This document shows, one piece after another, positions 1 through 64,000 of a stretch of 64,000 bases of DNA; positions within the stretch are counted from its first letter, which is position 1, and each line of letters opens with the position of its first letter. A program made the position numbers and the translations under genes. The notes beneath the pieces were generated by a model, which did no database searches, was not told where the DNA came from, and worked only from the letters and a program-made list of their open reading frames with translations. The stretch is taken from assembly GCA_022478985.1 (NCBI GenBank), contig JAKSZP010015895.1:1-64000 (forward strand). The letters are read 5' to 3'. This DNA is from Massospora cicadina. Lineage: Eukaryota > Entomophthoromycota > Entomophthoromycetes > Entomophthorales > Entomophthoraceae.

Positions 1-37
1 AACCATAAATTATTTTCTTCAAAACCAAATAATGAAG

Positions 38-1184
38 GAGGCATGGGCCTCTGGACTTCAAATCTCATGCCTGGCATATATGGGGAAGTTGTTTTATGAA
101 GCTAACACAGATGCACATGCGCTGCCTGACCCCCTAGCATGAGGTATAAACTGGTCAAAGGCCAAGGCCTCCAAGAGCTGGTCTCCCCTGATTGATACAT
201 GAATGGATGATGAACCACCCATGGATAACCTCCCAAAGGTGCCCACACTACTGGTGACTCTGCAATCAGGCGTGCACCAGGGCAGGTGGTCATTTGAACA
301 ATCAGACTGAGAGGCTGACCAAATTCAGAGGACATTAAAGCATGTAACTCTGCAATGATTTCTGCAACAAGCTGGGAGGAGTATTACCAAATTGCTGATG
401 AATATGCAACCAAGTCGATCAGAATTAGGTATAAATTGACACTGATAGGATATAACAGAATCCACACCCAAAACTGGGGCACAATCCGCCCACCCACCCC
501 ATAAATTCTAAATGACTGGACTACCAAAGGCCATGACACTAAATACCTGACAAGAGTTGATTTCAGGCCCTAAACTCATGATTGCACAGCCAAACAGCGT
601 TTGGTAACCTGGCAGATCCTAAATTGGGCATTCAAATTGGGCAAGCACAGTGGGCTGGACTACCAGCACAAAGAATGCCCCATATATACTGAACTGGAAG
701 CAGTCATAGCACACCATTATTATAATATGTGCCATGTTAAAAAATACTGGTCCATGATGTGATACATCCTATCAGGCAAACATTCACCACTGGGTATACA
801 TCCATTGCAGGACCTGTTCTTTACAAAAACCTTGAGAATGGCTCCGATCCAACTACAAGTCTTCATTTACCATTATTGTGTATAGGTAATTCACTGTGCA
901 CTCATCACCAAGGTTTTGAGCAATAGCGCCCCCCATCACAGAGGTTTGGTATTGGAGACCATTTGGATTATCTCCGATCAGCTCCACCAGATCTCAAAAT
1001 TCTTGTGCATAATCTCTGGGTGTTATAAGGCTACACATTTGGCTTTCCCTGCTAGATCGCTCATTGCATGTGATGAAGCTACTAATTGTCTGAGAATAGT
1101 ATGGCCTGTAAGCCTGCCGCTTCTAGAACCATGGCTAGCAATGGCAATTACCAATCAGCAATGGTCAGAGGTGCTAGAACTCTA
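38..1184 (+). pseudogene. Unrecognised degenerate coding remnant
   Basis: A plus-strand coding trace runs through this stretch. From about 361 to 1184 a single frame stays open apart from four stops and contains segments such as YTELEAVIAHHYYN and HHRGLVLETIWIISDQ. Upstream, another frame (about 38-350) reads EAWASGLQISCLAY and EADQIQRTLKHVTL. The final 89 codons (916-1184) are free of stops. I recognise no domain. Because everything else here is transposon-derived, a decayed mobile-element protein is the likeliest explanation, but that is inference. An AATAAA-like signal follows near 1270. Confidence 0.3.
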
Positions 1185-1296
1185 GCAGCCTGAAACCCCA
1201 ATCCTTTTTACTCTTGGCCAAATTGCCTATATTCCACCCTATCCTCTTACTTTCCCTCAACTTCTAATTTAATAAAGTATGGAGTTTTATAAAAAA

Positions 1297-1366
1297 ATAG
1301 CATAATCAGCTCAGCTTTTGGCTCTAAACTTCAACTCTATAAAAGGTTAGTTGTTTGAATCCTGGC
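1297..1366 (+). other. tRNA-like (pol III promoter-like) sequence
   Basis: The stretch has an A-box-like AATCAGCTCAG and, about 45 nt later, a B-box-like TTGTTTGAATCCTGG at the spacing found in tRNAs. I cannot fold a convincing acceptor stem, so this is more likely the head of an old tRNA-derived SINE than a functional tRNA gene. It lies just upstream of the SINE insertion at 1436. Confidence 0.3.
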
Positions 1367-1435
1367 ATAATCACTTTTTATACCCATTTCTTAAACTCAC
1401 TGTCAATTCTGTCTGTCTGTCTATAATTAAATCTT

Positions 1436-1708
1436 TTTATTGTATTTTATTTGAGGTGGGCTGACCTGGGGATGATATCATATCAATTAATGGGAAAGGA
1501 GGATAAAATCTGAAAAACCTCCATGTGCAGCATATGATAGGCCAGGAACTCCATGGACCGCCTTTGCTATTTGCTATCTCAGTTTGAGGCATGGGTGTGC
1601 AACGCCAACAAAGTCATAATTGTCCCCTACCCAAAGTTCCTGTACTGGAATCAAACTCAGGGAGGCAGCAGTAGAGGTCCATATTCTACACTTGGGTATC
1701 CTCCCCTT
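1436..1708 (-). mobile_element. tRNA-derived SINE, copy a, with 16-bp TSD
   Basis: It is flanked by the perfect direct repeat TCTATAATTAAATCTT at 1420-1435 and 1709-1724, which fixes both ends. On the minus strand the head (from 1708) carries a B-box-like GAGTTTGATTCC, and the 3' end is CATCCCCAGGTCAGCCCACC followed by TCAAATAAAA. That terminal block matches the 3' ends of the Tad-like LINEs at 10.8-29.1 kb, so this SINE was probably moved by their enzyme. An internal motif, TTGCACACCCATGCCTC, is shared with SINE copies b and c. The TSD length points to target-primed reverse transcription. Confidence 0.75.
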
Positions 1709-1724
1709 TCTATAATTAAATCTT

Positions 1725-2334
1725 ACAAGCTCTATTTCAGACACTTATTGTCAATAAAAAAATTTTAAATTTGGCACACTTATGTATCTTCAATGTCAAT
1801 ACAATAATCCATCAAAAATTTTAATTTTCATGTTCAAAAAATTATATGTATCAAGTAAAAATTCCTATATATTTTTGATGGTAGTCAGTATATAGTTATG
1901 GCTGAGCAGTTTGATATTCAGTTGATTTAATATTTTATACTTTATAAAATCTGGGAATAATAATACACTTTTTCAATAAAATCACAATTAACTTTTAATA
2001 ACAGTTCTATATAAGATCTAGAACATATATGTCTAATGGTAATTAGATAGCAATTTGGCTGGGTATTTTCATATTCATTTAATTCAATTTTCATAGGTTA
2101 AGATAAGGGGTTGGTAGTTTTTGGCTGTTTTGTAAGTTCAATAATAGGTTTTTGCTGGGTGGTTTATTTTTTGGTTGATTCGATAGGCTTAATAGTTTCA
2201 GGTAAGTGATTGATGGTTTTGTTAATTTGGCAGGCTTAATTGACTTTAGCTAAGTGGTTGGAGGTTGGATTTTTAATAGACTTAATGGTTTCTGAACTTA
2301 TTGATAGCTATCTACCAATATAAAACTAAAATAA
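1725..2334. other. AT-rich stretch without a gene
   Basis: No open frame, RNA gene or recognisable repeat boundary is visible. From about 2100 onward, TTGATTCGATAGG-like phrases start to appear, so the right part probably belongs to the Helitron-type element that ends at 2615. Confidence 0.4.
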
Positions 2335-2615
2335 TTTAGAATCTGATTTATTTGATAGTTTTATTTGGCCGAGTGGGTTGATGGTTTTGGTCGAATCGAT
2401 AGGATACAGTTTAGCTTTGGGGGTGATTAGTTATTGGTTGATTTGATAAGTTCAGTTAGTTTTAGTTGAGTGGTTGGTGGTTTTGGTTGCTTTGATTGAG
2501 CAATTAAATTTGGCCGAGTAGTTTTGCTTAACTATATATAAAATCTAAATTAATCAAATTCGAATCATCTGAAATTCTATAGACACCTTAGCAAAGCACG
2601 GGTAACTCCGCTAGT
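2335..2615 (+). mobile_element. Helitron-type 3' end, copy 1
   Basis: This 280-bp block is repeated at 3705-3960. Both copies share phrases such as TGGTCGAATCGATAGG and GATAAGTTCAGTTAG and end with ACCTTAGC(A/G)AAGCACGGGTAA followed by CTAGT. An end in CTAGT after a conserved 3' subterminal block is the Helitron pattern. No Rep/helicase is encoded, so the element is non-autonomous. The true 5' end of this copy is not clear and may lie near 2100. Confidence 0.55.
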
Positions 2616-2889
2616 ATATATATATAAAACAAAGTCGTGTTAGTTACACCATTTATAACTCAAGAACGGCTGGACCGATTTTTTTTAGATGGTACGGATC
2701 GATTTTTTGATTTGTAGGATTTGTCTCCGCCCCAATAGCAGAATAAATATTAAAACATGAGAAATATATATATATAGATATACTCAGCACTGTATATTAT
2801 AAGTTGCTTATAGTTTACATTTGGACCCAATCCAGACATCTACTTAAAACACATTCACTGACGTATTCACTCATTGACTGACTGACATC

Positions 2890-3350
2890 TGAAACCTTCG
2901 AGTCTGATAGGTTCAATCTAATTAGGTGAGTGAGTTAGAATTGGTGAATATTATCAAGTATGAAACTATAGAGTATGATAGGCTCAATCTATTTGGGTGA
3001 GTTGGTAAGAATTGGCGAATATCTACTTAATAAAACACATTCACTCACTCACTGACTGACTGACTGACTGACATCTGAAACCTTCGAGTCTGATAGGGTC
3101 AATCTATTTGGGTGAGTGGGTGAGAATTGGCGAATATTTATCTAATAATTCACCAATTTGCTCACCTGAAGCTAATCGAGTTTGATAAGTTTAACCTATT
3201 TGGGTGAATGGATGAGAATTGGCAAATAAGATCAAATCTGAAACTATCGAGTATGATAGGTTTAATCTATTTGGGTGAGTTGGTGAGAATTGACGAATAT
3301 TATCTAATAATTCACCAAATTGCTCACCTGAAACTCAACAAAAATCAGTA
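2890..3350 (+). repeat. Degenerate ~100-bp minisatellite
   Basis: About five imperfect units contain GAGT(C/A)TGATAGG(T/G)TCAATCTA, then TTGGGTGAGT and GAGAATTGGCGAATAT. The later units also carry AATAATTCACCAA and TTGCTCACCTGAA. The short run ACTGACTGACTGACTGACATC lies between units. The array is confined to the Helitron-type element. Confidence 0.65.
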
Positions 3351-3490
3351 TTAGAGTATAAGTAGATTAAGTAGTTAGGATAAATCAGCTCACCAGCCAC
3401 GAGGGCAACAGCGGAGCTGTTAGTCTGAGTGGCTCGAGAGTAGCGCTGGCACAGCCTATAGGCTACAATGTGAGCTTATCATCTGATAAG

Positions 3491-3521
3491 CTAAATACCT
3501 TAGCGAAGCACGGGTATTTAG
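3491..3521 (+). other. Hairpin carrying a Helitron-type 3' motif
   Basis: CTAAATACC and GGTATTTAG form a perfect 9-bp stem around a loop containing TTAGCGAAGCACG. The loop holds the conserved block found at both CTAGT ends, but CTAGT itself is missing here; TTAGG follows instead. It may be a decayed third terminus. Confidence 0.55.
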
Positions 3522-3984
3522 ATGTTAGGTTTATATATTTTAAAAACCTGCCTAATTTGGTTCACTTAATTAATAAAATACTTTGGGCAAGTTAAGTAGA
3601 AGTTGATTTAGTAGTTTGGAAGATTAGTCACATACTCAATGATTTTAGGTATAAAGAGATGTTTCGGGTAGCAGTTTGGTGTTATTTGATTGATTCGATA
3701 GGTTTATTTTGTTTGGCCGAGTGGGTGATTGCTTTTGGTCGAATCGATAGGTCATAGTTTAGCTTTGAGGGGTGATGTTATTGGTTGTTTTGATAAGTTC
3801 AGTTAGATTTACCTGATGGTTGGTGGTATTTAATTGATTCGATTGAGCAATTAGATTTGGCTGAGTAGTTTTGTTTATCTATAATACAAAATCTAAATTA
3901 ATAAATTGAAAATCTGAAATTTTATAGACACCTTAGCGAAGCACGGGTAAATCAGCTAGTTTTTATATATATAGATAAGAGGGG

Positions 3985-4095
3985 ATGGAGGAAACAATGT
4001 TCATCCGAGTCAGATAGGGTTTGGAACCTGTTATGGCATTTGTTACCCCACCTTAGCTTGTGATTACAGGTGTGCGCAACCACACCCAGTTATAG
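3985..4095 (-). ncRNA. SRP RNA (7SL) Alu-domain-like sequence
   Basis: On the minus strand, GGGTGTGGTTGCGCACACC followed by TGTAATC matches the 5' Alu domain of SRP RNA. GGGTGTG and CGCACACC form a stem with a GTTG loop, in the same place as the GGGCGCG-GUGG-CGCGUGCC hairpin of vertebrate 7SL, and the UGUAA turn follows directly. The next segment, AAGGTGGGGTAAC, resembles the second Alu-domain hairpin. I see no convincing S domain, so this is more likely a truncated, 7SL-derived retroposed copy or SINE than a working SRP RNA gene. The right-hand limit on the minus strand (near 3985) is uncertain. Confidence 0.5.
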
Positions 4096-4918
4096 AAGTC
4101 ATCTGCTGATGGTGACTAAAAAAAGGTTACTTATACATTGTTATGGCAAAACTTGATGGTTCTGCAACAATACTTGGATTCGAATATTTTTAAATAGATA
4201 AATGTGTGCTTGCTTTTTTGAACTTTTGATTATCTCAAGTAAGATTTTATTTACTTAAAAGATGGATCAGTTTCAAAAAGGCCTAATTAGATCAGGTGAG
4301 CATAATAAATGTCGCCACTTGAACTAAAAATTGCACCACCAAGTAGATAATAGCTAAAGCAACTTGCAAGGTGGTAAAATGACATGAAATGAGATTATTG
4401 TGGGTACTTTGTACAAGTTAAAATTCTAAATAGATCCCTATCATAGATCAGATGGGGGTATGTAATTAGTTAAAGGATCAAGATCAAACCTTAGAGAGAT
4501 CTTAAGTTTATTCTCCACTTTCAATCATCAGATCTGTAGTTATTTATTATAAAAACTATCTAATATTAGTCTAAAATCTAGATGTCAGAACTATTTTAGA
4601 TATTCTCTTTATTATATTATAGTAATATCATTTAAGCTACTAAATTAATTTATAGATATATATAGAGTAAAGATTAGTTAAGTTGGTTCAGCTTAGTCAA
4701 GATATAAAGCAAAGATATATTAAATAGTAGTAATTTAAACTTTACTTTTATATCAACATATATTACTATAAAGAGCTTTAAATTGAACCAATCCTATTAG
4801 ATTTTTAATTTTTAGCTAATCAAATATATCATTAGATTGTATCATATGAATTCCTTATTGAATAGTTGGTAAAAAGCTAATTGATCATGTTATAATTCTT
4901 TAAAACAATAATAATATT
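4096..4918. other. AT-rich stretch without a gene
   Basis: No coding frame or RNA gene is visible. The only notable feature lies at its right edge, the tiny insertion at 4919-4973. Confidence 0.4.
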
Positions 4919-4973
4919 GATCCTAGATAAGTTTTTTTAGTACTAGATGGTCCCAAGATCCTAGATAAGTTTT
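4919..4973 (-). mobile_element. Micro-retroposon, copy 1 (about 20 nt plus TSD)
   Basis: The direct repeat GATCCTAGATAAGTTTT (4919-4935 and 4957-4973) brackets TTTAGTACTAGATGGTCCCAA. Read on the minus strand the insert is GGGACCATCTAGTACTAAA with a longer A-run shared with the repeat edge. The same CATCTAGTACT plus A-run occurs at 30254-30273 (minus) and 58128-58146 (plus), each with its own unrelated direct repeat. Confidence 0.7.
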
Positions 4974-5203
4974 AATCTTTAATGGATAGTGCTGAGAACA
5001 TTTTGGATATCTATATCTACTAAAACTATATAATAGTTAGTAGCTAATTTTAAAATCATAAAATGAGTTGGAGTTTATATGAATATAATACTCCTCAATC
5101 TGTAGTTTGAACTGGGCAAGTATTATCAGTTCTCTTATTATCCTTTCATATGTTATATTTCTAAGTAAGTTATTTATATCTCACAGATACTAATATATAC
5201 TAG

Positions 5204-6402
5204 AATTAAGAAGACCAGCCTATTTAGATCGAGTGTCACTTAAGATTCAAATCGCTATTGCAGTCATCGATATTATTCGTCATTTAAACTATACTTATGG
5301 TTCAAATTTAGGTGCAGATTTTTGTAAATTTAGTGCATTTTTATATTTCTTTACCTTTCATGCTAATACTTTCTTAAATACCGCAATTGCTCTAAACTTA
5401 CAAATCATCTATCTCCATGAATGGCTCCCATTTCAGCATCTTGGATTTTACTTATATATAATCCCAATTCTACTTGCTATGACTATAGATCTAGTACCTT
5501 TCATTAAGTCGTTTTATTTATTATTAATAATATAGCGTTGGATGCTTATGGAGAATCTTATAATGGCTTTTGCTTTCTTAAGCTTAGCTTAAAAAACCGT
5601 GAAATGATGAAGATTTTCTTCTATATGCAACTAACCTTCCATTATTGATATACTGCTTTATTATTCCAGTCATTCTGATGCTTAAACTTTTTTTGACCAG
5701 ATATAACTATGAAGATATTCAAGGCTCAGAAACACATCCTCTTTTATCACCAATACGAAATCTACTATCAAGAACTCTAGGATTCAGAGTGTAAGAATTT
5801 TGTTAATTATAGCTAACTTTTCTCCAAGCTCACTTTATCCTTTAGCTTGCTCTTTATGTCATACAGGAGTTATATTTAGCAATATTTATATCTCTTTTAA
5901 TAACCAATATAGCCCTGTACTTGGGTCTAGTGGATATTTTGGCCTCAGTATCTATGGTTTAGTAAATCTTTTATGTTTTTTACTTGATCCTTATATTCAA
6001 GAATCTTGGAACCCTCCACAACTTCTCATTGATGAGCAAATCAATACATACTCTGAGCAAGAACTAAATCCTAATACTGAAAGAACTAAGCTATATTCTG
6101 ACTATAGTGTCACTATAGAATCAAGCTCTGAGTTAGAAAATAGACTCTCAGACCAACAAGCAACAAGTTCAAGATCAATTGTATCAAGTTTTATAAATGG
6201 TAACTCAAACCAAAAACAGTGTACCAAGTCTGAAAAGCCAGAAAAGCCTAAGAAAACTGTTAGATTTGACCTTGACTCAAAAAGATACTATATTACACCA
6301 ATTCCTATCCCTGGTGCAAGAAGCCCTGATGAGTATAGAAGAGAGGTTTGGCATACAACTTATCTTCACCTGGATATAAGAAAGCAGTTTAGGCTCAATT
6401 AA
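5204..6402 (+). pseudogene. Seven-helix receptor (fungal GPCR-like), frameshifted
   Basis: The pieces, read in order, look like a family A-like fungal receptor. The first (about 5204-5510) contains a helix with DIIRHL, then ADFCKFSAFLYFFTFHANTF as helix 3 with the usual Cys, and FYLYIIPILLAMTID as helix 4. The second (5540-5630) has GESYNGFCFLK, the extracellular loop 2 Cys. The third (5625-5790) holds helix 5, LPLLIYCFIIPVILM. The last (5800-6402) has helices 6-7 (LLCFLLDPYIQESW) and a long Ser/Lys-rich tail ending near RKQFRLN. The pieces are in different frames. The only gaps that could be spliced are 22-28 nt, too short for ordinary introns, so I favour a pseudogene. A CACAG or CTAG acceptor near 5203 suggests missing upstream exon(s) for helix 1. 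The ligand is unknown. Confidence 0.55.
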
Positions 6403-6624
6403 ATAAAGTTCATATCTTTATACTATTAAATTTTCATGAAATATTATAAGTTCTTATACCCTCTATAGATATAAAAGATTTAAATTAAATTTTACATATA
6501 AAATGTACTAAAATAATTCAGTTTTTATTATCTATGCATAACTTTAAGGACAATAAAGGTATGCTAATGATAATAAAATACTTTATGATATATACAAATA
6601 ATATATATAAAGACTGAAAGTAAC

Positions 6625-6930
6625 TATTATGAGAAGGATTTCTAATGGTAGTTTATAAGCCCAGTGCCATTGCCTCCCTGGTTTGATACTGGTGGTGACC
6701 CTAATCAGGGTACAATTTGATATAATTAAAGTTTGCACACCAATGCCCAGAAATTGAGACAACAAAAATAATGCAGTTCATGGAGTACCTGCCCTATCAG
6801 AAAACTGCATGTGGTGGTTTTACAGGGTTTAACTCATCTATCTTCCTTTCAATTCTCTTTATTGGTAAAGTAACTTTGTCCTTAGGTTGAACTACCCTAG
6901 ATAAATGAAATAATAATCATAAGTTTTTTT
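6625..6930 (+). mobile_element. tRNA-derived SINE, copy b
   Basis: A head with a B-box-like CTGGTTTGATACTGG is followed by TTGCACACCAATGCCCAG, shared with copies a and c. The 3' end, TTTGTCCTTAGGTTGAACTA followed by CCCTAGATAAATGAAATAAT, resembles the LINE tail ATTTGTCCCAAGGTTGGCCC. The exact left end and a TSD were not found, so the 5' limit is approximate. The 60-codon reverse ORF inside it is chance. Confidence 0.5.
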
Positions 6931-7076
6931 GTTTTTTACGTATAAAGAATAATTTAATATATATATATATATTACAATTAGATAGAAAGTATAAGTTATA
7001 TAGTACTATTATTTAACAATGTGATTCTGTGATAGTCTGTCAATATGACAATATCTTATATCTTGTATTTATTCAA

Positions 7077-8890
7077 GGTATGCTGACCAGGGGATGGACA
7101 TTACCAAAACTAAAACTAAACTAAAAACTTAACTAATTGGTTCAAACAAAATGCCCAAATGAGCAGATTGAGTGAACACTTTGAGCATACAACCAACCAG
7201 GTGGGCAGCAAAAACTGCTTATCCCTCCATGGCAGAAGGGGAAGGGGGATTGGGGGCTCATCTTCAGCAGCAGCTTCTTCCTCCCATAGTAGAGTGCATG
7301 TCAAGGCAGACAGTAAGGGCGTTGGGGCATCTGCAGCATGTGGTTCAATGTTGCTAATTATTGGTATTTTATGGAAATCGCCAGCTAGGTAAATGGCACT
7401 GATATATTTAGTTAAAGCTTTTTCAGCCTTAATGTGGGCATCTGGGAGTTTAACAAATGTAGCAATGTTGGTTTGGGTAATTTTCACTTTTAGGTTCTGT
7501 GCTTTAGTTGCCACATTATAAATAACATTGTTAACATTTTTGTTTAACTGTTTTACTATGATTTTACTCTTTTGAGTAAGACTTTTAGGGATAACAGGAG
7601 GTGGAATTCTTTCTGTGAGCATCGCCACTGATTTTGTGACAGCTTTATAAAGGAGATGACAATCTGGTGTTGCAGCTGCTTTGATTGCAAACTGGTGGTC
7701 ACTGCAAAATGATTCAGCGTTTGTCTGTGGGGTATATCATTGAGGGGGGTATTTGGCATCCCATTCTGCATTAATGAACTGCTCAATTTGCAGAGATGGT
7801 TCTTCAATGAGCTTACCTGATTTGTCAATTTTAGCTAATAACTTCCATGAGTTTTGGTTTTTTAGATTGGGGAATCAGCGTATAGTTGAGGTTTGGTTGA
7901 TTCATTTGAGGAAGCATAGGACCAAACTGGGATCCAATCTGATGCTTGATTGGAGGAATCATTTGTGGCATTGGGGCAAGGAGGAGGCTGATTGGTAGCT
8001 GCAGGTGCAGCTGCAGCTTCCAATTTTAGGGGTGGGGGAGGTAGGATTGTGCCCCATACTGAAACTTGTACAGGGTGGGTGGCAGATTGGAGGTTGGTGG
8101 ACAAGTCATCTGATCTATCAGAAGTGGCTAAGAAGGGGTACTTGCATTTTGAATGGTCCAACTTGAAACATGGCAGATAGATCTTCTGCCCACCCTCAAA
8201 GTGGGCCCAAAATGGATGGTTGGATGCTGAAGGAATAACGATGCAAGGGGGAATTGACATGGCAATTTTATTAAATTTAGGGCTGATTGTGGCATATGCC
8301 CAAGGCCCAGTGAGTTGTGTGGCCCCATTTGTGACCACATGTATAAGATGAGGTTGGAGCCATAAGCTGCCAAACTATCCATCAGCTCCTGGTGGAGCAC
8401 TTCAGGGAGGAGATGGGTGGAAATTTCAGCAAACTGGACCACCAAAGTGGTGTCCGCTGGGAGCCAAGTCTAAGTTGTAGGGAAAGGGGTGCTCTGGAAT
8501 ATCAGGGGCACAGTTGCTGCAGTGGCAGCATTGGCTTTGCAGGTAAAGCTGAGGTCAAAATACTCTTGTAGAGGTGAAAATCTATAAATCTGGCAGGTGT
8601 CATCACCACCTGTGCCATTTCAATAATGGCTTGGTCATGGTATGGGAATAGTTTCCCATATTTGACCCTTAGGCTGTAGCGCATGTTGCTATGGGGGAGC
8701 ACTAGGGGGCAGCAAGGTACTGCTTGGGTATGAGTAAGGTGGGTATTGAGATCCTTGGGAGGAACAAATTGTCCCATAGGTTTGGAATGACTGGGTGAAC
8801 TAGTCCTAGCACATTTCCCTGCCGGACAGAAAGTGGTGGGGGGGAGTTTTGCCGCTGTCCCACACTGGAGCAGCTGGCAGAGAATCTAAG
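7077..8890 (-). mobile_element. ORF1-only LINE-related element
   Basis: This minus-strand element has a long ORF1-like region (8777 to about 7130) and then, at 7077-7105, the tail GGTAATGTCCATCCCCTGGT followed by CAGCATACC. The LINE at 10.8 kb has the same tail at 15993-16020. No endonuclease or RT sequence lies between ORF1 and the tail. It therefore looks like a non-autonomous element that keeps ORF1 and the 3' recognition sequence of its partner LINE, comparable in design to mammalian HAL1. A truncated relative lies at 61700-62280. The 5' end (8890) is an estimate. Confidence 0.5.
7130..8777 (-). pseudogene. LINE ORF1-like RNA-binding protein
   Basis: Three overlapping frames give one protein interrupted by frameshifts. 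The N-terminal part (8777-8502) reads MGQFVPPKDLNTH. The middle part (8445-7862) contains VVQFAEISTHLLPEVLHQEL, SPKFNKIAMSIPP and a zinc-knuckle-like IYLPCFKLDHSKCKYPF in which only some of the Cys/His ligands of a CCHC finger remain. A Pro/Ala-rich linker follows. The C-terminal part (7628-7116) has TNIATFVKLPDAHIKAEKAL and EPHAADAPTPLLSAL. The arrangement (globular domain, knuckle, linker) fits the nucleic-acid-binding ORF1 of Tad-like LINEs, though it differs clearly from ORF1 of the three LINEs at 10.8-29.1 kb. The C-terminal part recurs at 61.8 kb. Confidence 0.45.
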
Positions 8891-10702
8891 GACATCAGAG
8901 CAAAACTACAATGGGTAATTTGAATTAGTTTTATTTGTTCATGTAATTTTGCTCAGAAAGTTATGCCATGTAGAAGAAAGACTCTAATATCTTATATTTT
9001 ATTGGCTTATAAATTGAAAATACTTTTTATTATATACGTTTTTAATTGATAGTTTATCTTAAAGTCAACAAAGTTTATAACACATAAAATTAAGCCTAAT
9101 ATAGATTTAAAACAGTTTCTGTTTATATCTAATAATTAATACACAGTTTATAGTATATATTTCTGACTTATACAAGGACAGAGATTGGTATAGAATACAA
9201 GATAATGAGTTTAGCATTTAAGAAATGTATTTATCAATATACTGGATAATATATAGGGTCTGTAGATTGAACTGTCTTTCTTTGATAAATTTAAAATTAC
9301 TTGATTGTATTTTAAGCTATGTTTATTAAAAGTTAACATGGGTTGGGATACTTGTTATTGCCTTATCTAATATATATATATATATATAATGAATAATAAC
9401 CATTATATTTCACTAGTGATATTTTTTTACATATTTGTAGAAGTATATAACAATAACGTTCACTATAAATATTATTGTAAGGCTCCAGGTGACAGCCATC
9501 AAGATGGACAGGGGTGTCCATTCCTTTAGGACAAGAAAGGTTTAAATACCAAATACCTGCCCCTCATCCAGATCTCTGACCTAGCCATACCCTTGATGAG
9601 AGATAGGTGGCTGCTGCTTCTCCTTAATTGCCACATACTTTTTCCTCATCCACCCTTTAACCTAAACACACCCAAGTTACAAAATCTTCAGATTTTAATT
9701 AAAGAAAATCAAAATAGTTTGTGCAGACTTTGGAATCTTTAAGAAGTTCTCTACTGCAGTTTCTAATTTTCTGACCCCATCAGGTGATTCACCCAGAAGT
9801 CTACTGAGTAGCAAAAATATAACTAACAATTCTTATTCAGGCACAAATATGAAAAAAAGGTCTAAACAAAGATTAAATCTGACACTCCATTTCAAAATTA
9901 AAAAGGCAAACTTGGACATTTGAAATTTGGTAAAATGATATAAGAATAGCTTAGAAACTTCAGTGATGCTATTGAGGGTAAATTAGCACCTGAACCCATT
10001 AATTAACAGATTAAAAATTATAAGTTACTCCCTGCTAGTTTGGTTGTGATAAGAAGCTCTCCCCCATCACAACATAAAAATTAGCACCCTGATAATTATA
10101 GGATATTGTGCTATTCTTTTATCTAGTTTTTCTATTAGCTTAATATATATATATGAGTAATTTTCTCTAGGTTGTTTTTACATTAAACAGAAAATGGGCA
10201 ACATCTTTCTAGATTGGATCTTTTCCAACACCTTCTTTAATGTATCCATCCATAGTTTTTTGAAATTAGTGTCCTGTGGATCTTGGCTACCCTTATAGTT
10301 TTATCATAGCCACAAAAGAAGCCTGGTACTTCCTTATAGTACTGAGTTCCTAGCTTTTATAGACTTTTATTATGTTTTCAATGTCTAGCAGTATGTAGTA
10401 GTAAAAATAGTTTTAGTATTTATTCTTAAATTGGTAGGAGTATAATAACATATAATCACATCCATTTTTAGATTGAGGAGGTTGACTTTAAAAATCCTTA
10501 CATAAAGATTCTGTTATATGCAATATTTTATTTCTCTTACATCAATGTGATAAAATTGTTATTATATAAAATGCTATACATTATTAGAATTATAAAAAAA
10601 TATGGTAAGTTAGGTTGTGATAAATTATGCCAACAATGTCATCTTTATATATCAAGTAAAAGAGTAAATCTATAAAAAAATATTTGCTAATATTAATATA
10701 TT

Positions 10703-10703
<1 letters not shown>
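8891..10703. other. AT-rich stretch without a recognised gene
   Basis: A (TA)n run lies at about 9372-9389. A less AT-rich patch at 9480-9680, beginning GGCTCCAGGTGACAGCC, has no open frame I recognise and could be a decayed exon, promoter or repeat. Nothing else can be supported. Confidence 0.35.

Positions 10704-10797
<94 letters not shown>
10704..10797 (+). repeat. (AAT)n array at the LINE-1 5' end
   Basis: The array has about 31 trinucleotide units with one interruption (AATGATAAT). It abuts the first bases of the plus-strand LINE (CTTAGAGCTTTTCTTTC). The Leu- or Ile-rich frames across it are artefacts. Confidence 0.9.
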
Positions 10798-10884
10798 CTT
10801 AGAGCTTTTCTTTCTTGTAACAATCACTTTAGTTACTACAATTCAATTTGAACAGCACATTTTGGATAATCACAAACAGGAAAG

Positions 10885-11951
10885 ATGGGCGACTTTAATA
10901 ACAAAAATAATATGACATGGGTGAGCGTTGCAGCGAGCAGTGCACTTAATGGTGCAACTAAGGGCAAGAAATGCCCTGGAGGGAGACTAGGAACCCAATC
11001 CACAAAAAATTGCAAACTCAGACAACATCTGGGTTTATGGTATTTACTGTAAAGCATGCACAATACATGTACATTCAATTTAACCAACCTTTGTCAAAGG
11101 TGGAGCATGGGACCAGACTCTTCCTTGGGGATGAGTCACCAACTCTGTGGAAGAAAGCATGTGAGGCACAGCCCTCACTTTTCCCTCATGTGGTGTACAT
11201 AGCCACCAACAACATGGGCTGCAGCTGGATCAATATTGGTTTTAAAACAGCTGATGAAGCTGATGCTGCAGCAAAAGTCTGTGTGGAAATTGCCCTCCCC
11301 AAGGGCAAAAAAATTGTGTGCACCATGCACACAAGATGGAACAAAGCAAAAACTTTGTTTATCTCCTTTGACTTGCTCCCCACCAACCTTCCTCATAAGG
11401 TAATTGAGGAGGAGCTCTGCAAAGGTCTCATAGCCTACAGAGAAATCCAACAACTCAAATTACAGCAATTTTGCTTAATGCCCAACCTGTGTATGGGCAA
11501 AGCTATCACTGTAATCAGCCCCTTCCCAGAAGTGGAAGAGGATTTATCCAGAATTCCCCACACAGCAGAATTTTACTTTGCAGATGGGGGCCAGTTGGCT
11601 GCATTCCAAGTTACACCAGAATGCGCACTGCCCATTTGCAACCACTGTGGTTCACTGGGCCACAAGGAACATGCATGCCCTGTGAAAGAGGGCTTAATGG
11701 AAAATGATTTTTATGAAGAAGCTTTGGACAAAGATAATGAAAACTTTGCCAAAATGACTGATGGCCACCACCTATTCTGCTGGGGTGAAGATGGACTATA
11801 CTCCATTGTAGACCCAGTTACAATTAAACAACGTAAAGCAGCACAAAAAGCCCACAAGAGAGCAGCAGCTGAAGCAGAGGCACATGCAGAGCCCGCCACT
11901 AACCCCGGACAAATTTGGGAGGATATTTCAGATATTCACCAAACCAACTAA
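10885..11951 (+). pseudogene. LINE-1 ORF1 (CCHC RNA-binding protein)
   Basis: The natural start is probably the ATG at 10885 (MGDFNNKNNMTWVSVAASS), which parallels the MHNSNQKSWANITKG start of the related ORF1s. That frame ends after about 54 codons, and the rest continues in another frame as an open 326-codon stretch (10971-11951). This contains PHVVYIATNNMGCSWINIGF, FISFDLLPTNLPHKVIEEEL and the zinc knuckle CNHCGSLGHKEHAC (C-x2-C-x4-H-x4-C) near residue 220. In Tad-like LINEs this protein binds the element RNA in the ribonucleoprotein. One frameshift separates it from an intact ORF. Confidence 0.8.
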
Positions 11952-12315
11952 TCAGAAAAATATACCCAGGTCAGAAAATTTTCACAGTAACTGGACTGAG
12001 CCACAAAGCGTCATCAGTCATGCACATACTGAGAAACAATACAACCTCAATTTGGACGAAAATGCGGTGCACAATGCAACAAAGTTGAACCTCAAAAATA
12101 TAAAATCTAATCAACAATCTGCATAAAATCAACGTGAGACCTGTGCAGGAAAAGTTGACACAGTTGCAAAAAACTGCAATTCCCTTGAATCATTGGGTCA
12201 GATCAAGGGAACCAACAATGGCATTGAAAGAGTTGGAGTACAGATGTGAAGCATGGCCAAAATGAGCCGCGGTGGGATAGGGCCAGAGGGCCCTCCCAAC
12301 TGCTCCTGAGGCGCC

Positions 12316-15300
12316 TTGGGCACCTCAGTGTCAATAGGAATGCTAAACATTGTGGGAGCCAGGGCTCATGTCCCAAGCCAAAAAGCTGGCATTCCTGCAA
12401 AAACCTCTTGTAGATATCTCGGCCATCCAAGAAACCCACTGCCTACAAGAGGAAGAAGAATCCTGGTCAACCAGGGTCGCATCATCACAATCAGTATGGA
12501 CATCTCACTGTGGGGTGATAGTCCAAAACAACAAAAAATTTAAAATTACAAACTCATCATCACACTTGCACGGTCAAGTCCTGGTAGCAACAATCACATG
12601 CCAAGATGAAATAATTTTGTTAGCATGTATCTATGCACCGTGTACTGCAACTGAGAGAAAACAATTTTTTGAAAACATTTCTACTCTCACCCTCTCACCA
12701 GATATCATCATGTTAGGCGATTTCAACTGCTGGGATAACCCAATACAAATTGATGGCCTAATCCCAGGGGATACCCACCTGGACACATTGAATATTGCAA
12801 AATGAAGGCATCTCTTGGCTTACAGGATGCTCTTCCCCCCAATTCACCAATCCTTTCCCACATGATGAGACCCAAAATATGCAAGGGAGTGCTCATAACA
12901 ATGAGTCATATTGACCACATCCTCATCCCACAATCCCACCACTCAAGAATCTCCAAATTTACAACAAAAAAGATCAATTTTTCTGACCACCAATTAGTTA
13001 TGGTGCAGTTAGCGCCAACCCAATCTCACACACAGGTGTTGCCTTGGAGAAAGCTTCACCCAGAAAATTTAAAATTGCCCAAGATATCTGACTGGGTCAA
13101 AAACAAGGCTACAAACCCAGAATTCACACCCCATTCACTTCAGATACCATCGAAACATGGAAAAATTTCAAAAAGGATTTAATTAATAAAACCCAACTTA
13201 TTGCATCATATAAGCATACCGCGGACATGGCCACAATCAAGTGTACCTTGGTGGAACTAGACCACCTGGAAATAAATACTCTGAGATCTGGCTATAGCCC
13301 TAACTGGGGATGCAAATGGGCAGAAATTTCAGCCCAAATTAACAATCTCATCTTTGAACACCAACACAGAATCAAAGTATCAAACAAAGGTAAGTTCATA
13401 AAGGAAGGTGAAACCTGTTCAACATACTTCTTCCACCAATTCCATTCCCACAGAAACCAGCCCATGTGCACACAGGTCCGCAAGGCCAACGGCATTGTGG
13501 CAACTGACCCTGAGGAGGTCAAGGCGGAATTACACTGCTATTACACTGAATTATATTGCAAAACACCAACAAATTCACAAAAAATTAAAGAATTTATTCA
13601 AACTGCTGAGATACAAAGTATACCACCGAATTACAATATACTATCCCTTATTATATGGGAGGAGCTTTGGGAAACAGTTCGCGGTGCACCAGTAGTAAAT
13701 GCCCAGGGTCTGATGGGATACCCTACAAATTTTATAAAAAATATTTTCAACAAATTGCCCCCCTCCTATTGGCGTCTATAAACCAGAGCTTGTTGGAAAC
13801 ACGCCTATTACTAGGAGGTCATGAATCCTATGTTATAACCTTGTATAAAAAGGGCGACAAGTTGGACCTGGCCAACTGGCACCCAATTACACTCTCCAAT
13901 ACTAACACAAAAATTCTAACAAAAATTTTAGCAGCCATATTAGGCGCAATTGCCTCTGACGTCCTGTCACCCAACCAGTTTGGGTTTATACCAGGACATT
14001 CAATCTGGAACAACATTCACCCTGTTGCAAATATTTGCCAATCCAAAGCAACTGGTGCCATGGTCTTCTTGGATCAGGAAAAGGCGTATGACCATGTTAG
14101 CTGGCCATACCTAAAAGAATGTCTACATGCCTTCAAACTCCCACCAAGATTCATAAAATGGGCGATGCTCCTAACAGAATCTGCAACCATGGCTGTATGT
14201 GGCCCTGAATTTCTAACAAATAAGATTAAACTACACAGAGGGATCAAACAAGGGGATCCCCTCAGCCCACTGCTATATAATTTCAGCTTTGACCCACTCC
14301 TCTGAGTAACTGACTCACGTCTCATGGGGATAACCGCACAAGGACAACCAACAGTCAAGATACTGGTCTTTGCAGATGACTGCATAGCAGGTATAGCAAA
14401 CAATGAAGATGCCTGACAGCTGGGACGCACTCTAGAGGAATACTCCAAGGTGAGCAATGCATCTCTTAATAAAAGGAAGACAGAAATCATCCTCTTAGGC
14501 AAATATACAAACAATTGGGCCACAACTTCAGAACCTCTTACCAACACTCAAAAAAAGAACCCAATCATTTTACCCTTTGCAACACCTCCCACCAACACTT
14601 CTGTCTGACACCTTGGAATCTGGCCAGAATCAGGGGGATATGCTAATGAGACAATGGAAAGTAACCTGTTACAACGGGTATCCAAACGCGTAGCCTCCCT
14701 CAAGGGGAGAACCCCAGGACTAACAGGACGAGTTACAGTTGCTAACTCGCTCATCCTCCCAATACTGTGGTACCATGCCCATGCAATAGCCTTCTCACCT
14801 ACCTTTATAACCTCAATCTGCACGCTTATCCAGGGCTGGCTGTGGCCTGGATCTCACCCTCCTACACGGATGGAAACACTACTTGGCCACACTCAAGCGG
14901 AGGTATGGGACTAATGGATTTTGAGAGCCACGCCAATCACATCCTAGGTACCTGGATAAAGGAAATCCTTGCTCCAGACCTCCTGCAACAACATTGGTCC
15001 AGAGCAGCAAGGACTAACTTTGCACAGGTGCTCAAATTAACCAACCCACATAGTCCACCCAGACTACTTTCATACCTTGCCAAACATTCTACTGCAACGG
15101 GTCCACATGGAACCTCCCCTCATTTCAAACATATCCTCTGAACTATCCGCCATATGGGATGGACCATAGGGAACATGGGTACTATACAGGGAAGGGGATG
15201 ACCAGCCCCCAATTCAAATTAAGAAACCCAGAAAACCACCCCCAGAGGGATATGCTCGCAACAACCCCACACATAGCTAGGATAGAATACCTAGATATGT

Positions 15301-15750
15301 TAAACATTCCCTATAATTTAACCACACAGAAAGCAATGTGGAAAATGACACACCACCCACTCCTACAGCCAAGGATAAGAGCAAACGCCTGGCACTGTCT
15401 GAGAAGGACCTATAGGATGGCGGACCGCTCCAACTCCCTCCACAAAACATGTGCAGTATGTGGGGGAGGGATCCCTACATCACCGCCTAGAAACATGCCC
15501 CCCAACCAAAGCTATATGGCAGGAAGTCGCACGCCTGCTCAAGATTAAATTTGAACAAGAATTCTCAATATCAAAGAGCATCTTTGCGCTCCATATTGAG
15601 TCACCAATCCCATCTACCCTCCGCTTCCTAATAATACCCATTGCAATGTGGACTATACACACAATTGCATTAGATGCGTTCAAGGGCATGGTCCTAACCA
15701 TTTATGGGATTATCAACAGATTCCATTTCCACTTACTAGAGCACTTCTAA
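12316..15750 (+). pseudogene. LINE-1 ORF2 (endonuclease/reverse transcriptase)
   Basis: The domains in order are as follows. The APE-type endonuclease has SIGMLNIVGAR, AIQETHC, ACIYAPCTATER, MLGDFNCWDNP and SDHQLVMVQL (12328-13020). The RT has SKCPGSDGIPYKFY, LYKKGDKLDLANWHPITL, QFGFIPGHSIWNNIH, MVFLDQEKAYDHVSW, GIKQGDPLSPLLYN and VFADD (13650-14385). The thumb has GRVTVANSLILPILWY, and the C-terminal zinc motif is CAVCGEGSLHHRLETC (about 15448-15500). At least seven frame changes or stops occur, including TGA codons at 14303 and 14415. The protein would nick target DNA and copy the RNA by target-primed reverse transcription. In contrast to the minus-strand copies, palm and thumb are contiguous. 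Confidence 0.85.
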
Positions 15751-16463
15751 GCCTGGCTCTATGGATATATGAGACTAAGACAAAAAGCGCTCATAGAATC
15801 ATGGTTCCCACTCTGGTTTCTCCACACAGATCCTTTCCTTCACATCTGCTCCATAGTAGGGGAAACCCCCTCAGAGTAGCGCACCAACCCCCCATACCTA
15901 GCAGTCCCGCTGGCAACAGGGGTAACTTGAGTACCCTAGGGTTCCCAATTTATTATATTTTTGTTAGTTAATCTCTTAGTTTCACGTATATTTGGTAATG
16001 TCCATCCCCTGGTCAGCTTAACTCAGTTAAATAAAATAATAATAATAATTTTATTTGAGGTGGGCCAACCTTGGGACAAATATGCCACACTGAAGAGAGG
16101 GGAAAAAGTGAAATAAAAAGGGAGCTGTGACCTAAACCCAAGTACCAGGGGAGAACGTTGTGGCCAGTGTTCCCATGGACCTGGCGGTGTTGGAGGGGGT
16201 TTGCTTAAGCTGCTCATTAAATTTATGCCATTGAGGCAGGTTTGCATTTCTGGGTTGACAGTTAGAAAGGGTTTCAGAAGCCAGCTCTGCATCATCCTCT
16301 GAAGTTGGTGTGGAATTGCTTTTCCAAACAACTAAATATTAAAAACTTTAGTTAAATTTTTATTAAATCAATTGCAAATCTCAACAGGATTTGGGGCCAG
16401 GTTATAAATTGCCTCAAGATAAATAATGTAAATTGTACATAGGGATAATGCAAAAAAAATTGC

Positions 16464-19400
16464 TCAGAGCAATTCTGGGATTGGTGATTCAATATTAAGT
16501 GCCATAAAATTTGTGATTGGACAGAGTTCAGTGGGTACGCTGTTGGGTGCCATCAGTGGCCACACTAGTTTCCATACAAGCTGGGCCGTTGGGCACTCTT
16601 TCATCCTATGCAGCAGGGTGTCTTTTGTGCTGCATACTCTGCAGGGCTCCTGGGTTGAATTAGACTTCTCAGCTGTTTGGTAGGCTCTGTGCAGGCATTG
16701 CCAGACATGCGCCCTGATTTTTGGGTGAAGTAGATTATGGGTTGCAAATTTCCATTTTTTTTTTTTTTGAGTTTTTTCATCATATAGCTGATCATTATGA
16801 TCCAGAAGGTTGATATGGGATAGGGTTTGTGCTCTTGGCAGGGTTATTTTGCCACTGAGACTTGTGCGCTCCTGCATTCCTGGGTGTAGGCATGGTTTAC
16901 AAACCCTCAACTGCGTGCCCCCTTGTGATACTGAGAGGGAACAGCCACATGTCTCAACAGATGATCTTCAATACTGAATGAGAAAAATTTGAGGACTGGT
17001 GTAGGCTGTGGGCATTTGGATTAGCTGCCAGGTAAGACAGGAGGGTGTTTCAGGCTGTGTAATTGGCAAGTCTGAGGTCCCTGGCCAGGTTGATTTGTGC
17101 AGCATGCGGCCAGTGGTTCAGTTTGGGGTTTGGGCTTGTTAATCTGACTATCCGCTTACCAAAAATTTTATCAGATTGGGTGACATGGTCAGTGAGGCCT
17201 AGGCCTCCTTCTGCTCTTGGTCCATAAAGCAGGCCAATTTATATTGGGGCTCTTCTGCCTTCCCTTAGCCATGATTGCAGTAAGGCCCTGATGCGGTCAT
17301 GGAAGTTTGAAGAGAAGGGAACAACTGTGGCTGGGAACCAGATGATTGGAAGCAGGAGGGAATTCACAATTGCAACTTGCCCCATGAGTCCCATTTGCCT
17401 CCCTCTGAGAGAGGCAATGTGGGATGTGAGCTTTCAGATGAGCCCATCCTCAATCCTGGGAAGTTCTGGCCCGTTGGGGTTCAGGGTGATGGCCAGGTGT
17501 TTTACTGAGATGCCTGAAGGCGTCACCCCAAATGGGGCCCAGTTCTGCCCAGTTTTTGTTATTTTTAGATATTGGGGGGTGGCAGGGATGGTTGTTGCAT
17601 GGTGGAAAATTGTTTTTGTTTCACTGAATAAATTTGATTTGCTTTTGATTTTTTTGAGATTTTGCTTCTGTTTGCTGCAATCCTTTTTGATTTTTGCATT
17701 GGACATTGCGAGTTACGTGGATTTGGCTGGGGAAACAATCCACCACCAGTTGCCCCCTCTCTGGCAATGTGCAGAGGCCTGCAGTTAAGGTCTCAACTTC
17801 TGATTGGGTAAATTGTTTTTAAATTATTTTGATTGGGCTCCAAGGCTTCATAAATTTCATGTAAAGTGGTGCAAATTGGTTTTGGCAGCTTGGCCACTTG
17901 ATTTGTCACCAATTATGTCATACTCAACCATGGTCAGAGACCTGCAATTAATGTCTCAACAATTGATTGGTGTGTTCAAATTATTTAAATTGCCTATTTT
18001 GGATTCCAAGATATTAGAATTACGCATTAAATTATTTAAATTAATTTTGTCAGGGCAGCTGGCTGATCCATCACTGATTACATCATACTCAGTGGCAGTC
18101 TGAGACCTGCAATTAAGGTCTCAGTTTCTGATTTGCTGTAGTAAATTGTTTAAATTGTTCAAATTAATGCTTGGAAACTTCAGTGTTTCACTTTAAATAT
18201 TTGAGTTGATTTTGCCATTTTGGCCATTCAACTCACTGCTGATGCTATCATTTTTGGGTGAATTCTGAAACCCGTAATTAATTATATTGCTTACCTGCTT
18301 ATCTAAACTGATTTTTGCATTTAAATTCATGTCAGATGATGTGATGATGACATCATTATTGACATTGAAAGCTGGCTCCTGATTCATTGCATCTATGACT
18401 GATCTGACTTTTGATTTTTCTGTATGCATTTTTTGGATATTGTAATTTGTTCAGTTTTGCTTCTTCTGACTCACCATGACATCAGTCTTCCTCAGATGTT
18501 CACGGCGCCAGGTATATAAGGCCAAGTTGTCACCCACCCCAGCTATTATTTCTGGCTGAGTGGGGGTGGCAGGTGGTAGGGTGGCTCTTGCTGGAGCCAG
18601 TTGGCAAACCATGGTTTGAGTCTTGCCACCCCAGTTTTTTGGATGGGTGATTTTTGTGCCACTGACAGGTAAGATTTCTGTTTTCATTTTTGTTAATTTT
18701 TGTGTTACTAGCTGACCCATATTGTTAGATGATTGACTCAAGTTTTTCCAAGTCCTCTGAGCTTGAAATTCCTATAATTGCATCAATGGCATATGCCAGA
18801 GCTTTCAGCGGTGGCTGCCTGCACATGTTGATGCCTTCCAGCTCTGCCTCCGCTGCCCACAACACTGGGTTGAAAGCCAGGTTGTACAGCAGGGGGCTCA
18901 GCGGGGCCCCCTTGCCTCACCCCACATTGCTGTGAGATTTTGGCTGACAGATCCTGGGGCCTAAAACTGACATTTTTGTCGCCATTGTTTGCTTCATTGC
19001 CCAGTTGATGAATTTTTGTGGCAGGTGTGTTCTCTCCATGCAACAGTGTAATTATGACCAGTCTACCCTTTTGTAAGATTTTTGTTGGTCTAGGAATACT
19101 AATGCTCCGCTAGAGTTAGACTGGGTGATGTTGGTGACCATATGGATGTTGTCCCAGATGCTCCTGGCGGGGACAAATCCGTGTTGGTTTGTCAAGATCA
19201 TATTTTTTCAATAGTCCCTAAATGTCATGCCAGGATTTTTGAAAGCAGTTTGGAGTCAGAGTTTATCACCAAGATTAGATGCCAGTTGTCAAGTGAATGT
19301 GTGTCTCCTTTTTTGTGAAGGAGAACCAGCAAGGCTTCATCCCCCTAGGCATGAGCTTGGTCTCATCCAAGCATCTGTTTAGCACAACAAGGAGGATGTG

Positions 19401-20840
19401 GCTGAGGAGGTCTGGGAATGTCATAGTCAATTTGTATGGGATCCCATTAGGTCCTGGGATCTTCCATTGGGGAAGGCTCTTGATTGCTGCATTGAGTTCC
19501 TCTTTTTGTTATTGGCGCTGTGAGTGCTGATGTGTCTAGGTTTGGGGGTGGCTCCACCCTCATGAGGGAGGACTTGATGTCCTGAGGTAAGGCGCCCTAG
19601 TTTGAGTATAACTTTGTGTAGTATTCATGGGCTATGCCTGCTAGCGCCTCTGGGAGCGTGCTATGGTACCATCTTGCACAGCTAGAGCATCAAATTAGGT
19701 TTGTGATGTCCAGGTAGTGAACTGATACATGAAGAATTTTGACAATTTTTCACCCTTGGCCACCACTTTTGCTCCTGCCCGTAATGCAAGCTGTTCCTGT
19801 GCTTGCTTGCTGAAACCTTGGATCTCGAGGGTGAGCCAAACCCATTCTCTCATCCAATTGGTGCTGTGGCCCGCTTGAGGGGCATTTCTCTTGAGATGTG
19901 CATGTTGGTTGATCACCCTTTGGAGTGCCGATGCCTCAGCCACGTGCCTCCTGGAGGATGTACATTTTGCAGCAGCGACCATTTTAGCCTTCAGACATCC
20001 CCAGGTCTGGATTGGGTCTTTGCTGAGGGGGTCCCTCACATCATTAGCCAGGGTTCAGACTGCTAACCAGTGGGTGAAGTCATTAGCTACAGTTTGTGGG
20101 TGAATCTTTTCCCATTTTGGGCGTGGCTGTGCCTGCCATTCTGACCTCAGGATAATCCTTACCAACCAATGGTCTGAGTTGGTGACACTAACTGTCTTAA
20201 AGTTTTCTATCATACATTTGAGGGTCGCTGGGATGCAGATTAGGTCGATATGTGTCATTGAGAGCAGCTCGCCCTCTCTGACGTGTGGCCTTGTCATGTG
20301 CTCAAGGGTTGGTGCATCCTTTGGGTGTGCATCGATGACCCCTAATGTGGCCATGAGTGATGCAAGCTCCTGGTGCCCGCGGGGATGATCAATGTCCAGG
20401 AGCTATCTGTCTGTGGCTCTTGTGAGCCAGCAGTACATGTCCCCTAGAAGGAAGCTGTTTTCTGGTAGTGGTAAATTGGCCACCTCTTTAAAGAAGTTGG
20501 CGCGGTTGCTGGGGATATTGGAGGCATAAGTATTGATAAGGGTGTACTGATTTCCCTGCTAGGTGATCATGATGGCCTGGACTCTCCCCCTAGGTGATCA
20601 TTTGAGGATGTGACAGTGATGCCCCTGTCTGGTTTGATCATGAATTTGAAGAGGGTAGACCAAGTTGAGAAGTTTGGGAGGAGCATCCAGGTTCACTTGG
20701 GCTCCTCCCCCCTCAGGCAGTAACTCTCCTAGATCACCAGAATGTCAGTTGGAGGGTTTTACAGGTGCTGAATTTTCTTGGCCCAGGACGTGGCAGCCTT
20801 CAGCCCTGCAATATTGCATGTCCCTATTGTGATTGGATTG
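16464..20840 (-). pseudogene. LINE-2 ORF2 (endonuclease/reverse transcriptase)
   Basis: The endonuclease begins near 20840 with ITIGTCNIAGLKAATSWAKK and ends with SDHWLVRIILRSEWQ (about 20150). The RT region (about 19700-18720) keeps HGENTPATKIHQLGNEANN-type shadow frames of the palm and the KTEILPVSGTK segment. A ~1.1-kb insertion follows (see the separate entry), then the thumb with GVTPSGISVKHLAITLNPNG and a C-terminal part (16910-16464) with CRVCSTKDTLLHRMKECP, the expected Cys/His motif. Many frame changes are present. The domain set is as in LINE-1. Confidence 0.75.
17560..18690 (-). other. Insertion domain within LINE-2 RT
   Basis: Between the RT segment KTEILPVSGTK and the thumb segment SVKHLAITLNPNG lies a stretch with no counterpart in LINE-1. 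It is Asn-, Ser- and Lys-rich, with MNQEPAFNVNNDVII, NLNAKISLDKQVSNIINYGF and repeated LRSQ- and NLMHN-like phrases. The same block is in LINE-3 at the same place. Limits are approximate. Confidence 0.6.
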
Positions 20841-20913
20841 CCCGATCTTCCCAATCTGCCTTAATTGGATAGTTCTGGGCCATTCAACTCAGTTCTATCA
20901 CAATTTAAGTGAT

Positions 20914-22256
20914 TCAAGCTTCGAGTACCCATTTGGGAGCTCTGCGCCACTGAGCTGAGCTGAGCTGAGGCAGCGCTTGCTCTATCAGTAGCTGGGAACC
21001 ATCTTGAAAATTTTTGTAACCCTTGTTCTGAGAGTTTTTCATTGAGAGCACAGGTAGGTGTTTGGAGTTGTAAACTCCAGCCTGAACCAGCACCAGTTTG
21101 TTTTCCACTCCCATGGGCTGCGTCTGTCCCTGTGTTGCCACCTGTATCTGCTGGTTTGCTGTCCCCTCTATCAGCTCTTCAGGGGTCTCTCTCAGGATCT
21201 CAAAACAGTTTACATTTCCAGCATTATTAGTTTCTGGGATCTGATTCACTTTTTAGCTTCCTTGGCCTTCACTCTAGCCTCTGCTTGTCGCTTCACTTTC
21301 TCCTCTGCTTTGCATTGTTTGGCAGTGACTGGATCGATGATCTGATACTCACCATGTCCCCCCAGTTGGATGAGGTTATTGCCACCTGAAGTTCACTAAA
21401 ATTTTTTCATTTTTGTCCAAGCCTTAGGGTCCTCCTCCTCCTGCTGCTTGCCTACAGCAGGGCATGCATGGGCCCAATGACCAAGCGCCTAGCAGTGCTG
21501 GCAGATGGGAGGAGCCTTCTCTGGGGTGACTTTAAAGGGGTCAGATGCTTGTCTCTCCAGCAAGATGAACTGTGCAACACGTGTGATCAGGTTGGGGTCA
21601 GCTTCTACTTCAGGCTTGGGGTCAATAACCACAATCACCTTTCTGCTGCAGAGTTCCAGCATGAGGTGAAAGCGTTGCAGCTCAAACTGCTTTACTCTTC
21701 CATACTCCTCAAGGCCTTTGATTAGCTCCACTTCAATGAAGTTATGGGGGAGATCAGTTGGGAGATCTTCAAAGGAGATGAAAAGGTCATTATCCTTGTT
21801 CCAGCAGGTGCAGTGTACCTTGATGCAGTGGGGCACGCCTTTGATGGTTACCTCAATGATGACCTTTGCCATGGCGTCCGCCTGCTCCGCCATGGCAAAG
21901 CCAATATCTACAAATCCTCAACAGAATTCTTGCTTAATAAAAACAGCATTTTTGAAATAAATTTTTTTTTGTGTGATCGCCAACAAGATCTCTAGGTGTT
22001 TGACCCCAACTTTTCCTCTAACCCCATGATTAATGGGGGAGGAGGGGAATGAATGGCGGATATTAGCACAAAGCATATGCTGGTGCAGCATTTTCAAGTA
22101 CCCTTTGGTAGGGACTTGCATCTGTCATTTGGTCTGGTTCACATGGCTTACCAGGAGCTCCTTGTGGGAGCGTTTGATGCCCATGGGGAACAACATGTTG
22201 GTGGAATTACCACCCTTTGTGATGTTTGCCCAGGACTTCTGATTGGAGTTGTGCAT
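20914..22256 (-). pseudogene. LINE-2 ORF1 (CCHC RNA-binding protein)
   Basis: It starts at the ATG at 22256 (MHNSNQKSWANITKGG). Recognisable parts are GYLKMLHQHML, HLEILLAITQKKIYF, then in another frame ADAMAKVIIEVTIKGVPHC, FISFEDLPTDLPHNFIEVEL and the knuckle start PPICQHC (about 21490), which continues as LGHWAHAC in the next frame. The C-terminal part (21249-20914) is MNQIPETNNAGNVNCFEIL, hydrophilic and without a known fold. The order matches ORF1 of LINE-1 (FISFDLLPTNLPHKVIEEEL). Several frameshifts make it non-functional. Confidence 0.7.
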
Positions 22257-22345
22257 CTTTTCCTTCTGTATCAATTATTGAATGTTCAAGTTTAACTTAA
22301 TCTCCTTTGCTCTATAAAAGTGATGCTTAGGAGAAAGAAAAGCCA

Positions 22346-22347
<2 letters not shown>

Positions 22348-22409
<62 letters not shown>

Positions 22410-22460
22410 TAATAATAATAATAATAACAATAATAACAATACTAAGAATAATACTAATAA
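22348..22460 (+). repeat. (AAT)n array, 3' tail of SINE c
   Basis: About 37 trinucleotide units become irregular to the right (AAC, ACT, AAG). On the minus strand this is the (ATT)n tail of SINE c, and LINE-2 starts at its far end. The Leu-rich reverse frame is an artefact. Confidence 0.9.
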
Positions 22461-22780
22461 TTTATTTGAGGTGGGCTGACCTTGGGACAAATATACCACA
22501 CCAATAGAGAGAATAGGGAGTAGGGAGTGACAATATAGAAGTGGAGGACAAAACCCAAGTACTGGGGGTAAAACCTTCCTGCAAGTGTTCTGATAGGCTA
22601 GAATAAATGATATAACTTCACTGATTTGCTTGGTTGGACTGAGGCATGGTGTGCAAATCCACATGTATTGATATCCTCTTGGCGCAGAAATGAAATTAAT
22701 GCTATTTCTGCTATGTTGGGATTGGAACCCATGACATAAGGGGTGATAGTGGGGTGCCCTCCCAACTATGCCACACCCCC
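22461..22780 (-). mobile_element. tRNA-derived SINE, copy c
   Basis: On the minus strand the head at 22780 reads GGGGGTGTGGCATAGTTGGG (A box: TGGCATAGTTGGG) and about 50 nt later GGGTTCCAATCCC (B box), a clean pol III promoter pair. The body includes TTTGCACACCATGCCTCAG. The end, TATATTTGTCCCAAGGTCAG then CCCACCTCAAATAAATTATT, is the LINE 3' tail. This copy shows the SINE design most clearly: tRNA-like head, body, LINE-derived tail. Confidence 0.85.
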
Positions 22781-22797
22781 TAATAATAATAATAATT
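22781..22797 (+). repeat. Short (AAT)n junction
   Basis: Five units separate the head of SINE c from the 3' end of LINE-3. On the minus strand this is the (ATT)n tail of LINE-3 into which SINE c was inserted, or which served as its target. Confidence 0.8.
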
Positions 22798-23113
22798 TTA
22801 TTTGAGGTGGGCCAACCTTAGGACATTTATGACACACCAAAGAGAGGGGGAAAAGTGAAATAAAAAGGGGGCTGTGACCTAAACCCAAGTACCAGGGGAG
22901 AACGTTGTGGCCAGTGTTCCCATGGGACCGGCAGTGTTGGAGAGGGTTCGCTTAGGCTGCTCATTAAATCTACGCTGTTGAGGCAGGTTTGCATTTCTGG
23001 GTCAATGGTTAGGAAGGGTTTCAGAAGCCAGCTCTGCATCATCCTCTAAAGTCAGTGTGGAATCGCTTTACTAACAACCAAATATTGAATGCTTTAGTTA
23101 TATTTTTGTTAAA

Positions 23114-26100
23114 TCAATTGCAAATCTTGATGGGATTTGGGGCTGGGTTGTGAATTGCCTCAAGATAAATTGTGTGAATTGTCCATAAGGATAATGCAAA
23201 AATAACCGGTTGGAGCAATTCTGGGCTTGGTGATTCAATATTAAGTGCCATAAAATTTGTGATTGGACAGAGTTTGGTGGGTACGCTGTTGGGTGCCATC
23301 AGTGGCCACACTAGTTTCCATACAAGCTGGGCCGTTGGGCACTCTTTTATCCTATGCAGCAGGGTGTCTTTTGCGCCGCATACTCTGCAGTGCTCCTAGG
23401 TTGAATTAGACCGCTCAGCTGTTTGGTAGGCCCTGTGCAGGCATTGCTAGATGTGCACCCTGATTTTCAGGTTAAGTAGATTATGGGTTGCAAATTTCCA
23501 AAATTTTTTCGAGTTTTTTCATCATATGGCTGATCATTACAATCCAGGATGTCAATATGGGATAGGGTTTGTGCTCTAGGTGGGGGTATTCTGCCACTGA
23601 GACTTGTATGCCCCTGCATTCCTGGGTATAGGCATGGTTTGCAAACCCTCAACTGCGTTGCTCCCTTGTGATACTGAGAGGGAACAGCCACATGTCTCAA
23701 CAGATGATCTTCAATACTGCATGGGAAAAATTTGAGGACTGGTGTGGGCTGTGGGCATTTGGATTAGCTGCCAGGTAAGACAGGAGGGTGTTTCAGGCTG
23801 TGGGATTGGCAAGTCTGAGGTCTCTGGCCAGGTTGATTTGTGCAGCGTGCAGCCAGTGGTTCGGTTTGGGGTTTGGGCTTGTTAATCTGACTATCCACTT
23901 ACCAAAAATTTTATCAGATTGGGTGACATGGTCAGTGAGGCCTAGGCCTCCTTCTGCTCTTGGTCTGTGAAGCAGACCAATTTGTATTGGGGCTCTTCTG
24001 CCTTCCCACAGCCATGACTGCAGTAAGGCCCTGATGCAGTTGTGGAAGTCTGAAGAGAAGGGAACAACTGTAGCTGGGAACCAGAGGATTGGAAGCAGGA
24101 GGGAATTTATGACTGCAACTCGCCCCATGAGTCCCATTTGCCTCCCTCTAAGGGAGGTGATGCAGGATGCAAGCTTCCAAATGAGCCCATTCTTGATCCT
24201 GGGCAGGTCTGGCCCGTTGGGGTTCAGGGTGATGCCCAGATGTTTCACTGGGCTGCCCAAAGGCGTCACCCTGAATGGGGTCTACATTCTGCCCAGTTTT
24301 TTATTTTTGGATATTGGGGGTGGCGGGGATGGTCATTGCATGCTGAAGAATTGTATGTGATTCACCAAATAAATTTAATTTTATTTTTGATTTATTTTGT
24401 TTTTTTTGAATTTTTGCTTCTGTTTGCTTCAATTCTCTTTGATTTTTGCCTTAGATTGTTAAATTACAATTTGAGTAAAATTTAATTCATTGCCAGCTAT
24501 GTCATCTTGGCAATGATTTGAGACTGGCAATTAGGGTCTCAACTGTCAATTGGTCAAATTAAATTTTTTAAACCTTTAAATTGAATTCTGAGACTTTGGA
24601 ATTATGCATTAAATTTCAACAGTTGATTTCATCAGGGCTAGCGCCCAATTTATCACCAATTACATAATTTTTGGTGAAGCTCTGAGACCTTAAATTAAGA
24701 TCTCAGTTGTTAATATTAGAGTCTAAATTACTTAAATTATTTGATTTAGGTTTTGAGACATTGAAATTATGCATTAAATTGTCTAAATTAATTTTGCCAG
24801 TATGGCTGGCTGATCCATCACTGATTATGTCATACTCAGTGGCAATCTGAGACCTGCACTTAAGGTCTTGGTTTTTGATTTGCTTTTTTAAATTGTTTAA
24901 ATTGCTCAATTTAATGCATGAAACTTCAGTGTTTTGCATTAAATTATTTGAAATGATTTCATCATTATGGCCATTTGACTCACTGCCAATGCTGTCATTT
25001 TTAGGTGATTTCTGAAACCCATAATTAATTGTATTGCTTACCTGCTTATCTAGACTGATATGTGCATTTAAATTCAGATCAGCTGATGCAATGATGACAT
25101 AATTATTGACATCAAAAGCTGGTTCCTGATTCATCACCTCTTTGGCAGATCTAACTTTTGACTTTCTGTATGCATTTTTAGATATTGTCATTTGTTCAAT
25201 TTTGCTTCTTCTGACTCACCATGACATCAGTCTTCCTCAGATGTCTACGGCGCCAGGTATATAAGGCGTGGTTGTTACCCACCCCAGCTACCATTTCCAG
25301 CTGAGTGAGGGTGGCAGGTTGCAGGGTGGCTCTTGCTGGGACCAGTTGGCAAAATCTGGTTTGAGTTTTGCCACCCCAGTTTTTGGGTGGGTGATTTTTG
25401 TGCCACTGACAGATAAGATTTCTGTTTTCTTTTTTTTTTTTTAATTCTTGCGTTACTAGCTGATTCATATTGTCAGATGATTGACTTGAGTTTTTCAAAG
25501 TCCTCCAAACTTGAGATTTCTATGACTGCATCATTGGCATACGCCAGAGCTTTCAGCAGTGGCTGCCTGTGTATGTCAATGCCTTCCAGCTCTGCCTCTG
25601 CTGCCCACAACACTGGGTTGAAAGCCAGGTTGTACAGCAGGGGGCTCAGCGGGTCCTCTTGCCTCACCCCACATTGCAGTGAGATTTTGGCTGACTGGAA
25701 CCTGGGGCCTAAAACTGACATTTTTGTCACCATTGTTTGCTTCATTGCCCAGTTGATGAATTTTTGTGGCAGATGTGTTCTCTCCATGCAACAGTGTAAG
25801 TATGACCAGTCTACCCTGTCATAAGATTTTTGTTGTTCTAGGAATACTAATGCTCCACTAGAGTTAGACTGGGTGATGTTGGTGACCATATGTATGTTGT
25901 CCCAGATGCTCCTGCTGGGGACAAATCCGTGTTGATTTGTCAAGATCACATTTTTTCCAATGGTCCCTAGACGTCATGCCAGGATTTTTGAAAGCAGTTT
26001 GGAGTCAGAGTTTATTAGCAAGATTGGATGCCAGTTGTCAAGTGAATGTGTGTCTCCTTTTTTGTGGAGGAGAACCAGCAGGGCTTCATCCCCCCAGGCA

Positions 26101-27570
26101 TAAGCTTGGTCTCATCCAAGCATCTGTTTAGTGTGGCGAGGAGGATGTGGCTGAGGAGGTCTGGGAATGTTGTAATTAATTTGTATGGGATCCCATCAGG
26201 TCATGGGCTCTTCCATTGGGGAAGGATCTTAGTTGTTGCGTTTAATTCCTCTTCCTATTTTGGTGCTGTGAGTGCTGACATGTCAAGGGTTGGGGGTGGC
26301 TCCACTCTCATGAGGAAGGACTTGATGTCCTGAGGTAAGGCGCCCTTGTTTGAATATAACTTTGTGTAGTATTCATGGGCTATGCCTGCTAGCGCCTCTG
26401 GGAGCATGCTATGATACCATCTTGCGCATCCAGAGCATCACATTAGGTTTGGGATTTCCAGGTGGTGAACTGACGCATGAAGAATCTCAATGATTTTTCA
26501 CCCTTGGCCACCACTTTTGCTCCTGCCTGTAATGCAAGCCATTCCTGTGCTTGCTTGCTGAAACCTTGGATCTTGAGGGTGAGATAAACCCATTCCCTCA
26601 TCCAATTGATGCTGTGGCCCACTTGGGGGGCATTCCTCTTGAGATGTGCACATTGGTTGATCGCCCTTTGGAGCACCAATGCCTCAACCACGTGCCTCCT
26701 GGAGGATGTAAATTTCACGGCAGTGACCAATTTGGCCTTCAGGTGCCCCCAGGTCTGGATCAGGTCTTCACTGAGGGGGCCCCCACATCACTAGCCAGGG
26801 TTCAGACTGCTAACCAGTGGGCAAAGTCAACATTAGCTACAGTTTGTGGGTGAATCTTCTCCCATTTCAGGCGTGGCTGTGCCTGCCATTCTGACCTCAG
26901 GGTAATCCTTACCAACCAATGGTCCGAGTTGGTGACACTAACTGTCTTGAAATTTTCTATCATACATTTGAGAGTCTCTGGGATGCAGATTAGGTCAATA
27001 CATGTCATTAAGAGCAGCTCGCCCTCTCTGACGTGTGGCCTTATCATATGCTCAAGGGTTGGCGCATCCTTTAGGCGTGCATCAATGACCCCTAATGTGG
27101 CCATGAGTGATGCAAGCTCCTGGTGCCCGCGGGGATGATCAATGTCTGGGGGCCATCTGTCTGTGGCTCTTGTGAGCCAGCAGTTCATGTCCCCTAGGAG
27201 GAAGCTGTTTTTTGTGATAGTGGTAGATTGGCCACCTCTTCAAAGAAGTTGGCGCGGTTTCTGGGGATGTTGGGGATGTAAGTATTGACTAGAGTGTACT
27301 AATTTCCTTGCCAGGTGATCTAGATAGCCAGGACTCTCCCCTCTAGGTGATCAGTTGAGGATGTGACAGTGATTCCCCTGTCTGGTTTGATCATGAACCC
27401 GCAGAGGGTGGACCAAGTTGAGAAGTTTGGGAGGGGCATCTGAGTCCACTTGGGCTCCTCCCCTCTCAGGCAGTGACTCTCCTGGATCGCCAGGATGTCA
27501 GTTGAAAGGTTTTACAGGTGCTGAATTTTCTTGGCCCAGGACGTGGCAGCCTTCAGCCCTGCAATATTGC
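23114..27570 (-). pseudogene. LINE-3 ORF2 (endonuclease/reverse transcriptase)
   Basis: The endonuclease C-terminus is at 27188-26802 (ASLMATLGVIDARLKD, SDHWLVRITL). The RT palm is open from 25949 to 25473 with NQHGFVPSRSIWDNIH, LVFLEQQKSYDRVDW, GVRQEDPLSPLLYN and, at the catalytic site, AYAND in place of FADD, so the second catalytic Asp follows an Asn. The ~1.1-kb insertion comes next, then the thumb (24269-23793) with SPVKHLGITLNPNG and GRVAVINSLLLPILWF, and the C-terminal remnant (23311-23114) VPTKLCPITNFMALNIESP. The C-terminal Cys/His motif lies near 23330-23400 in a broken frame. Confidence 0.75.
24290..25410 (-). other. Insertion domain within LINE-3 RT
   Basis: It is the counterpart of the LINE-2 insertion. 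An open stretch (25191-24703) reads SKVRSAKEVMNQEPAFDV and has repeated phrases (LNLNAHISLDKQVSN, DLKCRSQIATEYDIISD, KINLDNLMHNFNVS, SNNLMQNTEVS), implying about 40-60-residue degenerate repeats. It is strongly hydrophilic, with no recognisable domain. The frame stays open for 163 codons, longer than expected for neutral AT-rich DNA. Confidence 0.6.
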
Positions 27571-27612
27571 ATGTCCCTATTGTGATCAGATTTCTGATCT
27601 GCCTGATCCACC

Positions 27613-29009
27613 TTAATTGGATAGTTCTGGGCCATTTGACCCAGATCTATCACAATTTAAGTGATTCAAGATTTGAGTACCCATTTGGGAGCTCTGCGTC
27701 ACTGAGCTGAGCTGAGCTGAGGCAGCACTTGCTCTATCAGTAGCTGGGCCAACTTGAAAATTTTTGTAACCCTTGTTCTGAGAGTTTTTTGTTGAGAGCA
27801 CAGGTAGGTGTTTGAAGTTGTAACCTCCAGCCTGAACCAGTGCCAGTTCATTTCCTGCTCCCATGGGCTGCATCTATCCCTGTATTGCCGCCTGCATCTG
27901 CTGGTTTGCTGTCCCCTCCACCAGCTCTTTGGGGGTCTCTCTCAGGATATTAAAACAGTTCACATTTCCAGCATTGTTAGTTTCTGGGATCTGATTCACT
28001 TTTTTAGCTTCCTCAGCCCTCGCTCTGGCCTCTGCTTGTCACTTCACTTCCCTTATTTGCATTGTTTGGCAGTGACTGGTTCAACGATCTGATACTCGCC
28101 ATGTTCCCCCCAGTTGAATGGGGTTATTGCCACCTGAAGTTTACCAAAATTTTCATCGTTTTCGTCCATTTCCTTGGGGTCCTCCTCCTCCTTCTGCTTG
28201 CCTACAGCAGGTCATGCATGGGCCTGATGCCCAAGCACCTGGCAGTGCTGGCAGATGGGAGGGGCCTTCTCTGGGGTAACTTTAAAGGGGTCAGATGCTT
28301 GTCCCTCCACCAAGATGAACTGTGCGACACATGGGATCAGGTTAAGGTCAGCTTCTACTTCAGGCTTAAGGTTGATAACTGCGATTGTCTTTCTGCTGCA
28401 GAGTTTCAGCATGAGGTGGAAGTGCTGCAGCTCAAACTGCTTTACTCTTCCATACTCCTCAAGGCCTTTGATTAGCTCCACTTCAATGAAGTTATGGGGG
28501 AGATCAGTTGGGAGATCTTCAAAGGAGATGAAAAGGTCATTCTCCTTGTTCCAGCAGGTGCGGCATACCTTTATGCAGTGGGGTATGCCTTTGACAGTTA
28601 CCTCTATTATGACCTTTGCCATGGCGTCCACCTGCTCTTCTGTGGTGAAGCCAATATCTACAAATCCTCAACAGAATTCTTGCTTAATAAAAACAGCGTT
28701 TTCAAAATAAATTTTTCTTTTTTCTGTGATAGCTAACAAGATCTTCAGGTGTTTGACCCCAAAGTTCACTCTAACTCCATGCTTAACAGGGGAGGAGGGG
28801 GGTAAATGGCGGATGTTATTATAAAGCATATGCTGGTGCAGCATTTTCAAGTACCCTTTGGTAGGGACTTGCATCTGTCATTTGGTCTGGTTCACATGGC
28901 TTACCAGGAGCTCCTTGTGAGAGCATTTGATGCCCTTTGGAAATGACATGTTGGTGGAATGTCCACCCTTTGTGATGTTTGCACAGGACTTCTGATTGGG
29001 GTTGTGCAT
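27613..29009 (-). pseudogene. LINE-3 ORF1 (CCHC RNA-binding protein)
   Basis: The start ATG at 29009 parallels LINE-2 (MHNPNQKS). Then come MQVPTKGYLKMLHQHML, DAMAKVIIEVTVKGIPHC, FISFEDLPTDLPHNFIEVEL and the complete zinc knuckle CQHCQVLGHQAHA(C) near 28215. The C-terminal part (27873-27613) carries QPMGAGNELALVQAGGYN. Two or more frameshifts occur; otherwise it is the best-preserved ORF1 of the minus-strand pair. Confidence 0.75.
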
Positions 29010-29136
29010 CTTTTTCTTCTGTACCAATTATTGAATGTTCAAGTTCAACTTGAAGCTTTCTTCACTCTCTAAAAGTGACGCTTAGTAGAAAGAAAAGCAA
29101 TTATAATAATAATCATGAATTGTAATAATAATAATA

Positions 29137-29281
29137 GGGGTAGTTAGCCTGGCAGGTAAAACTGCTTCCACCCTAGTGCAGGCTTTGAGTTTGAACCCTG
29201 TACTGGCTAGAAAAGCTCTCAGTGTGGTATATTTGCTTTAAGGTTACCCACCTCAGATACTTTTTGAATAATAATAATATT
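29137..29281 (+). mobile_element. Short tRNA-derived SINE, copy d, with TSD
   Basis: The 19-bp direct repeat AATTGTAATAATAATAATA (29118-29136 and 29282-29300) defines both ends. The head GGGGTAGTTAGCCTGGCAGG has an A box, and GAGTTTGAACCCTG is a B box. The remaining ~70 nt, CTCTCAGTGTGGTATATTTG and AAGGTTACCCACCTCAGATA, match the LINE 3' tail. With 145 bp it is little more than a tRNA head joined to the LINE tail. The target was itself an AAT-rich site. Confidence 0.85.
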
Positions 29282-29300
29282 AATTGTAATAATAATAATA

Positions 29301-30235
29301 ATAATAATAATAAGATATTAAATAGCAATTAGTATATTGCTTATACCCATTTTAACAATATTTGGTGTTTTATTAGAAATATCAATCTTTCTATTTTAAC
29401 CAATAAAATTTAAACAAATAAAAAAATTGCTACTAAAAGTGCTATTATATTTAATTTGACTATAAATATGATATTTTATAAATCACATCACTAACAAGAG
29501 ATACATCTGATTTACCTTGTTAAATCTTAATAATGTATTATTACTAATAAGGGATCTGATATTAATAAAAAAAGATAAAACACAGAATTCTATATCATGA
29601 ATATAATAATACTTTTGGATTAAATTGTCAAATATAAAAAGTATCTATAAAATGTTTCTTTGTAAATTTAATTTGTACATATAATATTGTAGCTAAGAAA
29701 CTTCAGATACTTAGATTTCTGTCCTAATAAAAAGAATTTTAAGAAGACAACTATATTACAAGTGTCTTCTCTCAGTATTACTTTAGGATATCATTTCATA
29801 AACCTCAGAAAAATATCAATTTATATATACTATAAACATATGATAATAACTAAATTAGCTATTTAACATTGATGCCAGACATCTTTGGGCCTTTGATTTA
29901 TAGCTTCAGGTCAATTGAATAATTCAATAGTAGAAATATGACTGAGGACTCTCAAATGGGTGTTATTCCTTCTTTTAAATCCAATTTATACAATCTGGGA
30001 CTAAACATCGAATTAATTGGTCAATTATTACTGGATAAAAGCCACATGCATTACAGACAGATTTCAACATGTAATGCTTCAATTTTCATGTTGATTACGG
30101 TTGTCCTGAAAGAATAAATAAGAAACCTACCTTAATTTCTATATTTAACTCTTTTTCAAAATAGGGGTTTATTTTTAAAAATAACATATATAAACCTTTT
30201 TCTAAAAAACAATAAGAGTATTTTAACGTCATATT
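29301..30235. other. AT-rich stretch without a gene
   Basis: No open frame or repeat structure is visible apart from the trailing (AAT)n to about 29312. Confidence 0.4.
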
Positions 30236-30291
30236 TAAGGTCTTTTATATTTCTTTTTTTTAGTACTAGATGGTAAGGTCTTTTATATTTC
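30236..30291 (-). mobile_element. Micro-retroposon, copy 2 (20 nt plus 18-bp TSD)
   Basis: TAAGGTCTTTTATATTTC occurs at 30236-30253 and exactly again at 30274-30291. Between them sit only 20 nt, TTTTTTTTAGTACTAGATGG, which on the minus strand is CCATCTAGTACT followed by nine A. It is the cleanest of the three copies. Confidence 0.85.
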
Positions 30292-32448
30292 CACAACCTT
30301 GATTGCTTGGTTCTAAAAGTTAAAGCTTAGGTTTTGACAAGTATATGAAGTACTAATCAACTTTTAGTACTTTTCCTGCAGGGATCTCTGAGGATAAGCA
30401 CCAATAAGCACTTTACAAAATCAGAAGCCCTACATGTTAGTTGCATCAATCAAGAAAGCATATAATATTACACTTAGGCATATATTAAAATTATACTTCT
30501 ATGAGATTATATTGATGCCAAGCAGATATCTCCTTTTATCTACAAATAGGTTTATAGGAAAGATAATGCTATGTTGAAATAACTAATTTTTTAATATTAA
30601 TAGAGGAGAGAAAAATCTTTTAATGGCAGAGTTGACTTCTTAATTGTATATTGATCTTATCTTCCTGTTATATTAATGTTTATCCTCAGGTCATTTTACC
30701 TTGAAAATTGTAGTTAAAAATATGTAAGTATAGTATATACATTTTGGGTAAAGATAAGTAAAATCTATATAGTCAGCTTTAAGTGTAACATATTATTATA
30801 AGACCTTCTAGTAAGCTTACACCAATCCATGGTAGGTTTTAAGATTTTAAGAAGTAGATAACATGGTGCATTGCATGTATAGAATTAATGCATTAAAAAC
30901 AAATATAGTGGCAACAGTCATATTGTAAGCCTTGAGACCCAGACCCTCTTTCTGAATCACAGCATGAACCTCTTAAGCCAAAAAGAAGGACCCTAAGCCT
31001 TCTGTCATTCCCCTGCCCCAGAAGAGTGACCTGTTTATGTGGTAGATGGTGATAAGTTACCACCTCCCCCTCCAATATCCTCCCTTCCTGGCCCACCATC
31101 TTCTTTCCTTTTGGAGAAGATAAAAGGGGCCTGCATGGAGGTGTTCCAGTATAGGGGTCACCAGAGGGGCCCAGAGCACCATCCCACCCTTGATCATATT
31201 GTGAAATAAGCCTTAAAATGCCTAAGCTTTCAGTTATATTCATCCAGATCAAGCAATATTGGGTCACCAGATCCTAGATCAGTGTCCAAAAAAATTAACT
31301 AAACTTGGAAGGGTCCCAACCAATCCTCAAGTCAAAAGGGTCTGTGTGACACTGACCCTTCCAATCTAATCTCTCCCTTAATCTTTTAAGAAGATTTAAA
31401 CCTAAAAGTTTCTTATTTCTTTACAAAACTTGAAGCACTTATTGTATTTACCGCTATAGTGAGGCTGAAGATTTTTTTTAAATCTGAGATGTTTTTTTAA
31501 GGATTATAGCTTCCTTCAAGGTGTTTTTTGTTTTTAATGCTCCTGAAAGACAATGTATAAGCACTTTTATGTTCAGCAGGGCAAAAGTAGCAACTTTCGG
31601 TGGTTATGACCACTATATACTTTGTTATAAAACTATAAAGGAACAAAAGATATGTCAGATAAATATACAATATAGATTCTGTATAAGATTTATTAGATTA
31701 AAATTCTTTAGTATCTATGCGGTGAGTGTGTGGCCTTTGATGTAGAGAGCGCTTGGACCCTCCATAATCAGGATCCTCACTAATCATCTGATATAAGGGC
31801 CAAGCAGCGGTCAGTCTCATCCATAGGCATTCAGATTGTTATGACCTCATTGTCCTAAGACTTCCAGGTTGAGACTCTGGGCTTCAGGATACAGTATCAC
31901 CCAGATTTTCATTTAGTGGCCCATGACAGACTGTTACTCTTACTGATTCCTATTTTCCCTTAATTTGTTCTTTCCTATTTTAGAACATTAAATAATTTGG
32001 TGCCAGATTAATTATTTATCAAGTTCTAGACTAAAGGAGATCATTCAGATTACTCACCACTTTGATCCTTGATAGATTTTTTGTTTCATTTGCCATATAA
32101 AATTCTGACTGTGTCTGTCATGAAAATGGCAGATAAATTTTAGACCAGCATGCTAGTCTGGATGCAAATACATCTAAAAGGCAAGCCTAAATGCCAGGGG
32201 CGCTTCTACTTGTATGCCATTGTAGTTTGCTGTGTGAGAAATAATCTGCAAGTGCCAATAGGCTGTAAATGTAAATAACAACCTGGCAACAAACCAGGCT
32301 ATCATGGCCCCAGGGCCTGTGGGTCTGAGTGCTGGTAAAAGTGGGATCCAATTGGGGGGTTTTTAAATTTCATCATAAATATTTTAATTTGGGTATGTAG
32401 TTTTTTTATTTTATTAGAAATGAAAATTAACCATTAATATTCTCAGTG
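30292..32448. other. Unassigned stretch with a short inverted repeat
   Basis: No gene is recognised. The 124-codon reverse frame at 30893-31267 shows no familiar domain, and its patch is merely less AT-rich. TTGGAAGGGTC at 31305-31315 and GACCCTTCCAA at 31354-31364 form a perfect 11-bp inverted repeat with a 38-nt loop that contains further short inverted repeats. Confidence 0.35.
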
Positions 32449-33497
32449 TGTTATGACTTCTTAGATAATTGATTTATTTAGTGAATAGCTTGGAAAAGCG
32501 CAGGATTAGGGCTCTTGAGATTCAGCCTAACCTGGTGAACTTTAGCGAGAGGTGAAAGCAAATAATATTTGAACCAACTTTAAAGTTATTAGCTGTAGGC
32601 CAAATCACTATTGGTTCATCTACAAACGCCCATATTACAGATTTGCCAAGGTTCTAATGAGTGGCGTGACAGCGTCTTGCCCAATGAGCAATGAGAACCT
32701 CCCAAAGCCACCCCACATAGGAATGGTCCCAAAAGGTTGAAAACAGGTTTAAGGCATCCAACCCACCAGCACCCAGTCACTGGCATCTATCTGACCAAGT
32801 GGGAATTATTGGATAAAATTTTGATAATTTTAGGGAGGGTAGCAAACTGATGGCAATTTTTGATAATTACCTGATGCCATTGGCGAGTTCCACCAAATAT
32901 TCAGCCTAAGCGCTTTTTTATAGAAGGTACATACCCATCAGGCCTTGTTCACAATATTTTATGAAAGAGTTTTGAGCTGGAAACCTCATTTACTGATGAT
33001 CTAATGCCATCAGTGGGCTTTGCCAAAGATTTAACACTAGAAACTTTATTTGCCAAAAGTATATACCCATTGGGTTTGTACCAATGGTTTGAGATTGTCA
33101 ACTATTAATGCCAAAGACTCATTTCTGTTAATCACGTTCAGCCCCTTTGTCCCATGTGGGTGTTAACTCTTTGCCAACTTGATACAGATCCCCTAAATTT
33201 GCTGTATCAATTTTTCAGATGTAAGGAAAGGGTTATGAGCGGAGTTTTTGAAAAGTATGCCATGACCCACCGCTCATCCACTACATGGATGAGGTCACCC
33301 TGGGAGATGTGGGGTGCCACCAGCCTTCTGGCCCCTTCTTGGATGGGAAAAGAAACACTCCCTGATCCAAATGGAGGGGGCACTTCCCTAGACTTACATT
33401 ATCCTTCCCTTTTTAGAAGGAGAAGCACTACCACCAGGAAATTGGGCATAAGCCACATTTTATGTGCTTGGGTAACTTGATTGCCAGCAGCATAACA
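32449..33497. repeat. Candidate LTR with TGTTATG...CATAACA ends
   Basis: This 1049-bp segment starts TGTTATGAC and ends GCATAACA, giving perfect 7-bp terminal inverted repeats of the TG...CA kind. It lies just downstream, on the minus strand, of the reverse chromovirus pol fragment and would be its 3' LTR. Against this, the minus-strand sequence before it is pyrimidine-rich, not a polypurine tract, and no second copy is in the window. The 108-codon frame inside has no known domain. Confidence 0.35.
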
Positions 33498-33594
33498 ATT
33501 TTGGGGGAGGGAAGGGAGCATCAGGTTGGGTAGCATGGAAAACCTCAACTAGCTCTGAACAGTTGACACGGTCCTTAGTGCCAACCCAGGAATT

Positions 33595-35583
33595 TTAATA
33601 GGCTAGATATCCTTTCCACGCAACTAAATATTGAACTGAGCAATGCAAACAATGGGAAGCCAGAATGCCCTTGACTTTGGCTTCCACCACACCCCAATCA
33701 CAATGAGCTCTGGTTCTAATGGGATTGCCCCCTTGAATGGGGACAACTGAAAAACATGAAAGGCAGGATGTTGTTTCCAGTGGGTTGGCAATTTCAAGCA
33801 GAAAGCACCGTTTCAAAAGTCCTCTTCCACCAAATGGAGACCTGATTGCTTAGACGTGAATTTACATAAGGGCACTTGCATGTGAAATTGGCATGTGTTG
33901 AGCATGACGTGTGAACTCATCTCTATCTCATGCATTAGGATCTGCTTCCAATCTGAAAACCTTTTGTAATTGCTTATGGCCTTAGTTAAATGCTCCCAAA
34001 CCAGGGACTGCGTGGCCCAAATGTGCTGAGTGTGGTCAGCTGCAGCTGGTACCTCTTGGCAAAGGCACGGGCCAACTGAAAAGGAAGGATTAAAGCCCAA
34101 GGTTACCTCATATGGAAAGAAACCTGTGGATGCATGTGTTTCATTATTGTGCACAAACTGGGTGAGGGGAAGGTCGTCCGCCCAGATATCCTGAGTGACT
34201 GAAGCATAGCACTGCAGATACTGCTGCAAGATCTAATTGACTTGGTTAGTTTGACCATCTAACTGTGGATGGCATGCAGTGGGACGGCATGGCATAATCT
34301 ATAAGAATTCCAAGAGCTCATTCCAAAACTGCAACAAAATTGGGGCCCGCAGTTGCTGACAATTTCATGTTAGAGGCCAAACATTGAAACATATGGTGCA
34401 CAAATATGCGGGCAGTCTCTTTAGAAGTAATGGAGGAGCATGGGATAAAAAAGGAAAATTATGTAATTCAGTCTACAATTACCATAACTGTGGTGAACCC
34501 CTTAGAGATGTGTAGTTCAACAATAAAGTTTACAGACACCAATGTCCATGGACCCTCTGCCTGCTGCAAGGAGTGCAGGAGTCCATTCCTACCCAACCAG
34601 TTTAATTTGTCCTGTGCGCAAGTCATTCAGTCTGAAATTCAGGATGGAACATCCTTTGACAAGCCTTGTCAGTTATAGGTACGCTTAACCAAATTGATGC
34701 ACTTCTTTTTCCCTAGGTGACCAACTGCAGGGGGATCATGATGAGCTTAAATGTTTTCAGTTTGGAGGAGAGGAGGGACACACACTCATGATTTAAACTG
34801 GATGAGCACCTCAGCCAGAGAGTACAAGAAATGTTTTAAAGACGGGAGGGAAAGATGCTCCAAAAGATCCACCCCTTCTGCACATGCTGTTTGCGCTGCC
34901 AAGACCTACAAAATCAATGGTGCATCCGGAGCTAAGTCTGCATTATAAACCATGGATAGTATATTAGCTAGGGTTTAGGTTGGAGGAATGACCGTGATGA
35001 GATCCGCTTTCATTTGAGTCAGCTGGGAAAAGGGTAGTATTGTAGCTCAATAAATTGGGGAGCATATTTAACGCTCCTTTCACAAACTTATATTTGAAGT
35101 TAAAGCTACGCAAATCCTAGTAGTTTAGGACTGCCAGTGTGCCAACTTCTGCAGCATGTGGAATTATAATAGAGATTGGTGGTCAGTCCACACAGTTAAA
35201 TTGTGCTGAGCACCCTGTAAGTTATATTGCCAGTGGGTCAAGGCCCACGCCATGGCTGATAACTCTTTGTCATAGATGGCCCAGGATTTCTCAGTGGAAA
35301 AAAACTTGCAGGAAATTTAAGTGACTTGATGTTCCAACCCATTGTGCTCCTGGAGCAAGACAGTCCCTACCGTGGCAGAAGATGCATCACATGATATAAT
35401 ATAGGGCTTGGAAGGGTCTGAATGCTTAAAGATGGGAGTTGACAAGGACACCTCATAAATTGAATTGAATGCTTGTTAGCACTTGGGCGTCCAGCAGAAA
35501 GGCACGTTTTTGCCCATGAATGGATGCAGTGGAATGGCCAACTGAAAGAGTGTGTGAGAGAATTTTAAAAATATGATGGCGCA
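33595..35583 (-). pseudogene. Chromovirus (Ty3/gypsy) pol remnant
   Basis: On the minus strand, from 35583 down: the end of RT and RNase H (FCWTPKC, CDASSATVGTVLLQ, DKELSAMAWALTHW, TDHQSLL), then the integrase zinc finger (HHDPPAVGHLGKKKC, about 34735), the core (GPWTLVSVNFIVELHIS) and the well-preserved segment WADDLPLTQFVHNNETHAST (34229-33813), and last a chromodomain (33730-33595; VQYLVAWKGYL). The integrase catalytic triad is damaged: HPQLDGQTNQVN stands where an ERVN-type Glu is expected. The left end of the nested Ty3 element A (35584) cuts it off, and its upstream half is not recognisable to the right of A. Confidence 0.75.
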
Positions 35584-36640
35584 TGTTGTGATTTTTGCCC
35601 ACCTTTCCAGCCATTAAAATTACCATGGGTAGCTAGGGGATAATTTTCTATGGCGAATGAAATGGATATCAGTTGACCCCAATTTTAAGTTATAAATGTT
35701 TGGGGGAATTTTAATTAATTTGACCAGGATTGGATCTGTCAGAGATTTATATGAGTGAATGCTTAAGACCTTGTCAGGCAGAGTTGCCAATGAAATAGGG
35801 GCATTAATAGTTGATTGATGATTAAATATCAGGTGTACCAATTGGGATCAGTTGTGTTTCATCACTGACCAAATGGGAATTTAAAAAAAAGCAAGTTGTG
35901 AGGCGAGTGATGCTTCCTGCAACTAGAAATTTGATCAGTTAGTTTGCAATCTGCCATAATGGGTAAAATTCCCATTACCTAAGCAGGCCACTCACCAAAT
36001 ATGGTTGGTTCACTGGGATCAAGTGGAAAACGTTAGGAACATGTTTTCTGACTCTTACCGTTTTAGGTTTCAAGGATGTCTAATGAAGGATCCTAACCAG
36101 ATGGGGAAGACCATCGCTGATGAGAAGACAAAGGTTAATTTAATGGCAATGGTGCCATTTCATTGTTGAGGTGCCAACTGAGAATTACGTGCTGATTTTC
36201 AGTATAAATTCCCCTGATAATTCACTTTAATAAAGACTCAAATTTAGGAGAAAATAGCAGAATTTATTATTAGTTTTAATTCTATCAATCTTGTATAAAA
36301 TTATTTCTGTGTGATTAAATTGGAGACTCTTTAGAAGGATAAAGAGTAAGAATTGAGGATCCTTAGAAGAGAAGTTGTGCTTAGACAGGAATTGCTGCTG
36401 ACTTTGTTTCACCAAGAGAAAAGGCCATAAAAAGGTATCTGAGTGTGGATAAAGTTAGGCGGATAAGAGTATAAATCCCTACTGACGATATTAAGAGTAT
36501 TTTGAGGAGAAATACCAGTCAAGCGTTGGACCAGAAATTGGTTATCTATTCAACTATGGATAGTAGTCTTCAAACTATTATCAATCAAATATCATATTAT
36601 CAGACAAAGCAAAGCGTGCAAAAACTGAACCTGTGCAGTT
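35584..36640 (+). repeat. 5' LTR of element A
   Basis: It begins TGTTGTGATTTTTGCCCACC and ends near AACCTGTGCA. It aligns over its whole length with 44884-45947; shared anchors are ATATCAGTTGACCC, GAAAACGTTAGG, GGAGAAATACCAGTCAAGCG and AACTGAACCTGT. Differences are numerous, so the insertion is old. The exact end may be 36637 or 36640. Confidence 0.85.
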
Positions 36641-36699
36641 GACCATCCTGGGAACTATCAATTTGTAAAGAACCAAGGATTTTAACAAACGGTGCTTAC

Positions 36700-37960
36700 A
36701 GCATGGGGTAGTTGAGTAGGATACACTAGTTTAATATGTCATAAAATGATAAGTTAAGAAAACTCTAGACAGAGTTGGAAACCAACAACAAGAACGCCTT
36801 GGATATGTGGATCATCAAGAATTTTTCATCTTGGAGGATAGAGTTACAAAGATTGAGGAATAAGTTAAAGATGTCTTTGATTTCAGCAATGAGTTGCTAG
36901 GAAAAAACATCATTAGAGAAAAAGGAAGGAGATCAAGTTTGAGAAGTTTTATTTTTGAAAACTGAACGTGAAGCAGATCACATTTGATTACAGGCATTCA
37001 GTGCAGACATAGAGCGTCTGTAAAACAAGTCAAAGAGTTGGAGACTCATAAATCTGAATGTGAGCCCTATGCGGCAACTAATACCAAAGAAAGAATCCAA
37101 GAACTCCAGTTGGGAAGTTGACTATTTTATGAAATATGCCAACTACATTCACAGCCATTTTAAAGATGACTTCAAAAATCACTACTCAAGTCAGTCAAGT
37201 AGCTGAACCAAGATTAATGGCTAGAGACACTTCAGAGGAATTTATAGCTATGCCAAAATTACCCACATTCCATTGGGATAACGCCCTTCATCTTTCTGTT
37301 TATTTGACATAATAATGTTTGGGTACGGTGATTGTCAAAAAAACTTTGACAGTGATGAACTGTTTAGATACCAATTTTCAGAGACTAGTGTTGCCCCATC
37401 TAGAGGAAGACAGCTGGTTATACTCAGAGGCCAAGGCGGCCATCATGAAAGAATTTAGAAGTTCCATATATACGTCAAAGCGCAAACAAGAATTCATGGG
37501 AATCCTATTCCAGAAATACAAATTCTTAGCAATTTTTGCTGATTGATTCTACCAAGAATCGCAGATTTTGGTCAGAGAAAAAGTACTGGATACTTTGATG
37601 CACAGATCGTGTTGCAAGCGGCCCTTTGGACCTATCACAATTTACATCAAATGATGTCTTCTGTGTTTGCTACTGAGATTACCACCTCACAGATGGCAGA
37701 TCATTTGAAGATATTAGAAGCTACATTCAATGCCCCTAATAGAAGATTTAAACTGAACCAGTGCAAAATTTGATTTTACAAAGGGGACTGAGGGCGCTAA
37801 GGAATCCAATAATCAAACTATTCTGGGAAATAAGCCTGAGGAGTTCAAGCAGATTGATAAAAAAGATAAATGCTGTTATTAGTGTGAAGGAAAAGAACAC
37901 TTCACTGTTCAATTAAAGAAGCCTAAAGAATGTATTAATGTTTTCCAGGCTAAAGAGTCC
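36700..37960 (+). pseudogene. Element A gag
   Basis: The recognisable capsid-like part lies at 37200-37560 (MPKLPTFHWDN, NCLDTNFQRLVLPHLEEDSW, FQKYKFLAIFAD). A damaged zinc knuckle, KCCY-stop-CEGKEHFTVQLKK (about 37868-37920), keeps C-x2-C-x4-H but has lost the last Cys. A coiled, charged region precedes the capsid. Several stops are present. Confidence 0.6.
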
Positions 37961-40900
37961 AAACCTGCACAGGAGTTAGGAAAATGGCCCACAGCCTAGA
38001 TGAGGAACAGTCTAGAGCTTCAGAAAAACCCATTCCCCCAATATTATGCATGAAGAAATTAAAATTAGTGATCTGTTTGTCAATGATGACACACTGGATC
38101 AAATATATTAAGTGGTCAATCTGGATGTGAATGCAGTAACCAGATCAGGAGCAAAGGAGATTAACCATGCAATAATTAAGGAAGTTGCTTGACTATATGT
38201 GCAACAACTTGCATACAAGATTTGAGCTGCAGAGAATCTGGAAGAATTGAATGGGGTCAAATTAAATGAGGCAATCTTGTCTATAACCCTTAGCACAATC
38301 AAAGATTTGTTTTCTGATCTATTGTCACAGATAATTCACATCATTGATTTAACAAATAATGCCACTATACACTCAGTATTATAATTTTACAATACTCCAA
38401 GTGTATGTATATAGACATACTAGTTAATCAAGTATAGGTGCGGGCAATAGTTGACAGTGGAGTGCCTATTAATATTGTCTCAACCAAGCTGGTGAAGAAG
38501 ATGAGGATCTCACCAAATTTAGAAAACAAGAATGAATATAGTACAGACAGGCCATATACTAACATCTTCTGTGGAGTGTATAGCGCTCTATCACTCTGCT
38601 TTAGATTCTTAATGGTATCCGTTCCTGCAATAGTTTTGACCAACTAAAACTATGATATTCTGATTGGGATGGAGTTTCTATGGAAATACAGAGTTAAGTG
38701 TAACTTCAAATATGATATGTTGACCATATTGGGTCAGACGTTACAATTGGTTTATCAGAAAGATGAGGAAGCTCCACGGATGCAGAGGAATAACTTCATC
38801 AGCTTGATATATAATGATGGCATTGTCCCAATTTGTTATCAATTAGTTGGCTGAAAGTGACAAGAAATTCTGATGAAAATCCTGGAATATTGGGGAATTC
38901 CATTGAGAATCAAGAATACAATAATCATACCGCTAGGATAACAGATAATAGTTGCCCTGAAGTTGACATTGGAGATATCTGAGTTGTTGTATGGAGAAGT
39001 TGAAAGCCCCTGGAAGAAGTCCAGAGTAGAGCCTTGGGTGGCTCCTGGAATAATTATGCTCAGATATGGAGAAAATATATTTCTTCTGGTGAATTTGAGT
39101 GAAATATTGATGAAGATTGAGAAGAATCATATCATTGCATTTATTCATTTAATCCTAACAACTGATTCAAAGAAATTTCATAATTTTGGGACCCTCAATG
39201 AAATGGGATTACTGGCAGGGGTGACTAAAAGAATCAAATTCATTGGTTGATTGAGAGCAAATTGTTGATCTGACTGACTGACAGACAGCAGGAGGATGTG
39301 ATTGAATTATTTGCTAAGTATTGGAAAGTATTTGATTAGGATGATCAAAATTTGGGATGCACAAAAAATGTAATTTATAAAGTTGACACTGGAAAAATTT
39401 GCCATTAAGAATGAGATCAATTTGACAGTCAAAGGCAGCTAAAGCGATAATGGAGGAAGAAATTAGTAAATTAGTGAAGCATAGGCTTCTAGTTCCAATG
39501 TCAAGTCCCTAGGCGAGCCCTATCCTAATCATGAAGAAGAAGGATGGGCCTAATTGAGTGGCGATCGATTATTGGAAGCTGAATAAAAATTACAAAGAGA
39601 TATTTATATCCACTACTATTAATTGACAAAGTGCTAGATTGATTGGGAGAAGCAAAGTATTTTTCCACAATGGATCATATATCTAATTATTAGCAAATTG
39701 ATTTGCTAAGAGAATACTAAGAGAAATGCAAGAATATCACCATGCAGGGTCTGTATTAACCAACGAGGATTCCTCAGTGTCTATGAAATGCACCTGTGAC
39801 GTTCCAGAGGACCATGGACACCATTTTAAATGACCTTAAGTTGTAATGCGTCCTGGTGTACTTGGATGATATAAATTTGTTCAGTAGGACATTTTTTGAG
39901 CATTTAAACCATTTGGAGGAAGTTTCTAAGTGACAACCATGGCTAACCTGAAGATCAAGCTAAGAAAGTGCCACTTCTTTAAGAAAGAGTTGGAATATAG
40001 GATAATTCATAATCAACTCTAGTGGACTGCAGTTACAAGCCCAGAAAATCGAAGCCATAGAGCAAATGGCTGTACCAAAAATTGTCCAAGATATCCATGT
40101 TTCTTGGTATGGTTGAATAATATCAAAGATTTATTTGGGATTTTACAAGAATTGCTGATCCCCTTTTCCATTTGCTAAAGGATCCAAAAAAAGATTAGTT
40201 TGGAGTGAAGAGGTTAGAGTTTTTTTGATGAATTATGTTGGTATTTAATAGATTCTTCAATCTTGAAATATACAAATTTTGATCAAAAATTTTCAATACA
40301 GACTGATACTCCATTAGCAGCAATTGGTGTTATCCAGAGCCAAGTGGATGAACTTGGGGATGAAACTCTAGTAGCATATATGAGCTGGACCATTCAGCAG
40401 CTGAGAGGAATTACACAATTACTGAGCATAAATGAATTATGGTAATTTACACATGCAAACAGCTCTAAGTGTATATTCATGGAATGCACTTCAAAGTGGT
40501 GACAGACCACTCCTCATTGCATTGGCTACATAATTTAAGGTTAACTGGAAGGATGACTGACCCAATGGGCATTAAAGCTACAGGACTATGATTATAATAT
40601 AGTCTACCAAGCTGGAGCTTCTCATCAGAATGCAGATATCTTATCAAGGTTACCAATGGTCTAAGTGGTATACCACCAAGTGATTGAGCTATTCCAGAGA
40701 ATGGTCAAAGGAGAAATTGGGACAAACCCCAATAAATCTAAGATGCACTTTGAAAATTATTGTAAGCACTAAGACTATGGATGGACAAGTTTTTAAGATG
40801 ATTGATGAGAAGTGATTACTATTCTTAAAACTGTTGGAACAAGCAGCTATTGTTCAAGCGCTCATAAGGTTGTTGAGCATGGAGGCCTGCAGAAGATGAC

Positions 40901-41162
40901 CAATCACTTTTTCAGCATTACTACTAAGAGTCCATCAACTACAATTTAGCGGATTATCTAGCTTGTTTTGTGGAGTGCCAGTTGTACAAGCCTCACAAGA
41001 ACAAACTGAATACCAAATGATACACCCTGGATTCACTTGGCATATGATGTCCATTGATGTGATGGGACCATTAATCATAAGTAACGGGAAATTCAAATCA
41101 TCATAGTTGTGATTGACCATATGACAAGATGGGTAGAGACAAAGTCCTTGGTGAAAGTAGAC

Positions 41163-42282
41163 TGTAAATCCCAGAGAATGTCCTCTGGATGTTGACTGGG
41201 CCATTTTCCCATTTCCAAGTAAGAAGGCATCAAAGAGGATGGCTGTACCCCTCGTTACTTAGGGCAATCTCACTCACATAGTAGATGAGCACTGGGTAAC
41301 AGCTCTCCCAATTCAGATCCCATTTCCAGTACCCACACTAACCTCAGCAGAACTGTTATGAGGAATAAGTGAAATCTGCACCAAGATTTCTGAAATAAAA
41401 CTGATTGTAACCAATTTGAGTGGCAATCCACCCAATAGTCAGATTTTAAATGGTCAAAAAGGTATGAAGTCTGATCTATCAGCTGGAATGCCTGACAGTT
41501 GTGATTCAATTAACATGATGATTGGAAAAATCTCTCTCCTCCCAAATCTGTCAGGCATCACCCCCAATGGGCATCTTCCTGCTGAAAAATTGGGTGTTGC
41601 GCCTGATAAAATGCCATTGACTGAACAAATGGCCCAGCGACTGAGCACAGGTGGGTTGGGCATCCCAAACCTGTTCCCAACCAAATGGGCTCACCCCTAT
41701 ATGGGGTAGCCTTGGGGGATTCCCACCGCTTGTCAGGCTAAATGCTGTCATGCCAACCGTCGGAAACATAGTCAAGCCTTGGTTCAGGCATTTGAGGTCA
41801 AACCAACAGTGACTCAGCCCGCTGCCAAATTTTGTGATGACAGTTCCCAAGAAACTAACCTGCCCATTTCCGCATAATTCACTGGTTAGGTCAAATTTGA
41901 GGGACCCAATCCTAGCTTTGTTTTACCCCAAATTGACTACTATTTAATCAGTCACATTGCAATGAGAAAATTGTTGGTCAATTTTTCTTTCCTAAATTCC
42001 CATTAAAAATTCTTCAAAAAAATTAGTTTTTACATGTTAAAATTAAGCTGCCTTATCTGCTGACATTCTTGTACCCCTCAGGGTTAATGGCCATGTGCAT
42101 CTGGTACTTTATTTTGTGCCTATATAAAATTCTGGCTCACCAGCAGATATTGGTGAAACTCCTTTTTGGTTCCATATTCATTGTATCAGCAGCAGTGCCT
42201 CAGGCATTCTGGTTTGCTGTTTAGATGCTCTGGCATCTAAGCTGGCAGGCCAGTCTAACTATTATTTGCTGTTCACCTGGCA
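41163..42282 (+). mobile_element. Solo LTR (1120 bp) inserted in element A
   Basis: The 5-bp TSD TAGAC occurs at 41158-41162 and 42283-42287. The LTR begins TGTAAATCCC and ends CACCTGGCA, and removing it plus one TSD restores the integrase reading. No internal region is present, so it arose by LTR-LTR recombination. Its last 250 bp encode a hydrophobic ORF (separate entry). A 5'-truncated relative of its 3' end is at 45948-46236. Confidence 0.85.
42027..42282 (+). pseudogene. LTR-encoded hydrophobic ORF, family 2, copy 1
   Basis: The frame is open from 42027 to a TAG at 42222 and then on to the LTR end. It reads LPYLLTFLYPSGLMAMCIWY, KILAHQQILVKLLFGSIF, then AAVPQAFWFAV, stop, MLWHLSWQASLTIIC. 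Two hydrophobic stretches look like membrane segments. In copy 2 the stop position reads TGG (Trp), so the TAG is probably a G-to-A change in a formerly open frame. The usual start would be one of two ATGs in LMAM. No known family is recognised. Confidence 0.5.
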
Positions 42283-43019
42283 TAGACGCTACAAGTAATG
42301 CATGGTTTATCCTAGATCAATTAGTATACTGACATGGATGCCCACAGGTCTTGTTGAGCAATAATGGAACGAATTTCACATCTCATGTGATCTTGCAATT
42401 GAATAAAATAATGAGGGTTCAAGGAGTCATGTCTGTACCATACCAGATGGAGACAAACGGACTGTAAAATGAGCAAATAAATGCTGGCTGCAACACTGAG
42501 GAAGCTGATTGCAGGAAAAACTTCCACATGGGGAACATACCTTATTTTGTTGACGTTTGCATACAATATAAGTCATCATATGGTGATGGAAAAACGCCGT
42601 TTGAGTTGCTATACAGAAGGAAGGCCTTGTTGCCGCCAATTTCATGTTTTGTAATTTGAACCAAAATGTGGGATAGTGCTGAAAAGTACCTGATCTGATT
42701 GTCAAATATCCTGATTGAGATGCAATCACAAGCATTTGATAGAACTTTAAGAAAAGGATCAGAGCAAAAACAATGGATGATAAGAACTGACTAGCCCTAT
42801 TAGAATACCAAGTATTCAAAAGAGTTGCCTTTTGTGATATGCATGGTTTTGGGAGTAGAAACAAGCTAGATGCGTTGTTGTCATGTCCATTTGAGATTAA
42901 TGCCAAGGTGGCAACAGACTCCTATTACATCAATTACCTCTTGAATAAATGGATAGTGAATAGAGTCCATGGTAAGTATTTTGAAGCAGTGGATCAATAA
43001 AAAAACAATAAAAAAGTGT

Positions 43020-44883
43020 TCCCAAAGGACCGCTGAACCATTAAGATGGTTAAGTCCTGATTATTTGTTTAGTCCCAAAAAGGACCGCTGATCAAATTAT
43101 ATGGTTAAGTCTAAAAAAATAAGACCTCTAAATTATAGAAAACTGGTAGGTCTAAGCATACCTCAGAACTAGTTTGGGGGAATAAAAAAGATGGTCCTCT
43201 GAACCAATTGAAGCTCATATCTCATATAAAAAAAGAAGAAAATAAAAGATTGATACAAATATAGTAGAAAAAATTATAAAAAACATACAGAAAAAAGATA
43301 GATCTTTACAATTTTTATATTTTCTATCCTTGATTTGGGTATGATTCCGCCTATGTTACCTCTTGGGGAGGGAGGAAGTATTTCAGTAGAAGTAAACAAA
43401 GCATCAAAATTTATGTGAGGCTAGATGCTAGCAAGTGCAAGACCTACTCAAAGCCAAGTTTGTTGAATGGAGGCTGATCCATGTGAGAAAGCAACTAGGG
43501 GAAGAGAGATGGAATTGTCAGTACTCGCCAAATGTGATACCCTGGATCAGGAGGGAAGAAACAGAACAAGAAGAGGCAGTCAGTGAATAACCCCAAATAA
43601 TCTTAATATGGCACTGGAGCTGGAATATTGGTCTTGTGGGCTTGCTAATGGGTTTTGTCAAGAACATTGTACATATGTGCCAGAATCAAGCAAGGGATAC
43701 TAGGATGAGGTTGTCAAATGATGCCCCTAATCAAAGCCATCAGGGAAAGGTAATGATGGGATGTACTATAAATGAGATAATCATGTAGGGAGCGGATAGA
43801 ATCCTAAAGATGACGAATATGAGCTTTTTAGAAAGTAAAAGCAGAATGAGCGATGGAATCTGGGAGAGGCTGGAAGCTTTATGGCCTAACTTTAAAGAAC
43901 TTTGCCAGCAAAGCAAAGAGCATAGGCTGCAACATCTCAATCTAGAATGTTTTTGAGATTGGAGGAGTTCAGATATATGGATAGAGCCTCAGTTACTTGG
44001 GTCTCACATCTAGATAGGGGAGTTCAAAATGTTTTCAGTTTTTGATAGCTAGTTCAGTTGACAGAACAACTGGTTTGTAAAACCGTCCAGCTGGAAAAGG
44101 AACTTTGGGAGCAAGTCCAATCTGGAAAGGAACATCAATTGAGAGTGGAGGACATTACTTCAGGAGGTTCAATGATTGTAGGAGTATCTGCAAATGGAGC
44201 TGAATCCAGAAGAGTATTGAAGTTTAACTCAGAATTCAATGACAGAGAGAGGATTAGGTGAAAGTTGTTTGAGATGACTGCTACCCTGGTTTTGTCAGAG
44301 TTGAATACCATTTCTAGTAGTTCTATGGAAGGGCTGGACACAGGTACTTAACTTGGAGTATGAGTCCTAGGAGAACCATAGAAGAGGTTCTGTCACACAG
44401 ATTGATTCATCAGCCAGAAGAGCCAAAGGTCTTTATCGGACATGCTGTAAATCAGTTGTTAGTACTAAGATTCCAATTCAACAAATAAGCATTCTTAATT
44501 ACACTGCAAAGTGAACATCATTGGCAATAATCTTTTGTTGAGGATGAGGAGGAAAATCAGGAAATTGAGGACGCTAGACCAAGAATACTGAATATGACAG
44601 TGGGTCATATGTCCTGATGAGGGGAAAGTGGATCCTGGGATCAGTATCATCATAGGTAAATTGATCAGACTAGCTTTACAGAAGATTGTGGGGACCGCGC
44701 TCTGAGTAGGTGATAGCAAGGAGGAAGAGGAAGAAAACCACGTGCCAAAGGTTGTGCTGAGCAGCGTTGAGTACAGATTTACTGTGCTTCACTAGAACCC
44801 AAGAAGTATTCAACCTGGTGTCTGAGGTGATATACTCCTTTCCTGATCTTATTCTCACTGGAAATCTAGGCAAGAGGTGGATG
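43020..44883 (+). other. Unassigned 3' region of element A
   Basis: About 1.9 kb separate the end of integrase from the 3' LTR, more than most Ty3 elements have. It starts with a duplicated ~60-bp phrase (AAAGGACCGCTGA ... ATGGTTAAGTC) near 43025 and 43080. Later it has plus-strand open traces such as LTEQLVCKTVQLEKELWEQV (44058-44261), a coiled-coil-like pattern. I recognise no chromodomain, envelope or other domain. Confidence 0.4.
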
Positions 44884-45947
44884 TGTTGGGATTTTTTTCC
44901 ACCTTTCCAGCCATCTAGATTATCATGTTTGCTAGGGGATCATTCCCTTTAGCGAGTGTATTAGATATCAGTTGACCCTGATCTCAGGTTAGTAATGTTT
45001 GGGGGATTTTAGTTAATTTTCCCAGTTCAGATCTGTCAGGGATAAATCAAGTGAACGCTTAAGATCTCATCAGACAGAGTTTTCAGAAAAATGAGACATC
45101 TGATAGTTAGTCAATGATTAACTATCAGTTGTGCAATTAGCATCAGTCAGATTTCATCATCAACCAATTGGGAATTTTAGGAGCAAGTTGCGAGGTGAGT
45201 AATGCTGCCTGCAACTATCAAATCAATCATTTGGTTTGTGAACTGTCATAATGTGATAAAAAGTCCCATTACCTAATCAGATTGCTTGCTAAAAATGGTT
45301 GGCTCACTAGGATCAAATAGAAAACGTTAGGGACATGTTTTCTGACACTTTACATTTTAGGTCTCAAGGATGTACAATGTAGGAATTCTAACCAGGATGG
45401 GGAAGACCATCATTGATGAGATGATGAAGGATAGTTCAATGGCAATGGCCTTCTCAAGGCTGAGGCGCCAACTTAGGGTTGAGCGCCAAATTTCCTCTAT
45501 AAAACCCCCTAATAAGTCACTTAATAAATAACAAGACTTTATGACTTAGTAAAGAAAAAACCAGACGTTAGCAGAACTAATTATTAGTTATATTCGTCTT
45601 CAAGAAAATTATTATTGTGTGCTTTAATTGGAAACTCTTTAATATGATAAAGAGCAAGGATTGAGGATCATGAGAAGAGAAGCTGAGCTGAGATGGAAAT
45701 TGCTGCCAACTTTATGTCACCAGAGGAAAGGCTGTAAACTAGGTTGAGTGTGAATCAAGTTAGACGGATAAGGGTATAAATCCATACTGAAGACATCTAG
45801 AGTACTTTGAGGAGAAATACCAGTCAAGCGTTGGACCAGAAACTAGTGATCTAGTCAATTATAGATAATAGTCTTCACACTATTATCAATATTATATCAT
45901 ATTTTATCAAACAATTCAAAGAGTGCACAAACTGAACCTGTTCAGTT
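44884..45947 (+). repeat. 3' LTR of element A
   Basis: It begins TGTTGGGATTTTTTTCC and ends near AACCTGTTCAGTT, the partner of 35584-36640. Sequence right of it (45948) belongs to a different LTR remnant. Confidence 0.85.
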
Positions 45948-46236
45948 ATCAATTAGGGTTAATGTTTGTGAACAAGCATCAAAGCCCCTATATTTTTGAC
46001 ATCAATCCTAATCTTACCAGCTCCCAAATTTGCGGGTCCAGAGGCCATTATAGCCTTATTTGTAGCTGGGTTTTTATTCAAATTCATTACCCATTACTGC
46101 TTGTTGGCAAAATATTTTCCTGATCAACTAAACGTCATTCACGTAGCAGTGCCTGTGGCATTTGGGCTTGACATTTGGGTGTTTTGGCACTTAGACTGGC
46201 AGGCCGGTCTAAACTTACTTTGCCACAATCATGGCA
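45948..46236 (+). repeat. 3' fragment of an LTR related to the solo LTR
   Basis: The last ~250 bp align with the end of the solo LTR at 41163-42282: GCAGTGCCT, TGGCAGGCC(A/G)GTCTAA and a terminal TGGCA. Its 5' part is missing exactly where the 3' LTR of element A ends, so element A may have inserted into it, or the break is secondary. Confidence 0.55.
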
Positions 46237-46241
46237 AGTAG
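45996..46241 (+). CDS. LTR-encoded hydrophobic ORF, family 2, copy 2
   Basis: 81 codons are open from a TTG to TAG. The protein reads SILILPAPKFAGPEAIIALF, LFKFITHYCLLAKYFPDQLN, then VIHVAVPVAFGLDIWVFWHL followed by DWQAGLNLLC. The block AVP-x-AF...WHL-x-WQA(G/S)L is shared with copy 1 at 42.0-42.3 kb, and the hydrophobic segments upstream line up in spacing. Codon differences include CAT/CAC, CTA/TTA and TTC/TTT, all silent. It has two likely membrane helices. No ATG is in a suitable position, so whether it is translated is unknown. Confidence 0.4.
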   Translation: MTSILILPAPKFAGPEAIIALFVAGFLFKFITHYCLLAKYFPDQLNVIHVAVPVAFGLDIWVFWHLDWQAGLNLLCHNHGK

Positions 46242-48096
46242 GCCGCATATTGCCGTTGGATTCACAAATCCAATAAGTTATCTCAGCTAGGTTGTGGCAA
46301 TTGCCAAAGTTTCCTCAACTTTGAGGGAGGATTCTGTGGTCTCTTTTCCTTTGTTAACTCATGGGGCCAACTGTTTGACTTTCACAATGTGTGGTCTAAA
46401 CGCACCTGCACCTCTTCAGGTATTCATTTATGGATGGCATATCTAGATCCTTTATAAGCGTCAGAAGCAAATAGTGGTGCAAAATTGAAATAATCCTTGG
46501 TGGCTTATAAAGTGCAATCTTAACATCAAAATCTAGAGTCCTTATCATACAACAATACCTGATCCTCATAGTTGATTGGTCAGTGAACTTAATAATGTTT
46601 TTGTCCTTATAAACTAAATAGTAAATTCTAGCCTTCCAAGTAGCCATGCATTTGGGGCTTTCAAAAGCTTATAAAACTGTGTTTTTAAACATCAACAAAG
46701 GTCCAATGTTCCTCAGGTAGGGAATAATTAGATCTCAAAACTGTTCATTTTAACAGTGAATCATATTAGTGGCTTTAAAAATGCCTTAGGCTCCATTCAT
46801 GGTCAACTTAAACATTTTTAAAATTTCTGCAATTTCTGTGACTGTCAAACTTAAGAATATTACCCGGATTAAATCTCTGGAATCCTGAATAGAAACTTCC
46901 TGATTCAGAAATTATTGGTGTAGCACTAACCCAAGGTCCTGGGTTACTAAAATGAGGTTGACTAGATTCAGGAGCTAAGGTATCCAAAGAATGAGGCAAA
47001 GTAAACAAGGATGTTGTCACTAATTGGGTAGTTAAATGCATTGTTTCTTAAGTAACCTTCTCTTCTGTGGGTTTAACTCAAACAGTTCTGAATGAGTAGG
47101 GGTAATGGGTTGAGGGTATTGACATCTAACATTTAGTATATCATCTTTAATTTAACGCTCTTAAGTGGTACAATTCTCCTGCTCTTAAAGAAATTGCTTT
47201 TTATACTTTCACAATTCCTTGAGGCTTCTTCACATGTCATGCAAACTAGCATTTAAGTCCTCTAATTCACTTTTTTTGGGCAGTCTCCATGTTACAAAGT
47301 TTTTGTACATAACGCTATAGCTTATTGTTTGACTGGAGGAGATCTCCACTCTCTTGTTGGAGCACCCTCTCTAAGCCTCATAATCCTTTATATACTGCTG
47401 CATGAAGTTTATTTTCCTAATTTGTTGCAACTCAGACAGGAAAAGATTGGTAGTCTTAATGTTGCCCCTAAATTTTGGGCAATCACCCCCATTTCACGTT
47501 GAGTGTAATGGTCAAGTGCCTCAACTTTCTCAGTCTTTCAAGTATTATCTCCTTGAGTGACACAGCTACGTTCAAATCATCTCTAATTGTACCATCTCTT
47601 GAATGCATTCATTGGTGACTTTGTGATAATCCAAGGCTAGAGACCTATGGATAACACGTTCCAGTTCAATTATTTAAATATTCCAACTTATTGTTGTAAA
47701 ATTTGGACATTAAGGTTGCAGTTACTATTGACCACCTGTTAAACACCTTTAGGAGCTGGTTTTGAGCTGTCTATTTAGGTCCTGCAGCTCTTACACATTT
47801 TTTGGCTTCTGTTAAACACCTTACATGATTAGAGCATGGTGGCGGATAGTAGTTTGTGAATATTCATGGTGGATTGGACATATTTAGAAATATATTGCCC
47901 AATCTGAGATAGGCTAATACTATTTGTAGTACTTGACAATGCCTCAAAGATTGGAAATTCTCATATTGCTGATCAGCTGGTATCGATGCTGCTGATGTTA
48001 AAAAACTGGGCACTAAATCAGGCTTTTTATGGCCAAAGAGCTGAAATATCCAAAGTAACATATCCCATTTTGTCTCAGTTGCTTTGCGGTAAACTT
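46242..48096. other. Unassigned decayed sequence
   Basis: Short reverse-strand open traces exist (46647-46396 and 48061-47864), but none has a recognisable domain. It probably holds the internal region of one or more old retrotransposons into which element C inserted. Confidence 0.35.
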
Positions 48097-48608
48097 TGTC
48101 AGAACTTGCACTGTGGATGAAGATTTTTCGATAAAGTCAAACACAATATGATCCATCTACTAATGCTTTAAACTTACTATATGTTAACAAAGGCACCCTC
48201 CCCTATACATCTGATGAAAGGTGAAAAGATCCAGATGCCATTAAAACCAAGTTACAAATAGGTCTCCCTATAGATTCTTAAAACTACAGTGAAACAAAGA
48301 AGACGTCTCATCAAGCGTCTCTTCTAAAGTCCAAAGACATCCCAATCATCAGTGCACTAAGAACATTCCATGTGCAACAAACCCTATCACCCTATAGATA
48401 TTCCATGCTTTAAATAACAGGCTATTATTTTTCGCTTATATATTTTTAAATAAGCTTTCTAGTTTTAGGTTTTGTTGAGGTTATTCAGCAAGCCTTAGGC
48501 ATCTTGATAGCTTTGGCCCTTTGCTGTATTTTATTAAAAAGAACCATGTTTGACTCTGAACAGCTTCAAAGCCTGCCCCTACATCCATCCCTGCTATCTA
48601 CAGTGCCA
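48097..48608 (+). repeat. 5' LTR of element C
   Basis: It starts TGTCAGAACTTGCACTG and ends CTATCTACAGTGCCA. It aligns with 60494-61012 (TTAACAAAGGCA, ATGTGCAACAA(A/G)CCCTAT, TCCCTGCTATCTACAG). A frame LGFVEVIQQALGILIALALC is open near its 3' end but is not preserved in the other LTR. Confidence 0.8.
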
Positions 48609-49259
48609 ACAGAAAACTAATTCTTCATGACAGGTCTTCCAAGTTGCCTATAAAGAGTGTGGACTTAAAAGAAGATAGAAAATAATCCCAAAAAAGTTAC
48701 CTCTTCAGAGGATAAGGGATTAGAAACATCATCTGTTGCATCAAAAGTGCTTGATTTAAAATAGGAATCTCTGTCTTAACTACGTTTGAATTTATGGCTG
48801 AATACAGAGGTAAAGTGTCTCTCATAGACCAAAGCAATTTTGATTAAGAATTGCCAACAGCCTAGTTGTACAACAAATGTGCAATAGTAATTTTCCCTGA
48901 AGAGCGTTCCATCTGAGTCAGAGCATCAGATGTTCCCTCCACTAAGAGAAAACTTTACTTGAGCTAGTTTGTTCTACACCAAAGTGGAAACAAGAATGGA
49001 TAAGTACCTTCACATCTTCATCCATCCTGCCATATATCACATTATGAAAATTTTAGGACTCCACAATTAAGAATTACTGTGATAGTTAGACCTTATTCAA
49101 TACCTTCACTTATCCACATAAGAATTTTATTAATTCGCCATTTCCTTTGTCCAAGAAAATTAAAATGCTATCCTAGAAAAATTGACGCTTATTTAATAGA
49201 GTACAATGTCAGATGTCTTTGTTAGATGAAGGATCCTTCGCTTATTTACATTATCAACT

Positions 49260-50830
49260 TAGACCCAAGTGGATTTAGCTGCATCTAAAGCTTACCTTCA
49301 GGTCAGGCAGACTACTGAACTGCTCTTGGATAGCATCTCCAGCCCCAAGAAACAGTGGGATGACGTTTTACATGATTTGAGAAAGCCTTACTGCAAGCCC
49401 ATCCTGGCGAGCAAGGCCCTATTGGCTCTGAAGGGCCCCCTGGTTATCAAGGCCCTCCCAACCACATGAACCTGATGATATCCATGGGCCTCAAGGGGAT
49501 AGTGGACTTATAGGTCCCGCAGGATTAACTGGGCCCCCTGAGCCTCCAAGGGACATAGGGACACTGGATCCCAGGGCCACCTAGGGGCATCAGCCCTCAT
49601 GGGCCACCTGGAATGGAAGAACCTCCCAGCTGGCAAGGGGAAGATGAGCTTTTGGGACTCCTGGGTCTATCATGACAGAATCTGAGGATGACGCTTTTTG
49701 ATCCCAACCCTTAATTTAGAATCAGTAATCCATCTCAGATCACAAAGCTGTGGTTATTGCTCATGGCTGTGTGTAGACCTCAAAGGACAACCTCTTGAAC
49801 TCAACTATACCTTGAAAGCCTTAGCTGATGGGCTCAAAAATGTCAGAAGATTCTCCAGCTTACATGGTGTTCAATAAGTCTGCATCAATGAAAGGATAAC
49901 TATACTTACCAGCTAAGTTAAGGCCATTAAGGTGGAACAAGTCATCATTAAGACCGCCATGGAGCACAGAAGCTAGAATAGCAAGGGCTCAAAGAGAAAC
50001 TAACACAAAAGGCCACGATATTACAATAATGACACAGTATAAAGATTTAAAAATGATGTCAATTTGAGAGCTCAGCTTGATCAGATGTGACCCTCTGATT
50101 ATAATGATACAGAGTCCTCAATTTTGGCTCCTATTGCACCAACTTAGATTAAAAGTTTTATCTACATCTGTTTATACTAACTTTAAGCCTACTTTTAAGA
50201 AAAAGTACATCCCTGATGAAGGAGCTATTACTTTTTTACTATACATCTACAAAAGTGCCATGTAAGAGGTTACCAATTGACAGAAGGATAAGCATCTATC
50301 CACCTGCTAGAGCTAAATTGCCCAAGAAATAATGGTCCCCACCTGAAGAGTAGTTAAACATGGAATCAAGCCAGAACTGCCTTGATTAGAGAATTTGAAA
50401 GCAATCAGACCCTGTCCTCACAGAAGCAGGCCTTCATGAGATTTACATCAAACATGGGGAATCATCAACTGAGTTCATCAATTAATTTTACTATGAGGCA
50501 CAGACCCTGGTTTCCTGTGATCTTGTTACTCTAAATGCCACTACTGCTGTCATTTCTGCTTGGCATCTAACCCTAGTTTAAAGTTTTATATTTGCGCCAT
50601 AAAGAGACAAATTAGTGAGCATCCTGTACATTAAAGGAGCTATTGTTGAATCCTTTGGCAGTCTACTTTAGAAGAAATTTTAGCCCTGCTTTTCTCTTAA
50701 TTAATGCCATAAGTCAACGCTCTTTAGAAAAGGCCTTACTAGAATAATATTTATGCACTTACTGTGGAAGACGCTGGCATATCGTTGAAATATGCTACAA
50801 AAGAATTGCCAATGAAGAGGGAAAAGTCAC
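49260..50830 (+). pseudogene. Element C gag with zinc knuckle
   Basis: It starts with an open 66-codon piece (49269-49469; DLAASKAYLQVRQTTELLL). A collagen-like tract follows (separate entry), then broken capsid sequence, and at 50754-50795 the intact knuckle CTYCGRRWHIVEIC (C-x2-C-x4-H-x4-C). A number of stops and frame changes occur. Confidence 0.55.
49425..49680 (+). other. Collagen-like Gly-x-y tract in element C gag
   Basis: Across three frames the region reads GPPGYQGPPN, then GPQGDSGLIGPAGLTGPPEP and PRGISPHGPPGMEEPP. Glycine every third residue with abundant proline is the collagen-like pattern. Frameshifts split what was probably one tract of more than 60 residues. Local base composition is far richer in G and C than the flanks. 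Confidence 0.55.
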
Positions 50831-51229
50831 ATCAACATGAAGGGGGAGGTTTTTCAAGTTGATAACCACCCTATACCTCAACCACCTACTTCTCATGCTA
50901 TTATTTCTGCTTCCTTATCTTCTAAAGATACTATCAATATCTCTACTGAGAATATAGATTGTGATTTTGTATTACTCTTATTCTCTCTGTATTCCCTTAG
51001 CTTCTTTCTTTGCCCTACAACCTCTTTTTAAGGACTCAGTTACTAAGTTGGGAGTTTGAGTATGCAAACTTATGGTTTAGCCATTCTCAACACCAGGCTC
51101 TCATTGAATGTAATATCTTCCTAACTAGTCAGTCATATTAAAGTTGCTCCCAACCTCCAACATAATTCAAGCATAGAATGGCAGGTCCCATTGCACTAAG
51201 TCTCTCAGTGCTTATTCAGCCTTACTCTT

Positions 51230-52672
51230 TTCATTTGGAAGCTTTATTTGATGGCCCCTGCTATAGTTCTTGAGAATTAAAGTGACGACTTGTTACTCAG
51301 AATGCAATTTCTTCATAAGTATTATTGGATTGTTAACCTGTCTGAATCCTATTTATCTATAATCTGGCATCAGGTAGCGCTTATTTTTCAATTGACCATA
51401 ATTAAAAAGGTAAAGCCCCATAAAAGAACTTCCTTGTGAAAGGCAAATAAACTGCATATTAAATCAAATATCATGTAGTTGGGACTCAAGTAAAAATTCC
51501 TTCTTAATATGCTAAAGCCCAGGAAGAAATGCCATTATATGCTCCATCTTAAGTTGTAGCCCCAAAACAAGAGAAAGTTATAGTAGATACCCGCATCAAA
51601 GTACATATTTCCCTCTTCATATAAAAGAAGTGTGCATAGTAAATTTATACGTCAAAAAGACATTGTCCTGCCTAGGCATTCTAGATACAGCATATTGGAG
51701 GACCATCTCAGTTTTGTTAGGTAGTCTGACTTTGACCTCTCGCATTGTAGGGAAAAGGGACCATATAGCTTAAGTTTGCCTGTTATATGTTGCTGAATTG
51801 CATAGTGTACATAGATATGGTACTTTCCGAGATTTTGAACTCTAGGTACTCCTACTATAGCCACCAATGAACATAATATTGGCTTGGATTCACCAAAACA
51901 CAACAAAAGGCCGCTGAGCAACTCTTAGATGATTATTCCTATCTTTCTCTTCTGGGATGTACATTTTTAGAAAATGACCAGAGTTATTTATTAGATGGAT
52001 ATGTGAGATGCTTCGCTGATACAGACCTAGCCTTAATGAAATTCTAAAGTGAAAGAAGTCTAAGTAACTCTCAAATTAAAAGAAGCTTTTGGAGGCCAGT
52101 CTATTAAACCTTTCCAAAATTCTTGGTTTTTGCCTCTGTTGTTAGTGAGAAATAAAGATGGGAACCATTGTGTGGTGACTGATTATAATAAACTAAATCT
52201 AATCACTTTAAAGTACAGATATTCCTTACCTAGGTTTGATAATTACTTTTGGATGCTGACCAGCTCACAGCTCTTCTCCGCTATGGATCTAGCCAATGGA
52301 TACTGGAAATTAAACCTTACACAAGAGTAACTGAGAGAAGTGTGCCTCATCACTAAAGAGGGCCTGTTTGAACAAGCTCAAATTCTGCAGAGGCTATGAA
52401 ACGCCCCTTCTACGTTCTGAAAAACCATGTATGACATCCTAGGAGACCTTTATTGTCAAGTGTCCTGTAGTATTTAAAGATATTAAAATCTTTTCCCAAA
52501 CTTGAGCTCAAAATCAACCACCTATGCTAAGTATTCAATTGACTATGGTCAACATCCAAAAATTGAAATCCTCAAACTGCACATTTTTCCAGTGAGAATA
52601 AGAGATTTTAGGTCATAGGGCAAACAACAAAGTTATCCAGCCACTGCCAGATATAGTTACAGCTATACATCA
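51230..52672 (+). pseudogene. Element C pol, first part (protease, RT start)
   Basis: A protease-like ALFDGPCYSS (about 51245) would have been a D-S/T-G site, here without the Ser-Gly, so the assignment is weak. The RT is clear from 52085: NSWFLPLLLVRNKDGNHCVV, TDYNKLNLITLKYRYSLPRF and FSAMDLANGYWKLNLTQE with the first catalytic Asp. A TAA follows at 52328, and the frame is broken before the YVDD region, near 52440. The CATCA TSD and element B cut the gene at 52672. Confidence 0.7.
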
Positions 52673-53353
52673 TGTAACGGATCAGGATATACTTGATCCA
52701 CACATTACTTTGATAGGAAGGGCCTCAACTAGGGGAGAAGTTTCAGAGGATGATTTGTGAGAGTCATAGTTGGTGGTGAGTCAGATGGGGAGTTGTGGTA
52801 TTGAGTGTGAGAGATTTGACATTCTAAGAATGAGATGCATCAGAGAAATTATGATGTCAGGGTTATGGATGGCGTGGATGATGATCTGGAAGGATGAGTA
52901 GTCTTTGCAAGCAATGTGTTGGATGGTGTTTGAAAAAGCCTTGCATAGAAGAGGGAGCTTATTAGAAGACCAGCAGAGTGATATTTATTAGGAGATGGTT
53001 GGGGCCTGAATGGCCAGTTTTGTCTTATAAGAAGAATCAAGGAAATTCAATTAAATTGGTTGCTATTTTAATCTTATTCTATTCTACTAGAATTTTATTA
53101 TTGTATCCAAGTGATGAGCTCACTAGTGAGCTTAGCATGGAGTTGGCGTCATTATCAGCCTTCTCATGGAGCCAGACCCTGCTTTTGATGTGCAGCGTTA
53201 TGGGAACAGTGGTGAGGAAATATGTAGCAATGACGAGACATGGCAGGAGTGTTCAGGAATGGGCTTCTGCGGGAATGTCCCTAGTTTGGTCAGCAACATG
53301 GCTTTTACTACCCAATTCCTTTGTGGCATATTGGCGCAAGCCCATCCGTTACA
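52673..53353 (+). repeat. 5' LTR of element B
   Basis: 681 bp, TGTAACGGATCAGG to CCATCCGTTACA. It aligns with 57925-58668 throughout. It lacks the micro-retroposon at 58114-58160 (the intact site reads AATGAGATGCATCAGAG at about 52829) and the ~40-bp internal duplication near the start of the 3' LTR. Confidence 0.9.
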
Positions 53354-53475
53354 TTAGACAAAACTCAGATACATTTTTGTCAGTCTTTTGGGGTCCCCAA
53401 GAAGAGGTGGTGGCCCCAGGAGGGGAGGAATGGTATCTCCATGTCTTGACAGTGGTGATGGTGAGTTTCTCATGA
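53137..53475 (+). CDS. LTR-encoded membrane ORF, family 1, copy 1
   Basis: The first in-frame ATG is at 53137; the frame is open upstream to 52978. The core reads MELASLSAFSWSQTLLLMCS, VMGTVVRKYVAMTRHGR, then SLVWSATWLLLPNSFVAYWR followed by KPIRYI, where the last codons CGT TAC A are the LTR end itself. The frame runs about 41 codons into the internal region. Two hydrophobic segments (SAFSW...GTVV and ASAGMSLV...FVAYW) flank a basic loop. A one-base deletion relative to copy 2 puts the original ATGAGCTCA out of frame. The function is unknown and no family is recognised. Confidence 0.55.
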   Translation: MELASLSAFSWSQTLLLMCSVMGTVVRKYVAMTRHGRSVQEWASAGMSLVWSATWLLLPNSFVAYWRKPIRYIRQNSDTFLSVFWGPQEEVVAPGGEEWYLHVLTVVMVSFS

Positions 53476-54260
53476 ACATTTGTGATAAAAGGGTGGTTTG
53501 GGTATGTAGTGCAAGACCTGTGGAGGTGGAGGAAAGCCATGTAATATCTAAATTTCCAAAAGGGCGGGCAACATTGCCAATGGAAGCTTTGGATAAAATT
53601 CATCAGGTGGTATCATGAGTTTGGTTTCAGGCATGAATGACTCAAGTGACAGGAAGAGAGTTCCATTTCTCGCTGCATATTGCACAATTTGTGGAGGCAT
53701 TACCATTGGACCAGGTGGGGTGGGTGCAAGAACTGATTGAGGAGAAAGGTTGCCTTCCAGGTTCCATGAATGAGTGTGTAGATTGTATTGATCAGGACGC
53801 CTGTCTGGACAAGGCGCAGGATGAGGAGTTATTGGCTTTGTTGATGGTGATCCAGGGGCGTGGATCAGTTGATGAATATGCGCAGATTTTTGACCTTTAG
53901 TGAAAGCAACATGAGTGTCAGATTCACTTTCATTGTAAATGCTTTGACAGGGGTTGCAAGAGGATATGTTGGTAGCTATGGCAACTGCCAAAATTCAGGG
54001 TACATTGGTGGAGAAAATTGCATTGGTGGTACAGGTAGAGAAACAATTGGCTTTGGCATAAAACTGGTGGGAGGATTCTGTGTCTCCAAAAAGGGGCTAG
54101 TCGCCTGCAGTGGTTTGTAGAGGTCAAGGAGGGTGGCAGGGATCACCCAGAGATTTTGGAAATATCCATAAGAGTTTTGCCAGGGAAACACTGAAGAGTT
54201 AGGGAGAATAGGAGGTCAGGGACATGGGAAGGATAATGCTCCCAAACCTACCTTACTCCA
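53388..54260 (+). pseudogene. Element B gag
   Basis: The pieces, in changing frames, are FPKGRATLPMEALDKIHQVV (53618), then TGREFHFSLHIAQFVEALPL and DQDACLDKAQDEELLALLMV (53637-53900), then a Gly-rich part (about 53980). I see no zinc knuckle. Its position between the 5' LTR and the protease supports the call more than its sequence does. Confidence 0.45.
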
Positions 54261-54350
54261 GATTTGCAATCTGAGTATGCTTTAAAAATTAAATTTACTT
54301 CTTCGCTTTATCCTCATTTATTTATTCTGTTGGTTTTATAATTGCAAGGT

Positions 54351-54634
54351 TTGGGGGTGGAAGGCAAGTTGGTAAGGGTGAATGGCTACCAGCCTGAAGG
54401 TTGTGGGTTTGATTTCCACCCTTTGCACATCAATTGAGGTGCCAGCCAAAGGAAGCTATTGGCGGTTAGTAGGTCTAATAACATGAAAACCTTACCCATG
54501 ACGTAACCAGAAAGATTTGAGTTCCAATCCAGAGGTAGAAAAACTTTCTTTGATGGAGTTGACCCTGTTCAGGCTTCATGTCATTTCTTTCTTTTGGTAA
54601 TGCCTGTCTCCTGGTTGGCTTGCCTCAGTTAAAT
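54351..54634 (+). mobile_element. tRNA-derived SINE, copy f, inside element B
   Basis: The TSD is ATAATTGCAAGGT (54338-54350) and ATAATTTCAAGGT (54635-54647), with one mismatch. The head TTGGGGGTGG is followed by an A box GGCAAGTTGGTAAGGG and a B box GGGTTTGATTTCC; a second B-box-like GAGTTCCAATCC lies 100 nt on. The end, CTCCTGGTTGGCTTGCCTCA then GTTAAATATAATTT, resembles the LINE tail. It separates gag from protease in element B, so it inserted after B arrived. Confidence 0.75.
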
Positions 54635-54659
54635 ATAATTTCAAGGTCAGATGGAGAAG

Positions 54660-57500
54660 GTTATAGCCCTAGTGGATACAGGAGCTGAGGAAAACTATGT
54701 GAAATTTGCCCTGTCAGAAAGATTGAAGTTAAAATCCAGAAGGGTCCTGAGGTGGTGTTTGCTGATGTGTCAGGGAGAGCTCCCTCATGGCGTTTGGAGC
54801 CTTGGGTAGTTGTTCAGCAGAAACTGTTTTGGTTTAAAGAAAGTTTCTGTGCAAATAGAAATCTGGCCCATCCTGTGGTATTGGGGATGTAGTGGTGTCA
54901 TCAGTTTCAGTCCCAGTTTGATTTGCCATTTAATACAGTTAGTTTAAATCCTTGGATGGGGTCTCTGATGAGGTGAAAGATGGTGGTTGGAAGTGATGTT
55001 CCAAATAAATTCAGAAATATGGGTGGAATGCAGGAGGGAGAGTTACCGGCTCAATATCAAAACTTTGTGGATGTATTTGGTCCTATAAGGAACTCACCTT
55101 TTTTCCCTACTGGTTCTTTTGCGTTTTTATTCCAGTTTAAGGAGGGTTCAGAGCTTCCACGGGGATGTCCAGTATACCCTCTTAACCAATGATCAAAAGG
55201 GGCATTGGAGGGCCATGTGAAACCAATGTTGGATAAAGGATCAATTGATCCTTCTAAGTTACCGGTTGTGCCTCCTGTTTTACTGGTGCCAAAAGTGAGT
55301 GGCAAACTATGCCCATGTGTGGATTTCTGAAGTCTGAATATGGTCACTGAGCCTTAGCCTGATCCATATCCAATGTCGTTGGTAGAGAATATTCTCCCAA
55401 TGGTTATTAGTTGCACCATTTTTACAAAGTTAGATTTCAAGGATGCATTCAATCAAGTACCACTGAGACTGGAACATCATAAATACACCGCATTTAAGTG
55501 TCACTTGGGGATGTTTCAATATTTTATGATGCTATTTGGTCTTAGAAATGCCACAGCGGTGGTTCAGTGGATGATCAATCATGTCCTTGGAGGGTTGATC
55601 AATCAATGTTGTACCGCTTAAGTGGATGATATCTTGGTTTTTTCACAGTCCCAAGAGAATCATGTCTGAGATGTCTGGGAAGTTTTGGGGGCAATTGGCA
55701 GGATGGGTCTGAGATTTAAACCTTTTAAGTGTGAATTAATCAGAGCTCAGTGACGTTCCTAGGCAATGTGGTGTTCCAGAATGGATTAGGAGTATGTCTG
55801 AATAAACTGCATGCGGTAGAAGCATGAAAGGCCCCTACTGATCAAATGAGGGTGCAGAGTTTTTGGGAACATTGAACTTCCTATGACAGTCTGTGAGAAA
55901 TCTATCCCAAATGGCCTTACCTCTCACGCATCTATTGCAGGCTGTTTCGTTCATGTGGTGAAGAAAAGAGGAGCAGGCATTTGAATTATTAAAGAATAAG
56001 TTACTTTTGGCGCCTGGCTTGGCCCATCCGGATCCTGGGAAGCTATATGAGGTAGAAACTGAGGATTCAATTTTTCTGTAGGTGCGGTGTTACTACAGGA
56101 GGGGGAAGACGGGCTCAAACACCTTATGTTTTATTTTGGCTGCAAGATGATCCCCACCAATACTAATTATTCAATATATGATAAGGATTTTCTGGTGGTG
56201 ATGGCGGCCTTGCAGGGATGGCAGCACCACCTGCTCTATGCCTGACAACCCTTTTGTTGTTTGAACAGACTGTAGAGTGTTGAAAAATTATCAGGAACCA
56301 AGGAAGATGGACCAGCGGAAAGCCATATAGCATGTGGAGATAGTCCAAACAATTTCTGGATAGAAAAAAGGCCAGTTTTGACAAATATTCTAGAAGACTG
56401 GTTGAGTCAGGATTCAGGCTTAGCATATAAGAAGGATAAATTGGAGGGATTTAATACAGCTACTATGTTCTGACCAGATCAATTTTCCATGATTGAGGGT
56501 GGGAGAGTGATTAGGGGGAGGAATTCCGCTGGGAGCAAATAAGGTCAGGATTTGGATGGTGATTAAAAGCTGAGATAAAGGAAGGACAGCCACATGGGCG
56601 CCATAGATCCTTCATGAAGAGGCGTGGGGTGGTATACCTTGATTCTCATGTTTGGGTTCCAAATCTATTATTACAACGGGAGATAATTCAGGTCTCTCAT
56701 GATCATCCATTGGCAGGTCATTTAGGAGTGGAGAAGATGGTGGAGTTGGTTTGATGGGACTATTTGTGGTTGGGCTTTAGAAGGATATCAGGAAGTATGC
56801 GAGGGAGTATTTAGTATGTGCAAAATCAAAACCCTTTAGGAAACCTCCATCAGGTAAGTTAAACCTATTGCATATACCATATGTGCCATGGAGTTCTATT
56901 AACATTGATTTTATAATGAGACTTCTGAAGGTGCAGGGGAAGAATGCAGTTATGGTGGTCGTGGATAGATCGACCAAATACGCCAAGTTTTTCCCATGTA
57001 CAGGGAGTTTTTTGGCAAAGGATGCAGTAAGGATTTTCATTGATAAAGTATTCTCCTGGCATGGATTACCTGAGGAAATTGTTTTGGACTATAGTCCACA
57101 TTTTGTCTCAAAATTCTGGTCAGGTTTGCTGGGAAAATTGGAAATCAGGATTGGTCAGTCCTCAGCGTACCATCCTCAATCTAACGGACAGATGGAGAGG
57201 GTGAATTAGATACTTGAGCAGTAAATCTAGTGTTACATTTCCAATTGGCAGGATAACTGGGTTCCATGGGCTTGGTTGGCCCAACTCACTTATAACAATC
57301 ATTGTCAATCATCAATGGGAATAACTCCATTTTTCATAAATCATGGTCTAAATCCCAGATCAAATGGGGGATCCGTGGGTAGAGTGTGTCAGGGGGTGGA
57401 TGAGATGGCATGTACCATGGAAGATATAAGAAAGAGGCTACAAGGAAATTTGGAGCAAGCATTGGCTCAGCAGAAGCATCAGGCATATTGACAAAGAGTG
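54660..57500 (+). pseudogene. Element B pol (protease, RT, RNase H, integrase)
   Basis: The protease has ALVDTGAEENYVKFAL with DTG at 54675. The RT has TKLDFKDAFNQVPL (55427), FQYFMMLFGLRNATAVVQ, and at 55619-55630 stop-VDD, where TAA stands in the Tyr position of YVDD. RNase H has VGAVLLQEGEDGLKHL and IYDKDFLVVMAALQGW (56080-56240). The integrase zinc finger reads HDHPLAGHLGVEKM (56700). Its core is open from 56868 to 57206 with SINIDFIM, VMVVVDRSTKYAKFF, LDYSPHFVSKFW and HPQSNGQMERVN, so all three catalytic residues (D, D, E) remain. Scattered stops elsewhere. Confidence 0.85.
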
Positions 57501-57760
57501 CCAGATCCAGAGTTTGAGCCTGGGTACTGGGTATTGGTGGCAGCTAAGAACTACGCTGTTCCAGTTAAGAGTCACAAGATGAGACTATAGTTTTTGGGCC
57601 CATACCAGATCATTTGAGCTATATATCAAGTTGCTTTTTGGATTGGGATTGCCAGAAGGTTCTAAGGCCCATCTGGTAATTCGTGCTTCTCAATTATGGG
57701 AATACAAAGAAGGGTCTGGATTGACCAAGACCATTAAACCCTAGTGAAGGGATTGTTCAG

Positions 57761-57850
57761 GAATATGAGGTGGAGAAGATATTGGATGTGAGATGGGTGA
57801 GGGGTCATCAGCAATTGCTGATAAATTGAAAAGGTTACCCAGTGGATGAG
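57761..57850 (+). pseudogene. Element B chromodomain
   Basis: It reads EYEVEKILDVRWVRGHQQLL, then IN-stop-KGYPVDE, where TGA replaces the Trp of the WKGYP motif. A chromodomain after integrase marks the element as a chromovirus; such domains guide integration to particular chromatin. Confidence 0.8.
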
Positions 57851-57924
57851 GTGATGTTGCGGATGAAGAAAGACTATGCGTAATGCCTGGGGAAGGTCCA
57901 GGAGCTTTGGGACTCACAGGGGGG

Positions 57925-58668
57925 TGATTTAATTGATCAGGATGCACTTGATCTGAACATTGCTTTGGATCAGGCTGCACTTGATACTCACATTACTTTG
58001 ATATAAAAGGTCTCAACTAGGAGAGAAGTGTCAAAGGATGTTTCAAGAGTCAAAGTTGTGGTGAGTTGGATGGGGAGTTTTAATATTGAGTGTGAGAGAT
58101 TTGACATTTCAAGATTGAGATGCATCCCATCTAGTACTAAAAAAAAATTGAGATGCATCCAAAAAATATGATGTCAGGGTTATGAATAGTTGGATGATGA
58201 TCTGGTGGAATATGAAGTCTTTGCAAGCAATGAGTTGGATGATGTTTGAGAAAGCCTAGCATAGGAGAGGTAGCTTATTAGAAGAACAGCATAGCGCTAT
58301 TTATTAGGAGATGGTTGGGGCCTGAATGGCCAGTTTTTATAAGAAGAATCAGGGAAATTCAAATAAATCTCTTGCTATTATAAATCTTATTCTATTTTAT
58401 TAGAATTATATTATCATATCCAAAATGATGAGCTCAACTAATGAGCTTGGTGTAACGTTGGCATCATTTTCAGCCCTCTCATGGAGCCAGACCATGTTGT
58501 TGATGTGCACCGTCTTTGGAACAGTGGTTTTGGAACATGTAGCAATGACGAGACATGGCAGGAGGGTTTGGGGATGGGCTTCTGTGGGCCTGTCCCTAGT
58601 TTGGTCAGCAACATGGCTCTTACTACCCGATTTCTTTGTAACATATTGGCGTGAGCCTGCCTGTTACA
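57925..58668 (+). repeat. 3' LTR of element B
   Basis: 744 bp. It starts TGATTTAATTGATCAGG directly after ACAGGGGGG and ends GCCTGTTACA. The GATCAGG(A/C)TGCACTTGAT phrase is present twice (57934 and 57968), a ~40-bp tandem duplication not seen in the 5' LTR. With the 33-bp micro-retroposon insertion this accounts for its greater length. Confidence 0.85.
58114..58160 (+). mobile_element. Micro-retroposon, copy 3 (19 nt plus 14-bp TSD)
   Basis: ATTGAGATGCATCC at 58114-58127 and 58147-58160 encloses CATCTAGTACTAAAAAAAA. The 5' LTR has the uninterrupted site, so the 33-bp difference is an insertion after element B integrated. Here the A-run is on the plus strand; in copies 1 and 2 it is on the minus strand. 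Confidence 0.9.
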
Positions 58669-58733
58669 CATCAGATGTCCCCTCCAAAAAGTCTAAGGGA
58701 TATTCATATATAGATGGGGATGGTTATTTATAA
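58425..58733 (+). CDS. LTR-encoded membrane ORF, family 1, copy 2
   Basis: 102 codons from ATGATGAGCTCA: MMSSTNELGVTLASFSALSW, SQTMLLMCTVFGTVVLEHV, AMTRHGRRVWGWASVGLSLV, then WSATWLLLPDFFVTYWREPA. It ends 65 bases beyond the LTR in the flanking element C. This copy has the most convincing start codon of the three. The predicted layout is a short N-terminus, a hydrophobic segment, a basic loop (TRHGRR), a second hydrophobic segment and a W(R/K)xPxRYI-type tail (CYT here). Confidence 0.55.
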   Translation: MMSSTNELGVTLASFSALSWSQTMLLMCTVFGTVVLEHVAMTRHGRRVWGWASVGLSLVWSATWLLLPDFFVTYWREPACYTSDVPSKKSKGYSYIDGDGYL

Positions 58734-60420
58734 CCACAAATTTATTCCCCAAGTTTCCAAACTCTTAGAGCCTTTGGTTTACCTGTTACAGAAAAACTTA
58801 CCTTTCCACTGAGTCATCACAAGACAATTCATCAATACCATAGGATTTACATTAACTAGGTCTCCTACTCTGTTACATTACAAATACAACAAGCCCTTAC
58901 TGCTTTTTAATGGTGCCAGTGATGTTGCCGTTGGTGCTATTCTGGAACAACAAGATGATAATCAGGTAGACCACTTAATAACACTTTATATAAAGACTCT
59001 CCAAAACCAAACATAACTATATTGTGTCTCCAAGCGCAAGAGTTTAGCAGTAATATTAGCCATTAAGAATTTCTGTCCCTTACTTTATGGTACATACTTT
59101 ACTGTACAACCAATCACACCTCTCTTTGTTGAATACAACAGATTCATAATCCTGACAGCAGATTAGCCCAGTAGGCTTTACAATAAAAATTTATGTCTTT
59201 TGATTGTTCATTGACCTGACGCTTTACACCAAAATGCTGATGGTCTTTTCCATTTACCAGTCCTGACAGTTCTGACCATGAGGAGGATCAACTATATGAC
59301 TTTCTTTGTCACTCCATTTATGGTCATTAGAAACTTTTGAAATCCAGAGTTAACTAAGACGTCAAGCAGCCAATACTCAAATAAATAATGGCATGCTCTT
59401 TAAATTAGTAAAGAAAAAGTGGCTCCCATATGTCCACCCCTCTGATTAAACTGAGGTCATTATGGAAGGGCATACTATTACCAGACATGGTGCGGTTAAA
59501 AAACTACCAGTGGTTGAAATCTTAATACTTTTATAACAAAGTGCTTATCTCAAAAATAGGATTTTTAGGATGCTTGTATCACCTATCACCAGAATAATAG
59601 GCCCAATCCAAGGTTTCAACGCTAAATAGTAGCTCCTTGGGCCTCTTTTCATATAGTAAGCATTGACATTATATGTCCTCTACCTACAGGAGTCCAGTCA
59701 CCAGTATGCTAAATGGCCATAAATCATCTTACCAAATGGATTGCAGCTGTATTCATTCCATTGACAACTGCTGAGCAACTGCCTCATTTTTGTACTGACA
59801 ACTTTTCACACAACATGGTAGTACAAGGGTGGTTCTGATGATGATGGCCTCAATTTCACCTCAGAGTTGATCCAAGGATTTTCTGCCTTTTTGACAATCA
59901 TCAAGTTTTTGTAGCACCTTATAACCCCTCCATTATTGGATTTGTAGAAAGGACTGATGCTCTTTTATCTCCATTTTTAATAATAGGGATTTCAAAAACC
60001 TTCTATTATAGAATCACTTTCTTCTGAGTGCTCTTCTTGCCTATTAGGTCAGCTATCACAAGTGATAAAGGTTTACTACTATAAGAATCTTTATGGAAGG
60101 AAACCCATCTTACCAACAAGTTTGCAATACTTCTAGTGTCAGCCACTCTTGAAACTTCTGAAAATACTCTGAGCGCCTTAACAGATGAGATTATATGACT
60201 ATAGTTCCTGGTCAAGGATGGTTTAGTGCATACCACATCAAGGAGATGGGATGAAGCCATTTATGATGATCCTCTTTTCCAATGTACTAATTAGGGGACT
60301 TACTAATGTTCTATTACTATCATCCTGATGAATATAGAAAGTTTGCGCCGTCTTGATCTGGTCCATATAAAAGTCCTTTATATATGTAGTTCAGAATATG
60401 CAATTTTCAGTGCTGTAAAG
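58674..60420 (+). pseudogene. Element C pol, second part (RNase H, integrase)
   Basis: After element B the RT connection and RNase H resume: HYKYNKPLLLFNGASDVAVG, AILEQQDDNQVDHL, SKRKSLAVILAIKNFCPLLYG (58880-59095). Integrase pieces are HTITRHGAVKKLPVVEILIL (59465) and SDDDGLNFTSELIQGF (about 59835), which keeps the second catalytic Asp. In RNase H the usual Glu before the LAVI segment is not seen. The rest is broken by stops. Confidence 0.7.
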
Positions 60421-60493
60421 GTACTTTATCAACCAAGTACATGGGCAATTTCTCAAACTTTTGTAAACCTCTAAAAGAATCTTAAGGGGGGCT

Positions 60494-61012
60494 TGTCAAA
60501 ACTTTCACTGCAGACAAAGACAAATTGGATAAAGCCAAACCTGAATCTTATCCAACTACTGATGATATAATTCCTAACTCTACATTAACAAAGGCATCAG
60601 ACCCTGAATAATCTGAAAAAGAAGAGATCTGGATGTTATTAAAACCAAGGCTACAAAGAAGACTCCCTAGCAATTAAAGAAGACTACCATGAAACAAAAG
60701 AAGATGTGTCATCACGCGCCTCTTCCTGAAGTACAAGGAGATCCTGATTGTTGGTCCACTACAAAACATCTCATGTGCAACAAGCCCTATTGCTTAATAT
60801 TTATCCCAAGCTTCAAATAACTCAAGTTATCACTTCTTGCATATATAATCTTTTATATAAGTTTCTTATTTTAGGATTTTATTGAGGTTATTCATCAATA
60901 CTTGGGCACCCAGTTGTCTGGCCCCTTGCTGTACATTTAAAAATTAACCACTTCTGACTCTAAGTAGATTTGAAGCATGCCCCTTAGTACATCCCTGCTA
61001 TCTACAGCGCCA
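60494..61012 (+). repeat. 3' LTR of element C
   Basis: It starts TGTCAAAACTTTCACTG right after AAGGGGGGCT and ends CTATCTACAGCGCCA. It is the partner of 48097-48608 over its whole length. Confidence 0.8.
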
Positions 61013-61051
61013 AAATATGTATAAGTCTTAAAGCTTTCAAACTGAGGGGAT

Positions 61052-61690
61052 TGTTGAGATTCCAACTTCCTCCTTTTCTATTTGATTAAGATAAGAAGAT
61101 TAACATAAAAAAGACATATAAAGTATTTTTGCCATCTCTCCCTTCCTGAGTCAGATCTATCAAAAAGATATGATTTTAATTCTTTTTGCTACTACAGCCC
61201 CCTTTAGTGAGCACCACTTGTGTAGCATAAGTACTATATTCACACTACATACACAGGTTATAGTCAGCTGACCCAACTCTTAGCCTCTTAATCTATAAGA
61301 CAGTTAAGAAGCTTAACAAATAACACGATTCTTGTATAGAATTAGTCCAATAATATTTATACTTGATTCACTTTATTCAAAAATACACCAAAAATCTTGT
61401 GATGAAGATTATCAATTATTGTACAATGTAAATGTGAGAGGGAGTTGATTTGTCAAAAAAGGGATTGAATGGGAAGTCAGAGGATCAACTACAATGCAAT
61501 TTATTAGTTAAAATTTAATAATAGAAATAAAGTTATATTATAACTCTGATTTGCAAACTAGGAAATAAGTTAAAAGATTATCCAACACCCCCTCACTTTT
61601 ATGCCCCACAACTGAACGCTGTACCATTCAAATCAACTATCAGCTATCTATTAATTTGGCTGCCTTAACAACTTTTGTCCTCACCACAAA
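61052..61690 (+). other. Possible LTR start of another retrotransposon
   Basis: ACTGAGGGGAT followed by TGTTGAGATTCCAAC looks like a polypurine tract and LTR start of the kind found in Ty1/copia elements. No end or second copy was found. The rest of the stretch has no recognised gene. Confidence 0.3.
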
Positions 61691-61699
61691 TCTGCAGCT

Positions 61700-62280
61700 T
61701 AGTCTGTTACATTGATTGCAGAGGGTTTACTCCCTACTCATGTCCCAAATACCCTCACCGCTGCAGGTAAGCATAACCTCCTCAAGTTCTACAAAGCACC
61801 TCATGAGTCAATCCTGAATGTTGTGGCAGTGACACAAAACTTAAAGCTATCACCACCTGTACAGATATTGCTACCTTTGTCAAGCTTCCCTGATGCCCAT
61901 ATCTAAGAGGAGTACAGTGCAGCAACTATTTTAGTTCCTTTGTTGTGGCGTACAGTCTCTTCCCTGTATCTCCCTTGTGATAAATTGAACCCCATACTGC
62001 TGATTCCTCTATACCATTGCTTTCTGACTTGGCCCATACCTTTCTACATTATGACATTGACAAGAAAGTGTTCCTGACTCCTTTTCCCCTCCACCATGAT
62101 CAGCTAGTTATTTGTCATTGCCAATCTGGTTAGTTTTTATTTTGTTTGTTTTTATTGCCAGTTGCTTGCTTTAGTATTTAAGCCCAATTTTAATTTTTAT
62201 TTATTCTTTTAGAAATTTCCATCCCCCTGTTTGCCTTACCTTAAATAAAACTAAATTATAAGTAAAAATAGAATATGTCT
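61700..62280 (+). mobile_element. Truncated copy of the ORF1-only element
   Basis: TDIATFVKLP followed in another frame by IEPHTADSSIPLLSDLAHTF corresponds to TNIATFVKLPDAHI and IEPHAADAPTPLLSALTCTL of the 7.1-8.8 kb ORF1. About 200 bp later, TCCATCCCCCTGTTTGCC and TTAAATAAAAC match the LINE-1 3' end. Only the C-terminal end of ORF1 and the tail are left, which is the usual 5' truncation. Confidence 0.6.
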
Positions 62281-62835
62281 AATCAGAAGGACTAGTGAAA
62301 TAAAAAGAAGGCAACCCACAACAATTTGTATAGCTCTTTCTAACAGCCATATTATACTGCATATTGCCTATATTATTTTAGTTGTAAAACATTCTAATTC
62401 ATTTGCTAACTGAAGTATAGTTATATCAACTTGTAAATATAAATAAAGTTCTGAAAAACAGTAAGATTACCATGTTTCATTATCTTAAAAATAGTCAAAC
62501 TTCTAAATAGTGTTCTTGCAGCTTATTATATTTATATTATAATTGTATCAGATAGTTTTATGATACATTTCATTTTGTATAGTTGTGTTTGTTAAGTAAA
62601 AAAACAAACATAAACTTCACTAAGTATTTGTTGTTTGAGACATGCTAACATAAAGATTAGCAATACCAAGGTTCTATAATAACATTAAAACATATGATTT
62701 GTTTAAAAAAGTATCTACTTTTAGTAAAAAGAAAAAGATACATAGTTTAATGATCTAAATTAATTAATTGAAGTAATTCCTCAGTTAGTGGTAACTAGTG
62801 ATGATAAAGAGAGCACAAAAATTTATATAAAATTG
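62281..62835. other. AT-rich stretch without a gene
   Basis: Nothing beyond simple AT-rich sequence can be supported. Confidence 0.4.
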
Positions 62836-63040
62836 ACTAGCATCCAAATACCCATGCTTTGTTATATGTTTATAGCTTACCAGATAATTAAAACCATTAT
62901 TTTAGATTATATAGTGGCTTTACCTAGCATTGCTCAGGTTTTATAAATAAATATCTCAAGATGATTAAATTAGATTTATTATAGATAGTGATATTATCTG
63001 GCTTTGCTCAGGTTTATCAACAAATAATTAAAACTGATTA
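62836..63040 (-). mobile_element. Helitron-type 3' end and related repeats
   Basis: On the minus strand ACAAAGCATGGGTATTTGGA then TGCTAGT ends at 62836 and matches the block at 3500-3530 (GCGAAGCACGGGTATTTAGA, TGTTAGG). Upstream on that strand, two ~90-bp repeats contain CCTGAGCAA(T/A)GC(T/C)AGGTAA-like motifs and TATAAT, resembling the same kind of terminus. No protein is encoded. Confidence 0.45.
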
Positions 63041-63050
63041 TTTTTAGATT

Positions 63051-63335
63051 TTATTTCATAGATAAAACACTAAACTGCTTAGTTAAAACCATTAAAATGT
63101 AACGCACTGGCTCCTTCCAATGAGCCACAAATGAGTTGGGCAATAGAATCCATGTTACAGACCATAGGGCTGACAGGGCTCCTGATACTACTCTCCTTGT
63201 GCGCGCGCTACAAGATTGGACAAGCACCCCCTGAAAGACAGTTGCAAGTATACTTAACCCCAGCAACATGCCTTGACTCCAAGACAAGGTATAAAGGGAG
63301 GCAATAGCTCTCCCAAGCTCACTCTCAAAGTCCAA
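63051..63335 (-). CDS. LTR-encoded membrane ORF, family 1, copy 3 (diverged)
   Basis: It is open from a TTG at 63335 to 63051, crossing the LTR end at 63098. It reads DFESELGRAIASLYTLSWSQ, GMLLGLSILATVFQGVL, ARTRRVVSGALSALWSV, TWILLPNSFVAHWKEPVRYI. Compared with copy 1, codons differ silently at Ser (AGC/AGT), Gln (CAG/CAA), Asn (AAT/AAC), Ser (TCC/TCA), Ala (GCA/GCT) and Leu (CTA/TTG), while LLPNSFVAxW and RYI remain. The TTG stands where copy 2 has ATG, and a TAA lies just upstream, so the start may have been lost. This copy gives the best evidence that the frame was selected. Confidence 0.55.
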   Translation of the reverse strand: MDFESELGRAIASLYTLSWSQGMLLGLSILATVFQGVLVQSCSARTRRVVSGALSALWSVTWILLPNSFVAHWKEPVRYILMVLTKQFSVLSMK

Positions 63336-63572
63336 TTCTTATTGATTCAAGCCAAACATGGCTGCAGTTAGGCAATATCTTTAAAATAAACTCAAGTATA
63401 AATATATGAATTTTAAGTTCTTTTATTTAATATTGGGCCAGGTTGATAGAAAACAGAACTGAGAAGCCTCCAGCTCCCAGTTCCTTCCCTATATACACAT
63501 GCTAAAAGCTAATATAAAATATAACACAAGCTTATGGTGCTAATCTGACTGATGCTTGGTGTAAACCTTACA
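63098..63572 (-). repeat. Isolated LTR related in its ORF to element B LTRs
   Basis: On the minus strand the sequence ends AGTGCGTTACA, like CCGTTACA of element B, and a possible start is TGTAAGGTTTACACC at 63572. No TSD was found, so the start is uncertain. Outside the ORF I see no clear alignment with the element B LTR, implying a distant relative. Confidence 0.45.
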
Positions 63573-64000
63573 GCAGGATCGCGGAATCCTCACTCAATGG
63601 TTCTGTGCCAGTTCCAATCCTCAACAGTTCCGCGCCAGTTCCATTTTAAATCCCAAATGAACCGCGAAACTTCCAAGCACCCATTCCATTCCATTCTTGA
63701 TTCGAATCCAAATCAAATCTCGAAACTACCCATGTTACTTGATTCCCATTTTTCCTCAACTTGGACGCCCATCTTGCTCCTTGGCCTCCTTCAAGCTCCT
63801 GCCCCTTAGGCGTCCTTGCCAGGACCAATGCCCCCACCTCCTCCATACATCCAGACACAGCCTGCCCTGTCTTACCAAAGATCAGGGCAATGTGATGCTG
63901 AGGATAGACCTCAACCGTCACATAAAATATCAATTCAAGCAATCACTAATTGCTTGGTAATACCAAAATAAACTTTTTTGGACAACCAAAAACCATCTAC
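63573..64000. other. Unassigned window end
   Basis: The stretch is less AT-rich than its surroundings and has two near-repeats of CAGTTCC(G/A)(C/A)GCCAGTTCCA-like sequence (63607-63645). Frames of 85-98 codons are open on both strands, but none is recognisable. Confidence 0.3.

What the first reader, a model, noticed from the sequence alone, without database searches (positions are those of the whole stretch)
63051..63335. Small two-helix protein encoded inside LTRs and kept under coding constraint
Three copies of one ORF occur at the 3' end of LTRs: 53137-53475 and 58425-58733 (the two LTRs of element B) and 63335-63051 (a diverged LTR on the other strand). Seen directly: the pattern EL...AS...SWSQ..LL...TV...R..R...LWS.TW.LLPNSFVA.W..P.RYI is shared. 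Copy 1 and copy 3 differ at many third codon positions without changing the residue, while the DNA just upstream does not visibly align. Neutral LTR DNA would not behave like this. LTR-encoded proteins are rare; the sag gene of mouse mammary tumour virus is the classic case, and I know of none in fungal Ty3 elements. Inference: a membrane protein expressed from the LTR, possibly at the 5' end of the genomic RNA.
Basis: partly seen in the sequence, partly recalled or inferred. Interest (0 to 1): 0.88.

Follow-up and report, generated by a model that had tools for sequence, protein, structure and literature searches.

The report
Gag reading frame starting inside LTR
In a giant fungal genome (likely the cicada parasite Massospora), the protein-coding stretch seen inside the ends of a Ty3-type retrotransposon is the start of that element's own Gag polyprotein, and it is predicted to anchor the polyprotein in a membrane.

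Summary
In detail: three LTRs carry one conserved ORF at their 3' end, and between the two LTR families it evolves like protein (49% amino-acid identity, dN about 0.5, dS about 3). The interpretation must change. This is not a separate LTR-encoded protein but the first 80-88 codons of Gag. A TATA-like box is followed after 33-35 nt by the site where the RNA likely starts; the first AUG, 94-101 nt further, is the ORF's start. From it one frame runs through the LTR end and primer-binding site into capsid and protease: 660 codons without a stop in one fetched copy, and open frames of 300 aa or more in 67 of the 150 best-scoring copies. The window's copies look short because they are decayed or lie in a solo or 3' LTR. 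The element is a chromodomain Ty3 element whose primer-binding site complements its own predicted RNA start, as in Tf1. A Gag starting in the LTR is known from Ty1 (recalled); here it is longer and hydrophobic. Two or three stretches could span a membrane and would leave Gag-Pol cytosolic; that step is predicted only.

The parts
52673..53353 (+). LTR1 (5' LTR) of element B, TGTAACGG...CCGTTACA
   Evidence: 80% match to LTR2, target duplication CATCA
57961..58668 (+). LTR2 (3' LTR) of element B; its start is mutated (TGCTTTGG)
63098..63922 (-). LTR3, a solo LTR of the second (c3-type) family, target duplication TTTTA
   Evidence: 91% identical to both LTRs of an element on G000:C1 (L012, L022)
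52982..52988 (+). TATA-like box of LTR1
   Evidence: 34 nt upstream of the R site; spacing 33-35 nt in 5 of 5 LTRs examined
53016..53025 (+). AGTTTTGTCT, predicted 5' end of the RNA and self-primer, complementary to the primer-binding site
   Evidence: 10-nt complement; the second family has AGTTCTGTTT with its own matching PBS
53114..53353 (+). Copy 1, LTR part of the Gag frame: ATG at 53114, a 1-nt deletion shortly after it, then open frame from 53116
53356..53365 (+). AGACAAAACT, predicted primer-binding site, lying inside the Gag frame
53354..53475 (+). Internal continuation of the same frame, conserved with the second family; broken by a 1-nt deletion in this copy
53581..53895 (+). Gag (capsid-side) frame of element B; the U5 AUG is in frame with this point in 8 of 19 copies compared, the window's copy not among them
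55373..55618 (+). Reverse transcriptase fragment
   Evidence: Pfam RVT_1 E 2.2e-10
56868..57206 (+). Integrase core fragment
   Evidence: Pfam rve E 5.5e-5, below curated cut-off
58425..58668 (+). Copy 2: start of the Gag frame in the 3' LTR; what follows is flanking DNA
63098..63359 (-). Copy 3: start of the Gag frame in the solo LTR, ATG at 63359, in-frame TAA at codon 7

Best explanation
The ORF in these LTRs is the first 80-88 codons of the element's own Gag(-Pol) reading frame, which starts at an AUG in the LTR, runs on past the LTR end into capsid and protease, and is predicted to begin with a membrane anchor. Steps shown by sequence: the AUG near the 3' end of the LTR; one uninterrupted frame from it into capsid and protease in other copies; coding constraint on both sides of the LTR end; a stretch just past the LTR end, inside the coding region, complementary to a site 33-35 nt after a TATA-like box. 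Steps inferred: that this site is the RNA start, that the AUG (the first one after it) is used, that the RNA's own 5' end primes reverse transcription as in Tf1, and that the hydrophobic stretches cross a membrane (three of them in the second family) with the N-terminus outside and capsid to integrase in the cytosol. The copy in the 3' LTR or in a solo LTR would then be a by-product of LTR duplication and is not expected in the genomic RNA, because it lies past the likely polyadenylation site. Confidence is about 0.95 for the Gag N-terminus and about 0.4 for the membrane anchor (lowered from 0.45 on rechecking the hydropathy of family B).
For: A copy fetched from the same genome (L051) has one ATG ORF of 660 aa that begins in the LTR and crosses the LTR end. 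Pfam finds Retrotrans_gag at residues 210-290 and aspartyl protease at 440-518, both below curated cut-offs (E 3.8e-4 and 1e-4); its last part reads by eye as the start of RT. In a genome search that scored the best 150 of 15611 first-look candidates, 67 of 150 have open frames of 300 aa or more, 18 of 500 or more, maximum 979, and 132 have no stop in the matched part (lengths counted, stops by eye). In family B, 8 of 19 copies keep the LTR AUG in frame with gag 156 codons on, 5 of them with no indel; this frame holds 56 stops in 3714 codon cells against 278 of 3697 and 117 of 3694 in the other two. Constraint on both sides of the LTR end: L051 against L042 dN 0.50, dS 3.2 in the LTR part; dN 0.43, dS 1.8 beyond it. 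PBS and R-site complement in both families, with two paired differences. First AUG 94-101 nt after that site in 5 of 5 LTRs, the mutated site of LTR2 placed by alignment. Hydropathy peaks of 1.74, 1.38 and 1.68 in residues 32-139 of L051 against one peak of 1.2 or more in the rest of the 660.
Against: In the window itself copy 1 is out of frame with gag (two 1-nt deletions). The 20 B copies fetched were top DNA hits, which favours copies with few indels. One second-family copy (L022) ends after 138 codons; 21 of 150 rows (L022's own place included) reach that end, 19 of them with open frames of 144-159 aa (counted by eye), so a sublineage with a short product is not excluded. L022 has four T where L051 has five, a run in which an assembly error is also possible. 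Family B shows no selection between copies. The membrane step is weak: in L051 only two of three peaks pass the usual 1.6 (recalled threshold); in family B the second stretch does not reach 1.2 (L042: 1.53 and 1.71 only), and the window's copy 1 shows a single peak of 1.38. The AlphaFold model has mean pLDDT 53. No transcript or protein data were available.
Confidence: 0.8

Rival explanations
1. One reading: a separate small membrane protein encoded in the LTR and made on its own, with gag translated from a later AUG.
For: Coding constraint in the LTR; L022 and 20 further rows of 150 end after about 138 codons; an ATG sits 156 codons on, at the gag side, in L038 and other family-B copies.
Against: In 19 B copies no stop in the 156 codons between the LTR AUG and gag is shared by more than 5; the only codon with stops in more than half (10 of 19) is codon 169, past that point, and its states (TGA 9, CAA 3, CGA 3, CAT 2, AGA 1, TAA 1) fit mainly CpG decay of CGA. 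Long open frames in 67 of 150 second-family copies.
Confidence: 0.08
2. The region is the N-terminus of Gag but a soluble helical oligomerisation or RNA-binding domain that never enters a membrane.
For: Hydrophobicity is moderate, in family B above all; the AlphaFold model is helical but of low confidence.
Against: Three hydrophobic peaks lie in the first 139 of 660 residues of L051; basic residues fall between stretches 1 and 2 and after stretch 3, as the positive-inside rule expects for a cytosolic Gag-Pol (rule recalled; residues).
Confidence: 0.45
3. The conservation is on DNA or RNA (packaging signal, primer structure, integrase site) and the open frame is incidental.
For: The 3' end of the LTR and the PBS are functional nucleic acid in such elements (recalled).
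Against: Third positions are the least conserved between families (36/25/50), the in-frame identity of copies 1 and 3 was reached in none of 2000 shuffles, other frames are closed, and dN/dS is 0.11-0.18 in the 3 informative pairs of second-family copies.
Confidence: 0.02

Closest known systems
Ty1 of Saccharomyces cerevisiae (Ty1/copia)
   Same: Gag starts in the LTR (recalled) and the primer-binding site lies inside the GAG ORF (passages of PMC4974528).
   Different: Ty1 is primed by initiator tRNA (same passages) and has the integrase-before-RT order (recalled); here the order is RT then integrase, the primer looks like self RNA, and 80-88 codons lie in the LTR.
Tf1/Tf2 and Tj1 of fission yeasts (self-primed Ty3 chromoviruses)
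   Same: PBS complementary to the 5' end of the predicted RNA (Tj1: passages of PMC4600332), integrase with a Tf2-1-like SH3 domain and a chromodomain, gag and protease in one frame.
   Different: In Tf1 the coding frame starts after the LTR (recalled). I know of no hydrophobic N-terminal domain there (recalled).
MMTV sag
   Same: A protein-coding stretch inside an LTR.
   Different: sag is a separate gene in U3 of the 3' LTR (recalled). Here the stretch is at the 3' end of the LTR and continues into gag.

Membership tests
Ty3 chromovirus | RT before integrase, chromodomain at the C-terminus | tested here: met
   L012, minus strand: RVT_1 E 1.4e-29 in 8834-9460; Chromo E 2.2e-10 and SH3_Tf2-1 E 2.4e-15, both above cut-off, in 6894-7706; integrase match between them
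Ty3 chromovirus | LTR ends TG...CA and 5-bp target duplication | tested here: met
   CATCA, TTTTA, CATAT in 3 of 3 insertions examined
Self-primed (Tf1/sushi) group | PBS complementary to the 5' end of the element's own RNA | tested here: met
   10-nt complements in both families, 33-35 nt after the TATA-like box; a match this long arises in 36 and 34 of 2000 shuffles of the PBS. In LTR2 of element B the site is mutated. The RNA start itself is predicted
Self-primed (Tf1/sushi) group | Primer made by RNase H cleavage of the mRNA 5' end | not testable with these tools
   needs RNA
Ty1-type Gag start | Gag AUG inside the LTR, PBS inside the gag ORF | tested here: met
   L051 660-aa ORF; AUG position in 5 of 5 LTRs; use of this AUG not tested
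Ty1/copia | integrase before RT | tested here: not met
   RT precedes integrase in L012 and in element B
LTR-encoded separate protein (MMTV sag type) | own ORF ending before gag | tested here: not met
   no shared stop before gag in 19 B copies, long frames in 67 of 150 second-family copies; 21 of 150 rows end early
Integral membrane protein | membrane-spanning helices | tested here: inconclusive
   hydropathy and low-confidence helices only

The most novel reading that the evidence does not exclude
A Ty3 retrotransposon makes its whole Gag-Pol as a three-pass membrane protein, with most of the membrane anchor encoded by the LTR itself, so that particles are built on the cytosolic face of a fungal membrane. 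LTR copies across a 1.5-Gb genome would then each carry a promoter plus a first-exon membrane module that host genes could capture.
Probability: 0.33. Interest if true: 0.72.

Novelty: new variant of a known kind. Interest (0 to 1): 0.5.

Why it matters
It shows a Ty3 chromovirus whose LTR does double duty: its 3' end is at once replication signal and 80-88 codons of Gag. I know of no Ty3 Gag with membrane-spanning segments (recalled). If the anchor is real it gives an intracellular element a built-in way to assemble on membranes, a step usually discussed for retroviruses. Practically, LTR libraries and gene annotation in these giant genomes can contain a false small membrane protein: one NCBI gene model from Massospora appears to join a chromodomain stretch to this ORF (the shared chromodomain string is seen in L012).

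Tried and rejected
Pfam with the three window copies: nothing above cut-off; the weak BT1 match (E 0.0094) probably rests on hydrophobic composition. Protein searches: copy 2 found nothing, the three-copy alignment found one 56-aa Massospora model, a 406-aa query found nothing at E 0.01 among 6934 candidates. Viral contigs: no relative. The AlphaFold model was too poor for a fold search, so none was run. A first idea that copy 1 lacks 16 nt relative to the second family (note) was dropped: against its own family it lacks single bases. A third, more diverged LTR copy (L024, ORF from 671 to 914 with a frameshift) could not be followed up in the genome. Whether PBS variants in family B covary with the R site was not tested, because the variants (ACGAAA, ACAAAA, ATGAAA) look like CpG decay of one site. 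Literature: searches listed no paper that I could recognise, from titles and starts of abstracts, as describing this arrangement; most subscription papers are not held.

Full report
Where it is. The window is contig C13714 of a 1.47-Gb assembly. The assembly's first contig has 1,107,499 bases, and the longest scaffold of Massospora cicadina MCPNR19 is given as 1,107 kbp (PMC9584336, first of three parts of the text read). The only protein relative found is a M. cicadina gene model. I take the organism to be M. cicadina, a cicada-parasitic fungus; this is an inference.

What was observed. Element B has two LTRs (52673-53353 and 57961-58668, 80% identical) with the target duplication CATCA. LTR3 (63098-63922, minus) is a solo LTR with the duplication TTTTA. 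All three carry the reported ORF at the 3' end. tblastn links copy 1 and copy 3 at E 7.6e-17, while self-blastn at E 1e-8 shows no DNA match between them. Copy 1 against copy 3 differs at codon positions 36/25/50, with 44% amino-acid identity, dN 0.52 and dS saturated. Shuffling alignment columns never reached the in-frame identity in 2000 trials for copy 1 against copy 3 or L022, or for copy 2 against copy 3, L022 or L012; copy 1 against L012 was reached once. Within families the same test is weak, as it must be at high identity: copy 1 against copy 2 218 of 2000, copy 3 against L022 24, copy 3 against L012 106, L022 against L012 1454. The other frames are closed. So the constraint between families is on protein.

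Why it is not a separate protein. A second-family element on contig C1 (3' LTR in L012, 5' LTR in L022, target duplication CATAT) shows the full start, GCAGC[C/A]ATGTTTGGC near the LTR's 3' end. In its 5' LTR the frame crosses the LTR end and goes on, and the continuation resembles that of window copy 1. L022 ends after 138 codons, but a third copy (L051) has one 660-codon ORF from the same ATG through the LTR end into capsid (Retrotrans_gag 210-290), protease (440-518) and, by eye, the start of RT (both Pfam scores are below the curated cut-offs). In the genome search with the L022 N-terminus the best 150 of 15611 first-look candidates were scored. Of these, 95 have open frames of at least 200 aa, 67 of at least 300, 18 of at least 500, and the longest is 979. 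Against this, 21 of the 150 rows, L022's own place included, reach L022's last residue, 19 of them with open frames of 144-159 aa; L022 has four T where L051 has five just before the frames part.

Family B, to which the window's element belongs, is older. I fetched 20 copies of about 611 nt of the 40 scored, taken from the top of the list. L046 was dropped as a duplicate of L045, and L032 was dropped from the final counts because a second-family LTR is inserted in it; with the window's own copy, 19 were counted. Changes fall evenly on the three codon positions (singletons 90/90/97), so the family has decayed neutrally since insertion. Even so, 8 of 19 copies keep the LTR AUG in frame with the gag side 156 codons on, five with no indel at all, and no stop before that point is shared by more than 5 of 19. 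Stops make up 56 of 3714 codon cells in this frame, against 278 of 3697 and 117 of 3694 in the other two. Among second-family copies dN/dS is 0.17 (L051-L022), 0.18 (L051-L012) and 0.11 (LTR3-L022); L051-LTR3 differs at only three sites.

How it likely works. In 5 of 5 LTRs examined a TATA-like box is followed after 33-35 nt by a site AGTTYTGTYT (mutated in LTR2, placed there by alignment), and the first AUG comes 94-101 nt later and is the ORF start. The ten bases lying 3-12 nt past the LTR end are the exact complement of that site in each family: AGACAAAACT with AGTTTTGTCT, and AAACAGAACT with AGTTCTGTTT. Cross-family matches reach only 6-7 nt. This is the layout described for self-primed Tf1-like elements (PMC4600332, passages). 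Hence the RNA likely starts at that site, the first AUG opens Gag inside the LTR, the ribosome reads through the primer-binding site, and the same stretch also serves reverse transcription. In Ty1 too the PBS lies in the GAG ORF (PMC4974528, passages). The ORF start follows the AATAAA where there is one (4 of 5 LTRs), so the copy in the 3' LTR is not expected in the genomic RNA.

The N-terminal domain. Hydropathy peaks (19-residue windows) in L051 are 1.74 at 32-50, 1.38 at 61-79 and 1.68 at 121-139, against one further peak of 1.35 in the rest of the 660 residues. Copy 3 shows the first two. In family B, L042 has overlapping peaks of 1.53 within residues 7-41 and one of 1.71, while its second stretch does not reach 1.2, and the window's copy 1 has a single peak of 1.38. 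Acidic residues precede the first stretch, and basic ones lie between the first and second and after the third. By the positive-inside rule (recalled) this predicts, for the second family, an N-terminus outside and capsid to integrase in the cytosol. AlphaFold gives helices over these stretches but with mean pLDDT 53, so no fold was compared.

Novelty. A Gag start in the LTR is known from Ty1 (recalled) and self-priming from Tf1; the combination in a chromodomain Ty3 element, with 80-88 LTR codons and a hydrophobic N-terminal domain, did not show in the listings of the searches made. I call it a new variant of a known kind.

Noticed in passing
L031-L050 against the window copy (53114-53705): Strong CpG decay: in columns where at least 3 of 19 copies have CG, the cells read CG 160, CA 137, TG 105 and 35 for the other states listed. 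This suggests methylated, deaminating CpG in this genome and makes CGA-to-TGA stops a recurrent effect of age.
   Followed up: partly
L032 (G000:C9710:44397-44996): A second-family LTR is inserted, on the opposite strand, inside a family-B copy, which suggests that the second family was active after that copy arose.
   Followed up: partly
L024:671-914: A third, more diverged LTR with the same ORF start (MSSESELGQALASFVALSWG...) and the same LTR end, frameshifted.
   Followed up: partly
window 16035-22381 and 22782-29136: Two tandem copies, 87% identical over 6.4 kb, with LINE-like reverse transcriptase frames (the LINE label is from reading the translation).
   Followed up: no
P0001 (Massospora cicadina L0F63_005169): An NCBI gene model that appears to join the element's chromodomain frame to the LTR ORF; likely a prediction artefact, or an LTR-exon capture worth a transcript check.
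   Followed up: no
L020:1950-3313 and 7788-9141: A different element with Ty3-like RT and integrase matches between 1.37-kb direct repeats, 89% identical, and no match to the LTR-ORF profile.
   Followed up: no
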